Source: Deltaproteobacteria bacterium (GTDB lineage Bacteria; Myxococcota_A; Polyangia; Polyangiales; Houyiibacteriaceae). Taken from it: a stretch of DNA of 45,779 nucleotides. Within the stretch, counting starts at the first letter, position 1. The number at the start of each line of letters is the position of its first letter. The stretch is from positions 1-45,779 of the forward strand of contig JAFDAJ010000017.1 of assembly GCA_019313915.1 (NCBI GenBank). The letters run 5' to 3'. Under the pieces are notes generated by a model that was given only the letters and a program-made list of their open reading frames with translations, ran no database searches and was not told where the DNA came from. Both the position numbers and the translations under genes were made by a program. This document shows, piece by piece, positions 1-45,779 of this stretch.

Positions 1-90
1 GTCGGGGGGGACGAAACGAGCAACGCCGTCAGCGATCAGTCCCGGATCCTGATGCGACGCCCTAACCATGACCCGCACAGTAGCTCAGCG

Positions 91-139
91 GCACTGACGC
101 TGACACAGGCACTGACGCTGTCACTGACGCTGTCACTAA
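91..139. repeat. Short tandem repeat, about 12-bp period
   Basis: Units of the form gcactgacgctg / tcactgacgctg lie at 91-102, 109-120 and 121-132, with a 6-base interruption at 103-108 and a partial unit at 133-139. The 11-mer CTGACGCTGTC occurs at 112-122 and 124-134, and its reverse complement recurs at 19762-19772 in another intergenic spot. No coding potential is evident. It lies just outside the 188-bp inverted-repeat element. Confidence 0.7.
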
Positions 140-158
140 CACCTTGGTTGCGTATGGA

Positions 159-346
159 GGGGCACGGCGGAACGCGATGCGGGGACCCAGCGGCGTAGCG
201 AGTGACAATCTGCAAGACAGCAACCACCGCAGATTGGGCGCGAGCGCCGAGGGGAGGCTTGCGTGGCCTCAGGCCCCCAGCCCCTCCGGCCACCTTTGCA
301 AGCCGACCCGTCCGCAGGGTCCCCGCATCGCGTTCCGCCGTGCCCC
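159..346 (+). mobile_element. MITE-like 188-bp element, copy 1, perfect 30-bp terminal inverted repeats
   Basis: Bases 159-188 (starting GGGGCACGGCGG) are the exact reverse complement of 317-346 (ending CCGCCGTGCCCC). A second 188-bp copy lies at 17142-17329 on the opposite strand, about 94% identical by eye (11 differences). Internal hairpins are 206-213 with 229-236, and 258-268 with 288-302. There is no transposase or credible gene inside, so it would be non-autonomous if mobile. Similarity to copy 2 continues outward on the left (CGTATGGAG) but not on the right, so the true ends are uncertain. It abuts the stop codon of the lipoprotein gene ending at 355, so it could also end or protect transcripts. 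A structured RNA is an alternative. The repeat is certain; mobility is inferred. Confidence 0.8.
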
Positions 347-354
347 GGTCGCCC

Positions 355-813
355 CTACGGACACCCATCCACACAGACCCGAAACTCGCTCTCGCAAGCT
401 GCCACGCAACTCTTGTCCTTCATCTCGCAATAGGTGTTGCAGCCAGCCCATCGGTCATTGCAGAGCGGGACGCAGCCCGGCGTGTGATACTCGGCGGGTG
501 GAGAGCGCGGGTATTCGTGCTCGAGCGCGGAGATCGCCTCTGGCTCCTGGCTCGGAAGCGGCCTCGTCGACCCGTCGAGGGCGAGCTGCCCGAGACGCAT
601 TTCGGCATAGCGGACGAGCTCGGGCGGCTGGTTCTCCGCTTGCTCATCGAGCCAGTGGCTCCAACAACTGCGACGCTGAGCCGGGGTTACCGACGGATCG
701 AAGTCGGCGCCGTAGCACTGCTCGTAGTAGTCCGTGCTTCTTTGGGCTTGTTTAAGGCTGGGTCCGCATGCAATTGAAACCAACAGGCAAGATGAGAAAA
801 GCAAACGAGACAT
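355..813 (-). CDS. Cys-rich lipoprotein of unknown function
   Basis: This 152-residue protein starts MSRLLFSSCLLVSIACGPS, a short hydrophobic leader ending in a lipobox-like IAC, so a lipoprotein is likely. The C-terminal 45 residues hold about nine cysteines in a CxxxC pattern (CVPLC, CNTYC, CVAAC, CVDGC), suggesting disulfide-bonded loops in the periplasm or on the surface. I recognise no family. An upstream extension to 921 lacks a leader and was rejected. The start at 813 shares the CATG with the ogt start on the other strand, so the two genes are divergent with no spacer. The stop codon lies in the GTAGGGGCGACC sequence next to the 188-bp element. Confidence 0.7.
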   Translation of the reverse strand: MSRLLFSSCLLVSIACGPSLKQAQRSTDYYEQCYGADFDPSVTPAQRRSCWSHWLDEQAENQPPELVRYAEMRLGQLALDGSTRPLPSQEPEAISALEHEYPRSPPAEYHTPGCVPLCNDRWAGCNTYCEMKDKSCVAACESEFRVCVDGCP

Positions 814-1360
814 GACGGCGGAAGGTATCACCGCCGACGAGCCCAACCAAGCTCCGGTCGCCGGGTGGGGCACGTACGAGGCCAAGAGCCTTGGGACGCT
901 CTGGCTCGCGTGGACCGACACGGGGTTGCTGCGACTCTCCTTCGATCGCTTGGGGGGCGTCCAGGCGCAGGAGACGCAAGTTCCCGCGATGTACTCCGAC
1001 CCCTTGACCCACTACTTCGGGGGTCAGCAGGAGGACTTTGCAGGCGTACCGCTCGACCTCAGAGGAACCGACTTCCAGCTACGCGTCTGGAACGCGCTCC
1101 GCAAGATTCCATGGGGTGAAGTGCGCACCTATGGGGGCATCGCTCAGGAGATCCACTCGCCTCGGGCGATGCGCGCCGTGGGCCAAGCCAATCACGTCAA
1201 TCCGGTTCCGATCATCGTCCCGTGCCATCGCGTCGTCGAAGCCGGGCATCACCTCGGCGGTTACGGCGGAGGGCTCGAACGCAAACAGGTTCTCCTCGAG
1301 CTCGAAGGCGTCCGCTTCCACGAGGGTGTCGTGCGACCCGGCCAGATGGAGCTCTTCTGA
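812..1360 (+). CDS. ogt: Methylated-DNA--protein-cysteine methyltransferase
   Basis: This 182-residue protein repairs O6-alkylguanine (and O4-alkylthymine) by moving the alkyl group to its own cysteine. The active-site motif IVPCHRVV has the acceptor Cys at about 138. The family's DNA-binding region is visible before it (FQLRVWNALRKIPWGEVRTY, then RAVGQANHVNPVPI), and GGYGGGLERKQ follows. Length fits Ogt/MGMT without an AdaA domain. The ATG at 812 was chosen because translation further upstream would run into the divergent lipoprotein gene and adds no conserved sequence. Its stop is one base from the stop of the convergent HAD-UbiA gene, so there is no room for a separate terminator. Confidence 0.93.
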   Translation: MTAEGITADEPNQAPVAGWGTYEAKSLGTLWLAWTDTGLLRLSFDRLGGVQAQETQVPAMYSDPLTHYFGGQQEDFAGVPLDLRGTDFQLRVWNALRKIPWGEVRTYGGIAQEIHSPRAMRAVGQANHVNPVPIIVPCHRVVEAGHHLGGYGGGLERKQVLLELEGVRFHEGVVRPGQMELF

Positions 1361-1361
1361 G

Positions 1362-2822
1362 CTACATGTAGCGCGCGACCAACAAGCAGGCGACCACGAG
1401 CGCGCCCGCCGCAAGGCTGATCTTGTCCTTCAGCGCGAACAGCACGGGATCATCGTGCATTTGATCCCGCGCGGCTAGGAACCAAATCCGCATGATCCAG
1501 TAAACCAAGATCAGGCAGATGCCCCAGAGCGCCTCGGGTCGCGCATAGTACACCACCATCGCGGGGCTGTTGATGTAGAGCGCGAACACGAGCACCGCGA
1601 GCAAACCCGACGCGGGGCCCGCCGAGGCGATGATCGGGATATCGGCCGGAACGTAGTTGCGGCCCTTGAGGGCGTGACCGCCGGCGCCTCTGACCTGGAT
1701 GAGCTCGGCGTAGCGCTTCACGAACGCCAGACTCGTGAAGAAGAAGATCGAGAACGCAAGCAACCAAGGTGAAAGCTTCACTTCGACGGCCACACCACCG
1801 GCCATCACCCGGTAGGTGAAGAGCGACGCCAACGTAAGCACGTCGATGATCATTCTCTGCTTGAGAACGAACGAATATGCCGTGGTGAGGGCCACGTAGC
1901 CGAACAGCGCCAAGACGAACCGGGGGTTTACGCAGGCAGCGGCAAGGGTGATCGACAAGGCCAGAGAGCCCAGCGAAAGGGCGATGCCCTCGGGAATCGA
2001 CAAAGTGCCAGCAGCAAGCGGGCGCTGGCGTTTGCTCCGGTGTTGACGGTCCGACGGCAGGTCGACCAGGTCGTTCAAGACATAAATGGACGATGCGCAG
2101 AGGCTGAACGCAGCAAACGCCATCAACGCGGTAAGAACCAAGTTGAGATTCGTGTACTGGTGCGAGAAGTACAACGGTACGAACAACAGGACGTTCTTGG
2201 CCCACTGGTGAGGCCGAAGCTCTTTCACCGCTGCCTTCCACTTGTTCGATCGCTTCGAAAGTACCGTCACCTTGGGAAGCGAGTGCTCGGCCCGTCTGCG
2301 CAGGCTCGAGCTCGGGCAAACCATGATCGCTTCATTTGCGGCCTTCCAGACCGGCAGATCTGCCGACGAGTCGCCCACGTATTGAAAACCTCCCGCGCCA
2401 AAGCGCGACACGAGAAGCTCGGCCTTGCGGCCGGCCTTGAGATTGCGCTCTCCATCGCTGCCGATCGCTTCGTCGAACCGTCCGACGTGTGCAGCGACGG
2501 CGTCCGCTGTGCGTTGGTCCGACGCGGTGACCAGCAGCACTTGGCGACCGTCCTCGCGCGCTCGGCGTATCTCATCCAAGACCTCCTCTCGGTAAGGAAG
2601 CGTGGCCGGGTCAACGGGCGCGTTCTGCGCCAAGTAGCGCTTGAGCTTGGGCCGGCCGCTCGTGAGGGAAGCAAGCGCGCCGAAGACCTTCCAGGGCGCG
2701 GTCTTCAACAAGCTGAGAAAGCCCTCCGCCATCGTGTCGGTCGCCACCAGCGTTCCGTCGAGGTCCACACACAGCGGCCCCGTCGTCGAAGCGGAGGTAG
2801 AAGCTGTAGGCGGCGTGTTCAA
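1362..2822 (-). CDS. HAD hydrolase - UbiA prenyltransferase fusion, DPPR-synthase-like
   Basis: The 486-residue protein has two parts. Residues about 15-190 are a HAD-type phosphatase: DLDGTL (nucleophile Asp20, Asp22), VTASDQRT, the conserved Lys in NLKAGRK, and GDSSAD. Residues about 195-486 are a polytopic UbiA domain with the signature NDLVDLPSDRQHRSKRQRPL for Mg-pyrophosphate binding and KRYAELIQ, typical of decaprenyl-phosphate phosphoribosyltransferases. By family knowledge the UbiA half would transfer phosphoribose to a polyprenyl phosphate and the HAD half would remove the 5-phosphate, giving a lipid-linked pentose donor. The substrate is not proven. Start is TTG at 2822 behind GAGAAGGGG. 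It lies 10 bases after valS and is probably cotranscribed with it. Confidence 0.88.
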   Translation of the reverse strand: MNTPPTASTSASTTGPLCVDLDGTLVATDTMAEGFLSLLKTAPWKVFGALASLTSGRPKLKRYLAQNAPVDPATLPYREEVLDEIRRAREDGRQVLLVTASDQRTADAVAAHVGRFDEAIGSDGERNLKAGRKAELLVSRFGAGGFQYVGDSSADLPVWKAANEAIMVCPSSSLRRRAEHSLPKVTVLSKRSNKWKAAVKELRPHQWAKNVLLFVPLYFSHQYTNLNLVLTALMAFAAFSLCASSIYVLNDLVDLPSDRQHRSKRQRPLAAGTLSIPEGIALSLGSLALSITLAAACVNPRFVLALFGYVALTTAYSFVLKQRMIIDVLTLASLFTYRVMAGGVAVEVKLSPWLLAFSIFFFTSLAFVKRYAELIQVRGAGGHALKGRNYVPADIPIIASAGPASGLLAVLVFALYINSPAMVVYYARPEALWGICLILVYWIMRIWFLAARDQMHDDPVLFALKDKISLAAGALVVACLLVARYM

Positions 2823-2832
2823 GATCCCCTTC

Positions 2833-5616
2833 TCAAAGGCTATTCAATGCCGCTTCCAGGCGCTCGCGCTTCTCGCGGAGCTCGGACTCGGCGCGCCGCG
2901 ACTTTTCGACCACAGCCGCGGGCGCTCGCCCGACGAAGCTGGGATTACCGAGCTTTTTCTCGAGCACACCAAGCTCCTTCTCGAGCTTCTTGAGGTCGCG
3001 CTGCAAGCGGTTTCGCTCCTTTTCAGTGTCGATAACGCCCGGAACCGCTGCCCGAACCCCCGGGTTCACGAACACGGCAGCGTTGTCGAAATGGGCCGCG
3101 GGATCGTCCAGCTTGGCCGCATCCGCTTCGAAGCACAGCTCGCAGCGCGCCAGCGTCTCGATGGTCGAGCGCTCGGCCTCTAGCACCGCGCGCTTTGCTT
3201 CGTCGCCGGTGTGCCAATGGATCTTCATTGGCTGACTCCTCGGCAGATCGTGCTCGGCGCGAATCGTTCGCGCGCTGCTGACAAACGCCTGTACTATCTC
3301 AAAGTCGCGCTCCGCATCGCGGTCGAGCTTGGCATCGACCAACGCGGACGGAAACCGGCTGATCATGATGCTCTGGGGCGCCTGGTCCCACTTGGGAACC
3401 CGCTGCCAGATCTCCTCGGTGATGTGCGGCATCATTGGGTGCAGCGCACGCAGGACGGTCTCGAGCGCGTGCACCAACGTGGCTTCGGTCTCCTGCACTA
3501 GGCCAGCATCGCCGCTATCGAGCGCCGGTTTGCTGGCCTCGAGAAACCAATCGCAAAGCTCGCCCCACACGAAACGGTAGAGCGCGCCGGACGCCTCGTC
3601 GAGTCGGTACGCGTCGAGGCCCGTGGAGGCGGCGTCGAGCGCCTGATGGAGGCGCGACAGCACCCACCGATTCGCAAGCGCCTTGGGCTGCGGGCATTGC
3701 TGTGAGGCCTTCGTCGAAGAACCGCTCAGACGCATCAGCGCATAACGCGATGCGTTCCAGAGCTTGTTGGCGAAATTCCGATAGCCTTCGATTCGCTTGA
3801 TCGACAGCACGATGCGGCGCGACTGCGGCGAATAGCTGAGCAGCGTCATCCGCAGCGCGTCGGCGCCGTAGGCCGCAAAGCCATCGGGGTAGGTCGCTTT
3901 CAGGTACTTGATGCCCGCCTTCTTCGCCCCAGCCTTTTCCGCCTTCGCGATGAGCTCTTCGCCAGTCGCCCCGTAAATCACATCGAGCGGATCGACGACG
4001 TTTCCCTTCACCTTGCTCATCTTGTCGCCGCGCTCGTCGGTCACCAAGCCAGCCAACAAAACTCGCGTAAACGGAACCTCGCCCATGAAGTGCAGGCCCA
4101 TCATGATCATGCGCGCGACCCAGAAGAACAGGATGTCGTATCCCGTCTCCATGTCCTGCGTCGGGTAGAATCGTTCGAGGGCCAAGGTCTTTTCGGGCCA
4201 CCCGAGCGTCGAAAACGGCCACAACGCGGAGCTGAACCAGGTATCGAGCACATCGTCGTCCTGGCGAATCGAAGTGCTCCCGCACCCACCGCAGGCCGTC
4301 GCATCCTCGCGCGACACCGTCACGTGGTCGCAGTCGTCGCAGTACCACGCCGGAATCGGGTGTCCCCACCAAAGCTGCCTCGAGATGCACCAATCTTGGA
4401 TGTTGCGCAGCCAGTGGAAGTACGTCTTACTCCACTCGGACGGTAGGATCTGAATCGTGCCGTCTTCGACCGCTTTGATCGCCGGCGCGGCCAGTGGCTT
4501 CGTCTTCACGAACCATTGGGTCGAGATCATCGGCTCAACGACGGCCCCAGAACGCTGCGAGCGTGGCAGCGTCATCATGTGCTTCTTACTACCACGGGCG
4601 AGCCCGAGGTTGGCGAGCTCGTTTTGCACCGCCTCACGCGCCTCGGAGCGCCCGAGCCCCTGGAACGGTCCGCCATTTTCGTTGAGCGTGCCGTCGAGCT
4701 CGAAGATGTTGATCTCCTCGAGGCCATGCCGCTTGCCGGTGGCAAAGTCGTTGGGGTCGTGAGCGGGGGTCACCTTCACGACGCCCGTGCCGAACTCTGG
4801 GTCGACCAGCTCAGCGTCGAGAATCACAGGAATCATCCGATCGACGAAGGGGTGACGAACATACTTGCCGTGCAGATGCCGGTGACGTTCGTCATCGGGG
4901 TGAATCGCCACGGCCGTGTCCCCGAGCATCGTCTCGGGACGCGTAGTCGACACGACCACCTCGCCATCCCCATCGGCAAGCGGGTAGGCGAAATCGAACA
5001 TCACGCCCTCGACGTTCTCCTCCTGCTCGACCTCGAGGTCCGACAATACGGTCTGCGACTCGACGTCCCAGTTCACCAATCGGGTGTCTCTGTAGATCAG
5101 CCCCTCCTCGTGCAGGCGCACGAACGCCTCACGCACGGCGCGCACCATGTCGGGGTCCATCGTGAACTTGGTTCGCGGCCAGTCGCACGAGGCGCCCATC
5201 TTCCGCAGCTGCTGAAGGATCCGCCCGCCGGACTCCTCCTTCCACTGCCAGACCCGCTCGATGAACTTCTCGCGGCCGAGGTCGTAGCGCGTCAGGCCTT
5301 CCTTCTTGAGTTGGCGCTCGACGACCACCTGGGTGGCGATGCCGGCGTGGTCGATTCCGGGGACCCAGAGCGTGTTGTAGCCCTGCATCCGCTTGTGGCG
5401 ACAGAGCACGTCCTCAAACGTCGTCCGGCAAGCGTGCCCCATGTGAAGCGAGCCTGTGACGTTGGGAGGCGGAATCGCCAGGGTGTACGTCGGTCGGTGG
5501 TCCTCCGGGTCCTCAGAGGCCGCAAAGTACCCGGAGGTCTCCCAGAACTCGTACCAACGCGTCTCGCTTTCGGTCGGCGAGTACTGCTTGGGCATCTCGT
5601 CAGACGGTTCGCTCAT
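2833..5616 (-). CDS. valS: Valine--tRNA ligase
   Basis: This 927-residue class I aminoacyl-tRNA synthetase charges tRNA-Val in the cytoplasm. The HIGH-type motif is PPPNVTGSLHMGHA near residue 50 and the KMSKS loop is DKMSKVKGNVVDPLD near 530. The editing domain lies between about 190 and 340. A Cys-rich patch (WYCDDCDHV, then CGGCGS) before DVLDTWFSS looks like a zinc site. The C-terminal about 65 residues form the Glu/Lys/Arg-rich coiled coil typical of ValRS, ending ERLEAALNSL. A lysine-rich insert after VIYGATGEEL resembles inserts I know from deltaproteobacterial ValRS. The receiver gene lies 41 bases upstream on the same strand and HAD-UbiA follows, so a three-gene transcript is likely. 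Confidence 0.97.
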   Translation of the reverse strand: MSEPSDEMPKQYSPTESETRWYEFWETSGYFAASEDPEDHRPTYTLAIPPPNVTGSLHMGHACRTTFEDVLCRHKRMQGYNTLWVPGIDHAGIATQVVVERQLKKEGLTRYDLGREKFIERVWQWKEESGGRILQQLRKMGASCDWPRTKFTMDPDMVRAVREAFVRLHEEGLIYRDTRLVNWDVESQTVLSDLEVEQEENVEGVMFDFAYPLADGDGEVVVSTTRPETMLGDTAVAIHPDDERHRHLHGKYVRHPFVDRMIPVILDAELVDPEFGTGVVKVTPAHDPNDFATGKRHGLEEINIFELDGTLNENGGPFQGLGRSEAREAVQNELANLGLARGSKKHMMTLPRSQRSGAVVEPMISTQWFVKTKPLAAPAIKAVEDGTIQILPSEWSKTYFHWLRNIQDWCISRQLWWGHPIPAWYCDDCDHVTVSREDATACGGCGSTSIRQDDDVLDTWFSSALWPFSTLGWPEKTLALERFYPTQDMETGYDILFFWVARMIMMGLHFMGEVPFTRVLLAGLVTDERGDKMSKVKGNVVDPLDVIYGATGEELIAKAEKAGAKKAGIKYLKATYPDGFAAYGADALRMTLLSYSPQSRRIVLSIKRIEGYRNFANKLWNASRYALMRLSGSSTKASQQCPQPKALANRWVLSRLHQALDAASTGLDAYRLDEASGALYRFVWGELCDWFLEASKPALDSGDAGLVQETEATLVHALETVLRALHPMMPHITEEIWQRVPKWDQAPQSIMISRFPSALVDAKLDRDAERDFEIVQAFVSSARTIRAEHDLPRSQPMKIHWHTGDEAKRAVLEAERSTIETLARCELCFEADAAKLDDPAAHFDNAAVFVNPGVRAAVPGVIDTEKERNRLQRDLKKLEKELGVLEKKLGNPSFVGRAPAAVVEKSRRAESELREKRERLEAALNSL

Positions 5617-5657
5617 CCGACCGACCGTGTGCGGTGAAATCGCGAAGCAGTCAAGCC

Positions 5658-6461
5658 TCAGTCACCGACGAGACGGTGCAATTCCTCGCGGATCATCGCT
5701 TCGGCGAGATCGGGAACGACCTCCCAAACCACGCGCTCGACGACCTCGGCCGAAAGCTTGAGCACGCCCTCGACTTGGTCCGGCGTCAGGCCAAGGGTCT
5801 CGAGCCGCTCCACGACCGAATGCGACAGCGCTTCATTGACCGCAGCGGTCGCCTGCAGAGGAGCAGCCGGAGACGACGCCACCTTCGCGGCCGGCGCAGA
5901 TGCCCGCAGGGAAGCCGCCCCGGCTGGAGCAACCGAAATCTGCGCGCCGCTCAGCGGTGTGGGCGCCATGGGCCGCGACGACGGACCACTGACCGGAAGC
6001 GGTGGCGGCGTGGGCCGATATGAAGGCTGAGAAATGGGCCTCGGTGGGGTCGTCGCCGGACGTGCGACGGGAATCGAGGGCGCCTCGTAGAGGGCTTCGG
6101 CCTGGTCGGCGAGCTCGATGGCCTTGTCGATGGCTTCTTGCGTATCGAACGGCTTTAGAATGTGGCCGTCGGCGCCAACTTCGGAAGCGCGAGCCTCATC
6201 GAGCGGACGGTGCTGGCTGGCCATCAGGATCACGGATGTGCCTGCAAGCTGTGGGTCGGACTTGATCGCGCGGGTCACCTCATACCCGTCGATCCCGGGC
6301 AACGACGCGTCGATGAACGCCACGTCCGGACCGAAATCACGCCCCTGTTGAAGTGCAAGCTCGCCGCTCTCGACGGCAAGCAGCTCCGCGTCTTCCCCCG
6401 CGAAAGTCATCTGCATGACCTTGCGCATGCTCACGCTGTCTTCGACGATCAGAATCCTCAT
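5658..6461 (-). CDS. Response regulator: CheY-like receiver plus C-terminal helical domain
   Basis: The 267-residue protein opens with a receiver domain (MRILIVEDSVSMRKVM, phosphoacceptor Asp51 in FIDASLPG, Lys103 in ILKPF). Residues about 130-205 are a Pro/Ala-rich linker. The C-terminal about 55 residues (ETLGLTPDQVEGVL..., VERVVWEVVPDLAE..., IREELHRLV) are predicted helical and resemble a tail seen on many myxobacterial receiver proteins. It has no DNA-binding or enzymatic output domain, so it probably acts through protein contacts. No histidine kinase is nearby. The partner and pathway are unknown. It lies 41 bases upstream of valS on the same strand. Confidence 0.88.
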   Translation of the reverse strand: MRILIVEDSVSMRKVMQMTFAGEDAELLAVESGELALQQGRDFGPDVAFIDASLPGIDGYEVTRAIKSDPQLAGTSVILMASQHRPLDEARASEVGADGHILKPFDTQEAIDKAIELADQAEALYEAPSIPVARPATTPPRPISQPSYRPTPPPLPVSGPSSRPMAPTPLSGAQISVAPAGAASLRASAPAAKVASSPAAPLQATAAVNEALSHSVVERLETLGLTPDQVEGVLKLSAEVVERVVWEVVPDLAEAMIREELHRLVGD

Positions 6462-6579
6462 CGACTCAAGCCCCGTTCACTTAGATGTATGCTCGCTGAC
6501 ATACGCGATCGGCACCTTCCCGGTCAAGAAGCGGCACGCCCGGTTTGACCCCATAGGCGGCCGCCGGTAGGGAGCGCTG

Positions 6580-7197
6580 GTGTCGGATTCGGGCCTACGC
6601 TGGCGCTACCGTGAGGAGGCTCCGAGGGCCCCCGAGGGTCGCTTTTCGCTCGAAGAGCTGATCGAGGGGCCGGGCCCAATCGAGCTAGACATCGGTTTTG
6701 GCCGTGGTTTGTCGCTTTTCGAGCGCACGGCCGTCTCTCCCGGCAGCCGCATCATCGGCATCGAGGTCAAGACCAAGCTCGCGTACAAAGTGAACGGACG
6801 GCTCCAGAAGCACGATCTCCAGAATGTGGCGATCTTGTGCGGGGATGCGCGCGAAATCTTGAAAAGAGCTGAACCAGCCGGATCGGTTCAGCAGGTGGCG
6901 CTGCACTTTCCAGACCCCTGGTGGAAGAAGCGGCACGACAAGCGGCGGGTCATCGGGGAGGCCCTTCTCACGGAGCTTCACCGTCTGATGAAACCCAGCG
7001 GCGCGCTGTTCATCCAGACCGACGTCGAGCACCGGGCTGAGCAATACGTTGGACAACTTCAGGACACGGCAGGCTTCACACTCGCGTCGGACACAGGCTA
7101 CGTCGACGCGAACCCGTTCAACGCGCGCTCCAATCGGGAAAAGCGAGCCATCGAAGACGGCTTGCCGGTTTGGCGTATTCTGGCGACGCGGGACTGA
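6580..7197 (+). CDS. trmB: tRNA (guanine-N7-)-methyltransferase
   Basis: The 205-residue enzyme methylates N7 of G46 in the tRNA variable loop using S-adenosylmethionine. The SAM-binding motif is IELDIGFGRG and the family hallmark VALHFPDPWWKKRHDKRRV is complete; ALFIQTDVEHRAEQY fits the fold further on. Start is GTG at 6580, with GGGAGC a few bases upstream. Length matches single-domain bacterial TrmB. The stop (TGA 7195-7197) directly abuts the stop of the convergent deacetylase gene. Confidence 0.95.
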   Translation: MSDSGLRWRYREEAPRAPEGRFSLEELIEGPGPIELDIGFGRGLSLFERTAVSPGSRIIGIEVKTKLAYKVNGRLQKHDLQNVAILCGDAREILKRAEPAGSVQQVALHFPDPWWKKRHDKRRVIGEALLTELHRLMKPSGALFIQTDVEHRAEQYVGQLQDTAGFTLASDTGYVDANPFNARSNREKRAIEDGLPVWRILATRD

Positions 7198-8178
7198 TCA
7201 CCGAAGGGCAACGGTGTGGCACGCTCGTCGCGCGCGCTCCCGCAACTCTTCTTGTCGCTCCTCGAGCGACTGGTCGGGTTCGTGGCCGGGGATGAAATAG
7301 CCGAGGTCGTCGACGATGTCGTACAGTTCTTCGCCCTCGGCGAGCAACTTGCAGTTGCGCTTCTGCAGGGCATCCACCAGGCGGGGCACCGCATCGAGGC
7401 TGTGGGCCTTCGTGTCGTGCATCAGAAGGATGCCTCCCCGATCTCCGGTCTCTCTCTCGCGGCGCTCTAGGACGCGGAAGAAGGTGCGAACCACCTCCTC
7501 AGGCGTGCTCACCTCGAGGTCGCCGCCGTAGAGCGCCCACATCACGCTGGTGTACCCGTTTTCGCCCAGAAGCTGCTGGACACGCTCCGACAGGGCGCCG
7601 CCCGGGGGCCGGATCAATCGTGGCATGCGTCCGATCGTCCGCGCGATCTTCCGTTCGCTGATCGCGAGCTCGGCTTCGATCTCGGCGTTGCGAAGTAACG
7701 GAAGCTGTCGGTGGGTTTCGGTATGGTTGCCGACCGTGTGGCCCCTGCGAACGATCTCACGGACGATTGCGGCATGCTCCCGTTCCCAGGGGTTGCCGTT
7801 GCCAAAGCTCTCGGTCTTGACGAAGAACACGGCCTTGATGCCGAGCTCGTCGAGCATGTCCAAGAGGCGCGGGGTGGTCCTGCGCGATGGACCATCGTCG
7901 AACGTGAAGAGAATCGTGCGATGCTTACTACCGCCGCTGATGGTCAGACCGCTCGGAAAACGCAAGCCCGTCACGTCTTGGTTGGGGATCGGCACGACCT
8001 CTGCCACCTCGGGCCCCGGCTCCGCGTGAATGGGCTCGACGATGGGGGCTGGGGCCGGACGGAAGGCCAGCGGCGCGACCGGGGCCGTACTGACCTCAGA
8101 GGCGCCCGCGAACGAGCCTCCGGCCACCATCGCGAGAGCGCAGCAGCTCAATCGAACCTTCCATGGGATCCTGGGCAT
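7198..8178 (-). CDS. Exported polysaccharide deacetylase (NodB homology domain)
   Basis: The predicted 326-residue protein starts MPRIPWKVRLSCCALAM, a signal peptide likely cleaved after SFAGA. The NodB domain (residues about 75-275) has the metal-binding motif LFTFDDGPSRRTTPRLLD, the HxxxH-type motif TVGNHTETHRQL, and RPPGGAL. By family it removes N- or O-acetyl groups from a polysaccharide such as peptidoglycan or an exopolysaccharide, in the periplasm or outside the cell. A Pro/Ala-rich spacer separates leader and domain. The C-terminal 25 residues are charged and helical. A start at 8232 would put 18 residues before the leader, so 8178 was chosen. It is divergent from the ABC ATPase gene. 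Confidence 0.9.
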   Translation of the reverse strand: MPRIPWKVRLSCCALAMVAGGSFAGASEVSTAPVAPLAFRPAPAPIVEPIHAEPGPEVAEVVPIPNQDVTGLRFPSGLTISGGSKHRTILFTFDDGPSRRTTPRLLDMLDELGIKAVFFVKTESFGNGNPWEREHAAIVREIVRRGHTVGNHTETHRQLPLLRNAEIEAELAISERKIARTIGRMPRLIRPPGGALSERVQQLLGENGYTSVMWALYGGDLEVSTPEEVVRTFFRVLERRERETGDRGGILLMHDTKAHSLDAVPRLVDALQKRNCKLLAEGEELYDIVDDLGYFIPGHEPDQSLEERQEELRERARRACHTVALR

Positions 8179-8298
8179 CTTGCAGGCGATCGTACGAAAG
8201 CGCGGGCGGCAGATGCGAGAAAGCCGCAGCACCTGGACAGGTCTGCAGTTGCAACGGCGGATCGCATCGAGTACCCCGTGCGCCTTACGGGTACTAAA

Positions 8299-9012
8299 GT
8301 GATTGAAGTCGAGGCTCTCAGCAGGCGGTACGGAAGCCGACTCGCGGTAAACGAAATTTCCTTCCGTGTGGAACCGGGGGAAATCGTTGGTTTCCTGGGT
8401 CCGAACGGCGCAGGCAAGACGACGACACTCCGCATGCTGACCGGCTATCTCGCGCCAACGTCAGGCACGATTCGGATCGACGGCATCGACGCGGTGAAGA
8501 ACTCGATTCGAGCGCGCGAGCGCCTCGGGTACATGCCGGAAGGTGTTCCGCTGTATCGCGAGATGCGCGTGTACGAGTACCTGCGCCACCGGGGCGCGCT
8601 CAAGGCTGTTCCGAATATCGCCGAAGCTATGGACCGCTCCCTCGACCTCGCAGGTGTCGCAGACGCGCGTACGCGAATCGTTGGCCAGCTCTCCAAGGGC
8701 TACCGGCAGCGTGTTGGGCTCGCCGAAGCGCTCATCGCCGATCCGCCGATTCTAATCCTCGATGAACCTACCTCCGGCTTGGATCCCAACCAGGTCCGAC
8801 ACTTCCGTGAGGTCGTACGGAGCTTCAGCGGCAAGAAGACTGTCCTGCTCTCGAGCCACATCCTGTCCGAAGTCGAGGCGGTGTGTGACCGGGTGATCAT
8901 CATTCGAGAAGGCCAGAAGGTCGCGGATCTCGCGCCCGGCGATACAGAAACTAGCCTCGAAGACATATTCGCCGAGCTCACGACCGCGGGAAGTCCAGAG
9001 GGCGCGTCATGA
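8299..9012 (+). CDS. ABC transporter ATP-binding protein, GldA-like
   Basis: This is a 237-residue ABC ATPase: Walker A GPNGAGKTTTLRML, signature LSKGYRQRVGLAEAL, Walker B ILILDEPTSGLDPNQ and switch His in LLSSHILSEVEAVCD. It should power the membrane protein encoded next, with which it overlaps by four bases (ATGA). The combination with a GldF-type permease and a GldG-like protein is the GldAFG arrangement known from Bacteroidetes gliding genes and found in many other phyla. Start: GTG at 8299 gives the usual IEVEALSRRYG opening; GTG 8278 is possible. An imperfect hairpin at 8271-8294 sits just before the chosen start and could affect translation. Confidence 0.92.
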   Translation: MIEVEALSRRYGSRLAVNEISFRVEPGEIVGFLGPNGAGKTTTLRMLTGYLAPTSGTIRIDGIDAVKNSIRARERLGYMPEGVPLYREMRVYEYLRHRGALKAVPNIAEAMDRSLDLAGVADARTRIVGQLSKGYRQRVGLAEALIADPPILILDEPTSGLDPNQVRHFREVVRSFSGKKTVLLSSHILSEVEAVCDRVIIIREGQKVADLAPGDTETSLEDIFAELTTAGSPEGAS

Positions 9013-9752
9013 AGGGCGCATGGGTCGTCTTGAAGCGAGAGCTCGGGGCGTTCTTCGTCTCGCCGCTGGCATACGTGGTGCTCACCTCGTGGTTGATATG
9101 GAACGGCGTCGTATTCTGGGTGCTCACCGAGTTCTACTCTCGCAACGCGGTCTCTTCGGGCGCGTCGACACCACTGTCTGGTTTTTTCGGCGGCAGCGCA
9201 CTCTTCTTCATCCCGCTTCTGGTTTTTGTCCCGGTCCTCACGATGCGTCTGGTCGCTGGCGAGAAGCAGTCGGGCACGATCGAGACGCTACTGACGGCGC
9301 CGGTCTCCGAGGCGTCGGTCATCTTCGGCAAGTACGGCGCGTCGCTCGTGATGTGGTGCGTGTTGTGGATCCCAACGATCATCTATGCCTGGATCATCAG
9401 CCAGCACGGAAGCGTCGACTGGGGCGCCACGGCGGCCAGTTACTTCGGGATATTTTGCCTCGGCGCCTATTTCATGGCCATCGGTTTGTTGATGAGCGTG
9501 GTTGCACCCACCCAGATCATTGCGGCGGTGCTGTCGTTCGTTGCGCTTGGAGTCCTGTTCACCGTAGGCATCGGTGAGTTCGTTCTCGACGGCACGGCGC
9601 GCGAGGTCTGTGCGTATTTGAGCATGTGGGGCCACATGCAGAGCTTCTCCAAGGGCGTGGTCGACACACGGTACCTCGTGTTCGATTTCTCGGTCGCCGT
9701 CCTCGCGGTCGGCTTGAGTGTCGGTGCCTTGAAGGCGAGGAAGATCGGGTGA
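9009..9752 (+). CDS. ABC-2 type transporter permease, GldF-like
   Basis: The 247-residue integral membrane protein has about six hydrophobic segments. It opens with KRELGAFFVSPLAYVVL, the usual start of GldF/ABC-2 permeases, and carries RLVAGEKQSGTIETLLTAPV, the cytoplasmic coupling segment of this family. It should form the channel driven by the ATPase encoded upstream. Its start overlaps the ATPase stop (ATGA) and its stop overlaps the next GTG start (GTGA), so all members are probably made in set proportion. The transported substrate cannot be told from sequence. Confidence 0.9.
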   Translation: MKGAWVVLKRELGAFFVSPLAYVVLTSWLIWNGVVFWVLTEFYSRNAVSSGASTPLSGFFGGSALFFIPLLVFVPVLTMRLVAGEKQSGTIETLLTAPVSEASVIFGKYGASLVMWCVLWIPTIIYAWIISQHGSVDWGATAASYFGIFCLGAYFMAIGLLMSVVAPTQIIAAVLSFVALGVLFTVGIGEFVLDGTAREVCAYLSMWGHMQSFSKGVVDTRYLVFDFSVAVLAVGLSVGALKARKIG

Positions 9753-11245
9753 GCGCGCAACCCCGCACCCGCCTGAATCTCGTGCTCACCGTCGTGCTGG
9801 GTCTGGTGGTTGCCATACTGGTCAACTACCTCTCCGCCCGTCACTACAAGCGATGGGACTGGACCACACATGGCCTCTTCACGCTGTCCGACCGTAGCCA
9901 CCAGGCGCTGCGGGAGCTCGAGCAGGACGTTCAGATCTACGTCTTTCTCGGACGTGACGAGCAGGACTTCGCGGACATCGAGACGCTGCTCGAAGAGTAC
10001 AAAGCCGTCACCGACAACATCACCGTCGAGTGGGTGGATCCCGATCGCGATCGGGCGCGCTACCAGGCGCTCGCCGACAAGTTTGGGATCGACAGCTGGC
10101 TCGCCGGCGACGTGACGCTTTCCCAGGTGCCCGTCGTCGTGACCAGCGGCGACCGCAAGTGGAAGGTGGAGCGCCATCAGCTGATCGTCGAAGACTTCGA
10201 GACCTTCGACGATGCCGGCGGCCACAAGCTCGATCTGCAGTCCGAGCGAGCACTGACCGGCGCCATCCTCGAAGTGACGACTGGCGAACCGACGAAAGTC
10301 TGCGTGAGCGCCGGCCACGGTGAGTGGGAGGTGGGAGCCTACGGGGACCGCAGTTTGGACGCGGTAGCGCGCGAGCTCGAGTGGGAGAAAATCGAGGTCG
10401 AGCCGTTCGAGGTTCGCACCGATGACGTTCCCGAATCCTGCGATGCCTTGTTTGTCATCAGCCCACAGCGCCTGTTCTCCGCCGAGGAGGTCGCTGTCGT
10501 GGATCGCTACCTCGCCTCCGGTGGCAACGTGCTCCTCGCGTTCGATCCCGTGCTCAAGAAGGAAGCGCTGACGCCAACCGGGTTCGAAGCCTCCCTCGCA
10601 GAGCGCGGCATCCTCGTCGGGGGCGACCTCGTCATCGAGAACGAACCCGCGCAGCAGCTGCCGGGCAACCCAGGCGACCTGTTCCTCGTCACCAACCACG
10701 GAACGCATCGTCTGGTCGACACGATCCGGAAGCGCGGAGGCGGCATCCTCTTGGCGGTGGCGCGCTCGGTAGACGTGGCCGGCGGAAGCGAAACGGAAGT
10801 TCTGTTTCGGACCAGCCTCAACGCGGTCGCGGAAACCGACATCTCTCGCGCGATCGACCCGAACGCCAAGGGAGAGCCGACACCGCCGAGCGCGGTGCCG
10901 CTCGCAGTCGCTTGGGAGTACATCCCGCCACTCGGCGACGATTTGACGCCCGTGAAGATTGAGGGACCAACCCCGGGCCGCTTGATGGTGGTGGGTGACA
11001 GCGACTGGATGAGCCCCGAGCTCCTCGACAATCCGCAGCTGTCGAACATCGACCTCCTCTCGTCGACAGCCGGTTGGCTCACGCAGCGCGAGGCACTGAT
11101 CAACATCGCGCCACGCAAGACCAATGCGCGGGCGGTCATCATGAGCGACGCGGATCTACAGAATCTACTGTTCCGGGTCGTGGTGATGCTGCCGCTGGCA
11201 GCGTTCATCGCCGGCTTCGGTGTGTGGTGGCCGAGGCGTTCATGA
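9749..11245 (+). CDS. GldG-like ABC-associated membrane protein
   Basis: The 498-residue protein has an N-terminal membrane anchor (LVLTVVLGLVVAILVNYLSA), a large periplasmic region starting RHYKRWDWT...FTLSDRSHQAL as in the Gldg/ABC_transp_aux family, and one C-terminal membrane segment ending in WWPRRS. The GGNVLLAFDP and MVVGDSDWMSPE stretches match the ThuA/GATase-like fold of this family. It probably forms part of the transporter complex on the outer face of the inner membrane. The GTG start at 9749 was chosen because it overlaps the permease stop and gives the expected N-terminus; a longer frame from 9626 would overlap the permease gene heavily. Confidence 0.88.
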   Translation: MSAQPRTRLNLVLTVVLGLVVAILVNYLSARHYKRWDWTTHGLFTLSDRSHQALRELEQDVQIYVFLGRDEQDFADIETLLEEYKAVTDNITVEWVDPDRDRARYQALADKFGIDSWLAGDVTLSQVPVVVTSGDRKWKVERHQLIVEDFETFDDAGGHKLDLQSERALTGAILEVTTGEPTKVCVSAGHGEWEVGAYGDRSLDAVARELEWEKIEVEPFEVRTDDVPESCDALFVISPQRLFSAEEVAVVDRYLASGGNVLLAFDPVLKKEALTPTGFEASLAERGILVGGDLVIENEPAQQLPGNPGDLFLVTNHGTHRLVDTIRKRGGGILLAVARSVDVAGGSETEVLFRTSLNAVAETDISRAIDPNAKGEPTPPSAVPLAVAWEYIPPLGDDLTPVKIEGPTPGRLMVVGDSDWMSPELLDNPQLSNIDLLSSTAGWLTQREALINIAPRKTNARAVIMSDADLQNLLFRVVVMLPLAAFIAGFGVWWPRRS

Positions 11246-11850
11246 GCGCGCGCACCCCAATCATCCTGTTGGTCGTCGCGGCTATCTTGTTGGCCTACGT
11301 ACTGCTGTTCGAACGAGGCCGTCCCGGGCGCACCGAAATCGACTCGCGGTCTGGTTTGCTGCTGGAGGCTCTCGTGCGGGAGCGGATCACCCGCGTCCGC
11401 ATCGCGTCGGGCGAGGAGCGCATCGCGCTGCTCCGGCAGGGCGAGGGGTTCGACGAGACCTGGACCCTCGAAGAACCAAAGCAAGCGCCAGCCAATCTGG
11501 AGGCCATCGAGAACTACCTCCGCAACTGGGAGTTTGCGATACCCGTACGCACGCTGCAGAGCCCCAGCGCGGAGGACGTACGAAACTTCGGGATCGACAC
11601 GCCGAAAGCGGAGGTCACGTTCGAGATGGGACGTGCAAAAGTGAGAGTGTCCCTGGGTTCAGGCTCCCCGGTAGACGGAGGCGGCTACATACGCATCGAC
11701 GACCGCCGCGAGATAACGGTGGTCAACGACGACGTCGTCGCGCTCTTCGCCCGCACCGCCGACGCCTTCGAGCTCAAAGGAGACGCAGGCGCACCGGACC
11801 TATCGGAACTCATCGACGCGCAAGAAGACGCCGCGGTCGCCGCGCCCTGA
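11242..11850 (+). CDS. DUF4340 family membrane-anchored protein
   Basis: The 202-residue protein has one N-terminal membrane segment (PIILLVVAAILLAYVLLFE) and a soluble domain built of repeated beta units, with WTLEEPKQAPANLEAIENYL and the typical NFGIDTPKAEVTF (GL/GId-x-P) motif. DUF4340 proteins commonly sit next to GldG-like genes; their role is unknown. It overlaps the GldG-like gene by four bases (ATGA), so it is the last member of a four-gene unit at 8299-11850. At 202 residues it is shorter than many DUF4340 proteins, which often carry two or more domain copies. The stop directly abuts that of the convergent lipoprotein gene. Confidence 0.85.
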   Translation: MSARTPIILLVVAAILLAYVLLFERGRPGRTEIDSRSGLLLEALVRERITRVRIASGEERIALLRQGEGFDETWTLEEPKQAPANLEAIENYLRNWEFAIPVRTLQSPSAEDVRNFGIDTPKAEVTFEMGRAKVRVSLGSGSPVDGGGYIRIDDRREITVVNDDVVALFARTADAFELKGDAGAPDLSELIDAQEDAAVAAP

Positions 11851-12447
11851 CTACTTCGCTTTGGCGAGCGTGTCGTGGGAGGTGTATTCCAGCAACCCGT
11901 TGCTCGTGTTGAAGCCACCCGCCGAGATCAGCGTGAAGTGACCCTTCACGCGCACCTTGTTGCCAACTTTGAGGTCCCTAGGCACCACCACCGCCCCGGC
12001 GATGGTGGTCGTCTTTCGCCCGCGTCGAGCGCGTGTGAGCTGTTCCTGGTTGTCGGCATAGCCCACGACGAGCAACTGCTCTGCCCGATCGGTCTGGTCG
12101 GCAGTGTCCGCAATGAACATGTGCGGCGCGGCGACCTTGGGGCATTCCTCTTTCTTCCGCTTCTTACAAGCCGGTGGCTCATAGATGTCCATGATGTAGC
12201 CGCTCACGGAGAGGTCGGTGTCGAGCACCTTGGCCGGTCGCAGACGAAGACCGTACACGCTGTACGACTCATCTTCGTAGGTCGTTGGAAACGGTGGCGG
12301 CGGAAGCGTCGGAACCTCCGGAAGGTCCGGGACGATTTCGGGTAGTTGTTCGGCCTCAACCTCGGGCTCCGAAGCGGACGTAATCTGTTCGCAACCGGCG
12401 CTCAGCAGCACCCCGGCCAGCATCAGGCCTATTAGACGAGCTCCCAT
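11851..12447 (-). CDS. Lipoprotein with possible OB-fold domain
   Basis: The 198-residue protein starts MGARLIGLMLAGVLLSAGC, a clear lipobox with Cys19. A Pro/Glu-rich spacer (to about residue 55) precedes a beta-rich domain: DLSVSGYIMDIYEPPACKK..., then HMFIADT, LLVVGYADN and LKVGNKVRVKGHFTLI. The phrases VSGYI, IAD and GNKVRVKGHF are reminiscent of OB-fold nucleic-acid- or sugar-binding domains, but I cannot name the family. ATG at 12447 follows a strong ribosome site (GGGGGG six bases upstream). It lies 50 bases after the HEAT-repeat gene on the same strand and may be cotranscribed. Confidence 0.8.
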   Translation of the reverse strand: MGARLIGLMLAGVLLSAGCEQITSASEPEVEAEQLPEIVPDLPEVPTLPPPPFPTTYEDESYSVYGLRLRPAKVLDTDLSVSGYIMDIYEPPACKKRKKEECPKVAAPHMFIADTADQTDRAEQLLVVGYADNQEQLTRARRGRKTTTIAGAVVVPRDLKVGNKVRVKGHFTLISAGGFNTSNGLLEYTSHDTLAKAK

Positions 12448-12497
12448 GTTCCCCCCTGTCTCGAACAAAGTAACACGACGGATTCGCAAGGGACAAT

Positions 12498-13946
12498 CTA
12501 GCGGCCGGCCTGCGCGCACCCACCGTCCTCGGGTAGGGGCTGTTCAAGCGCCATTTTCAGCGTGGGCGGAACCCCTTCGGTCCGTCGGAGCTGTTCGACG
12601 GCTGACTCGGCTTCTGAGCTCCCCAGGGTGCGTAACGCCTCGATCGCGTGAGCGGCGTTGTTGAGGTCCTCGGTGAGCGCGTTGCTGGGCGCAGCTCGCA
12701 TGATGATGCGGAGCAGGGCTTCGACCGCGTCGGTACGGCAGTGGGCAACCACGTAGCCGATGGCCGCCTGGGTCACCGAAGGCCACTCGTTCTGAGCGCG
12801 CAGCCGTCTGTGGACGCGGTCCCAGCCTTGGTCATGCGAAGAGGCGGCGAGGACCTCGATCGCCGCAGCGCGGACCACCGACATGGAGTCGTCGACCGAT
12901 GCGACGATCACGGGGAGCGCATCGCCCTCGGTTCGTAGGCTCGTCACGGCCTCCGCGCGAACCATGGGCCAGGTGTCACGACGGGCGAGCGAGGCACGCT
13001 CCACCAGGGTGCCGGGGTCACCTGACAGTGCAGCCGCAGCGCGGGCGCGGACTCGCGGGTAGGGGTCGCTCAGCGCACCCCGCGCATCCTCACGATGCCC
13101 ACGCGCGGTGATGGCATCGACCGCCGCTTGGCGAAGCATCCACTCCTCTGGGCTAGCAAGTTGGCTTCGAACCCACCGGTCGACGTCGGCGCTTGCACCG
13201 GCCGCTGCGGCACTTTGAAGCAGTCGCCACTTGGCGGCGAAGTCGATCGACCCCATCAGCGCGTACTCGACGAACGCGGCGATGATGTTGCGGTACTCGT
13301 CGAGCGAGGAGAGGCCCATTGCGGCGCTCGCAACCGAGGCCGCCGAAGGTCGGCTCGAGAGCCACGCGCGAAGCCGTTGCTTTGGATCTTCATCCGAACG
13401 CTGCACCGCAGTTCCAAGCGCGCTGCGGAGCCCGTGCCGGTCCGCGCCACCGGGAGTGGCGATCGCTTCGAGCAGCGGCTCGATCGCGAAGCTGGGCGCG
13501 GTGCGCGCCAACAACGACGCCGCGCCGTCACCGACGATTGGGTCCGGCAAGAGAACGACCAACCCATCAAGTCCCTGGGGTTTGGTGCGCTGCAGGACCT
13601 GGAGCGCGCGATTGCGGAGCTCCTCGTCTTCAGAGCGACCCGCTTCAACCAAGGCTTCTATGGCTGCGTCGTGCTCCCGGGCGAGCTGGGAGAGGGCGCC
13701 GAGGGCACGCTTGCGCCCGAGCAACGAAAGCGACGGCCACGCATCGCGGATCTGCTTGGCCGCCCGCGCGCCGCCCACTTGGAGAACGTAAATCGCGGCA
13801 GTTGCCTGGTCATGATCGGCATCCAGGCTCCGGACCGCTTCCGCGATCACCACGGGATCCGGCGAGGCAGACGCGGTGCCGACCCAGGTCGCCAGCGACA
13901 CGAAAGTGGCTAAAGCAATAGCGCTTCTGCGTTTCGTCGTTCCCAC
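12498..13946 (-). CDS. Exported HEAT-repeat protein
   Basis: From GTG 13946 the product is 482 residues with a signal peptide (RRSAIALATFVSLATWVGTA, cleavage near SAS). The rest is almost wholly helical with repeated units of about 30-35 residues: LVEAGRSEDEELRNRALQVL, DPYPRVRARAAAALSGDP, ARRDTWPMVRAEAVTSL, VDDSMSVVRAAAIEVL. These are HEAT/PBS-lyase-like repeats forming a solenoid for protein binding, here in the periplasm. No catalytic motif is visible. A longer form from 14063 lacks a leader at its start and was rejected. The partner is unknown; the lipoprotein gene immediately downstream is a candidate. Confidence 0.83.
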   Translation of the reverse strand: MGTTKRRSAIALATFVSLATWVGTASASPDPVVIAEAVRSLDADHDQATAAIYVLQVGGARAAKQIRDAWPSLSLLGRKRALGALSQLAREHDAAIEALVEAGRSEDEELRNRALQVLQRTKPQGLDGLVVLLPDPIVGDGAASLLARTAPSFAIEPLLEAIATPGGADRHGLRSALGTAVQRSDEDPKQRLRAWLSSRPSAASVASAAMGLSSLDEYRNIIAAFVEYALMGSIDFAAKWRLLQSAAAAGASADVDRWVRSQLASPEEWMLRQAAVDAITARGHREDARGALSDPYPRVRARAAAALSGDPGTLVERASLARRDTWPMVRAEAVTSLRTEGDALPVIVASVDDSMSVVRAAAIEVLAASSHDQGWDRVHRRLRAQNEWPSVTQAAIGYVVAHCRTDAVEALLRIIMRAAPSNALTEDLNNAAHAIEALRTLGSSEAESAVEQLRRTEGVPPTLKMALEQPLPEDGGCAQAGR

Positions 13947-14831
13947 TCGATCACCATTCCGTCCCGCGCCTCTAGCATGCGGTCCACCCCATGAAGGAAA
14001 TCCTGGCGTTGGAGCCTTCGTGCGGAGCAGGCAGCGACCCCCGATGGCAGCCTGGGGTGGCAAGTGCAGTATCCACTCCGAGCCCCATAGTGGCTAGAAC
14101 AGTAGCCACCAGCATGCAGCGAATGCCCTGGGCGACACCCAATCGACCAAGCTCCGGGCCCCATGTACCTCGACCCGAACGCGGGAAGCGACCTCACCCG
14201 AGGCTATCGGGGCAGGGTTGAGGGCTAGAGCAAGAGGACGTGAGCAAGCGCTTTTGCCCGGAATTCACTCACAACGCTGAGTTGAAGCTTGGCCCTCAGG
14301 TTAGCTCCAAGGGCCTGCGAAAGCGCTCTGATTGAGGCCGCGAAAAGGAGAAGCCGGACGATCTGTATCGCCGACGGGCTGGGGAACGCGAGCACGGCAG
14401 GAGGCGTCTGAGCGCCCCATTCGCCCTCTAAACTGTGTAAGAACGGTCCAACCACCTATGCGTGGCTGTCGATGGCGGCAGCGGAAATCAACATGGTTGC
14501 GAGGGCCGGTGCGAGTGGCGCTAGCCCTAGTCAAACCGATTCCAGTAACTCGCGATGAGCAGGATTCTCACTGGAATTTCCCCGCAGAAACACGTCGAAT
14601 ACCCCTTCTCAATGGTGCCTCAGGACCCATATACTTTGAGATACCCCACGACAAAGCCACCTGTTCGAAAAACTGATTCACGCGTCCTCCGCATTCCGGC
14701 ACGGTGCGTGCATCACCATTTGACTCGAACGAATGGTTCGCGCTCGGTGGAAGAGCCGGGCGGTCTCGAGTGTTCAGCCAGTATGCGGGGTGCCACACAT
14801 CGCGGGGCGCCACCGGAAGGCGAGAGGGAAA
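13947..14831. other. Gene-free 885-bp spacer with several inverted repeats
   Basis: No frame here has a ribosome site, leader or recognisable motif. Structured spots: a 7-bp stem at 14090-14096/14103-14109 with a 6-base loop; an outer 8-bp pair at 14247-14254/14320-14327 (AGCGCTTT and its complement) that encloses a 6-bp hairpin at 14291-14296/14310-14315. A TATACT hexamer at 14630-14635 could be the -10 of the sigma-factor promoter, but no good -35 lies 16-18 bases upstream. An undetected small RNA or a decayed gene is possible. I see no tRNA. Confidence 0.4.
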
Positions 14832-16241
14832 ATGGCAAGACAGGCAGCGACAAGACAGGCAGCGACAGGACAATCCCGGAGGAAGAGCCAGGTGCGGGCC
14901 AAGGTATCCAAGCAATCGGAGCCAAAGGCTGAGACCGAGGTTCAGAAGCCCGCCGAAGCCCAAGCGAAGCCCGGCCAGCCCACTGGGGGGGCCGAGCCCA
15001 GCAAGGAGCAGCTCGAGAAGGCTCGCGTCGAGAGCGAGAAGGCTCTCAAGGAGTTCGAGCGCCAGGGCGCCGGAGATTCGACGCTCACTCGGTACTTCCG
15101 GGAGATGATCGGCCATCGCGTGCTCACGCCTCAAGAGGAGATTGAGGCGGCCAAGCAGGTTGAACGCCTCGAAATTGCCTACTGGGAGGCTCTGCTCAGC
15201 TACCCGTCGTGCTTCGAGAGCGTTGCCTCCGTCATCGAGGCGCGCGTCGAGGATCAGCCGCTCCCCGAGCTCGTGTCATTGCGCAAGCTCTGTAAGAGCG
15301 CAAAGGCCGAGAAGCTCGGCAAGCGACAGGAAACACGTTGGAACGACGTCTGTCTCCAGCTCTCGACCAAGATGCGCGAGCTCGATAGCGACCGTCTCTT
15401 CGTCCAGGAGTCGGACCGCGCGGTACACCGCCTTGCCGGCGACTTCGCCGACGAGCGGGACATCGTCGGTGACTACGTGCGCATGACACCCACGTTCAAA
15501 CGGTACTTGCAACACGTCCGCGGCGCGCAAAAATCACAGCAGCGAGCGAAGAACCGCTTCGTCGCGGCGAACCTGCGCCTCGTGGTTTCGATCGCCCGCC
15601 GCTACAACCGTGGCCGGCTCCCGCTCATCGACCTCATCCAAGAGGGCAACATCGGTCTAATGAAGGCCGTCGAGCGCTTCGACCACAACCGTGGTTACCG
15701 CTTCAGCACCTACGCTTCCTGGTGGATTCGCCACGCGATCAGCCGCGCACTCGCCGACAAGGGCCGTGCGGTTCGTATCCCGGTGCACATGCTCGACACG
15801 TACAACCGCGTTGCGCGTGCCACCCAGGCCATCGCGACCCGGACCGGCAACGAGCCGACGCCCGAAGAGCTCGAGAAGGAGACCGGCATCGCTGCCGAGA
15901 AGCTCGAGAAGATCAAGGGCTACTGGGCCGAGACTCCGTTCTCCCTCGACCGTCCGGTCAACGATGAGGACGGCCGTAAGTTCATCGACTTCCTCGAAGA
16001 GGAAAACGTGCCGACGCCGTACGAGCAGCTCGTCTCCCGCAAGTGGAGCGACGAGGTGCGCAGGCTCCTCGACACGCTGACCCCCATGGAGGCCCGCATC
16101 CTCCGCTGGCGCTTCGGCCTCGACGACGAGGACGAGCTCACGCTCAAGGAGATCGGCGACAAGTACAACCTGTCACGCGAACGAATCCGGCAGCTGCAAG
16201 AGCAGGCGCTGGGCAAGATTCGGCGACAGATCAAAGAGTAG
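14832..16241 (+). CDS. Sigma-70 family RNA polymerase sigma factor, RpoD/RpoS-like
   Basis: The 469-residue protein has an extended, Lys/Gln/Ala/Pro-rich N-terminus (to about residue 70) without region 1.1. Region 1.2 follows ([20 protein letters not shown]), then region 2 with [40 protein letters not shown] and [20 protein letters not shown], region 3 ([31 protein letters not shown]) and region 4 with the helix-turn-helix [20 protein letters not shown]. It should recognise standard -10/-35 promoters. Missing region 1.1 and a non-standard region 4 favour an alternative (group 2) factor over the housekeeping one, which I infer. ATG 14832 follows GAGAGGG. The first codons carry a perfect 15-bp tandem duplication (14836-14865). 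Confidence 0.92.
14836..14865 (+). repeat. Perfect 2 x 15-bp tandem repeat in the sigma-factor 5' end
   Basis: The unit CAAGACAGGCAGCGA occurs twice head to tail (14836-14850 and 14851-14865), starting two codons after the ATG. It encodes RQAAT twice. The unit length is a multiple of three, so gain or loss of a unit would change protein length without shifting frame. Confidence 0.85.
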
Positions 16242-16263
16242 GCGGCAACGCTTACAGAGACGA

Positions 16264-16293
16264 AACGCCGGCGAGGGACACCCCGCCGGCGTT
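16264..16293 (+). terminator. Probable terminator hairpin after the sigma-factor gene
   Basis: Bases 16264-16273 and 16284-16293 form a perfect 10-bp GC-rich stem with a 10-base loop, 22 bases after the sigma-factor stop. No T-run follows (ctcaatt), so intrinsic termination may be weak or Rho-assisted. Confidence 0.55.
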
Positions 16294-16325
16294 CTCAATT
16301 CACCGACACCCACTGAATCAACCCT

Positions 16326-16347
16326 TTGAAAAAGGGGACTGACCCCT
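16326..16347 (+). repeat. REP-like short palindrome, copy a
   Basis: TTGAAAAAGGGGACTG at 16326-16341 is identical to the reverse complement of 17359-17374. Bases 16333-16337 and 16343-16347 form an AGGGG/CCCCT stem with a 5-base loop. It lies between the sigma-factor terminator and the CBS gene. With its inverted partner it brackets the CBS gene and copy 2 of the 188-bp element. The sequence style resembles extragenic palindromes spread by REP-associated tyrosine transposases, but no such gene is present here. Confidence 0.7.
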
Positions 16348-16417
16348 CTTGTTGACGCTGGCGCCGCCACACTTGATGGGCGCTCTCATCCCGCATACTC
16401 TCGCTCTAGGGATGCCG

Positions 16418-17128
16418 ATGGGTTCGAAGGCTCCGTATTACGAGTTCGAGATTCGCGTCCGTCAGACGCTGACGGCGGATGGGAGCACCTCCTCGTACTC
16501 CACGGTCTACTGCCCACCGCAGATGCGCACCGTGCGGGTCAACGAGTGTGTCGAATGCGAGGAGTACATCGGGCTGTCTTTCGACCGCGAGGAGCGAAGT
16601 GGGCTACTGCATTGCTACGAGAGCAACGCGCCAACGCCACGGCAGTCCCTTAGGCGTCTGCTACAGGCAGGAGAACGCGAAGGGTTCTTGCGGAAGCTTC
16701 ACCAGCGCGCCGATTGCACGCCGGTGTCACGCATCATGAGCCTCAATGTGCAATGCGTAACCGAAGACGTGAGCCTGCCCGCGTTAGCGAGTTGCTTGCT
16801 CGATGGCGGTTACAGCGGTGCTCCGGTGGTCGATGGCGAGGGCACGCCCGTGGGGGTCGTGTCCAAGACAGACCTGCTCCGGCATGGCGTGACGCCGGAT
16901 GATCGAGTGAGAGACATCATGACTTCGATGTCGTTCACACTGCACGAGGACCAGACAGTCTCGAACGCTTCGGCCTTGATGGCGTACGAGGGAATCCATC
17001 GGCTTCCTGTCGTCGACGCAGCGGGAAAGGTCGTCGGACTGTTGTCGTCGCTGGACATCTTGCACTGGTTGGCCTGCAAAACAGGCAACGCCGTCCCAGC
17101 CCCACGCTCCCGCAGAAATCGCAACTGA
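16418..17128 (+). CDS. Zinc-ribbon-like plus CBS-pair protein
   Basis: The 236-residue cytoplasmic protein has a Cys-bearing N-terminal half (VYCPP..., NECVECEEYIGL..., GLLHCYES), probably a metal site. Two CBS domains follow (residues about 115-225): VSRIMSLNVQCVTEDVSL..., GVVSKTDLLRHG, then VRDIMTSMSFTLHEDQTV..., IHRLPVVDAAGKVVGLLSS. CBS pairs bind adenine nucleotides and act as energy or ligand sensors; no effector domain is attached, so it probably regulates a partner protein. ATG 16418 is best placed behind TAGGG; ATG 16412 is also possible. The gene lies between inverted REP-like repeats with the 188-bp element 13 bases after its stop, so the whole block may have moved or recombined as a unit. 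Confidence 0.87.
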   Translation: MGSKAPYYEFEIRVRQTLTADGSTSSYSTVYCPPQMRTVRVNECVECEEYIGLSFDREERSGLLHCYESNAPTPRQSLRRLLQAGEREGFLRKLHQRADCTPVSRIMSLNVQCVTEDVSLPALASCLLDGGYSGAPVVDGEGTPVGVVSKTDLLRHGVTPDDRVRDIMTSMSFTLHEDQTVSNASALMAYEGIHRLPVVDAAGKVVGLLSSLDILHWLACKTGNAVPAPRSRRNRN

Positions 17129-17141
17129 CGCACCGGAGATC

Positions 17142-17329
17142 GGGGCACGGCGGAACACGACACGGGGACCCTGCGGACGGGTCGGCTTGCAAAGGTGGCC
17201 GGAGGGGCTTGGAGCCTGAGGCCACGCAAGCCTCGCCTCGGCGCTCGCGCCCAATCGGCGGTGCCTGCTGTCTTGCCGATTGTCACTCGCTACGCCGCTG
17301 GGTCCCCGCATCGCGCTCCGCCGTGCCCC
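17142..17329 (-). mobile_element. MITE-like 188-bp element, copy 2
   Basis: This is the same length as copy 1 (159-346) and runs in the opposite orientation. The termini 17142-17171 and 17300-17329 pair at 26 of 30 positions. The internal stem 17252-17259/17275-17282 (CAATCGGC with GCCGATTG) corresponds to CAATCTGC/GCAGATTG in copy 1, so both sides of one base pair changed together. Seven differences lie in the 128-base interior and four in the termini. It begins 13 bases after the CBS stop. No gene is inside. Confidence 0.8.
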
Positions 17330-17349
17330 TCCATACGTCGCCATCTACG

Positions 17350-17374
17350 AAAAGGGCACAGTCCCCTTTTTCAA
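17350..17374 (+). repeat. REP-like short palindrome, copy b (inverted), possible bidirectional terminator
   Basis: The segment forms a stem of AAAAGGG with CCCTTTT around a 7-base loop and ends in a T5 run (17367-17371), as an intrinsic terminator would. Bases 17359-17374 are the exact reverse complement of 16326-16341. It lies between the convergent CBS and oligopeptidase B genes and could stop transcripts from either. Confidence 0.65.
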
Positions 17375-17432
17375 TGGGGTTAATTCTGCGCACGTCCCAC
17401 AGGTCGCCCCGCCGTACATAGACATCTACGGA

Positions 17433-17551
17433 GGAGAACGGCTCGGGATGGGCAGCACAGCGATTGGGCCGGCGCTTAGTCGTATGTCGACTTGAGGAGC
17501 CGTGGCGACGGGGCGCCCGATCGCGAGCACGCCCGTCGCGAGCCGTTCTCC
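17433..17551. repeat. 119-bp imperfect palindrome
   Basis: Arms 17433-17453 and 17531-17551 pair over 21 positions with two mismatches; the outer 13 (GGAGAACGGCTCG) are perfect. After symmetric 6-base bulges, 17460-17469 pairs with 17515-17524 (one T/G position). The 45-base loop holds a further stem AGTCG/CGACT at 17478-17482/17488-17492. It sits 59 bases past the stop of the oligopeptidase B gene. It may be a second short mobile element type or a large terminator. I see no second copy in the window. Confidence 0.7.
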
Positions 17552-17610
17552 GTGCGTGTCGTTGCCATTTGGCGGGGTGTCGTCTCGCCCCGTGTCCCGG
17601 GGCGCCCGTC

Positions 17611-19725
17611 TTATTGAAGTTGCGTCAGGATGAATGCGTAATCGAGTGCCGTTTCCTTCAAGTAATCGTATCGTCCGGAGGCTCCGCCGTGGCCCGCGTC
17701 CATGTTGATCTTGAAGAGCAGGAGGTTCTCGTCGGTCTTGTGGGCTCGGAGCTTTGCTACGTACTTTGCCGGCTCCCAGTACATCACCTGACTGTCGTTG
17801 AGCGAAGTGCGGACCAGTATTGTTGGGTAGGGATGAGCCTCGATGTTGGTGTATGGGCAGTACGCCTTGATGCGAAAATAAGCATCGCGGTCGTTCGGGT
17901 TTCCCCACTCTTCGTACTCTCCGACCGTAAGCGGGAGGGTGTCGTCAAGCATCGTGTTGAGGACGTCGACGAATGGGACGAGCGAGACGACGGCGCCGAA
18001 GAGGTCGGGGCGCAGGTTGCTGACCGCGCCCATCAGCAGACCGCCCGCACTGCCGCCCTGAATGGCCAGGCGTTTGCTGGATGTGTACTGGTTCGCGACC
18101 AGGTGCTCCGCGACGGTGATGAAGTCCGTGAAGGTGTTGATCTTGTTCTCCATCCGGCCCTGATCGTGCCACGGTTTGCCAAGCTCGCCTCCGCCACGAA
18201 TGTGCGCAACTGCGTAGATCAAGCCGCGATCGAGCAAGCTCACGCGCGCGTGCGAGAAACCCGTCGGGTACGGATAGCCATACGAGCCGTACCCGACGAG
18301 TAACATTGGCGCGGAGCCATCCCTGGGTGTGCCCTTCTTGTAGACCACTGACACGGGAACTCGGGTCCCATCCTGCGCCGTCGCCCAGAGGCGCTCCGAT
18401 TGGTACTCGCCGGGGTCGTAACCACCAAGCACCTCGACCTGCTTGACCAAGCTGCTCACCTTCGACCGAACATCATAGTCGAACACCGAGTCCGGCGTCG
18501 TCAGGGACTCGTACCGATAGCGATAGGCCGCCGCAGAGAACTCTTCGTTGTCACCCGGGTAGAGCGCGTACACCGGCTCATCGATCGCCACTCGATGTGA
18601 ATCGTCGCCCGCAAACTGCGAGACCCGAATGTGCGGAAGACCCGTCTCTCTTTCGAGCAGCACATAGAAACCCTCGAACACGTCCAAGCTTTCGAGCATC
18701 ACCGCGTCACGATGTGCGACGAGCTCTTGCCAGGACGCGGGGCCGGGGTCATCGACCGGTGCCCGGACGATACGAAAATTGCGGCCGCGGTCGTTGGTGC
18801 GGATCAAGAACTCCTCGCCTCGGTGCGCAACGTCGTACTCGTGGTCTTGTCTGCGCTCGGCCACCAATCGCCATGTGCCCGCCGGCTTCGACGCCGGCAG
18901 GAATCCGACTTCGCTGGTCGTGTGGCTGAACGATCCCCGAAAGACGTACTCCCCACTTCGCGAGCGCCACACCGCCACCCGGAAGCGCTCGTCCTCCTCC
19001 TGGTAGATCAGCGCATCCTCTGAGGTCGTGCCGAGTCGGTGCCGTAGGATCTGGTGCGGCCGCTTGGTGTCGTCATCTACGGTGTAAAACAGCGTCTCGC
19101 TGTCGCTTGCCCAGGCCGCCGACTGCACCTTTTCCATTCGCTCGGCAAGCACATCTCCGGACCGAAGGTCTTTGATCTGAAGCGTGTAGTCGCGGAAGCC
19201 TGTCTCATCGAGAGAGAACGCGAGATAGCGGCCATCGGGCGATACCTCGTAGACCCCGAGACCAAGAAACGGCCGGCCTTCGGCGAGCGCATTCATGTCG
19301 AGCAGGACTCGCTCGGTGCTAGCCTTGCCTGGCTCACGCCGACAGTAGCGTCGGTATTGCTTCCCCTCTTCGGTACGGTGGTAGTACTCGAACGCGCCCT
19401 TGCGGTACGGCGCGCTCTGGTCGGTTTCCTTAATGCGCTCGACGATCTCGTCGTACAGCGTTTTCTGAAGGTCCGCCGTGGGCGCCATATGCTCCTCGGC
19501 GTACGCGTTCTCCGCCTCGAGATACCTGGTGACTTCAGGTGCTCCCTTTTCCCGAAGCCAGAAGTAGTCGTCGGCGCGCTTGTCGCCGTGAAGGGTGACG
19601 GGATGAGAGTGCGTACGCGCGACGGGAGGCGGCATGAGGGAGGGGTGGGGTTCGGCAGGGGGTTTGGGGGTGGCGGTGCAGCTTGTCAGTTGCAGCGCAG
19701 CGAAGACAAGAAAGGCCTGGACCAT
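17611..19725 (-). CDS. ptrB: Oligopeptidase B (S9A serine peptidase), lipoprotein form
   Basis: The 704-residue protein cleaves short peptides after basic residues by family. Catalytic residues are Ser559 in QGGSAGGLLMG, Asp644 in TSLNDSQV and His679 in AGHGGASGR; their spacing (85 and 35) equals that of E. coli oligopeptidase B. The N-terminal beta-propeller covers about residues 80-420. Unlike the cytoplasmic E. coli enzyme, this one starts MVQAFLVFAALQLTSC, a lipoprotein leader with LTSC lipobox, so it is probably attached to an envelope membrane. It lies 67 bases downstream of dacB on the same strand; both act on envelope substrates but no functional link is shown. Confidence 0.93.
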   Translation of the reverse strand: MVQAFLVFAALQLTSCTATPKPPAEPHPSLMPPPVARTHSHPVTLHGDKRADDYFWLREKGAPEVTRYLEAENAYAEEHMAPTADLQKTLYDEIVERIKETDQSAPYRKGAFEYYHRTEEGKQYRRYCRREPGKASTERVLLDMNALAEGRPFLGLGVYEVSPDGRYLAFSLDETGFRDYTLQIKDLRSGDVLAERMEKVQSAAWASDSETLFYTVDDDTKRPHQILRHRLGTTSEDALIYQEEDERFRVAVWRSRSGEYVFRGSFSHTTSEVGFLPASKPAGTWRLVAERRQDHEYDVAHRGEEFLIRTNDRGRNFRIVRAPVDDPGPASWQELVAHRDAVMLESLDVFEGFYVLLERETGLPHIRVSQFAGDDSHRVAIDEPVYALYPGDNEEFSAAAYRYRYESLTTPDSVFDYDVRSKVSSLVKQVEVLGGYDPGEYQSERLWATAQDGTRVPVSVVYKKGTPRDGSAPMLLVGYGSYGYPYPTGFSHARVSLLDRGLIYAVAHIRGGGELGKPWHDQGRMENKINTFTDFITVAEHLVANQYTSSKRLAIQGGSAGGLLMGAVSNLRPDLFGAVVSLVPFVDVLNTMLDDTLPLTVGEYEEWGNPNDRDAYFRIKAYCPYTNIEAHPYPTILVRTSLNDSQVMYWEPAKYVAKLRAHKTDENLLLFKINMDAGHGGASGRYDYLKETALDYAFILTQLQ

Positions 19726-19740
19726 CGGGGAGGGTGTAGC

Positions 19741-19788
19741 AGGGACGGAGGCTGTGTCAGGGACAGCGTCAGGGGCGGAGGTAGTGCC
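19741..19788. repeat. Degenerate short repeats between dacB and ptrB
   Basis: Similar 18-base units (agggacggaggctgtgtc at 19741, aggggcggaggtagtgcc at 19771) flank agggacagcgtc. The 11-mer GACAGCGTCAG at 19762-19772 is the reverse complement of the repeated 11-mer at 112-122 and 124-134. It lies in the 67-base gap between the two genes. Confidence 0.5.
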
Positions 19789-19792
19789 AATG

Positions 19793-21232
19793 TCACCGGG
19801 CGGAGGTGGAGTGCACTGCGTAGTTTGCTAGCGCCCTCACGATGTCGTCCGCGAGCTTCTTGGTGTCGCGCTGCTTCCCCGCAATCCCATTTGCCAGGAA
19901 ACTAAACGCCACGGATCGCCCTGGTTCTCCGAACACGTAGCCCGACAGCGCGATCACGTCTCTCAGGGTTCCCGTCTTCGCGCGGACCATTCTTGGGCGC
20001 GGGAGGTCTTCGAGGCGCGACTTCAGCGTTCCATCGGAGCCGGCGACTGCAAGGTGGGCGACGTACTCCGCGCGGATGGCCGGGTCGCGATACGCAGCGA
20101 CCAAGGTTTCCGTCACGTGCCGTGGGGCGACGCGGTTGCCGTCGAAGAGACCGGAGCCGTTTACCATGACGAGGCCCTCGGTGTTGACTCCCTTCTTCAT
20201 GAGCTCCTCACGCACGGCCACCACGCCGCGCGCCGAGGTGCCCGGTGTTTCCGCCTGGGCCCCCATGATCTTCAACAGCATCTCGGCGGTGAAGTTGTCG
20301 CTCCACTTGCCAACGGAATACAGCATCAGACTGAGCGGGCGGGACGGCATGTCGGCAATCAGCGGCTGTGACTCGGTGGGGACGCCGTACTCGAAGGCTA
20401 GCGTGCCGCCGACCCCTGCCTTCTTCAGCGCGCGAACCAAGAGGCTCGCCGCATAGGTTCTCGGGTCCGGCACACGGCGTCGGTAGTAGAGGGTGCGGGC
20501 TTGCTTGGGAATTGCACCGTTGACGACGATGGCAAGGTGACCGTCGTCGGTGAGCTTGTGGTCGATGCGGGGCGTCGGTGGACCGCCCGGGCTGGTCACG
20601 GTGCGGTTGTCGATCCGTACATAGTCGTCCGCGAGCACGCGGACGCGCCCTGGGCCGTCGACTTCGGGGCCCGGGCCGAGGTGGACGACGTAACTGTTGC
20701 GATTCACTGCGAACGCAGAGATGGCTGCGCGGAACGCCGCCGCTTCCTTAGGCTGCTGCTCGAACGCAGGCGGGAGAATCTGCTCGTCGAAGTAGCTGGC
20801 GTCGATCAAGATTCGATCGACGGTATCCACGCCTCGCAGATGCACGGCCTCGGCCAACGCAACCAACCCACCATACCCCAGGCCCGGGTCGCCCGACGCC
20901 CGAACCACCAGTTGAGCTACGCGTCCATTCTCGATCTTGCCCTCGACCTTGGTGCTCGCACGAAACGTGGGTCCCAAACCCCAAAGGGCCGCGGCTGAGG
21001 TGAGAAGCTTCTGGTTGGACGCAGGATTTCGAGGGCGTTCGGGCCGATTGCGGTACAGTTCCGCCGCATCGTGCAAGCGAACGACATGAATTCCGATCCC
21101 ATCGCCGAGGCCGGCCTGCCTGACGAGGTTGGATATTGTTTGCGCAATCGGTTCAGGCCCCTCGGCACGCGCGCCAGGGCTCGCGGCCAGCAGGCCCATG
21201 ATCGCGAAACAAAGAAGCGCTCGGTTCGCCAT
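19793..21232 (-). CDS. dacB: D-alanyl-D-alanine carboxypeptidase/endopeptidase (PBP4 type)
   Basis: The product trims or opens peptidoglycan cross-links in the periplasm. From ATG 21232 it is 479 residues with a signal peptide (MANRALLCFAIMGLLAA, cut after ARA). The penicillin-binding motifs are all present: SNQK (SxxK), SDN in GKWSDNFTAEMLLK, and KTG in RAKTGTLRDVI. The spacing between SxxK and SDN is long, as expected for class C enzymes with inserted domains. GTG 21241 is an alternative start adding three residues. It is divergent from the peptide-binding lipoprotein gene with about 24 bases between starts, so their promoters must overlap or lie in the neighbouring gene. Confidence 0.93.
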   Translation of the reverse strand: MANRALLCFAIMGLLAASPGARAEGPEPIAQTISNLVRQAGLGDGIGIHVVRLHDAAELYRNRPERPRNPASNQKLLTSAAALWGLGPTFRASTKVEGKIENGRVAQLVVRASGDPGLGYGGLVALAEAVHLRGVDTVDRILIDASYFDEQILPPAFEQQPKEAAAFRAAISAFAVNRNSYVVHLGPGPEVDGPGRVRVLADDYVRIDNRTVTSPGGPPTPRIDHKLTDDGHLAIVVNGAIPKQARTLYYRRRVPDPRTYAASLLVRALKKAGVGGTLAFEYGVPTESQPLIADMPSRPLSLMLYSVGKWSDNFTAEMLLKIMGAQAETPGTSARGVVAVREELMKKGVNTEGLVMVNGSGLFDGNRVAPRHVTETLVAAYRDPAIRAEYVAHLAVAGSDGTLKSRLEDLPRPRMVRAKTGTLRDVIALSGYVFGEPGRSVAFSFLANGIAGKQRDTKKLADDIVRALANYAVHSTSAR

Positions 21233-21256
21233 CGTCCGCACCCTAGCAGCGCCTTG

Positions 21257-22753
21257 ATGCTGGTCCTAGTGATCGGCCTTGGCTGCGCCCGGCCTGTCGC
21301 CCGCGACCCGGACGCATTGGTCGTCATGCTCCCACGAGACGCCGAGCAACTCGACCCGCGCTTCGTCGCCGACCCCTACGGCCTGCGTGTCTCACGGCTC
21401 CTCTTCGGCTCCCTGGTGACCATCGACCCCCGGACGCTCGAGGTCATTCCCGATCTCGCGGAATCGGTGAGCGCCTCGAGCCCGACCCGGTTCGAGGTGC
21501 GGCTGCGCGACGGACTGCGCTTCAGTGACGGCAGCCCCCTCGACGCAGAAGACGTAGTCGCCACCTTTCGGGGCATCATTGATCCGAAGCTCCGAAGCCG
21601 CTACGCGCACGCCTATCGAAGGATCGCGGAGATGCGGGTATCCGACCCGCGAACTATCATTTTCATCCTCCGCGAGCCGCATGCGACGTTTCTCACGGAC
21701 CTCGAGATGCCCATCCTGCGGAGTGAAGACGCCTTGCGGCGGGTCGCTACGCCCGACGACCCATTTCCTGTCGGCGCCGGGCCGTACCGCCTGGTCAGAC
21801 GCGAGCCGGGAGTCCTCGAGCTGCGCGCCAACCCCCACTGGCACCGCGGGACACCTACACACCCGAGCCTGCGATTGGTCGTCATCCGCGACGACAACAC
21901 GCGGGCGTTGCGAATGCTAGCCGGCCAGGGCGACGTCGCCATTGCCTCGATCCCCCCGCTTCTTCTTCCAATGTTCCAAGACGACCCGCGCTTCGAAACG
22001 CGCAGCGCCGCAGGGATATCGACGATGTATCTCGGTTTTCAAACCACCTCGCCCAAGCTCGACGACGTCAGGGTGCGGCGCGCAATTGGGCACGCCATCG
22101 ACCGCGAGTTGCTGGTGCGCGCTAAGTACGACGGGCTGGCCCGGGTCACGGACACTTGGATTCCATATGATCATTGGGCGAGCGTGGATACACTGCCGTC
22201 TCACGCATTCGATCCGGACCAGGCTCGGGCGCTGCTCGACGCCGCTGGATTCTCTGATCCTCCTGGACCGGAGCCTCGCATGCGGCTGGTGCTTCGGACG
22301 ACATCAGAACGGTTTCGACAATCGGTCGCACGCGCAATCGCAGCCATGCTTGGAGACGTTGGCATCGAAGTCGATGTGCGGCCCTCGGAAGCGGCGACGC
22401 TGATCTCCGACCTCAATCGCGGCCGCTTCGAGATCACGCTGCTCCAGGTGCCGGAGGTGATCGAGCCACACGTCCTCAGCTGGTTCTTCGATTCGTCGCG
22501 AATCCCCGGCCCGCAGAGCGAGGGCGCGAATCGGTGGCGGTACCACGACGAAGAGCTCGATCGACTTTTCGAGGTTGGAAGAACCCAAGTCGACCGGCAG
22601 CAGCGCCTTGCTGCCTACGAGCGAATCCAGACGATCCTCGCGCGTGACATTCCGGTCCTGCCTCTGTGGCAGCCGGACACGATTGTGGTGGTCCGGCGCG
22701 GTTCGAACCTCGACGTGCCGAGAGACGGGCGCTTCGGGACGCTGGCGTTCTGA
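21257..22753 (+). CDS. Peptide ABC transporter substrate-binding lipoprotein (SBP_bac_5)
   Basis: The 498-residue protein starts MLVLVIGLGCARPV, a short lipoprotein leader (Cys10). The family 5 fold is evident: PRDAEQLDPRFVADPYGLRV..., FEVRLRDGLRFSDGSPLDAEDVVATF, VRRAIGHAIDRELLV and IQTILARDIPVLPLW. It should bind oligopeptides or related ligands outside the inner membrane. No permease or ATPase gene is next to it, so its partner lies elsewhere. It may recycle muropeptides released by the divergent DacB, which is only an inference from position. TTG 21254 is an alternative start; no clear ribosome site is visible for either. Confidence 0.88.
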   Translation: MLVLVIGLGCARPVARDPDALVVMLPRDAEQLDPRFVADPYGLRVSRLLFGSLVTIDPRTLEVIPDLAESVSASSPTRFEVRLRDGLRFSDGSPLDAEDVVATFRGIIDPKLRSRYAHAYRRIAEMRVSDPRTIIFILREPHATFLTDLEMPILRSEDALRRVATPDDPFPVGAGPYRLVRREPGVLELRANPHWHRGTPTHPSLRLVVIRDDNTRALRMLAGQGDVAIASIPPLLLPMFQDDPRFETRSAAGISTMYLGFQTTSPKLDDVRVRRAIGHAIDRELLVRAKYDGLARVTDTWIPYDHWASVDTLPSHAFDPDQARALLDAAGFSDPPGPEPRMRLVLRTTSERFRQSVARAIAAMLGDVGIEVDVRPSEAATLISDLNRGRFEITLLQVPEVIEPHVLSWFFDSSRIPGPQSEGANRWRYHDEELDRLFEVGRTQVDRQQRLAAYERIQTILARDIPVLPLWQPDTIVVVRRGSNLDVPRDGRFGTLAF

Positions 22754-22760
22754 ACACGCG

Positions 22761-24074
22761 GTGGTACCGTTGAGGGTGATCCTAAGGGACCCGGTCCACG
22801 GTTTGATAGCCTTCGAAGGCATGGCGGAGCGGGTGATCCGAGCTCTCCTCGACACCCGAGAAGTGCAGCGTCTCCGGCGCGTTCGGCAACTCGGGCTCGC
22901 TTCGCTCGCGTTCCCGGGAGCCGAGCACACGCGCTTTTCGCATGCGATCGGCACGGCACACGTCATGCAGGGACTTCAGCGCCGCATCGACGCGTGCAGC
23001 GACGAGTTGCCAGCGGACCAGAAACTCGACGACGAGGCGAGGGCGGAGGGGCTCGCGGCGGCGCTCTTGCACGATTTAGGTCACGGGCCTTTCTCTCACC
23101 TGTTCGAGGAGGTGCTGCCGCACGCCAAGCATCACGAACAATGGACGCAAGAGATCTTGCTCGACCCGTCGACCGAGGTGCACCAGGCGCTCGAGTCGTT
23201 TTCGGCGGGCATGGCCGAGCGCGTCACTGGCTTGCTAAGCGGCAACTACCGGCTCGGCTATCTCAGCCAGAGTGTCAGCGGAACGTTGGATGTGGATCGC
23301 GCGGACTACCTCTTGCGCGACAGCCACATGACCGGCGTGCGGTACGGCCTGTACGACCTCGACTGGTTGCTTCAGGCGTTGACCTTTGCCTGCGTGAACG
23401 GCCGATGGGTACTTGCCGTAGAGGGCCGCAAGGGACTGCCACCGGCGGAGAGCTTCTTCCTCGGGCGGCACTTCATGCACCAGCAGGTCTACCACCACAA
23501 AGCCACTCGTGCGGCCGAGGCGCTGGTGCGGGCGATCTTCATGAGGGTGAGCGAGCTCATCTCGGACGGCTCACCCCCTGACCCGCTGCTGCCCGCGTTT
23601 CGAGCGGCCGCTCTTGGTGAGTCGCTATCGCTCGACGAATATCTTCGGATGGACGACGCTGAGCTGCTCACGTGTCTGGGCGCATGGGAGCGTGGAGCCG
23701 ATCCGACACTCGCAGAGCTCAGCAAGCGTCTTCGATCCCGCCGGCTGCCAAAGACGGTTCCGCTCCCGGAGGAGCGGCCCGACCTGTGGGACGAGGCACT
23801 CGCGCGTGCCAAGGAAATCGTCGCAGCAGGAGGGCTCCGACCGGACCTCACGGTCTGGCTCGACATTGCCGAAGACGTCCCCTACAGCGAGCCCACCGAC
23901 GGCAGCAGCGATGGCATGTGGGTGACGCTTCGGCATCAACCTCTGCAGCGCTTGGGCGACGCTTCTTTCCTGCTCGGCGAGCTCCGAAACAAGCGCATCG
24001 AACGCCCCCGCCTGATCTTTCCGGGTGAGTTCCGGGACGAAGTGGTTGCGGCCATGCATCGCGTGCTCGATTGA
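22761..24074 (+). CDS. HD-domain phosphohydrolase (SAMHD1/YdhJ-like)
   Basis: The 437-residue protein opens with RDPVHGLIAFEGMAERVI, typical of dGTPase-like HD proteins. Metal ligands are in HTRFSHAIGTAHV, LLHDLGHGPFSH (HD pair) and DVDRADYLLRDSHMTGVRYG. By family it may hydrolyse dNTPs or another phosphorylated nucleotide; the exact substrate is unknown. The start is uncertain: GTG 22761 is given, but TTG 22770 behind GGTGG gives MRVILRDPVHG and is nearly as good. It begins eight bases after the peptide-binding protein's stop, so cotranscription is likely, although the functions look unrelated. Confidence 0.88.
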   Translation: MVPLRVILRDPVHGLIAFEGMAERVIRALLDTREVQRLRRVRQLGLASLAFPGAEHTRFSHAIGTAHVMQGLQRRIDACSDELPADQKLDDEARAEGLAAALLHDLGHGPFSHLFEEVLPHAKHHEQWTQEILLDPSTEVHQALESFSAGMAERVTGLLSGNYRLGYLSQSVSGTLDVDRADYLLRDSHMTGVRYGLYDLDWLLQALTFACVNGRWVLAVEGRKGLPPAESFFLGRHFMHQQVYHHKATRAAEALVRAIFMRVSELISDGSPPDPLLPAFRAAALGESLSLDEYLRMDDAELLTCLGAWERGADPTLAELSKRLRSRRLPKTVPLPEERPDLWDEALARAKEIVAAGGLRPDLTVWLDIAEDVPYSEPTDGSSDGMWVTLRHQPLQRLGDASFLLGELRNKRIERPRLIFPGEFRDEVVAAMHRVLD

Positions 24075-24135
24075 CGCTCCGGGCACGAGACCGCGATTTG
24101 CGGTAAGGTCAGGGCTAGACGGAACCGGTTGGGGG

Positions 24136-25485
24136 ATGGCCAGGATTCTAATCGTCGATGATCAGGACAACGCGCGCTGCATGCTTTCGGACATGCTGCA
24201 GGCGGAGGGCTATGCGGTCGACCAAGCGGAAGGCGGCGAGTCTGCGTGCATCATGGTTGGCGAGACCAGCTACGACTTGGTCATCACGGACCTGCGGATG
24301 GGAGACGTCGGCGGCCTCGATGTGCTGCAACGCACCCGAGAAGCCTCGCCGCTGACCGAGGTGATCGTCATGACTGCCTTTGGCACGGTAGAAGACGCCG
24401 TCGAAGCCATGCGCCTCGGCGCGCGGGATTTCGTGCAGAAGCCGTTTGTCGAGGACGAGCTGCTCATCAAAGTCGCACGAGCGGCGCGCACACGGCAGAT
24501 TGCGGGCGAGCGGCGTGCCATCGCCGCGGATTTTCGCGAGCGATACAACTTCGGCAACATCATTGGGCAGTCCGCGGAGATCCGCGACATTCTCGGCCGT
24601 ATCGTTCGAATCGCACCCACCGACGCGACGGTTCTGATCACCGGAGAGAGTGGCACCGGCAAAGAACTGGTCGCGCGAGCCATCCATGCCAACTCATTGC
24701 GCGCGGAGCGGCCCTTTGTCTCGATCAACTGCGCAGCGTTGCCCGAAACGCTTCTCGAAAGCGAGCTCTTTGGGCACATGCGTGGCGCATTCACCGGCGC
24801 CGTGCAGACACGTAAGGGCCTCTTCGAGGAAGCCAACGGCGGCACATTCTTCTTCGACGAAATCGCCGACACCCCTCCTTCGCTGCAAGCGAAGCTGCTG
24901 CGCGCGATTCAAGAAGGCGAAATTCGCAGGCTCGGTGATAACAGTTCGATCAACGTCGATGCGCGCATCATTGCGGCGACCAACCAGAATTTGCGCGTGC
25001 TCATCGAAGAAAAGCGCTTCCGCGAGGACCTATACTACCGGCTCAACGTCGCGCGCTTCGAGCTGCCGCCACTTCGGGATCGCAAAGAGGACATTGCGCC
25101 CATCGTCGACAGCTTCCTCGAGAAATACGGCAAGAAGATGTCGCGACAAGCTTCGCTCGGCCCAGGCATCTTGGACTACCTGCTCGGTTACGACTTTCCT
25201 GGGAACATTCGAGAGCTCGAGAACCTGATCGAGCAAGGTGTAGCCTTGGCACAGGACGGCCAAATTCATCTCTCAGACATCGTCCCCAACTCGAACGGCA
25301 ATGGCAACGCCTTGCACCTTGGACGCAAATCGCTCGCAGACATCGTGCGTGAGGTCGAGAGAGACGCCATCGTCCGTGCTCTGCGGCAAGTCGAGGGGAG
25401 CAAAGAGCGCGCCGCCACGCTGCTCGGGCTCAGCCCCACGACGCTGTGGCGCAAGATGAAGCGCCTTCAACTCGAGTGGCCCTAA
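24136..25485 (+). CDS. Sigma-54-dependent response regulator, NtrC family (a)
   Basis: The 449-residue protein has three domains. The receiver (1-120) has ILIVDDQ, phosphoacceptor Asp52 and Lys102. The AAA+ domain (about 140-370) has Walker A GESGTGKE at 170-177, the sigma-54 contact loop GAFTGA at 217-222 and Walker B GGTFFFDE at 235-242. The C-terminal Fis-type helix-turn-helix ends with KERAATLLGLSPTTLWRKMK. With all key residues present it should activate sigma-54 promoters when phosphorylated. No histidine kinase lies in the window, so it is an orphan here. ATG 24136 gives the standard MARILIVDD start. Confidence 0.94.
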   Translation: MARILIVDDQDNARCMLSDMLQAEGYAVDQAEGGESACIMVGETSYDLVITDLRMGDVGGLDVLQRTREASPLTEVIVMTAFGTVEDAVEAMRLGARDFVQKPFVEDELLIKVARAARTRQIAGERRAIAADFRERYNFGNIIGQSAEIRDILGRIVRIAPTDATVLITGESGTGKELVARAIHANSLRAERPFVSINCAALPETLLESELFGHMRGAFTGAVQTRKGLFEEANGGTFFFDEIADTPPSLQAKLLRAIQEGEIRRLGDNSSINVDARIIAATNQNLRVLIEEKRFREDLYYRLNVARFELPPLRDRKEDIAPIVDSFLEKYGKKMSRQASLGPGILDYLLGYDFPGNIRELENLIEQGVALAQDGQIHLSDIVPNSNGNGNALHLGRKSLADIVREVERDAIVRALRQVEGSKERAATLLGLSPTTLWRKMKRLQLEWP

Positions 25486-25521
25486 AGCGGGCAATAGAAC
25501 GGGCAGTCGAGCGAACGTCGG

Positions 25522-25866
25522 CTACTGGGACTGCTCTTCGCGGGCGGCATCGATTCGCCGCTCACGATCGTAGGCGTGCCCGACGATGCCCTGCAGCTGG
25601 TCCGACACCACTTCGGGAACCTGGGAGGCCCCCGCATCTCGATCGGGTGGCTGGGTCACGTCGTGCACCTGCCCGCCGATCTCTTTCGTGATGCGCGTCG
25701 TCGCGGCACTCACCTCGCGGCCGAGCTCCTGCGCCTCCTCGGTGTCAGCGACCCGCATCAGGTGCTGAAAGGCGGACCGCTCGCCGAGCTGAACGAAGAA
25801 GAGGAGGTAGACCAGGAAAGCCACGATGGCGCCCCTCCACATCAGCCTAATCGATCGACGGATCAT
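25522..25866 (-). CDS. Small single-pass membrane protein of unknown function
   Basis: The 114-residue protein has a basic N-terminus, one membrane span (AIVAFLVYLLFFVQLG, about residues 13-28), then a hydrophilic Glu/Arg/Gln-rich helical region to the end (AQELGREVSAATTRITKEI, DRERRIDAAREEQSQ). I do not recognise a family. Its start overlaps the stop of the NtrC-type regulator gene by four bases (ATGA), so translation is probably coupled and it may act in the same pathway. Its stop is 36 bases from that of the other, convergent NtrC-type gene. Confidence 0.65.
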   Translation of the reverse strand: MIRRSIRLMWRGAIVAFLVYLLFFVQLGERSAFQHLMRVADTEEAQELGREVSAATTRITKEIGGQVHDVTQPPDRDAGASQVPEVVSDQLQGIVGHAYDRERRIDAAREEQSQ

Positions 25867-27260
25867 GCCTCTTCCCTACGGATACCATAGCTCCGCATTT
25901 TCTTGTGAAGGTTGGTGCGCTCTACGCCAAGAATTGTGGCAGCGCGCGAGATGTTCCAACCCACCTCGTCGAGCGTCTGAAGAATGTAGTTCTTTTCGAC
26001 CCGGCTTCGATAAGCCCGCAAAGTCAGGCGTTCGCCACTCTCGTCGAAACTGGCGGGCAGGTCCGAGGGTGGGGACGACTCGCGTCGAACCTCGCTGAGG
26101 ACTCCCTCCTCCGGCAGATCGTCCATCGTGATCCGATCGCCGCTCAAGATCGCCATCCGCTCGACGACGTTGCGGAGCTCGCGAACGTTTCCCGGCCAAG
26201 GCCGCCCAGTCAAAGCCTTGAGCACATCATCGTCAATTGGTTTCTCGCGAAGCCCGTTTTCGAGCGAGAACTCGCGGAGGAACGCTCTCGCCAGCAGGAC
26301 AATGTCGGACTTCCGTTCACGAAGCGGGGGACTCACGATCGGAACGACGTTGAGACGGAAATAGAGGTCCTCTCGAAAACGCCCTTCTTTGACCTCGAGC
26401 TCCAGGGCTTTGTTCGTCGCCGCCAACACGCGCACATCCACCGCTATCGCTTTTTCGCCGCCGACCCGTGAGATCTCCCCACTCTGCAGGGCGCGCAACA
26501 CCTTCGCCTGCGCACTGGCGCTCATATCGCCGATCTCATCGAGGAACAGGGTGCCCCCATTGGCCAGCTCGAACATGCCTTTCTTGCGGCCTTGCGCGCC
26601 CGTGAATGCCCCGCGCTCGTAGCCAAAGAGCTCGCTTTCAATCAGTTCCGCAGGAATCGCCGCGCAGTTCACCTTCACGAAAGATCTGTCCGCGCGCGGG
26701 CTGAGTCGATGGATCGCGCGCGCTATCAGCTCTTTGCCAGTTCCGCTTTCTCCCGAGATGAGCACGCGTCCGGTCGTCGGCGCGACCTTCTCGAGCTGTG
26801 CGAAGAGCGAACGTATCGCGGGGCTCTCGCCGATCATCTCGTAGCGGTGCTCGACGTCAGCGCGAAGCTGCTCAACCTCGCGTTGCAGCTGCCATGTCTG
26901 CAGGGCGTTGCGGACCGTGACCAGGATGCGCTCCCTGTCGAGTGGCTTCTCGAAGAAATCTGTGGCGCCTAGCTGCACCGCTTTCACCGCCTCGGCAACC
27001 GACGCGTGGCCGGATACCATCAGCACGGGCAGCTTTCGCGTGTCTGGCTCGTTTCTAATCTTCTCGAGGGCTTCGATGCCACTCATCTTGGGTAGGCGAA
27101 CGTCCAGGATGAGGAGGTCCACCTCGTTGGTCTCGAGCGTTTCGAGACACTGCTCGGCCGACGACGCCTCGAGCGTGTTGAACCCGGACCCCTCGAGCAC
27201 CATCCGCAAGGTGCGCCGAATGTTCTTTTCATCGTCGACGACGAGAATTGTGGCAGCCAT
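25863..27260 (-). CDS. Sigma-54-dependent response regulator, NtrC family (b)
   Basis: This 465-residue activator has a receiver (ILVVDDEKNIRRTLRMVL, Asp53, Lys105), an AAA+ domain with GESGTGKE, the sigma-54 loop GAFTGA and GGTLFLDEIGD, and a Fis-type DNA-binding C-terminus (WNISRAATILGVERTNLHKK). The linker QLQREVEQLRADVEHRYEMI after the receiver looks like a dimer helix. It differs clearly from the regulator at 24136-25485 (for example LFGYERGAFTGAQGR against LFGHMRGAFTGAVQT), so it is a paralogue rather than a recent duplicate. The next gene (25522-25866) is coupled to it. It is divergent from the STAS-like gene. Confidence 0.94.
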   Translation of the reverse strand: MAATILVVDDEKNIRRTLRMVLEGSGFNTLEASSAEQCLETLETNEVDLLILDVRLPKMSGIEALEKIRNEPDTRKLPVLMVSGHASVAEAVKAVQLGATDFFEKPLDRERILVTVRNALQTWQLQREVEQLRADVEHRYEMIGESPAIRSLFAQLEKVAPTTGRVLISGESGTGKELIARAIHRLSPRADRSFVKVNCAAIPAELIESELFGYERGAFTGAQGRKKGMFELANGGTLFLDEIGDMSASAQAKVLRALQSGEISRVGGEKAIAVDVRVLAATNKALELEVKEGRFREDLYFRLNVVPIVSPPLRERKSDIVLLARAFLREFSLENGLREKPIDDDVLKALTGRPWPGNVRELRNVVERMAILSGDRITMDDLPEEGVLSEVRRESSPPSDLPASFDESGERLTLRAYRSRVEKNYILQTLDEVGWNISRAATILGVERTNLHKKMRSYGIRREEA

Positions 27261-27322
27261 GCAGCACTGCTTATATCACGGTGGATTATGGCCGACCCAA
27301 AGAGTGATAGAGTAGGCCGATC

Positions 27323-28138
27323 GTGAACCATGGGGAGTCCGCACGTGAGCGCCTTCAGGCTCTGCTCCAAGAGGCCAGGCTGCCAACAGGAGGGGTCGCG
27401 GTCGAAGAGATCGCAGCGGAGGCCGCACCGCTTCTGCCTCTGCTGAGCGAGCTGCCCGCAGAGCAACGCGCGAGCGGCGACTACGAGTCGTTCGGGTTCC
27501 GCGAGTGCTTTACCGTGCTCACACTCCTTGGTCGACGCCTCGCTTTGCTCGACCTCACGCCGACCACCGCATTGCAGGTCGTGCTGCTCGCGTTGCGCTC
27601 CGTCGGAGCCGCCTCGGAGTCTCCAACAGGGGGGTTTGCACAACGCGCCATCGCAGCGACGGTCGAAGGGTTCGTACTGGGGCGCGAGGAACGAGTTGCG
27701 CAAACGGCCGAAGCGCGCGCGGCCAAGCCTCTGAAACCTCTGCTCATCGATGATTCAGCGTTCGCGCTGATTGTCTCTGGCGTGCATGAGCCCGCTACGT
27801 TGAGCGAGTGCGTCGACGCGCTCGGCCGTGCGATGCTCAACGCCGACGTCGAGATCGCAGTCGTCGACCTCAGCCAGCTGGGCGAACCGAACGCAGAGCG
27901 AGCCGCGGCCGTGTTCACGGCGGACGAGGTCGCGAAAATGCTGGGTGGCGTGTGTTTCTTCACCGGTGTCGATTCGCGATGGACGGCCGCCGCGACCGAC
28001 GCGCGCATCCCCCTGGACGCGTTGCAGATCAGGCCCGATCTCGCGGAAGCGATCGCCGCGGCCCAAGAGCTGAGCGGGCGCGCACCCGAAGGCGGAAAGC
28101 TCAAGTGGCGCGCCCTACTCGAACGGCTTCGCCGATGA
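27323..28138 (+). CDS. Protein with a degenerate STAS-like C-terminal domain
   Basis: The 271-residue protein starts at GTG 27323 and has no leader or membrane segment. Residues 1-140 are mainly helical with no known motif. Residues about 150-260 follow the STAS pattern of RsbR/RsbS-type proteins: FALIVSGVHEPATLSECVDA, a strand EIAVVDLSQLG, the helix RAAAVFTADEVAKMLGG, then VCFFTGVDSRWTAAA and a final helix LAEAIAAAQEL. The usual phosphorylatable Ser/Thr after the VDLS strand is not clear. If correct, it would bind a partner-switch protein. It lies between an NtrC-type regulator and an ECF/anti-sigma pair. The assignment is by pattern only. Confidence 0.6.
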   Translation: MNHGESARERLQALLQEARLPTGGVAVEEIAAEAAPLLPLLSELPAEQRASGDYESFGFRECFTVLTLLGRRLALLDLTPTTALQVVLLALRSVGAASESPTGGFAQRAIAATVEGFVLGREERVAQTAEARAAKPLKPLLIDDSAFALIVSGVHEPATLSECVDALGRAMLNADVEIAVVDLSQLGEPNAERAAAVFTADEVAKMLGGVCFFTGVDSRWTAAATDARIPLDALQIRPDLAEAIAAAQELSGRAPEGGKLKWRALLERLRR

Positions 28139-28149
28139 ACGGCCGCGCG

Positions 28150-28407
28150 CTACTCGGGCGTTAGCTCACGAAGCGCAGCTTCGGCCTGCGCTTTGGTCTT
28201 TCGATGCGCGGCCGCACGCTTCAACCATTTCCGAGCCTCGGCCACGTTGTCGAGCATCTGGTAACACTTGCCGATCGCGAGCTCTTCTTCGGGTTGGGGC
28301 GCATAGTCCTTGTCCTTCCGCGTGCGGCGTTCGATATCATCGACCTTGCGTCGACAGTCCGCGGTGGTGCCGCCGTCGTCGTCTTGCTGCTGCTTTTGCG
28401 CCGCCAA
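28150..28407 (-). pseudogene. Out-of-frame C-terminal domain of the anti-sigma factor (TPR-like helices)
   Basis: In this frame the DNA encodes ADCRRKVDDIERRTRKDK..., EEELAIGKCYQMLDNVAEAR and KWLKRAAAHRKTKAQAEAAL, a helical hairpin like a TPR unit. The frame is open upstream to about 28520 (reading TDRSSSKEGLFEAGPRTR), where the frame of the 28979 start still makes sense. No good start site precedes it (only a TTG). I take it as the true C-terminus of the preceding anti-sigma gene, separated by a frameshift, and not as an independent gene. A ribosomal frameshift is less likely; no slippery heptamer was recognised. Confidence 0.6.
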
Positions 28408-28979
28408 TGGCTCTGATGCAGCACCGTACGACCGTGTGCGGGGACCGGCTTCGAAGAGGCCCTCTTTGCTCGAGCTTCTGTCCGTGGCGCGCGTCCCAAG
28501 TGCGCGGTCCGCTCGGACGCAACCTCCCCGAGCTCCGCAAGAGCAGCACTATCGTCGAGGGCCTCCGCCGCCACGTCATCGAGCTCCTGCTCCGCCACGA
28601 CCGGCGCTGCCGCGCTCTTGAGGTCCGCAGACCCAACGTCGCCTTCGAGCTGCACCTCACGCGGGATCGACCACACACCCACCCCGACCGCAAGCAAGGC
28701 GATCGCCGCCATCGCCCAGGGCGGCGGTTGCAGCCGCCGCTTTCGCAAAGGAACGACCCGAGGCAAACGCTCGCTCGCAGCGCGAACAACGGCGGCATCG
28801 GCCGCCGCAGACGGTTCCTCGATCGGGAGCTGCCCCGCCACCGCTAGCGCCGCTTTCATCTCGTCGAACGCCGCGCGACAATCGGGACACCGCGCGAGGA
28901 TCGCACGCACGCCGCCGGGATCGACCGCTTCGCGTTCGATCAACTCGAAGAGCTGCTCTTTGCACTCGTCACAGTTCAT
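28221..28979 (-). CDS. Anti-sigma factor with zinc-finger (zf-HC2-like) domain, apparently frameshifted
   Basis: The start MNCDECKEQLFELI has the Cys pairs C3/C6 and C31/C34 of zinc-binding anti-sigma domains. A membrane span (about residues 86-103, AMAAIALLAVGVGVWSI) follows and then an Ala/Glu-rich periplasmic stretch. It overlaps the ECF sigma gene by 11 bases, the usual pairing, and should hold that factor inactive at the membrane. After about residue 155 the frame becomes Arg/Ser/Thr-rich and non-protein-like, while the neighbouring frame (feature 28150-28407 and its upstream extension) reads as a good helical domain. A one- or two-base indel near 28500 is the simplest reading; sequencing error is possible. 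Confidence 0.75.
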   Translation of the reverse strand: MNCDECKEQLFELIEREAVDPGGVRAILARCPDCRAAFDEMKAALAVAGQLPIEEPSAAADAAVVRAASERLPRVVPLRKRRLQPPPWAMAAIALLAVGVGVWSIPREVQLEGDVGSADLKSAAAPVVAEQELDDVAAEALDDSAALAELGEVASERTAHLGRAPRTEARAKRASSKPVPAHGRTVLHQSHWRRKSSSKTTTAAPPRTVDARSMISNAARGRTRTMRPNPKKSSRSASVTRCSTTWPRLGNG

Positions 28980-29556
28980 GCGGCTCTTCCAAATCGCTCA
29001 AAGTGTGCTGCAAGCGCTCGAGAGCGTAGCGCATCCGGCTCTTCACGGTGTTTGCAGAAACGCCAACCACCTCGGCGATCTCCTTGAACGCCAGGCCCTG
29101 AAGCTGACGCAACAGAAACACCTCCCGCTGTTCGTCCGGCAAGCCCTCCACAGCGCGGGCGATCCGCTCCCCCACGAGCCGGCCGGCCGCGAGCTGCTCG
29201 GTTGATGGACCAAAGCTCGACACCCGCTCGCCGAGCGGCTGCCCGGAGCTCGGTTGAGGGGCGTCCAGGGAGGCGTGCCCGCGAAACTTCATCTTTCGCT
29301 GATGGTCGATGCATAGGTTCCGCGCGATCGTGTACAGCCATGTCGAGAACTTGGCGTCTCCGCGGAACTCGTCGCAGCGCTCGACGACCTTCATCCAGAC
29401 GTCTTGATACAGCTCCTCGGCTCGCCCGCGGTCCCGAGCCGAGCGCAACAGGAAGTTGAAGATCGGCCCGCGGTATCGTCCGAGCAACATCTCGAACGCT
29501 GCCAAGTCGCCTTCGCGATACGCCGCAAGCAGCGCTTCGTCCCCGGGATCGCTCAC
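28969..29556 (-). CDS. ECF-type RNA polymerase sigma factor
   Basis: The 195-residue protein has only regions 2 and 4. Region 2: YRGPIFNFLLRSARDRGRAE, ELYQDVWMKVVERCDEF and FSTWLYTIARNLCIDHQRK. Region 4: GLPDEQREVFLLRQLQGLAF, KEIAEVVGVSANTVKSRMRY. It should direct transcription of a stress or envelope regulon and be held by the membrane anti-sigma factor encoded next (11-base overlap). Start is GTG 29556 behind GAGGG. The gene is divergent from the six-gene trans-envelope operon at 29807, which makes that operon a candidate target, though its promoter looks like a standard sigma-70 site. Confidence 0.93.
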   Translation of the reverse strand: MSDPGDEALLAAYREGDLAAFEMLLGRYRGPIFNFLLRSARDRGRAEELYQDVWMKVVERCDEFRGDAKFSTWLYTIARNLCIDHQRKMKFRGHASLDAPQPSSGQPLGERVSSFGPSTEQLAAGRLVGERIARAVEGLPDEQREVFLLRQLQGLAFKEIAEVVGVSANTVKSRMRYALERLQHTLSDLEEPHEL

Positions 29557-29716
29557 GAAGCGCCCTCGTATTCACCGTGCTCGTATTGCGTCGGATGGCC
29601 ACACATCGATCGACGTCTGGGACTGCCGGAAGATCTACTCGATCGCCCCCCTGCAAGTGAAGGACAATTCAGCGCTTCTGCGTAATCCCGACCCTGGGAA
29701 ATGAGCGGGGCCTTCA

Positions 29717-29746
29717 TTGACCCACCTGCTAGCGCTGCGGTATAAG
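29717..29746 (+). promoter_or_regulatory. Sigma-70 promoter of the trans-envelope operon
   Basis: TTGACC (29717-29722) and TATAAG (29741-29746) are 18 bases apart, which predicts a start near 29753 and a leader of about 54 bases. The ribosome site AGAGGGGA lies just before ATG 29807. The 250-base gap 29557-29806 holds nothing else that I can identify. Confidence 0.6.
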
Positions 29747-29806
29747 CCCGGTGACTGTCGGGGGGCAATTTCGCTTCACATGGTGGTCACTTAGAGGGGA
29801 ATTGCG

Positions 29807-30517
29807 ATGCGCAGGACACTTGCGCTCTCCGTTGTGTTGCTATGTATCGGGGCCGGGACCACGATCGCGGCGGCCCAGGCCGGGGGTGCGTCGCAGCCGG
29901 ACACACCAAGCAAGCCTTCGGCGGCGGCCAAAACAGCCGCACCCGCAGCGCCAATCAAACCGATCGACGCCGGCACGTATGCGGTGCGGCTCCGCGATCT
30001 CGAACAGCGGATCAACGAGCTGAAGGAGCAGATCTTTCGCTCCAAGGCGCGACTGTCGTTGCTGGCAGAAACGGTCCTCGAAGGGGTCGTGGGCGGCGGC
30101 CAAGCAGTCATCGTTCACGAGAACCGGATGTCGCAATCCTACAAGTTGGTGAGGGTGGTCTACGCGCTCGACGGCGCTCCCATTTTCACCAAAGCCGACG
30201 AGGAAGGCTCGCTCGGCGACCAGCAGGAGTTCGAGGTCTACAACGGAAGCATCGTTCCGGGTGAGCACACGCTCACCGTCAACCTCGAGTACCGGGGACA
30301 TGGCTACGGCGTCTTCGCGTACCTGAAGGGCTATCGCTTCAAGGTGCGCTCCACGTACACCTTCGCGGTGCCAGAAGGCCGCATCTCGACAGTCCACGTG
30401 GTGGGCTACGAAAAGGGAGGCCCGACCACACCGCTCGAAGAGCGGCCGGCGGTCCGATACATCGAGCGCGTCGAACGCCAAGTTCGACCTGATGCAAGCG
30501 GTGAGGGCGATCGGTAA
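29807..30517 (+). CDS. Exported coiled-coil protein, first gene of the trans-envelope operon
   Basis: The 236-residue protein has a signal peptide (MRRTLALSVVLLCIGAGTT, cut after AAAQA or nearby). A Pro/Ala/Lys-rich spacer follows, then a coiled coil (residues about 66-95, RLRDLEQRINELKEQIF), then a beta-rich domain of about 120 residues with LVRVVYALDGAPIF, VYNGSIVPGEHTLTVNLEYR and FKVRSTYTFAV. The domain looks like an immunoglobulin-type sandwich, which is my inference. It probably acts in the periplasm. It is first in a unit of six overlapping genes: its TAA shares a base with the next ATG (TAATG at 30515-30519). I know of no named family; a GltC/NfsC-like role is one possibility. Confidence 0.75.
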   Translation: MRRTLALSVVLLCIGAGTTIAAAQAGGASQPDTPSKPSAAAKTAAPAAPIKPIDAGTYAVRLRDLEQRINELKEQIFRSKARLSLLAETVLEGVVGGGQAVIVHENRMSQSYKLVRVVYALDGAPIFTKADEEGSLGDQQEFEVYNGSIVPGEHTLTVNLEYRGHGYGVFAYLKGYRFKVRSTYTFAVPEGRISTVHVVGYEKGGPTTPLEERPAVRYIERVERQVRPDASGEGDR

Positions 30518-32910
30518 TGCGACCTCGTGGGGCGACAACGTCGCCGCCCACACCGACACCTGGCAGGGGGCGAGCGCGAGAGGTTTGGCTGAGATTCACC
30601 CTGATCTTCAGCCTCGTTGCGTCCGTTGCCCCTGATGTTGCCGCGCAAGACTTGACCGCGGCAAATCGCGAGGTGGCCGACCTCGAGTCGGACACCCAAC
30701 GACTAATGGCCCGTCCGGTGCGCCCGCACGACCGCAAAAGCGACACGTTCGTCGAAGAGCGTCTCACCGACGGCGAGCTCTACCTCCGCCTCGAGGACTA
30801 CCTGCGCGCTGCCATTCTCCTGATGGATATCGTCGATCACTATCCGACCCATCGCGCATATCCCGAGGCGCTATTCCTTCTCGGGGAGTCTCTATTCTTC
30901 GCGGGCGACTACCTCGGCGCGCGAAAGCGCTATGCGGAGGTGATCGACCGCAGTCGCGATCCGGCCTTCTCGTCATACCTCCAACCTGCGCTCAGTCGCC
31001 TGATCGAGATTGCCATTCACACGCGCGACTTCCGCGAGGTCGACGGATATTTCGCACGACTGGAGGCCCTTCCATCGGCCGCGCTCTCGGTGACAACCGC
31101 GTATTTCCGCGCGAAGTATTTGTACAACCGCGCCATCCCAATCGATGACGTCCTCAACGCTCCGCCCAACGCCGAGATTCGGGGCGTCGACCAGGGGCGA
31201 CTCGAACAGGCGCGCAAGGGGTTCGTCGCGATCCCCGGCGGATCCGAGTTCTCCCTTCGTTCGAAGTATTTCGTGGGCACCATTCACACGCTGCGCGGCG
31301 AATACCTCGACGCCATCGCGGCATTCCACGGAGTCCTCGGCCACGCGCCAACCAATGAGCAAGAAATTCAGGTCGTCGAGCTGACGTATCTGGCGCTCGG
31401 GCGCCTCTACTACGAAACCAACCAGCCTGAGCAGGCGATCGAAGCGTATCGGGCGGTCCGGCAGACTTCGTCCCACTTCGACGAAGCGCTGTACGAGCTC
31501 GCATGGACTTACATCAGAATGGGCGACGCCATCCAAGCCGAACGCGCGCTAGAGGTTCTCTCGGTGGCCGCACCCGACAGCCCGCTCAACGCCGACGGCA
31601 AGGTGCTACGGGGCGACCTGCTGGCCCGCACAGGACGCTACCAGGAAGCCGGGGTGGTGTTCGACGAGGTGCGCTCAACCTTCGGGCCCATCCGCGACGA
31701 GCTCGCACGCAAGCGTCGTGAGCACCCGGACCTTCATGCCTATTTCCGGGGGGTTGTGAGGGAAAACCTAGATCATTTCGACATAGATGACTTCCTGCCG
31801 GAGTCGGCTCGGCGATGGATCGACCTCGAAGGCGACTACGAGCGGGCGCTCGAGGTGCTCGCGGACCTGAGCGAAGCCAAGCAGCTGGTGCGTGAAACCG
31901 ACGAGCTCGCGCAGCGGATCACGGCCGCGCTGAGCGCGCCAAACCGAATCAGCGTCTTCTCCGACCTACGTCGACAGCGCGAACGGACTACGGGGCTCCG
32001 AAACCGCGCAGCGCGGGCGCGAGGAACGCTCATCAACAGCGAGTCCCAGGTCCGAGGCAACCGCCAGGGCGAGGTCGCGCGGGTTCGATCGCGACGTCAG
32101 GAGCTCCAGGCCGAATTGATGAAGATGCCGATCGACACGGAAGACTTCATCGACCGCGACCTCGACAAGCTCAAAGAGTACAGGGCGGCCGAGCGCGACC
32201 TGCAGGGGTTACGCGTCGAGATCCTCGGGCTCGAAGCCCGCATCGTCGCCTCGAGGTCCGGGTTGGCCTCCGTCGATCCGGAAAAGGTCGACCTCAAAGC
32301 GCTGCGTGCGCAGCTGGCCCAACACGAAACTGACATCAGGGAACACGAAGAGCAACTGACCTGGATTCGGCGCCGCCTCGAAGTAGGCCGGCTCCACGTT
32401 GGCGTCGGCGACAAGCGATACCAGGCAGACGATGCAAAACGCACCAAGTTCATCAACCTGGTCGACCGCGAGCGCGAGCTCGCAGGGTCAGGCGGCCCCG
32501 GGTACAACGCCGCGTTCTCGCGCGTCACGGCCGTAGAGCGCCAACTCAATCAACGCGACGCGGAAGTCGCGGCGGTGGTCAAGAGGCGGGTCTCGGAGAT
32601 GCTAGTGGTCGTCGATGAGGAAACCGCGAACCTCGCGCGCTATCGAGTAGCGATCGGGGCCCTCGAAGGGGAGACCGAAGAGGTCGTCGGAGCCATCACG
32701 TACCTCAACTTCAATCGCGTCCACGATCGCTTCTACGACTTGGTCCTCAGGGCAGACGTCGGCAAGATCGACGTCTCGTGGGCGAAGCGCGAGGATCACC
32801 GACTTCGCATCGACGCATTGACCCGTGAGCGTGCGCGCGAGCTTCAGGCCCTCGACGATGAGTTCCGCGACGTGATGGACCAGAACCAAACCAACGAGGG
32901 CGAGCCATGA
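30517..32910 (+). CDS. Exported TPR plus coiled-coil protein
   Basis: The 797-residue protein has a hydrophobic leader at residues 24-43 (WLRFTLIFSLVASVAPDVAA), so it is exported. Residues about 80-420 hold TPR-type units (LYLRLEDYLRAAILLMDIVD, FLLGESLFFAGDYLGARKRY, LGRLYYETNQPEQAIEAYRA, YELAWTYIRMGDAIQAERAL). Residues about 440-790 are a long charged coiled coil (RRQELQAELMKM..., LRAQLAQHETDIREHEEQL), ending ERARELQALDDEFRDVMDQ. It is likely a large periplasmic scaffold. The gene overlaps its neighbours by one base upstream and four downstream. The position and mix of TPR and coiled coil recall Glt/Nfs periplasmic components, without a one-to-one match I can assert. Confidence 0.82.
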   Translation: MRPRGATTSPPTPTPGRGRAREVWLRFTLIFSLVASVAPDVAAQDLTAANREVADLESDTQRLMARPVRPHDRKSDTFVEERLTDGELYLRLEDYLRAAILLMDIVDHYPTHRAYPEALFLLGESLFFAGDYLGARKRYAEVIDRSRDPAFSSYLQPALSRLIEIAIHTRDFREVDGYFARLEALPSAALSVTTAYFRAKYLYNRAIPIDDVLNAPPNAEIRGVDQGRLEQARKGFVAIPGGSEFSLRSKYFVGTIHTLRGEYLDAIAAFHGVLGHAPTNEQEIQVVELTYLALGRLYYETNQPEQAIEAYRAVRQTSSHFDEALYELAWTYIRMGDAIQAERALEVLSVAAPDSPLNADGKVLRGDLLARTGRYQEAGVVFDEVRSTFGPIRDELARKRREHPDLHAYFRGVVRENLDHFDIDDFLPESARRWIDLEGDYERALEVLADLSEAKQLVRETDELAQRITAALSAPNRISVFSDLRRQRERTTGLRNRAARARGTLINSESQVRGNRQGEVARVRSRRQELQAELMKMPIDTEDFIDRDLDKLKEYRAAERDLQGLRVEILGLEARIVASRSGLASVDPEKVDLKALRAQLAQHETDIREHEEQLTWIRRRLEVGRLHVGVGDKRYQADDAKRTKFINLVDRERELAGSGGPGYNAAFSRVTAVERQLNQRDAEVAAVVKRRVSEMLVVVDEETANLARYRVAIGALEGETEEVVGAITYLNFNRVHDRFYDLVLRADVGKIDVSWAKREDHRLRIDALTRERARELQALDDEFRDVMDQNQTNEGEP

Positions 32911-35900
32911 CCACGCGCCGCCCGGTCGTCCTGCTGGTGTGCTCTACACTGTGGTTCGCAGGATGGGTGCCGTCGGCCCCCGTCACCGCACAGGAGGCGG
33001 AGGCGGCGCCGTGGGAAGGCGCCGCCGACGTCACGTTGCCTCCGTTCCTGCGGGATACGGGCAAGCGCATCGTCGACGAACGGCCGCCTCCGACCGAACA
33101 GCAGCTCGAGGCGCTGCGCCAACTCGAAGAAGAGGTCGATCGTTTCATCGAGACGGGCGAGGCCTTCCGCTCGACCGTCACTTCGCTGGTGCGGCGTGAG
33201 TACCTTCAACAGCGCCGCCAACGCGACCGTTGGTACGGCGAGCGGCTCGAAACCGAAGAGCGAGCGTTCAACGAGGCCCGCGAAAGTTCGATTCGAGTAT
33301 TTGAGGACTTCATCCGCCGTTATCCGAACCACGTTAAGTACACGCCAGACGCGATGTTTCGCTTGGGCGAGCTCTATTTCGAACGAAGCGCCGTCGCCTT
33401 TCAAACGCTCTACGACGATGCGCAGGCCGCACGCGAGGCGGGCGACCTAACCGCAGAGGACAACCTGCCGACGTCGCCGGACTTCACGGCGACGGTCGAT
33501 CTCTACAAAACGTTGGCACGCCGTTTCCCGGGCTACGAACGCTCCGACGGCGTCTACTATTTGATCGGGTACACCCTGAACGAGATGGGCCGCCCAGAGG
33601 AAGCCGTGGCGGCGTGGCTCGCGCTCGTTTGCTCCAACAAGTACGACTACAACCCCGATTGGCGCCCGCCGCCTCCCGACGCCTCGCTCGCAGCACAGGC
33701 CAACTACCCAGCATTGAGGCTGGACGGCCGGCCGCTCGGCGCTTCGACGGGTGGCCCGTTCGTCGACCCGTATGCGAGCTGCCAGGCGATTACACCGCAG
33801 GCGCGTTTCGTCAGCGAGACGTGGTTCCGGGTCGGTGAGTACCACTTCGATGACTTCGGTGGTCAGAACGCGCTCGACCTCTCGATCGCGGCGTACGGCC
33901 ACATTCTCAGGAACCCTCAAGACCGGAACTACAACCTCGCGCTCTACAAGGTCGCCTGGGCCTATTACCGCGCGAGCCGTTACCCCGAGGCCATTCGGCA
34001 CTTCGGCAAACTGGTGCAGTGGTCGGACGACGCGCGGAGTGAGACCGGAAAGGCCGGCTCCGAGCTTCGACCCGAGGCAATCGAATACCTCGGCATCGCG
34101 TTCGCGTACGACGACTGGAACGAGAATCAGGTCTCCGATCCGATCGAGGGAAAGCCGACCGGCATCGAACGCATCCAGGACGCTTCGCTCATCCCGCAAC
34201 AAAGGCCGTGGACGCCCGAGGTCTACTTCCAACTCGGACAGATCTACTTCGAAGAGGCCAAGTACCAAGAGGCCATCGCGGCCTGGCGACTCGCCATTGG
34301 GAAATGGCCAGATCACCACCGCACCCCGGAGATTCTCAACGACATCGCCGTCGCACACCAGATGCACAACGAGTTCGAGAACGCCATCGTCGCGCGGTCA
34401 GAGCTCACTCAATACGTGCAGGGAAGCGCCTGGTGGAACGCGAACATGGACCGGCCGGCGGAGCAGCGAAACGCGGAGCAATTGGCCGAGAACGCTCTCA
34501 TCGTCACCGCGATTCACCATCACCAACGGGCTCAACGCCTCCGTCAGCAGTGCGTGCAGGAGCGCAACGTCCGCCTGTGTCGCGACTCCAGAATCGAGTA
34601 CGGGCTGGCCGCCACGGCATACCGCGGGTATCTGGAGCGCTACCCGAACAACCCGCAGGGCTACGAGCTGCACTACAACCTCGCCGACGCCCTGTACTGG
34701 TCCAAGAGCTACGAGCAGGCCGCGACGGAATACGCCGAAGTCCGGGACTCGAACGTGGATGACAGCTACCTCGCCGAGTCTGCGCGCCGGGTCGTGGAAT
34801 CGTTGAGGCGCATCGCCGATCGCGACGTCGAAGAAGGGCGTTTGCTCATCCGCGATGAGCCCCCACTTCCAGCTGGCGCGCCCCCCTCGGTCCAGCCCGT
34901 TGCGATGCCGGAGACCGTGCAACGGCTCGCGCGCGCCAGGGAGATTTACCTCACGCGGGTGAGCCCCAGTCGAGATACCGAAGGCGTGCGCGCGGCCTAT
35001 GACTACAACAACGCGTTGCTGCTCTACTGGTACGGCTACTGGCCGCAGGCGGACGCCCGGTTCACCCGCATCTACGAGGAACGGTGCTCGGGCCCAGAGG
35101 CCGACGCGACCGGCCAGATTGCCTGGGAGAATCTCCGCGCCATGGCCATGGCCACCGATGATTCCCAGGAAATTCGACGCCTTGCAACCGACATCCAGGA
35201 GCGAGGTTGTACGTTCTCGACGCGGGCCGACAAGATCGATTGCGCGAGGCCGGCCAATCGAGACAAGCCGATCTGCCGGGCGGGCGCAGACCTCAACGCG
35301 CTCGTCTACCAAGACGCACTCGACGTCTACAAGCACGCGGGCCAAGCCACCGGCACGCAGCAGCGGCTCCTCTACGAGCAGTCAGCGACGATGCTGCTGG
35401 CCGCGGTCAACAGCAACCCCGGTGATAGGCAGGCTCCGGTCGCACTCGAGTACGCCGCGCTCGCGCTCGAAGCGACCAATCGCTTCGAGTCCGCGGGCCA
35501 ACTGTACCAGCGCATCATCGACGAGGTGGGTCCGCGAAGAGCCGAAGATGCGGAGGAGCAGCGGAGCCTAGACGCGATCTTGGCCAACGCTCACTTCAAG
35601 CTCGCGTACACCGCAAGCCGCAACTTCGACTTCGACCGCGCCGTCGAGAACTACCGCGTTCTTGCGGACTCGCCGCGCTTCGCAAAATCCGCCGACCCTC
35701 AGATTCAAAGCAAACGTGCTGATGGCCTCGTGAACTCGGCGATTCTGCTCGAGCAGCTCCAGCGATACGCCGAAGCGACGCAATACTATGGTCGGGTCTA
35801 CAGCACCGTCGGCGACGTCGAGACCCGACGAAACGCACTCTACCGAATCGCCGAGATGGCCTACAGGCAGCAGCGGTACTCGCAGGCGATAGGCGGCATG

Positions 35901-36737
35901 CGCGAGTTCATCAAGGTCTACGGCAACGACGGCGAGGCCGGGGAGCTCGTCGTGCGGGCACATTGGCGGATAGCGCAGTCTTGGAAGGCGCGGGGACGAA
36001 TGAGCGACTACCGCAAGGCACTCAAGGACGTGACGTCGTCGTTCGAGCGCACCGGTCAGCCCGCAGGTTCGATCGCGGCGGGCTATGCAGCGGAAGCCCG
36101 CTTCATCCAGGTGGACGGGAAACTCGCTGGCTTCGAGAAATTCCAGATCAAACCGGGCAAGCCCAAGACGGTCGAGGCGTATATCTCCACCATTACGAAA
36201 CAGATCGGCAACGGCGGCAAACAAGCCCAGTCGATTGCAAACGGCTACGAGCCGGTCTTGCCCTACCGGCGCCCGCGTTGGACCATCGCGTCCTACGTTC
36301 GGCAGGGGCGGGCCTACGAGGTCTTGGCGCGCTCGATCCTCAACACTCCCATCGTGATGCCGCTGGACCTGAAGAAGGCGCTCCGCCAGGCCGGACCTGA
36401 CGAGCGTGAGGAGTACCAGCTCGACTTCGAGGACAAGGTTCGCCAGGTGCTCGACACTCAGGTGCGGCCCATTGAGTGTTTCGCGGTCGCGCGCTACGCA
36501 TTGGCCGCGCGTGCTGGCCGGGCAGGTAGTTTCGACGACGAGTACACCCGCATCGCAATTGACCGGCTTCAAGCCTACGGCGACGAGCGAATCGCGGAGT
36601 GCATCGCCGAGGCGCAAACTCGTGACGCTACCTTCCAGGGGTACGTACCCGGTGAGTTCGCCCGGTCACCGAGAGGTAAGCCGCTGGAGATTCGACCAGG
36701 GATCGCGCCACCTGCTATCACCACGGAGAGCGAGTGA
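32907..36737 (+). CDS. Large exported TPR protein, AgmU/GltD-like in size and layout
   Basis: The 1276-residue protein has a signal peptide (RRPVVLLVCSTLWFAGWV, cut after VTAQ). It is built mainly of TPR units spread over the whole length, for example FEDFIRRYPNHVKYTPDAMF, LYKVAWAYYRASRYPEAIRH, VYFQLGQIYFEEAKYQEAIA, LHYNLADALYWSKSYEQAAT and LYRIAEMAYRQQRYSQAIGG. A periplasmic protein-binding scaffold is the natural reading. Its length and repeat content resemble M. xanthus AgmU (GltD) and NfsD, large TPR proteins of the gliding and spore-coat machines; this is analogy from memory, not an alignment. The start overlaps the previous stop (ATGA), and its end overlaps the next start (GTGA). Confidence 0.82.
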   Translation: MTTRRPVVLLVCSTLWFAGWVPSAPVTAQEAEAAPWEGAADVTLPPFLRDTGKRIVDERPPPTEQQLEALRQLEEEVDRFIETGEAFRSTVTSLVRREYLQQRRQRDRWYGERLETEERAFNEARESSIRVFEDFIRRYPNHVKYTPDAMFRLGELYFERSAVAFQTLYDDAQAAREAGDLTAEDNLPTSPDFTATVDLYKTLARRFPGYERSDGVYYLIGYTLNEMGRPEEAVAAWLALVCSNKYDYNPDWRPPPPDASLAAQANYPALRLDGRPLGASTGGPFVDPYASCQAITPQARFVSETWFRVGEYHFDDFGGQNALDLSIAAYGHILRNPQDRNYNLALYKVAWAYYRASRYPEAIRHFGKLVQWSDDARSETGKAGSELRPEAIEYLGIAFAYDDWNENQVSDPIEGKPTGIERIQDASLIPQQRPWTPEVYFQLGQIYFEEAKYQEAIAAWRLAIGKWPDHHRTPEILNDIAVAHQMHNEFENAIVARSELTQYVQGSAWWNANMDRPAEQRNAEQLAENALIVTAIHHHQRAQRLRQQCVQERNVRLCRDSRIEYGLAATAYRGYLERYPNNPQGYELHYNLADALYWSKSYEQAATEYAEVRDSNVDDSYLAESARRVVESLRRIADRDVEEGRLLIRDEPPLPAGAPPSVQPVAMPETVQRLARAREIYLTRVSPSRDTEGVRAAYDYNNALLLYWYGYWPQADARFTRIYEERCSGPEADATGQIAWENLRAMAMATDDSQEIRRLATDIQERGCTFSTRADKIDCARPANRDKPICRAGADLNALVYQDALDVYKHAGQATGTQQRLLYEQSATMLLAAVNSNPGDRQAPVALEYAALALEATNRFESAGQLYQRIIDEVGPRRAEDAEEQRSLDAILANAHFKLAYTASRNFDFDRAVENYRVLADSPRFAKSADPQIQSKRADGLVNSAILLEQLQRYAEATQYYGRVYSTVGDVETRRNALYRIAEMAYRQQRYSQAIGGMREFIKVYGNDGEAGELVVRAHWRIAQSWKARGRMSDYRKALKDVTSSFERTGQPAGSIAAGYAAEARFIQVDGKLAGFEKFQIKPGKPKTVEAYISTITKQIGNGGKQAQSIANGYEPVLPYRRPRWTIASYVRQGRAYEVLARSILNTPIVMPLDLKKALRQAGPDEREEYQLDFEDKVRQVLDTQVRPIECFAVARYALAARAGRAGSFDDEYTRIAIDRLQAYGDERIAECIAEAQTRDATFQGYVPGEFARSPRGKPLEIRPGIAPPAITTESE

Positions 36738-38029
36738 TGCGCGGTGCTATCCCAACGTTGGTGTTGATTGCAGCTATGATGTTCGTCACGTACGGTTGCA
36801 GCGGGAAGTCGGCCTCCGAGCCCACCGAGCCGGAGTCCTCGTCGGGCGGCGAGGCGCCAACCGAGGCTGGAGCTGTGCCTTCCGAAGCGCTGGCCTCCTC
36901 CGAAGCGGAGAGCCCCTGGGGCGCGACGCGCGCCGAGCAGTGCCGCCGTGAAGCCCACCCGCCCATGTCAGCGAAGGCGAGAAGGGCATTCAATCAAGGC
37001 GTGCGTGCCGCGGCGACCAACGACAACGCCACGGCCGAGACGAGCTTTCAAAGTGCGCTCAAGAAAGACCCCAACGCGTACCCAGCTCTGTACAATCTCG
37101 GCGTGCTCGCCGACCGCGCCGGCAACGAACGGGACGCAATGAACTATTACCAACGCGCGTTGCGAATCGTTCCGGACTATGAACCGGCCGCGCGCGGCGT
37201 CTCGACCATTCAAATCCGCCGAAAGCAAGTGCAAGACGCGGTGGCAACGGTCGAGCCACTTGCCAACGAGTACCGCGCCAACCTCGAGATGCAGGCACTG
37301 TATGCGGAGGTGTTGGTGGAAGCGAGACGGCTCGACGAAGCATGGATGGCCGCTAGACGCGCGCTCAAGTGCGACGAGCGTTTCGTGCCAGCACTGGTCG
37401 CCCTCGTGAAAGCCAGCCGCTCGCAGGGGCGGGACGAGCTCGCGGATTCGATCCTGGAGCAAGCAATGCAGGTCGATCCTGACGTCGCCGAGCTCCATTT
37501 TCTGCAGGGCGAGAGACTCGAAGCCGAACCCGGCCAACTCCGAGAGGCGATGGCGGCGTACCAGCGAGCCATTCAGCTGCGCCCCAACTATGCAGAGGCG
37601 CGGATGGCGCTCGGGATCCAACTGCTCGCGGGCGGCAACTATCCCGCCGCGCTCTCACACTTCCAAGCTGCGGAGCGACTCGTCCCGACGCTTCCCGAGA
37701 TCCACGTGAACCTCGGTGATGCGTACCGGGCAACCAAACAGTGGCCCGAAGCCCAGGGCGCCTACCGTCGAGCCCTCGAGCTACAGTCGAAGCTTCCCGA
37801 GGCGCATTACGGCCTGGGCCTGCTCTTCCTCACCGCCGCGGGCGATTTCCCGGGCCTCGACGAGCTCGCTGCATATGAGAAGGCCGTCAAGGAGCTCAAG
37901 ACCTATCGTGCTGAGATGGGACCGCGCTTGGCCAAGGACGACCAGGCGGAGGAGTACCTTCGCGACTTGGATCGAATGATCAAACGAGCCCGGCGGCGGA
38001 TCGAACGCGAACAGGGAGGCACCTCATGA
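36734..38029 (+). CDS. TPR lipoprotein, AglT/GltE-like
   Basis: The 431-residue product starts MMRGAIPTLVLIAAMMFVTYGC (GTG 36734 or ATG 36737), a lipoprotein leader with lipidation at Cys22. After a Ser/Glu/Pro-rich spacer there are seven or more TPR units: YPALYNLGVLADRAGNERDA, MQALYAEVLVEARRLDEAWM, LREAMAAYQRAIQLRPNYAE, IHVNLGDAYRATKQWPEAQG, LPEAHYGLGLLFLTAAGDFP. It is probably anchored in the outer membrane facing the periplasm, where it could link periplasmic scaffolds to outer-membrane parts, as TPR lipoproteins GltE and NfsE do. The next gene starts in an ATGA overlap behind GGGAGG. Confidence 0.85.
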   Translation: MMRGAIPTLVLIAAMMFVTYGCSGKSASEPTEPESSSGGEAPTEAGAVPSEALASSEAESPWGATRAEQCRREAHPPMSAKARRAFNQGVRAAATNDNATAETSFQSALKKDPNAYPALYNLGVLADRAGNERDAMNYYQRALRIVPDYEPAARGVSTIQIRRKQVQDAVATVEPLANEYRANLEMQALYAEVLVEARRLDEAWMAARRALKCDERFVPALVALVKASRSQGRDELADSILEQAMQVDPDVAELHFLQGERLEAEPGQLREAMAAYQRAIQLRPNYAEARMALGIQLLAGGNYPAALSHFQAAERLVPTLPEIHVNLGDAYRATKQWPEAQGAYRRALELQSKLPEAHYGLGLLFLTAAGDFPGLDELAAYEKAVKELKTYRAEMGPRLAKDDQAEEYLRDLDRMIKRARRRIEREQGGTS

Positions 38030-38280
38030 AACGATGGGCTTCGGCCGTGCTGCTGGCGCTGCTTTTGGTCGCTGTGTCGACAACCGCTGCGCTTGCCCAA
38101 GGCGGTAGGAAACGGCAACCGCGGGTGATCCAACTCGAAGAGATCATCATCGAGGGTCGAGTGCAGAAACCCAACGCATTTTACATCCTCAACCGATCGA
38201 ACTTGGGCTATGAAGTGCTCGAGCTTCGCACGAGCTTTCTTCGCAAGGTCGTCCGCAGCGTGCAGAAGGAACCATTCTAA
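38026..38280 (+). CDS. Small exported protein (84 aa) in the trans-envelope operon
   Basis: The protein has a signal peptide (MKRWASAVLLALLLVAV..., cut after ALA) leaving a mature chain of about 60 residues: a basic stretch, then IQLEEIIIEGRVQKPNAFYI, LNRSNLGYEVLELRTSFL and RKVVRSVQKEPF. There are no cysteines and no membrane segment after the leader. The well-formed ribosome site and overlaps with both neighbours (ATGA upstream, TAATG downstream) show it is a real gene despite its size. It sits right before the FHA-like/TonB-like protein and is likely its periplasmic partner. I know no named family; GltF-like is a guess. Confidence 0.8.
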   Translation: MKRWASAVLLALLLVAVSTTAALAQGGRKRQPRVIQLEEIIIEGRVQKPNAFYILNRSNLGYEVLELRTSFLRKVVRSVQKEPF

Positions 38281-39737
38281 TGGCGCAGTCGCAGACTCCG
38301 AGGCAGGAACCGCGGCCAGGCGCCATGACGATGGCGATGCAGGCCGTCCCGATGAGGCATTCGGGCCCGAAGGTCCTTCGCATCGGTCTGTTTCGAGATA
38401 AGAAAATTGTCGAGGAGCGCATCGTGCGACGGCGGGAGACCGTATCGATCGGAACTGCCGCCAAGAATCACCTCATCATCAAGTCGGGGACGCTACCGGC
38501 AAAGCTCGAGTCGCGATTTGAGCTCTTCCAACTCGTCGGTGACGACTACATTCTGAATTTCACCAGCAACATGACCGGTAAGGTCGCACTCCCGGGCGGC
38601 GTGCAGAAGCTCGAGCACCTCCGCGAAACCGGCGCCGCGCGAAACGCCGGGACACACCACCAGATCAAGCTCGCAGATACCTCGCGGGGCAACATTCGAC
38701 TCGGGGACTTCACGGTCTTCTTCGAGTTTGTTTCGGCGCCACCCATCACGCCGAGGCCGCAGCTTCCCGCCGCTGTGCAGCGTGGATTCGTGAAGAACAT
38801 CGATTGGACCTTCACGACCTGGGTCATCTTCTCGTACATGCTGTTCTTCGGGTTCATCATCTACATGGAGAACGCCGACTGGGAGATTGACACGGGTGTC
38901 CAGGAGGTACCGGAAGTTCTGGCGCGCCTGGTCTTCGAAGCCCCGATAGAGCCTCCCGTGGTCGAAGAAGAAATAGAAGTAGAAGCAGGCAAGGGCGAAG
39001 AGGAAGACGCGAAGACCAAAGCGCCCGACAGAAAGCCGGCCAAAACGGAGCCCAAGGAACCGGCCGGCGGACAAGAGCCAGCCGAGGCCGCCGAAGGGCG
39101 CGCGCGGATCGTGCAAGAGGCCGCCGCACAAGCCGAAGCCATGCTGCTGGGCGCGTTGGGCGGAGAGGGCGGCGTCCTCGGCGATGTGCTCTCTGGAGGC
39201 GCAGTGACCGGCAACGCGGCCGACGTCTTGGCACAAGCCTCGGGCATCGGGGTGGCAACCAAGAGCGAGGCGGGCAAGCTGCGCACGCGAAGCGGCGGCG
39301 GCAGTGGGCAGAAGGCGGGACTCGGCTCACTCAAGAAGAGCCAAGGCGCCGGCAAGGCGGCCAAGGAGGGCGAGGCGGTCAAGGAGCGCGACGTCCGTGG
39401 CAACGTCGGGGTCAACAGCGGCGGCGACGTGGGGGGCAGTGGCGAGTTCGACGCCGCGCTGGTCCAGCGGCAGATCAAACAACGCTTGAAGTCGATCACC
39501 CGCTGCTACGAATCTGAGCTTCGCAAGAACCCGAGTCTGTCCGGAAAGGTCACCGTGACCTTCACCATCCAAGAACGGGGCAATGTCACCGACGCCAGGG
39601 CGACCGAGAATACGACCGGGAGCCCGGCCGTCGCCGACTGTGTCACCAGGACGATCAGCCGCTTCCGCTTCAATCCGGGACCGGACGGAGGAAGCGTCAC
39701 ATTCCGTTATCCCTTTGTTTTCCAGCCTCAAAATTAG
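38280..39737 (+). CDS. FHA-like, single-TM protein with AgmX/PglI (TonB-like) C-terminal domain
   Basis: The 485-residue protein spans the inner membrane once (residues 178-196, TTWVIFSYMLFFGFIIYM). Residues 30-152 form a cytoplasmic FHA-like beta domain (RRRETVSIGTAAKNHLII..., GNIRLGDFTVFFEF); the usual phosphothreonine-binding Arg/Ser pair is not clear. Beyond the membrane are an acidic/Lys/Pro-rich linker (about 205-270), a Gly-rich stretch (285-385), and the C-terminal AgmX/PglI domain (388-485) with VQRQIKQRLKSITRCYESEL and GKVTVTFTIQERGNV. The layout equals M. xanthus GltG/NfsG: a cytoplasmic sensor tied to a periplasmic TonB-like arm that can reach the outer membrane. It is last in the six-gene unit. 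No TolQR/AglRQS motor genes lie in the window. Confidence 0.88.
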   Translation: MAQSQTPRQEPRPGAMTMAMQAVPMRHSGPKVLRIGLFRDKKIVEERIVRRRETVSIGTAAKNHLIIKSGTLPAKLESRFELFQLVGDDYILNFTSNMTGKVALPGGVQKLEHLRETGAARNAGTHHQIKLADTSRGNIRLGDFTVFFEFVSAPPITPRPQLPAAVQRGFVKNIDWTFTTWVIFSYMLFFGFIIYMENADWEIDTGVQEVPEVLARLVFEAPIEPPVVEEEIEVEAGKGEEEDAKTKAPDRKPAKTEPKEPAGGQEPAEAAEGRARIVQEAAAQAEAMLLGALGGEGGVLGDVLSGGAVTGNAADVLAQASGIGVATKSEAGKLRTRSGGGSGQKAGLGSLKKSQGAGKAAKEGEAVKERDVRGNVGVNSGGDVGGSGEFDAALVQRQIKQRLKSITRCYESELRKNPSLSGKVTVTFTIQERGNVTDARATENTTGSPAVADCVTRTISRFRFNPGPDGGSVTFRYPFVFQPQN

Positions 39738-39783
39738 CTTCAGCTTAATCGCATTATTCCTTTTTTACTGTATTATGAGTCCA

Positions 39784-39811
39784 TTGACACGGGATTTGCG
39801 TGGCGTATAGT
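39784..39811 (+). promoter_or_regulatory. Sigma-70 promoter of the polysaccharide-export genes
   Basis: A perfect -35 TTGACA (39784-39789) and TATAGT (39806-39811) are 16 bases apart; the start would be near 39818, 18 bases before ATG 39836. It lies at the end of an unusually AT-rich stretch (39730-39790) in GC-rich DNA that also separates it from the operon ending at 39737. Confidence 0.7.
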
Positions 39812-39835
39812 CGCCGCAAGTTTAGGGGATCGTTG

Positions 39836-40435
39836 ATGTTTACACGAATGAGGACCGCAGGATACGCGCTTCTGGCCGCCTTGGCGGTTGGGGGAAGCTT
39901 GGGGTACGCGATCGCTCAGGAGGGAAGCGACTCGACGGTCGACGTCGTCAAGGTCGAGCGGATAGGCCCGTCCAGCGAGCAGCCGACCCTGTCGCCGGCG
40001 GCGCAAGCGAAAGCAGCGAAGGCTGCGGTCGCAAGTGCGACGTCTAGCTGCGCGGCCCAGTCGCAGGCACTTCAGAGCGCGAAGCGCGAAAAGGACATCA
40101 TCCGAGCCACCTGCTTGGACGACAAGCTCAGTCAGTGCAACGCCAACCTTCAGAACATCAAACGCCGGGAGGTCTCGTTGAACGAAGCCATCGCCGAGGG
40201 TGACACCGGCCGCGGCAACCACGAATTCACCGTGATCGGCGTGCTTTCCCAGAAGTTCAAGATGTTGGCCCAGGCCGCAAACCAGTGCGTGGGCCAGGAC
40301 CTATTCGACACCGGCGACACCCAGGTGAAGGAAGAGGTCGACCTCTTTGCTCCGGACGAGAATCCGGGTGTGGTCACCGGCGTGCCTGATTGGCCGGTCC
40401 CATACATACCGCCACCAATCAGCGGCGTGAACTAG
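39836..40435 (+). CDS. Exported protein of unknown function before the export genes
   Basis: From ATG 39836 (behind TTTAGGGG) the product is 199 residues with a signal peptide (RTAGYALLAALAVGGSLGYA, cut near AIAQ). The mature part is an Ala/Lys-rich helical region with four cysteines (SSCAAQSQ, ATCLDDK, SQCNANL, NQCVGQD), probably two disulfides, and ends in an acidic and Pro-rich tail (DWPVPYIPPPISGVN). I recognise no family. It is the first gene after the promoter at 39784 and lies 42 bases before the beta-barrel gene, so it is probably part of that unit and acts in the periplasm. Confidence 0.75.
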   Translation: MFTRMRTAGYALLAALAVGGSLGYAIAQEGSDSTVDVVKVERIGPSSEQPTLSPAAQAKAAKAAVASATSSCAAQSQALQSAKREKDIIRATCLDDKLSQCNANLQNIKRREVSLNEAIAEGDTGRGNHEFTVIGVLSQKFKMLAQAANQCVGQDLFDTGDTQVKEEVDLFAPDENPGVVTGVPDWPVPYIPPPISGVN

Positions 40436-40477
40436 CTAGCGGGGTGGGTTTGGCATGCGCGGGGGGAGCAAGGGATC

Positions 40478-41812
40478 ATGCGCTACTGCGGAAAGTTAGA
40501 GCTTGCTCTGGCTTTCGTGGCGACCCTGAGCGCCGCGTCGCTCCCGGCAACCGCCGACGCGCAGGGCTTCAGCGATGATCGCTCGTCGATGGAGGGCCCT
40601 GGGTTCAAGGCTGGACGCCTCGTCCTGCACCCGGGCCTCTCTCTAGAAGGCGGCTACGATTCGAACGTCTTTCTTCAAGACACCAACGAAGCAGACTCGT
40701 TCATTTTGCGACTCGTCGGGTACCTCGACGTAGCCACCGAGGGAACCGAGCGGCAGAGCCAGGGCGACTCAAACGAGGCCGAACCGCAGAAGATCCAATT
40801 TCGCGGCGGCATCGGTGCGCAGTACTACCACTACTTCCTCGACAGAATCCCCGACAACCTCGGCGCGGACGCGCACATCGATTTGTCCTACAACCCTTCC
40901 AAGGTCTTTTCCCTGCAGGTGCGCGACATCTTCCGTCGAACCGTGCGTCCGTTCTCAGACCCGAACACCGTCCAGGGCGCCACGGTGAGCTACGGCCACA
41001 ACAGCAACGCGGCGACACTCGATCTCGTGGGCCGAAGCAAGAGCCAAGTGCTCGAGGGCCGAGTGGGCTACACGAACGCCGTGGAGTTCTTCGACGCGAG
41101 CATCTACCAATACGGTAACAGCATGACCCATCGGGTCCCGGTCTCGTTGGCATGGCGGTTTTTTCCAACCTCCGCATTGATCTACACGTTCGACTACGCC
41201 CGCCAGCAATTCCAAAACCCGGATCAGGTCCTCGCCTCCGCAACACTGCTGTCCAACAACAACCGGATTTCGAACTTGATCGGCTACAACGGCGCGATCA
41301 CCGAGAGATTCTCGTTCACTGCGATGATTGGATATGCGGCAGGGTTCTACGACCGCGACCTCGCAGAGGATTACGATGGGGTGATCGCGCGCCTAGATAC
41401 GCGCTGGCGGCCTCGGCCAACGATCACGCTGGTCGCAGGGTTCGACCGAGATTACCGCCCGTCATTCATCGGCAACTACACGCTGGCGAATCGGCTCTAC
41501 GCGAACGTGCGATTCACCCTGGCTGGCGCGCTTCAGCTAGGCGTCAAAACTTGGGTGTCGTTTGACAGGTCGGGCCTGGCGCTCAGCCCTGATGGCACCC
41601 TGCTCGGCAACCAGCCCAACCGAGAAGACACGCGCGTTTACGCCGGCATCTTCGGGGAATATCGGTTCAAGGCATGGCTCGCACTGTTTGGCGAGATCGG
41701 CTATTTGGCGGATTTCACGGAGTTCCAATACCTCGGGGGGGCTCCGCTACTCGACCCCTCCGCGAACTATCAGAGGTTTGATGCATGGCTTGGTCTGCGC
41801 GTCTTTTATTGA
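40478..41812 (+). CDS. Outer-membrane beta-barrel protein
   Basis: The 444-residue protein has a signal peptide (LELALAFVATLSAASLPATA, cut near DAQ). It is built of many alternating, aromatic-bounded strands (VLHPGLSLEGGYDSNVFLQ, FRGGIGAQYYHYFLDRI, ALIYTFDYARQQF, FSFTAMIGYAAGFY) and ends in aromatic Tyr (FDAWLGLRVFY), the usual C-terminal signal for BAM insertion. It resembles the barrels found next to Wza-type genes in polysaccharide clusters. It may form a porin-like exit or stabilise the export complex. ATG 40478 follows AAGGGATC. The 3' end overlaps the Wza-type gene by 28 bases. Confidence 0.85.
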   Translation: MRYCGKLELALAFVATLSAASLPATADAQGFSDDRSSMEGPGFKAGRLVLHPGLSLEGGYDSNVFLQDTNEADSFILRLVGYLDVATEGTERQSQGDSNEAEPQKIQFRGGIGAQYYHYFLDRIPDNLGADAHIDLSYNPSKVFSLQVRDIFRRTVRPFSDPNTVQGATVSYGHNSNAATLDLVGRSKSQVLEGRVGYTNAVEFFDASIYQYGNSMTHRVPVSLAWRFFPTSALIYTFDYARQQFQNPDQVLASATLLSNNNRISNLIGYNGAITERFSFTAMIGYAAGFYDRDLAEDYDGVIARLDTRWRPRPTITLVAGFDRDYRPSFIGNYTLANRLYANVRFTLAGALQLGVKTWVSFDRSGLALSPDGTLLGNQPNREDTRVYAGIFGEYRFKAWLALFGEIGYLADFTEFQYLGGAPLLDPSANYQRFDAWLGLRVFY

Positions 41813-42393
41813 TTACGAGTTTGCTGCTCCTGGCCTTCGGTTTCTCTGCGTGTAGTAAGCGGGGCGTGCAAGTCACCGAGGTCCCGCCGCCAGCGACCGA
41901 CGACACCACTCTGGGGCCGGGTGACGTTTTCTCGGTTCGTGTCTATGGCGAGGAGGCGATGACCGGGAGCCATCAGGTGGCCCCGGACGGCACGATCAAC
42001 TTCCCGCTACTCGGCGCCATTCAGGTCAACGGATTCGAGCCGACCGAGGTAGCGGAGAAAATTCAACGCGAGCTCAAGGAGCGGGACCTCATGCGCAATC
42101 CGCATGTGTCTGTGTACGTCGAAGAATACGCATCAAAACGCGTCAGCGTCGTAGGCGCGGTGGCCAATCCGGGCACGTTCCCACTCGAGCCCGGCATGAC
42201 CGTCGTGCAAGCAATCAGCATGGCGGGTGGTTTCTCGTCGCTGGCCGACCGCGACGCGACGGTCGTCACGCGACGTGTCGACGAAGAGATCATCCGCTAT
42301 CGGGTTCCGGTGGCACGGGTCACCAAGGGCCAGGCGGAGGACATCGAAGTCGCCGCGGGAGACATCATTTTCGTCCCGGAGCGACTGTTCTAG
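41785..42393 (+). CDS. Wza-type polysaccharide export lipoprotein
   Basis: The 202-residue protein starts MAWSARLLLITSLLLLAFG with lipobox FSAC (Cys23). The Poly_export domain begins TLGPGDVFSVRVYGEEAMTG and continues VAPDGTINFPLLGAIQVNG; a SLBB domain follows (KRVSVVGAVANPGTFPLEPG, MTVVQAISMAGGFSSLADR). By family it forms the periplasmic/outer-membrane channel for exporting capsule or exopolysaccharide. It is shorter than E. coli Wza and has a single SLBB domain and no C-terminal amphipathic helix, so the neighbouring barrel could supply the outer-membrane pore. The matching inner-membrane kinase/co-polymerase (Wzc/BY) is not in the window. The stop is four bases from the end of the convergent dehydrogenase gene. 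Confidence 0.92.
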   Translation: MAWSARLLLITSLLLLAFGFSACSKRGVQVTEVPPPATDDTTLGPGDVFSVRVYGEEAMTGSHQVAPDGTINFPLLGAIQVNGFEPTEVAEKIQRELKERDLMRNPHVSVYVEEYASKRVSVVGAVANPGTFPLEPGMTVVQAISMAGGFSSLADRDATVVTRRVDEEIIRYRVPVARVTKGQAEDIEVAAGDIIFVPERLF

Positions 42394-42397
42394 CGGG

Positions 42398-43675
42398 TCA
42401 CAGGCTCCAGTAGAGCAGGTCGCTTCTCAGGTCGTCGGAGCAAACCAACGACTTCACGTCGACGAACAGGCCGCCTTTGCGGACGCTGCCGACGACGCGG
42501 TCGAGTTGCTCGAGAAACTGCTGATGGGGTACCGCGAGGATGACGCCATCGAGGCCCGTCAGCGCATCGAAGGGGCGAAGATCGATGCTGTACTCGCGGA
42601 GCGCTTCCTCGCCGGAAGCCAGTGGGTCATGGACAATCGGATCGATGCCGTATTCACGAAGCTCATTGATGATGTCAGGCACGCGGCTGTTCCGAAGATC
42701 GGGCACGTTCTCTTTGAACGTCAGCCCGAGCACACCGATGCGCGCACCCTTGATCGCGTGATCCTGTTCGCGAAGCAGCTTGATGGTCCGCTCCGCCACA
42801 TGGCGGCCCATGTCGTCGTTGATTCGACGCCCCGCGAGAATGACCTCGGGATGGTATCCGAGCGCCTCAGCCTTCGCAGTGAGGTAGTACGGGTCGACCC
42901 CGATGCAGTGACCTCCAACCAGGCCGGGCGTGAACGGCAAGAAATTCCATTTGGTTCCCGCTGCGTCGAGCACGTCTGCGGTCCGAATACCCATACGATC
43001 GAAGATCAGTGCCAACTCGTTCATCAAGGCGATGTTGAGGTCTCGCTGGGTGTTCTCAATCACCTTCGCCGCCTCTGCGACTTTGATCGAAGGCGCGCGA
43101 TGCACTCCCGCGTCGACCACGCTCCCGTAGGCGTGTGCCACCCGATCCAACGTTTCGGCGTCTTCACCGGAGACCACCTTGATGACTTTCTCAAACGTGT
43201 GGAGCTTGTCGCCGGGGTTGATGCGCTCCGGGGAATAGCCAAGCTTGAAATCGATCGACTGACGCAGCCCTGAGGTTTCAGCCAGCAGGGGCCCACATTG
43301 CTCCTCGGTCACCCCGGGATACACGGTCGATTCGTAGACGACCACAGCCCCCGGAGCGAGTGCGGTGGCCACGATTCGAGTCGCCGACAGGAGAGGCCCG
43401 AGATTCGGCCGACGATCGGCGTCGATCGGCGTCGGTACCGCCACGACGAAGAACGTGCACCCTCGCAAATCCGCTGGGTCGCTCGTGATCTTCAGGCTAG
43501 TCTCAAGGAGCTGGGCCTCTGTGACCTCACCGGTCCAATCGTCGTTCGCGGCGAGCGCGCTCACCCGGGCCTCGGAGATGTCGAAACCGACCGTGTCCTC
43601 GAACTTTCGGGCAAAGGCCAAGGCGACCGGCAGGCCTACGTACCCGAGCCCTACGACTGCAACACGCTCGCTCAT
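42398..43675 (-). CDS. Nucleotide-sugar dehydrogenase (UDP-HexNAc 6-dehydrogenase, WbpA/TviB-like)
   Basis: The 425-residue enzyme oxidises C6 of a UDP-sugar to a carboxylate using two NAD+. The NAD-binding motif is VAVVGLGYVGLPVALAFA; the catalytic region has YESTVYPGVTEE, GYSPERINPGD and the active-site Cys in LVGGHCIGVDPYYLT. The sequence favours the WbpA/TviB/WecC branch (UDP-N-acetylhexosamine) over UDP-glucose dehydrogenase, but the substrate cannot be fixed from here. ATG 43675 overlaps the epimerase stop (ATGA) and begins with the usual MSERVAVVG; a start at 43702 was rejected. It is the last gene of the dehydratase-epimerase-dehydrogenase unit that makes activated sugars for the surface polysaccharide. 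Confidence 0.93.
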   Translation of the reverse strand: MSERVAVVGLGYVGLPVALAFARKFEDTVGFDISEARVSALAANDDWTGEVTEAQLLETSLKITSDPADLRGCTFFVVAVPTPIDADRRPNLGPLLSATRIVATALAPGAVVVYESTVYPGVTEEQCGPLLAETSGLRQSIDFKLGYSPERINPGDKLHTFEKVIKVVSGEDAETLDRVAHAYGSVVDAGVHRAPSIKVAEAAKVIENTQRDLNIALMNELALIFDRMGIRTADVLDAAGTKWNFLPFTPGLVGGHCIGVDPYYLTAKAEALGYHPEVILAGRRINDDMGRHVAERTIKLLREQDHAIKGARIGVLGLTFKENVPDLRNSRVPDIINELREYGIDPIVHDPLASGEEALREYSIDLRPFDALTGLDGVILAVPHQQFLEQLDRVVGSVRKGGLFVDVKSLVCSDDLRSDLLYWSL

Positions 43676-44616
43676 GACGATTGCATGTGACTGCGGAACC
43701 ATTCGGTCGTGGCCGTCAAACCTCGTTCCAGCGGGGTCGGCTCACCCAGCATCGAAATCATGACCGCAGGATCGAGAACGGAGCGCTCCAGATCGCCAGC
43801 ACGATAGGGGCCATCGTTGACGATGGCTGGTTTGTCGACGAGCTGAACCAGCTGTTCGGCTAGGGCCCGTGTCGTCGTCGCCACGCCGCTCGCAATGTTG
43901 ATCGTACGGCCGTCGAGTGCACCCTCGAATGCTGCCAGGTTGGCCCGGACCGAGTCGCGGACGTAGACGTAATCGCGAACGCAGCCATCGTCTCCTGGCG
44001 TGGCCCGCGCATTCACCTGAACCGGCTCGCCTCGAAGCAGCCGCTGTAGGAAGATCGAAACCACCCCCGCTTCACCGTGAGGGTCCTGCCGCGGCCCATA
44101 GACGTTGGCGTAGCGCAGAATCGTGTAGCGCAGCCCGTTGGACTGGCCGTAGGCGCGTAAGTACAGCTCGAAGCTGGCCTTGCTGCAGGCATAGGGGCTC
44201 AGCGGTAGCGCGGGCCAATCTTCACCTGCGGCTTGCCCCTCCGGGACCTCGCCATATAGCGCTCCCCCGGTGCTCGAGAAAATCAATCGGCTGCCACACT
44301 CGAGAGCCACGTTGGCAACGTTCAGTGAGCCCAACACGTTGACCTCGGCGTCCAATAGGGGCTCGCGCACGCTGACAGTGACACTCGCCTGGGCTGCATG
44401 ATGACTGATCGCGTCGGGCTTGAAGTGCACCACAAGCTCTCGCAGCACATCTTTGTCTCGAATGTCGATCGGATGAAAATCCGCGTTGGTAGGCAGGTTC
44501 TCCGTTCGACCGTTGCTCAGATCGTCCACGACGAGGACCTGATGGCCAGCCTCGATGGCTGCCTCCGCGACGTGGCTCCCGATGAAGCCGGCTCCTCCAG
44601 TAACTAGAATCTTCAC
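43672..44616 (-). CDS. NAD-dependent sugar-nucleotide epimerase/dehydratase (GalE/WbpP-like)
   Basis: The 314-residue short-chain dehydrogenase has the NAD motif VTGGAGFIGSHVAEAA, the catalytic triad Ser/Thr in FSSTGGALYGEV and YxxxK in YACSK, and YANVYGPRQDPHGEAGVVSI typical of UDP-sugar 4-epimerases. It probably interconverts UDP-glucose/galactose or the N-acetylated forms; given the dehydrogenase next to it, UDP-GlcNAc/GalNAc is attractive but unproven. Start is GTG 44616, overlapping the upstream CapD-type stop by four bases; its own stop overlaps the next start. The three genes form a tight operon. Confidence 0.92.
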   Translation of the reverse strand: MKILVTGGAGFIGSHVAEAAIEAGHQVLVVDDLSNGRTENLPTNADFHPIDIRDKDVLRELVVHFKPDAISHHAAQASVTVSVREPLLDAEVNVLGSLNVANVALECGSRLIFSSTGGALYGEVPEGQAAGEDWPALPLSPYACSKASFELYLRAYGQSNGLRYTILRYANVYGPRQDPHGEAGVVSIFLQRLLRGEPVQVNARATPGDDGCVRDYVYVRDSVRANLAAFEGALDGRTINIASGVATTTRALAEQLVQLVDKPAIVNDGPYRAGDLERSVLDPAVMISMLGEPTPLERGLTATTEWFRSHMQSS

Positions 44617-45779
44617 GCTCTCTCCATAGGTTTGGACTCCCGAAACGAGCGGTCGGGCCGCGACGGGGGTTCACTTTCCACGCTGTCGTCTCGATACTCG
44701 GGAACGAGCTGCGTCAAGGCTTTGCGTATCGCCGAAGGGTTGGCGGGCTTACAGAGCGCGGCGAGCGTCTCTAGTTGAGCGCGAAGACCCGGCAGGTGCG
44801 GTGAATCGTAGGTCCCCGTGAAAATCTTCGGATGAGTCGTTCGCTCGATGCCTTCGCTCGTCGTTGAAAGCTCTTCGAACAGCTTCTCTCCAGGCCGGAC
44901 ACCCGTAAAACGAATCTCTATGTCCTTGTCGGGCTCGAGCCCGCTCAGCCGGATCAGATCATGGGCGAGGTCCATGATGCGGACCGGTTGCCCCATGTCC
45001 AAAATGAACGTCTCGCCGCCCTGGCTCAACGCGCCGGCCTGGATGACCAAATGCACCGCTTCCGGAATCGTCATGAAATAACGCGTCATGTCGGGATGCG
45101 TCACGGTGATGGGGCCACCGTCTCGAATCTGGCGACGGAAGATCGGAATCACGCTCCCGGCGGAGCCGAGTACGTTGCCGAAGCGCACGGTGGCAAAATG
45201 CGTCGCACTTTGAACCGAGAGCGCCTGGACGTAGAGTTCCGCTGCCCGCTTGCTTGCGCCCATCACCGAGGTGGGGTTCACGGCCTTGTCGGTCGAAATC
45301 ATCACGAACCGCTCGACCCCGAGGCGGTCGGCCAAGTCCGCGACCACCTGGGTCCCGAGGATGTTGTTCTTCACAGCTTCCGCTGGATTCCATTCCATCA
45401 TGGGCACGTGCTTGTGGGCAGCCGCGTGAAACACGACCATCGGCCGGTGCTCGCGGAACACGGTCGTGATGCGCGGCACATCGGTGACATCCGCCACGCA
45501 GGGAAGCACCTCGAGATCTGAAAAGCGCCGCCGGAGCTCGGAGTGAATTTCGAACAGACTGTTTTCAGCGCGCTCGACGAGAATGAGCCGGGAAGGGCGA
45601 TACCCTGCGACTTGCCTGCAGAGCTCGGAGCCGATGCTCCCGCCTGCGCCCGTCACCATGACGGCCTGCCCGCGAACGACGCCGGCGACCGAGTCGGTAT
45701 CCAGCTTCACCTGCTCGCGCCGCAGGAGGTCTTCGATGGCCACATCCCGAATGCGTGAAAGGTTCACGCGCCCCCCTAC
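44613..45779 (-). CDS. CapD/WbpM-type UDP-sugar 4,6-dehydratase, 5' part outside the window
   Basis: About 388 residues are visible and the frame is open to the window edge. The NAD motif VMVTGAGGSIGSELCRQVA, HAAAHKHVPMMEWNP and STDKAVNPTSVMGASKRAAE (SMK-type catalytic triad instead of SYK) identify the CapD/WbpM/FlaA1 family, which converts UDP-GlcNAc to a 4-keto-6-deoxy sugar. The sequence at the edge (SRIRDVAIEDLLRREQV) matches the middle of long family members, so an N-terminal region with membrane spans is expected beyond 45779 and the apparent GTG at 45767 is not the real start. It heads the polysaccharide precursor operon on this strand. Confidence 0.93.
   Translation of the reverse strand, partial: VGGRVNLSRIRDVAIEDLLRREQVKLDTDSVAGVVRGQAVMVTGAGGSIGSELCRQVAGYRPSRLILVERAENSLFEIHSELRRRFSDLEVLPCVADVTDVPRITTVFREHRPMVVFHAAAHKHVPMMEWNPAEAVKNNILGTQVVADLADRLGVERFVMISTDKAVNPTSVMGASKRAAELYVQALSVQSATHFATVRFGNVLGSAGSVIPIFRRQIRDGGPITVTHPDMTRYFMTIPEAVHLVIQAGALSQGGETFILDMGQPVRIMDLAHDLIRLSGLEPDKDIEIRFTGVRPGEKLFEELSTTSEGIERTTHPKIFTGTYDSPHLPGLRAQLETLAALCKPANPSAIRKALTQLVPEYRDDSVESEPPSRPDRSFRESKPMERA

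Follow-up and report, generated by a model that had tools for sequence, protein, structure and literature searches.

The 188-bp palindrome at positions 159 to 346 of the window, the 45,779-nucleotide stretch of a deltaproteobacterial contig analysed here, belongs to a dispersed family of repeats (family A) in which a branched single-strand fold is kept by one strand, the one running from the tail to the right end. On balance, the comparison of its copies favors a non-autonomous mobile palindromic repeat that resembles the REP/REPIN repeats, is much larger and branched, and would move in trans by means of a putative enzyme. No earlier description of the element was found in the part of the open-access literature that was covered.

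All parts of copy 1 are given on the plus strand. The left arm of the outer stem (159 to 188) is perfect in this copy, being the exact reverse complement of the right arm (317 to 346), which constitutes the right end and points toward a gene. Between the arms lie a first inner hairpin with a conserved loop (206 to 236, CAATCTGC..GCAGATTG) and a second with a conserved one-sided bulge (256 to 304, GGCTTGCGTGGCC..GGCCAC-CTTT-GCAAGCC). Copy 2 occupies positions 17142 to 17329 on the minus strand. The perfect 30-bp arms of the original prediction and its second copy of equal length and opposite orientation are both confirmed, with exactly 11 mismatches between the copies. Only on one side does their similarity continue beyond the palindrome, for 8 bp, whereas on the other side it fades; these 8 bp, the left tail CGTATGGA, lie outside the stem at 151 to 158, are read on the minus strand at 17330 to 17337 in copy 2, and are partly conserved across many copies. 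Copy 1 folds at −134.3 kcal/mol, compared with −83.8 kcal/mol for shuffled sequences (sd 4.8; z = −10.5). This value, together with 10 full-length copies and remnants in the same genome, places the palindrome far beyond chance. A coding function was rejected: the frames that run across the element are mechanical, and none matches a Pfam family.

Each copy in the window adjoins the end of a gene. The right end of copy 1 abuts the stop codon (355 to 357) of a gene on the minus strand (355 to 921) whose stop position is kept in relatives. Copy 2 begins 13 bases behind the end of a CBS-domain gene (16349 to 17128, plus strand), as predicted, while the 9 bases given for copy 1 were counted as 8. 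The convergent partner of the CBS-domain gene encodes a prolyl oligopeptidase (17611 to 19725, minus strand), and the gap between the two is occupied by copy 2, a hairpin of a second family, B (AAAAGGGCACAGTCCCCTTTTTC, 17350 to 17378, assigned to no strand), which adjoins copy 2, and a 119-bp element of a third family, C (17433 to 17551, plus strand), whose left end points toward copy 2 and whose right end points toward the next convergent gene.

The evidence for a conserved fold comes from an alignment of 74 copies. The consensus contains 57 pairs arranged as a long outer stem, the conserved-loop hairpin and the hairpin with the conserved one-sided bulge, and 33 of these pairs show double changes. 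The covariation score of 0.315 was equaled by no shuffled alignment (0.121 in shuffles), and 98.1% of cells pair, against 88.1% in column shuffles and 38–45% when the partners are slid. The outer arms vary from copy to copy (for example GGGGCACGGCGGAAC, GGGGCGCGGAAAAAACGCG, GGGGCTTGGCGGAAC and GGGGCGCGGGGCGCCGCG), and each is matched by its own complement; in genomes G020, G046 and G041 the arm sequences are unrelated and the plan of the core is the same. The sequence of the arms is thus not conserved but varies by compensation, whereas the branched core is conserved. Wobble cells are strongly one-sided, with 337 G-T against 13 A-C, or 263 G-T once a single invariant U-G pair of the consensus is excluded. 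The consensus fold has an energy of −87.1 kcal/mol, whereas the reverse complement of the same alignment reaches only −44.0 kcal/mol. The compensatory changes, the one-sided wobble and the strand-dependent energy together show that a single strand is kept in this form, with an outer stem of about 30 bp and two inner hairpins. On these data, that strand may be RNA or single-stranded DNA. The element resembles the structured non-coding RNAs of Rfam in its covarying multi-hairpin fold on one strand, but differs from them in lacking a match near the gathering score. The best Rfam score, 25.2 bits against a threshold of 197, came from a generic long-hairpin miRNA model, and a known RNA family was set aside as its identity, such generic matches being all that Rfam returned.

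The family is genus-wide, with diverged homologues in a few other genera of the same order. The original prediction proposed a search for many copies with shared boundaries, and its own genome (4.41 Mb, 448 contigs) yielded 11 matches; it holds 10 full-length copies at 84–100% identity, as well as several right-end or palindromic remnants. Core matches occur in 18 of the 19 genomes of the genus; G009 has none, G015, G016 and G018 have one each and the others have 3 to 41. These counts are lower bounds, since many copies lie at contig ends. Outside the genus, a class-wide sample of 289 genomes gave only five matching genomes, all from the same order and with weaker matches, and a phylum sample of 377 genomes added no further one. 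Matching public contigs are mostly from uncultured Myxococcales, including SG8_38. Draft contigs of relatives often start or stop inside the element (G006:C22, G012:C281, G013:C16/C17, G001:C12 and others), and it therefore seems to break short-read assemblies. Three matches to viral contigs have spacings of 56–68 bases, compared with about 45 in the genus copies, and are probably due to chance; carriage by phage was accordingly rejected.

The predicted preference for the 3' ends of genes was borne out and proved strongly polar. The count took open frames of 100 codons or more that read toward the end of the element and terminate within 16 nt of it. Such a stop lies next to the right end in 59 of 127 copies, next to the left end in 3 of 94, and next to 2 of 208 shifted positions. 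Convergent genes flank 41 of the 62 copies for which both neighbors could be called; the calls used a simple codon score on flanks of 0.5–1.5 kb, and the stem ends of a few copies were placed by rules applied by hand, so single distances may be off. The same polarity of the right end toward gene ends is seen in most of the diverged homologues outside the genus. Since the right end faces a gene that reads toward it, the folded strand is, by these gene calls, antisense to the gene whose stop codon it abuts.

Orthologous gaps hold a copy in some genomes and lack it in others, and copies cluster by genome. Between two convergent stop codons, G005 and G006 carry an element where G011 has an empty gap of 12 nt, providing the empty orthologous site that the original prediction had called for, although precise loss could also explain the G011 gap because other species carry elements there. 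At another site the element lies in opposite orientations in G005 and G002, and G006 retains only degenerate remains. The site of copy 2 holds no element in G004 and G014, and in G012 it holds a copy of another subfamily that adjoins the right end of an older copy. Many copies and an empty site were thus found, rather than two isolated copies lacking empty sites and shared boundaries. The same gene carries an element in two to four species in 28 site groups. Copies that share a site, however, do not resemble each other more closely (0.767) than do pairs drawn at random from the two genomes concerned (0.768), and the nearest neighbor of a copy lies within its own genome in 69 of 125 cases, against 11.6 expected by shuffling. 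Simple vertical inheritance of copies is contradicted by these unlike copies at shared sites. The pattern of turnover fits repeated re-insertion; gene conversion at inherited sites could also produce unlike copies.

The elements also form parts of larger repeat mosaics. Partners within 600 nt on the left are divergent in 39 of 94 copies and in the same direction in 11, while remnants on the right share the direction of the copy in 36 of 127 and are divergent in one. Left partners mostly point away and right remnants share direction, so the right ends of the units point outward. In outward pairs the partner is a second A element, an A remnant or a member of the sibling family C. Newer copies adjoin the right-end remnants of older ones, and nesting is seen. 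The right end is precise; the modules on the left, which include family C, hairpin B, module X and hexamer arrays, are variable.

These neighboring repeats have features of their own. Family C is a palindromic repeat (GGAGAACGGCTCG..CGAGCCGTTCTCC) of 118–119 bp in most copies, with a left tail resembling that of A; it often stands tail to tail with the 188-bp element and also occurs at loci L009, L058, L073 and L077. The family B hairpin (AAAAGGGGACTGTCCCCTTTT), found in the window at 16322 to 16350 and 17350 to 17378, is terminator-like on both strands. Module X (L375, 957 to 1127) is about 170 bp long and occurs as a dispersed repeat in G002, G005, G006, G011 and G013, either alone or, in the G005/G006 group, directly to the left of the element. 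Degenerate hexamer arrays (CACTGACGCTGACACTG, CAGTGCCAGTGC) lie between genes beside several copies (81 to 148 in the window; the right end of L027).

A comparison with the known extragenic palindromes of bacteria places the element close to REP, BIME and REPIN sequences. These are many-copy palindromes that lie mostly behind genes, in gaps flanked by convergent or tandem genes, and commonly form inverted pairs and mosaics; they have been hypothesized to move as single-stranded hairpins (PMC3733652; PMC3116915). The element is likewise extragenic, multicopy and located behind genes, often in inverted pairs and mosaics. REPs, however, are simple hairpins of 20–40 bp that carry an unpaired tag, either GTAG or CGTC, and RAYT genes are flanked by REPs of the GTAG type (PMC3733652). 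The element, in contrast, is 188 nt long and branched, with an outer stem and two covarying inner hairpins, and it was not found beside RAYT genes. A search for a REP tag (GTAG, GGAG or CGTC) found that the stem foot in most genus copies runs from TATGGA into GGGG, reading GGAG across the foot; other subfamilies have CCATA or TCATAA, and the G020 copies have CAGTAGG before the stem. The element works like a REP/REPIN sequence but is not classed as one, because it is larger and was seen beside none of the RAYT-type loci examined. Some RAYT genes are flanked instead by TIR repeats, long inverted repeats of moderately abundant families unrelated to the GTAG repeats (PMC3733652). The element shares their long inverted repeats and moderate abundance, yet none of the Y1_Tnp loci examined carries it.

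This absence bears on the enzyme that might move it. Of the 13 genomes that hold 11 or more copies, 11 have Y1_Tnp (RAYT-type) genes above the cut-off, compared with 1 of the 6 that hold 5 or fewer (p = 0.0095, with no correction for kinship), and G010 and G002, with 38 and 29 copies, have no strong match. A RAYT as linked owner of the element was rejected, as none of 12 Y1_Tnp loci examined in the genus contains a copy; the one palindrome-flanked locus carries family B. There, at locus L117 of G013, two family B copies (at about 1194 and 1925) surround the Y1_Tnp gene, and family B may be the REP of this gene. For the 188-bp element, an enzyme acting in trans would recognize the strand in its folded state, single-stranded DNA being its most likely form, and an HUH enzyme such as Y1/RAYT would be the first candidate. 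Single units or inverted pairs would be moved into short intergenic gaps, mostly behind stop codons, presumably because insertions are poorly tolerated in coding and promoter DNA. Insertion of later units into older ones would then leave right-end remnants stacked next to the gene.

A selected RNA element is the main rival to this mobile repeat, and an unlikely one. Here the folded strand would be transcribed, either within the mRNA of the convergent neighbor, forming its 3' part, or as a small RNA, and would serve as a terminator, insulator or stabilizer at inherited sites whose copies are homogenized by gene conversion. The strong covariation on one strand and the invariant U-G pair speak for it, as do the genes that carry the element in several species and the gene-end polarity that persists in diverged homologues. 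Its antisense orientation, however, means that the fold would not be the abutting gene's own 3' UTR, and the variation in copy number from 0 to 41 among species of one genus, the empty and inverted sites, and the remnants and nesting all argue against it. On the conserved loops and the U-G pair, an RNA function could be equally possible for the element, and insulation of convergent transcripts or protection of mRNA 3' ends may be a by-product of a mobile repeat.

Two further explanations involve other kinds of mobility. The original prediction offered a MITE or a large structured palindrome; the covarying fold upholds the palindrome, and the classical MITE, derived by deletion from a DDE insertion sequence whose transposase would act on the terminal inverted repeats to move it, is improbable. 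Like prokaryotic MITEs such as RUP, NEMIS, Bcr1, ERIC and Nezha (listed in PMC3733652), the element falls in the 70–300 bp range, has inverted ends and no coding capacity, and is present in many intergenic copies. Target-site duplication, however, is no more frequent than chance (k = 7, 3 observed and 2.6 expected; k = 8, 1 and 0.7), and the interior is conserved rather than the terminal sequence, whose arms vary with compensation. The element is not classed as a classical MITE because it lacks both target duplications and conserved ends. The predicted matching transposase did not turn up either: no autonomous element or transposase sharing the ends was found, and the element's own genome, a fragmented draft in which an autonomous partner could be missed, showed nothing longer with those ends. 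More improbable still is an RNA-templated, SINE-like element, in which RNA of the folded strand would be reverse-transcribed from a nick behind the stop codon, fixing the right end and leaving the left side variable. The precise right end, the variable left modules and the RNA-like wobble bias agree with it, but A has a sharp left end of its own, and neither the inverted pairs nor the unit inverted at a single site is predicted by it.

An open question is how small palindromic repeats spread in bacteria and whether they are selfish DNA hairpins or RNA structures of use to the cell. In this family the covariation is deep, the choice of strand is clear, the position relative to gene ends is polar and turnover can be seen from one related species to the next, and the DNA and RNA readings are therefore separable by experiment. 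A tentative and somewhat doubtful extension is that it represents a previously undescribed class of mobile element in bacteria. The moving form would be a single strand of DNA or RNA, branched and about 190 nt long, and recognition would depend on its shape and conserved loops, not on terminal sequence; the element would repeatedly re-enter the gaps behind genes, where it may also insulate convergent genes. If the element is mobile, it would widen the REP/REPIN kind from hairpins of 20–40 nt to a large branched fold, and would point to a further mobilizing enzyme in Polyangiales-type myxobacteria.

Follow-up and report, generated by a model that had tools for sequence, protein, structure and literature searches.

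A G4-type relative of the Glt and Nfs machines beside a Wza-type polysaccharide exporter in Myxococcota

Positions 29807 to 42393 of a 45,779-nucleotide stretch of DNA from a Polyangiales bacterium (contig JAFDAJ010000017.1; here, the window) carry two kinds of envelope components side by side, raising the question of whether a relative of the gliding machinery could serve polysaccharide export. The initial annotation had seen here a Glt/Nfs-like operon of six overlapping genes followed, behind a promoter of its own, by a Wza-type exporter. All nine ORFs were confirmed at the coordinates it gave. The first six (29807-39737), which overlap successively by 1 or 4 bases, and the gene divergent from them are as follows:

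28969..29556, minus strand: ECF-type sigma factor, divergent (Pfam Sigma70_r2 and r4_2)
29807..30517, plus strand: first gene (cc), exported coiled-coil/beta-sandwich protein (long helix at residues 55-92 of the AF2 model)
30517..32910, plus strand: GltC homologue, exported TPR protein (NCBIfam gliding_GltC, E 2e-19, 69.7 bits, cut-off 450)
32907..36737, plus strand: GltD homologue, large periplasmic TPR protein (TPR repeats, position, profile score, tree)
36734..38029, plus strand: GltE homologue, TPR lipoprotein with lipobox ...FVTYGC (NCBIfam gliding_GltE, E 1e-28, 100 bits, cut-off 225)
38026..38280, plus strand: GltF/CglF homologue, 84-aa exported protein (NCBIfam gliding_CglF, E 3e-5, 23.8 bits, cut-off 90)
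38280..39737, plus strand: GltG homologue without FHA domain, 485 aa (NCBIfam gliding_GltG, E 2e-45, 155.7 bits, cut-off 650)

The part list held up. Profiles of GltC, GltE, CglF and GltG all matched, although every equivalog cut-off was missed widely. GltD, which no curated model matched, was recognized from its position, its profile score and the tree; it had matches in 139 of the 145 relatives' genomes searched and is 28% identical, over its full length, to the mglA-linked copy of Myxococcaceae. The position of GltF/CglF is conserved in relatives. With the core complex genes GltC, GltD, GltE and GltG encoded together, the locus appears to belong to the Agl-Glt/Nfs superfamily. GltG comprises an N-terminal domain, one transmembrane segment, a periplasmic linker and a TonB-like C-terminus, in which the AgmX/PglI domain recognized earlier scored above its cut-off (myxo_SS_tail, E 8e-28). 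The FHA-like part that had also been read into this protein was not borne out: Pfam gave no FHA match, the alignment covers positions 188-647 of the gliding_GltG profile, so that positions 1-187 including the FHA domain are missing, and a profile comparison of the N-terminus with the FHA domain of the lineage's other GltG returned a probability of 0.7%, a weak negative since that FHA profile holds two sequences only.

The product of the first gene (AF2 pLDDT, 79.6) had no Pfam match and no credible NCBIfam match but is approximately 59% identical over 164 aa to the copy in a Myxococcaceae locus (L221). The gene was not found in the 19 paralogous loci of other Glt/Nfs type and is a marker of the clade described below. 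Its fold did not lead to a function, as Foldseek matches were weak and generic (fimbrillin-like adhesins and transthyretin-like sandwiches; best E 7e-4, TM approximately 0.3).

Phylogeny placed the system outside both families named in the initial annotation. In the GltG tree, a branch with 99/99 support separates 35 G4-type rows from Glt, Nfs and G5 as well as from the other system of this genome, and the window's GltG grouped with neither the GltG of Glt nor NfsG. The GltD tree agrees except for one unsettled row, and in both the window's protein groups with the mglA-linked Myxococcaceae copy. Within the phylum sample no GltG exceeded the curated cut-off; Myxococcaceae loci were located via MglA, and two loci (L232 and L236) were assigned to Nfs by profile score and copy pattern rather than by locus tag. 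On these sequence grounds, the window's system falls into a separate, well-supported G4-type clade and is neither Glt nor Nfs, and its locus is taken as the orthologue of M. xanthus cluster G4, the latter identified by locus tags. The Glt/Nfs-like reading thus stands for the homologous parts and not for the clade. The M. xanthus G4 gltD homologue, MXAN_1922, was reported in 2011 without a function (Luciano; PMC3169522). Besides the GltG/GltD clade, close Myxococcaceae relatives share the order cc-GltC-D-E-F-G, and the tag numbers fit; however, Myxococcaceae have mglA directly upstream, where the window has the divergent sigma factor. Nfs (PMC3858216) resembles the window in the order GltC-D-E-F-G, the absence of GltI/J and the link to Wza-type polysaccharide export, but it forms a separate clade without the cc gene, its Exo exporter is encoded elsewhere in M. 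xanthus, and GltG-type frames in Nfs loci are longer at the N-terminus (about 680-770 aa versus 485 aa). From Glt (G1/G2) with AglRQS, homologous in GltC, D, E, F and G, the window's operon differs by having no recognized GltA/B/H/I/J/K.

Downstream from the Glt-type genes lie the following features, the export genes spanning 39836-42393:

39784..39811, plus strand: strong sigma-70 promoter of the export genes, TTGACA-16-TATAGT (11 of 12 consensus matches)
39836..40435, plus strand: exp7, exported three-helix-bundle protein (AF2 pLDDT 77; alignment of 34 homologues)
40478..41812, plus strand: outer-membrane beta-barrel, Wzp-type, WzpB position (weak BBP2_2 and EpsL matches)
41785..42393, plus strand: short OPX lipoprotein, 202 aa, WzaB position (Pfam Poly_export, E 4e-21, and SLBB, E 2e-14)
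42398..43702, minus strand: UDP-glucose/GDP-mannose dehydrogenase family, nucleotide-sugar supply, convergent (Pfam)
43672..44616, minus strand: NAD-dependent nucleotide-sugar epimerase (Pfam, E 4e-57)
44613..45779, minus strand: nucleotide-sugar epimerase/dehydratase, PglF/CapD-like, polysaccharide biosynthesis (Pfam Polysacc_synt_2, E 2e-119), open at the window end

The gap between the GltG gene and exp7 is 98 bp, counted to the ATG at 39836; the listed GTG start at 39800 falls within the promoter. The next gap, between exp7 and the barrel gene, is 42 bp, and barrel and OPX genes overlap by 28 bases. Residues D87, C93 and C151 are invariant among the 34 aligned exp7 homologues; exp7 has no family match in NCBIfam or Pfam, and its fold retrieved only weak matches to generic helical bundles in Foldseek, from which no function was assigned. 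The adjoining exporter was confirmed. Its OPX, the only Poly_export match found in this genome, is 43% identical to that of L221, and a tree sets the linked OPX proteins apart from EpsY/ExoA-type OPX of the same genomes. Being no longer than 280 aa, without a C-terminal Wza domain and with a barrel directly upstream, it fits the composite OPX/beta-barrel translocon (third system). In M. xanthus such a translocon is formed by WzaB/WzpB of the biosurfactant polysaccharide (BPS) pathway (PMC7310880, PMC9601211, PMC9603273); the genes are MXAN_1915 and MXAN_1916, wzaB lying 23 bp downstream of wzpB (PMC9603273), and WzaB mutants show the BPS phenotype (PMC7310880). The window's barrel is syntenic with the OPX-adjacent barrel of Myxococcaceae, and synteny together with the literature (PMC9601211, PMC9603273) identifies it with WzpB (MXAN_1916). 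Both systems have a short lipoprotein OPX (Poly_export and SLBB only), a barrel directly upstream and G4 genes upstream of both, and the export end (OPX, Wzp barrel and exp7) is probably orthologous by position to WzaB/WzpB. "Not yet described" applies to neither half taken singly, since G4 was already listed and the translocon separately characterized; in the open-access literature we found no paper connecting a G4 Glt-type cluster with a polysaccharide exporter.

The window differs from M. xanthus in that its OPX is the only one found in the genome and is adjoined by nucleotide-sugar genes. The dehydrogenase gene beside OPX is conserved in the genus (codirectional with OPX in L259), and Wzc-type PCP or nucleotide-sugar genes occur near OPX in relatives. 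No PCP (Wzz/Wzc) was found in this genome's fragmented assembly. A PCP does occur in 11 of the 18 genus siblings, and several relatives have it on the OPX contig itself, at a distance of a few to about 20 kb. We therefore regard an assembly gap as the more probable cause and rejected the idea that the Glt complex replaces the PCP.

The order cc-C-D-E-F-G-exp7-barrel-OPX is common to the window and Myxococcaceae (L221-L224), in which the same nine genes follow mglA (MXAN_1925; PMC3983030, PMC4316618), and order and orientation are held across several classes. Of the 35 G4-type loci in which at least 4.5 kb follows GltG, 28 carry the OPX; among 19 paralogous loci of other Glt/Nfs type, none does. 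Loss of adjacency in all relatives, which the initial annotation had named as refuting its reading, was thus not observed. Exceptions were Sandaracinus-like genomes, where adjacency is lost (L074 and L076; L265 carries the exporter far away, with exp7 still beside barrel and OPX); in L225, L228, L229 and Hyalangium the distance is stretched to 7-12 kb. The nine genes do not form a single operon. The export-gene promoter, as anticipated by the initial annotation, scores 11-12 of 12 in all eight genus members compared, with similar sites in family members, and terminator-like hairpins separate the Glt-type and export halves in some relatives; the halves are adjacent transcription units.

No AglRQS/TolQR-like motor was found within the window, as first noted, but the genome does contain two AglRQS-like trios (ExbB-ExbD-ExbD) on another contig (C297). 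In 13 relatives' loci, GltF and GltG are separated by such a trio. At the same position, Polyangiales-type relatives have a lone divergent ExbB without ExbD (profile match to motor ExbB, probability 97.6%, E 3e-12), and the window's genus has no motor gene there. Absence of the in-operon motor is derived, this lineage having lost it from the operon. The loci with an in-operon trio can be likened, by description, to the clustered gltC-D-E-G and aglRQS cores of Gammaproteobacteria, Geobacter and Fibrobacter (PMC3169522), for which we found no report of a linked OPX in the literature consulted. With its in-operon motor gone, the G4-type complex may be passive in the window's lineage.

On balance, we favor the explanation that the G4-type transducer moves or positions secreted polysaccharide together with the adjacent Wzx/Wzy-type exporter; the pair may be a dedicated glycan secretion or assembly machine. 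GltG would span the inner membrane, its TonB-like C-terminus linking a proton-driven ExbB/ExbD motor, presumably used in trans, to the periplasmic TPR proteins GltC and GltD and to the outer-membrane lipoprotein GltE. GltC, GltD and GltE would act on polysaccharide leaving the OPX/Wzp translocon, and the polymer would be moved, positioned or laid out at the cell surface, by analogy with Agl-Nfs and the spore-coat polymer. There, AglRQS moves the Exo polymer and is bound to NfsG, although Exo export sites did not colocalize with NfsD (PMC3858216); systems of this kind therefore need not involve direct contact. This would join two loose ends, the G4 Glt-like cluster reported in 2011 with no function assigned and the "orphan" wzaB of the biosurfactant pathway. 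Linkage throughout the phylum points to a relative of the gliding machine that handles secreted polysaccharide; if true, the Agl-Nfs principle of motors moving surface glycan would be generalized beyond sporulation, and Glt-type machines may have arisen around glycan handling rather than motility. The function of this little-studied "third" machine becomes directly testable in M. xanthus.

A stronger form, an integrated machine driven by proton motive force, can be proposed only tentatively. Here the G4 transducer would dock on OPX/Wzp and pull, orient or spread the polymer, with the exporter as outer-membrane end instead of GltA/B/H; in Polyangiales-type lineages the built-in motor would have been lost or reduced to a lone ExbB, a shared motor taking over in trans. 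The same decay could instead mean that in this lineage a motor-less trans-envelope complex positions or stabilizes the exporter without force. This seems unlikely, as the genome keeps both trios on C297, in M. xanthus AglRQS serves both Glt and Nfs in trans (PMC3858216) and GltG retains its transmembrane segment and TonB-like C-terminus. We consider it quite unlikely that the two halves are neighbors only, the Glt-type complex having its own envelope or polarity job and the exporter an old adjacency without coupling. Separate transcription units, mglA directly upstream in Myxococcaceae and the breaks in Sandaracinus-like genomes and Hyalangium would agree with it, but conserved order and orientation across classes and the contrast with paralogue loci would not; moreover, mglA is linked in some lineages only and the exporter in most, and the breakaway exporter, where looked up, retains the export trio with PCP. 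That this is the organism's gliding machine (Glt proper) is highly improbable despite the overlapping parts and the two motor trios, given the missed cut-offs, the separate clade, the GltG without FHA, another locus in this genome (C374) nearer to Glt, and the unaffected motility after MXAN_1922 disruption in M. xanthus (PMC3169522).

Regarding regulation of the G4-type locus, an ECF-type sigma factor gene recurs beside the Glt-type operon in many relatives, and the divergent one found in the window is a possible regulator.

Reading of the open reading frames bore out the nine genes that the initial annotation had placed at these coordinates, and the stretch is laid out as follows:

29807-42393 (+): genes for an exported coiled-coil/beta-sandwich protein (cc), homologues of GltC, GltD, GltE, GltF and GltG, an exported helical protein (exp7), a Wzp-type beta-barrel and a Wza-type lipoprotein (OPX)
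Continuing to the window end, convergent with OPX: three nucleotide-sugar genes

Genes 1 to 6 overlap one another by 1 or 4 bases and the barrel and OPX genes by 28 bases, with gaps of 98 bp upstream of exp7 (ATG start at 39836) and 42 bp between exp7 and the barrel. Translations showed signal peptides and two lipoboxes (GltE and OPX). The Glt/Nfs part list claimed earlier was recovered as NCBIfam matches to GltC, GltE, CglF/GltF and GltG, every one under its curated equivalog cut-off, and the AgmX/PglI C-terminal domain exceeded its own. Pfam matched TPRs, TonB_C, Poly_export and SLBB, the barrel match being weak; cc and exp7 matched no known family in NCBIfam or Pfam.

The top consensus site within 28900-42600 was TTGACA-16-TATAGT at 39784-39811; an alternative listed GTG start for exp7 (39800) falls within it. 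This promoter, already noted in the initial annotation, matches at 11 or 12 of 12 positions in 8/8 genus members compared. Similar sites precede exp7 in several family members, some with terminator-like hairpins 3' of GltG (spotted by eye in the sequence). The Glt-type genes and the export genes are therefore two neighboring transcription units. A divergent ECF sigma factor gene with a probable anti-sigma gene downstream (28221-29556) is a recurring neighbor of the operon in relatives.

In the GltG tree, 35 rows of the G4-type clade, named after Myxococcus xanthus cluster G4, fell together on one side of a 99/99 branch, apart from a second, Glt-like locus of the window's genome on contig C374 and from rows labeled Glt, Nfs and G5, labels assigned from NCBIfam GltG score and the pattern of copies within a genome (in one Myxococcaceae member, 1082, 341 and 177 bits). 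The GltD tree was concordant except for one row of unsettled place (L129). Linked OPX separated (96/98) from six EpsY/ExoA-type OPX that occur in these genomes as well; one row, L255, short and divergent, resisted placement. The C374 locus (L091, about 67-84 kb) is closer to Glt in the GltG tree and encodes a GltG with FHA and a very long TPR frame.

With profiles built from order-level orthologues and then applied to other loci, the cc-to-OPX order was seen at each rank from the window's genus up to its order, in further families of its class, and in additional classes. Among 68 G4-type loci parsed, 35 had at least 4.5 kb beyond GltG; adjacency persisted there for OPX (28/35), the barrel (29/35) and exp7 (27/35), counts that are not independent (several loci come from one genus) yet span many families. 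At loci of other Glt/Nfs-type paralogues, OPX, barrel, exp7 and cc were each found in 0/19. Exceptions were two families, Hyalangium (about 12 kb between Glt-type genes and exporter) and Sandaracinus-like genomes (this label and "Polyangiales-type" are inferred from kinship), where the exp7-barrel-OPX trio lies elsewhere, next to a PCP, the Wzz/Wzc partner (L265). This agrees with S. amylolyticus, whose homologue is contiguous with biosurfactant polysaccharide (BPS) genes (PMC7310880). Since the trio stays together where separated from the Glt-type genes, exp7 belongs with the exporter.

Myxococcaceae genomes were reached via M. xanthus MglA (query verified against PDB 6HJH). In these, the gene set of the window begins immediately downstream of mglA, so that polarity control and the G4-type machine adjoin; mglA is also immediately 5' of the operon at some other loci (L141-L208 overall). 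From this order in close relatives and the published tags for mglA (MXAN_1925; PMC3983030, PMC4316618), the G4 gltD homologue (MXAN_1922; PMC3169522) and WzpB/WzaB (MXAN_1916/1915; PMC9603273), the counterpart in M. xanthus is expected at MXAN_1924 to MXAN_1915. A 2011 study lists G4 with function unknown, and MXAN_1922 disruption left motility unaffected (PMC3169522); WzaB was termed orphan-like, its mutant showing a BPS phenotype (PMC7310880). In the open-access literature, searches on the intervening tags and on the two systems jointly turned up no paper that links G4 to WzaB/WzpB. One locus with this gene order (L142, BNCN01000011.1), titled "Comamonas sp. KCTC 72670", encodes an MglA 99% identical to that of M. 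xanthus and is probably misnamed.

At 13 loci, an ExbB-ExbD-ExbD motor lies between GltF and GltG. Polyangiales-type relatives have a single protein of ~200 aa in this slot, aligning with motor ExbB over 189 columns (profile comparison, probability 97.6%, E 3e-12), and no ExbD after it. This lone ExbB-like protein is conserved in L059-L097 (e.g., L062, 7477-8124) without a Pfam match. The simplest reading would be an ancestral in-operon motor, several times lost or decayed. The initial annotation saw no motor, which holds for the window, in whose genus the slot is empty, but not for the genome, where contig C297 carries two divergent ExbB-ExbD-ExbD sets. These stand back to back on that small contig (L090, 4-3927). 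In M. xanthus, AglRQS acts in trans for both Glt and Nfs; in Agl-Nfs, the motor is bound through NfsG and secreted Exo polymer is moved (PMC3858216). By analogy, the G4-type complex is proposed to act on polysaccharide leaving the adjacent translocon. The data above establish homology, clade and conserved linkage, and from these the use of a motor, contact between the halves and a polysaccharide cargo are inferred. For the window's lineage, the chief alternative is a static scaffold instead of a force-generating machine.

The window's OPX is the sole one found in its genome, where no PCP was found, although siblings have one. In relatives, a nucleotide-sugar dehydrogenase, epimerases and a Wzc-like protein adjoin OPX, as judged from translations and PCP positions. 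A HAD hydrolase fused to a UbiA-type prenyltransferase is encoded at 1365-2822 (-) of the window.
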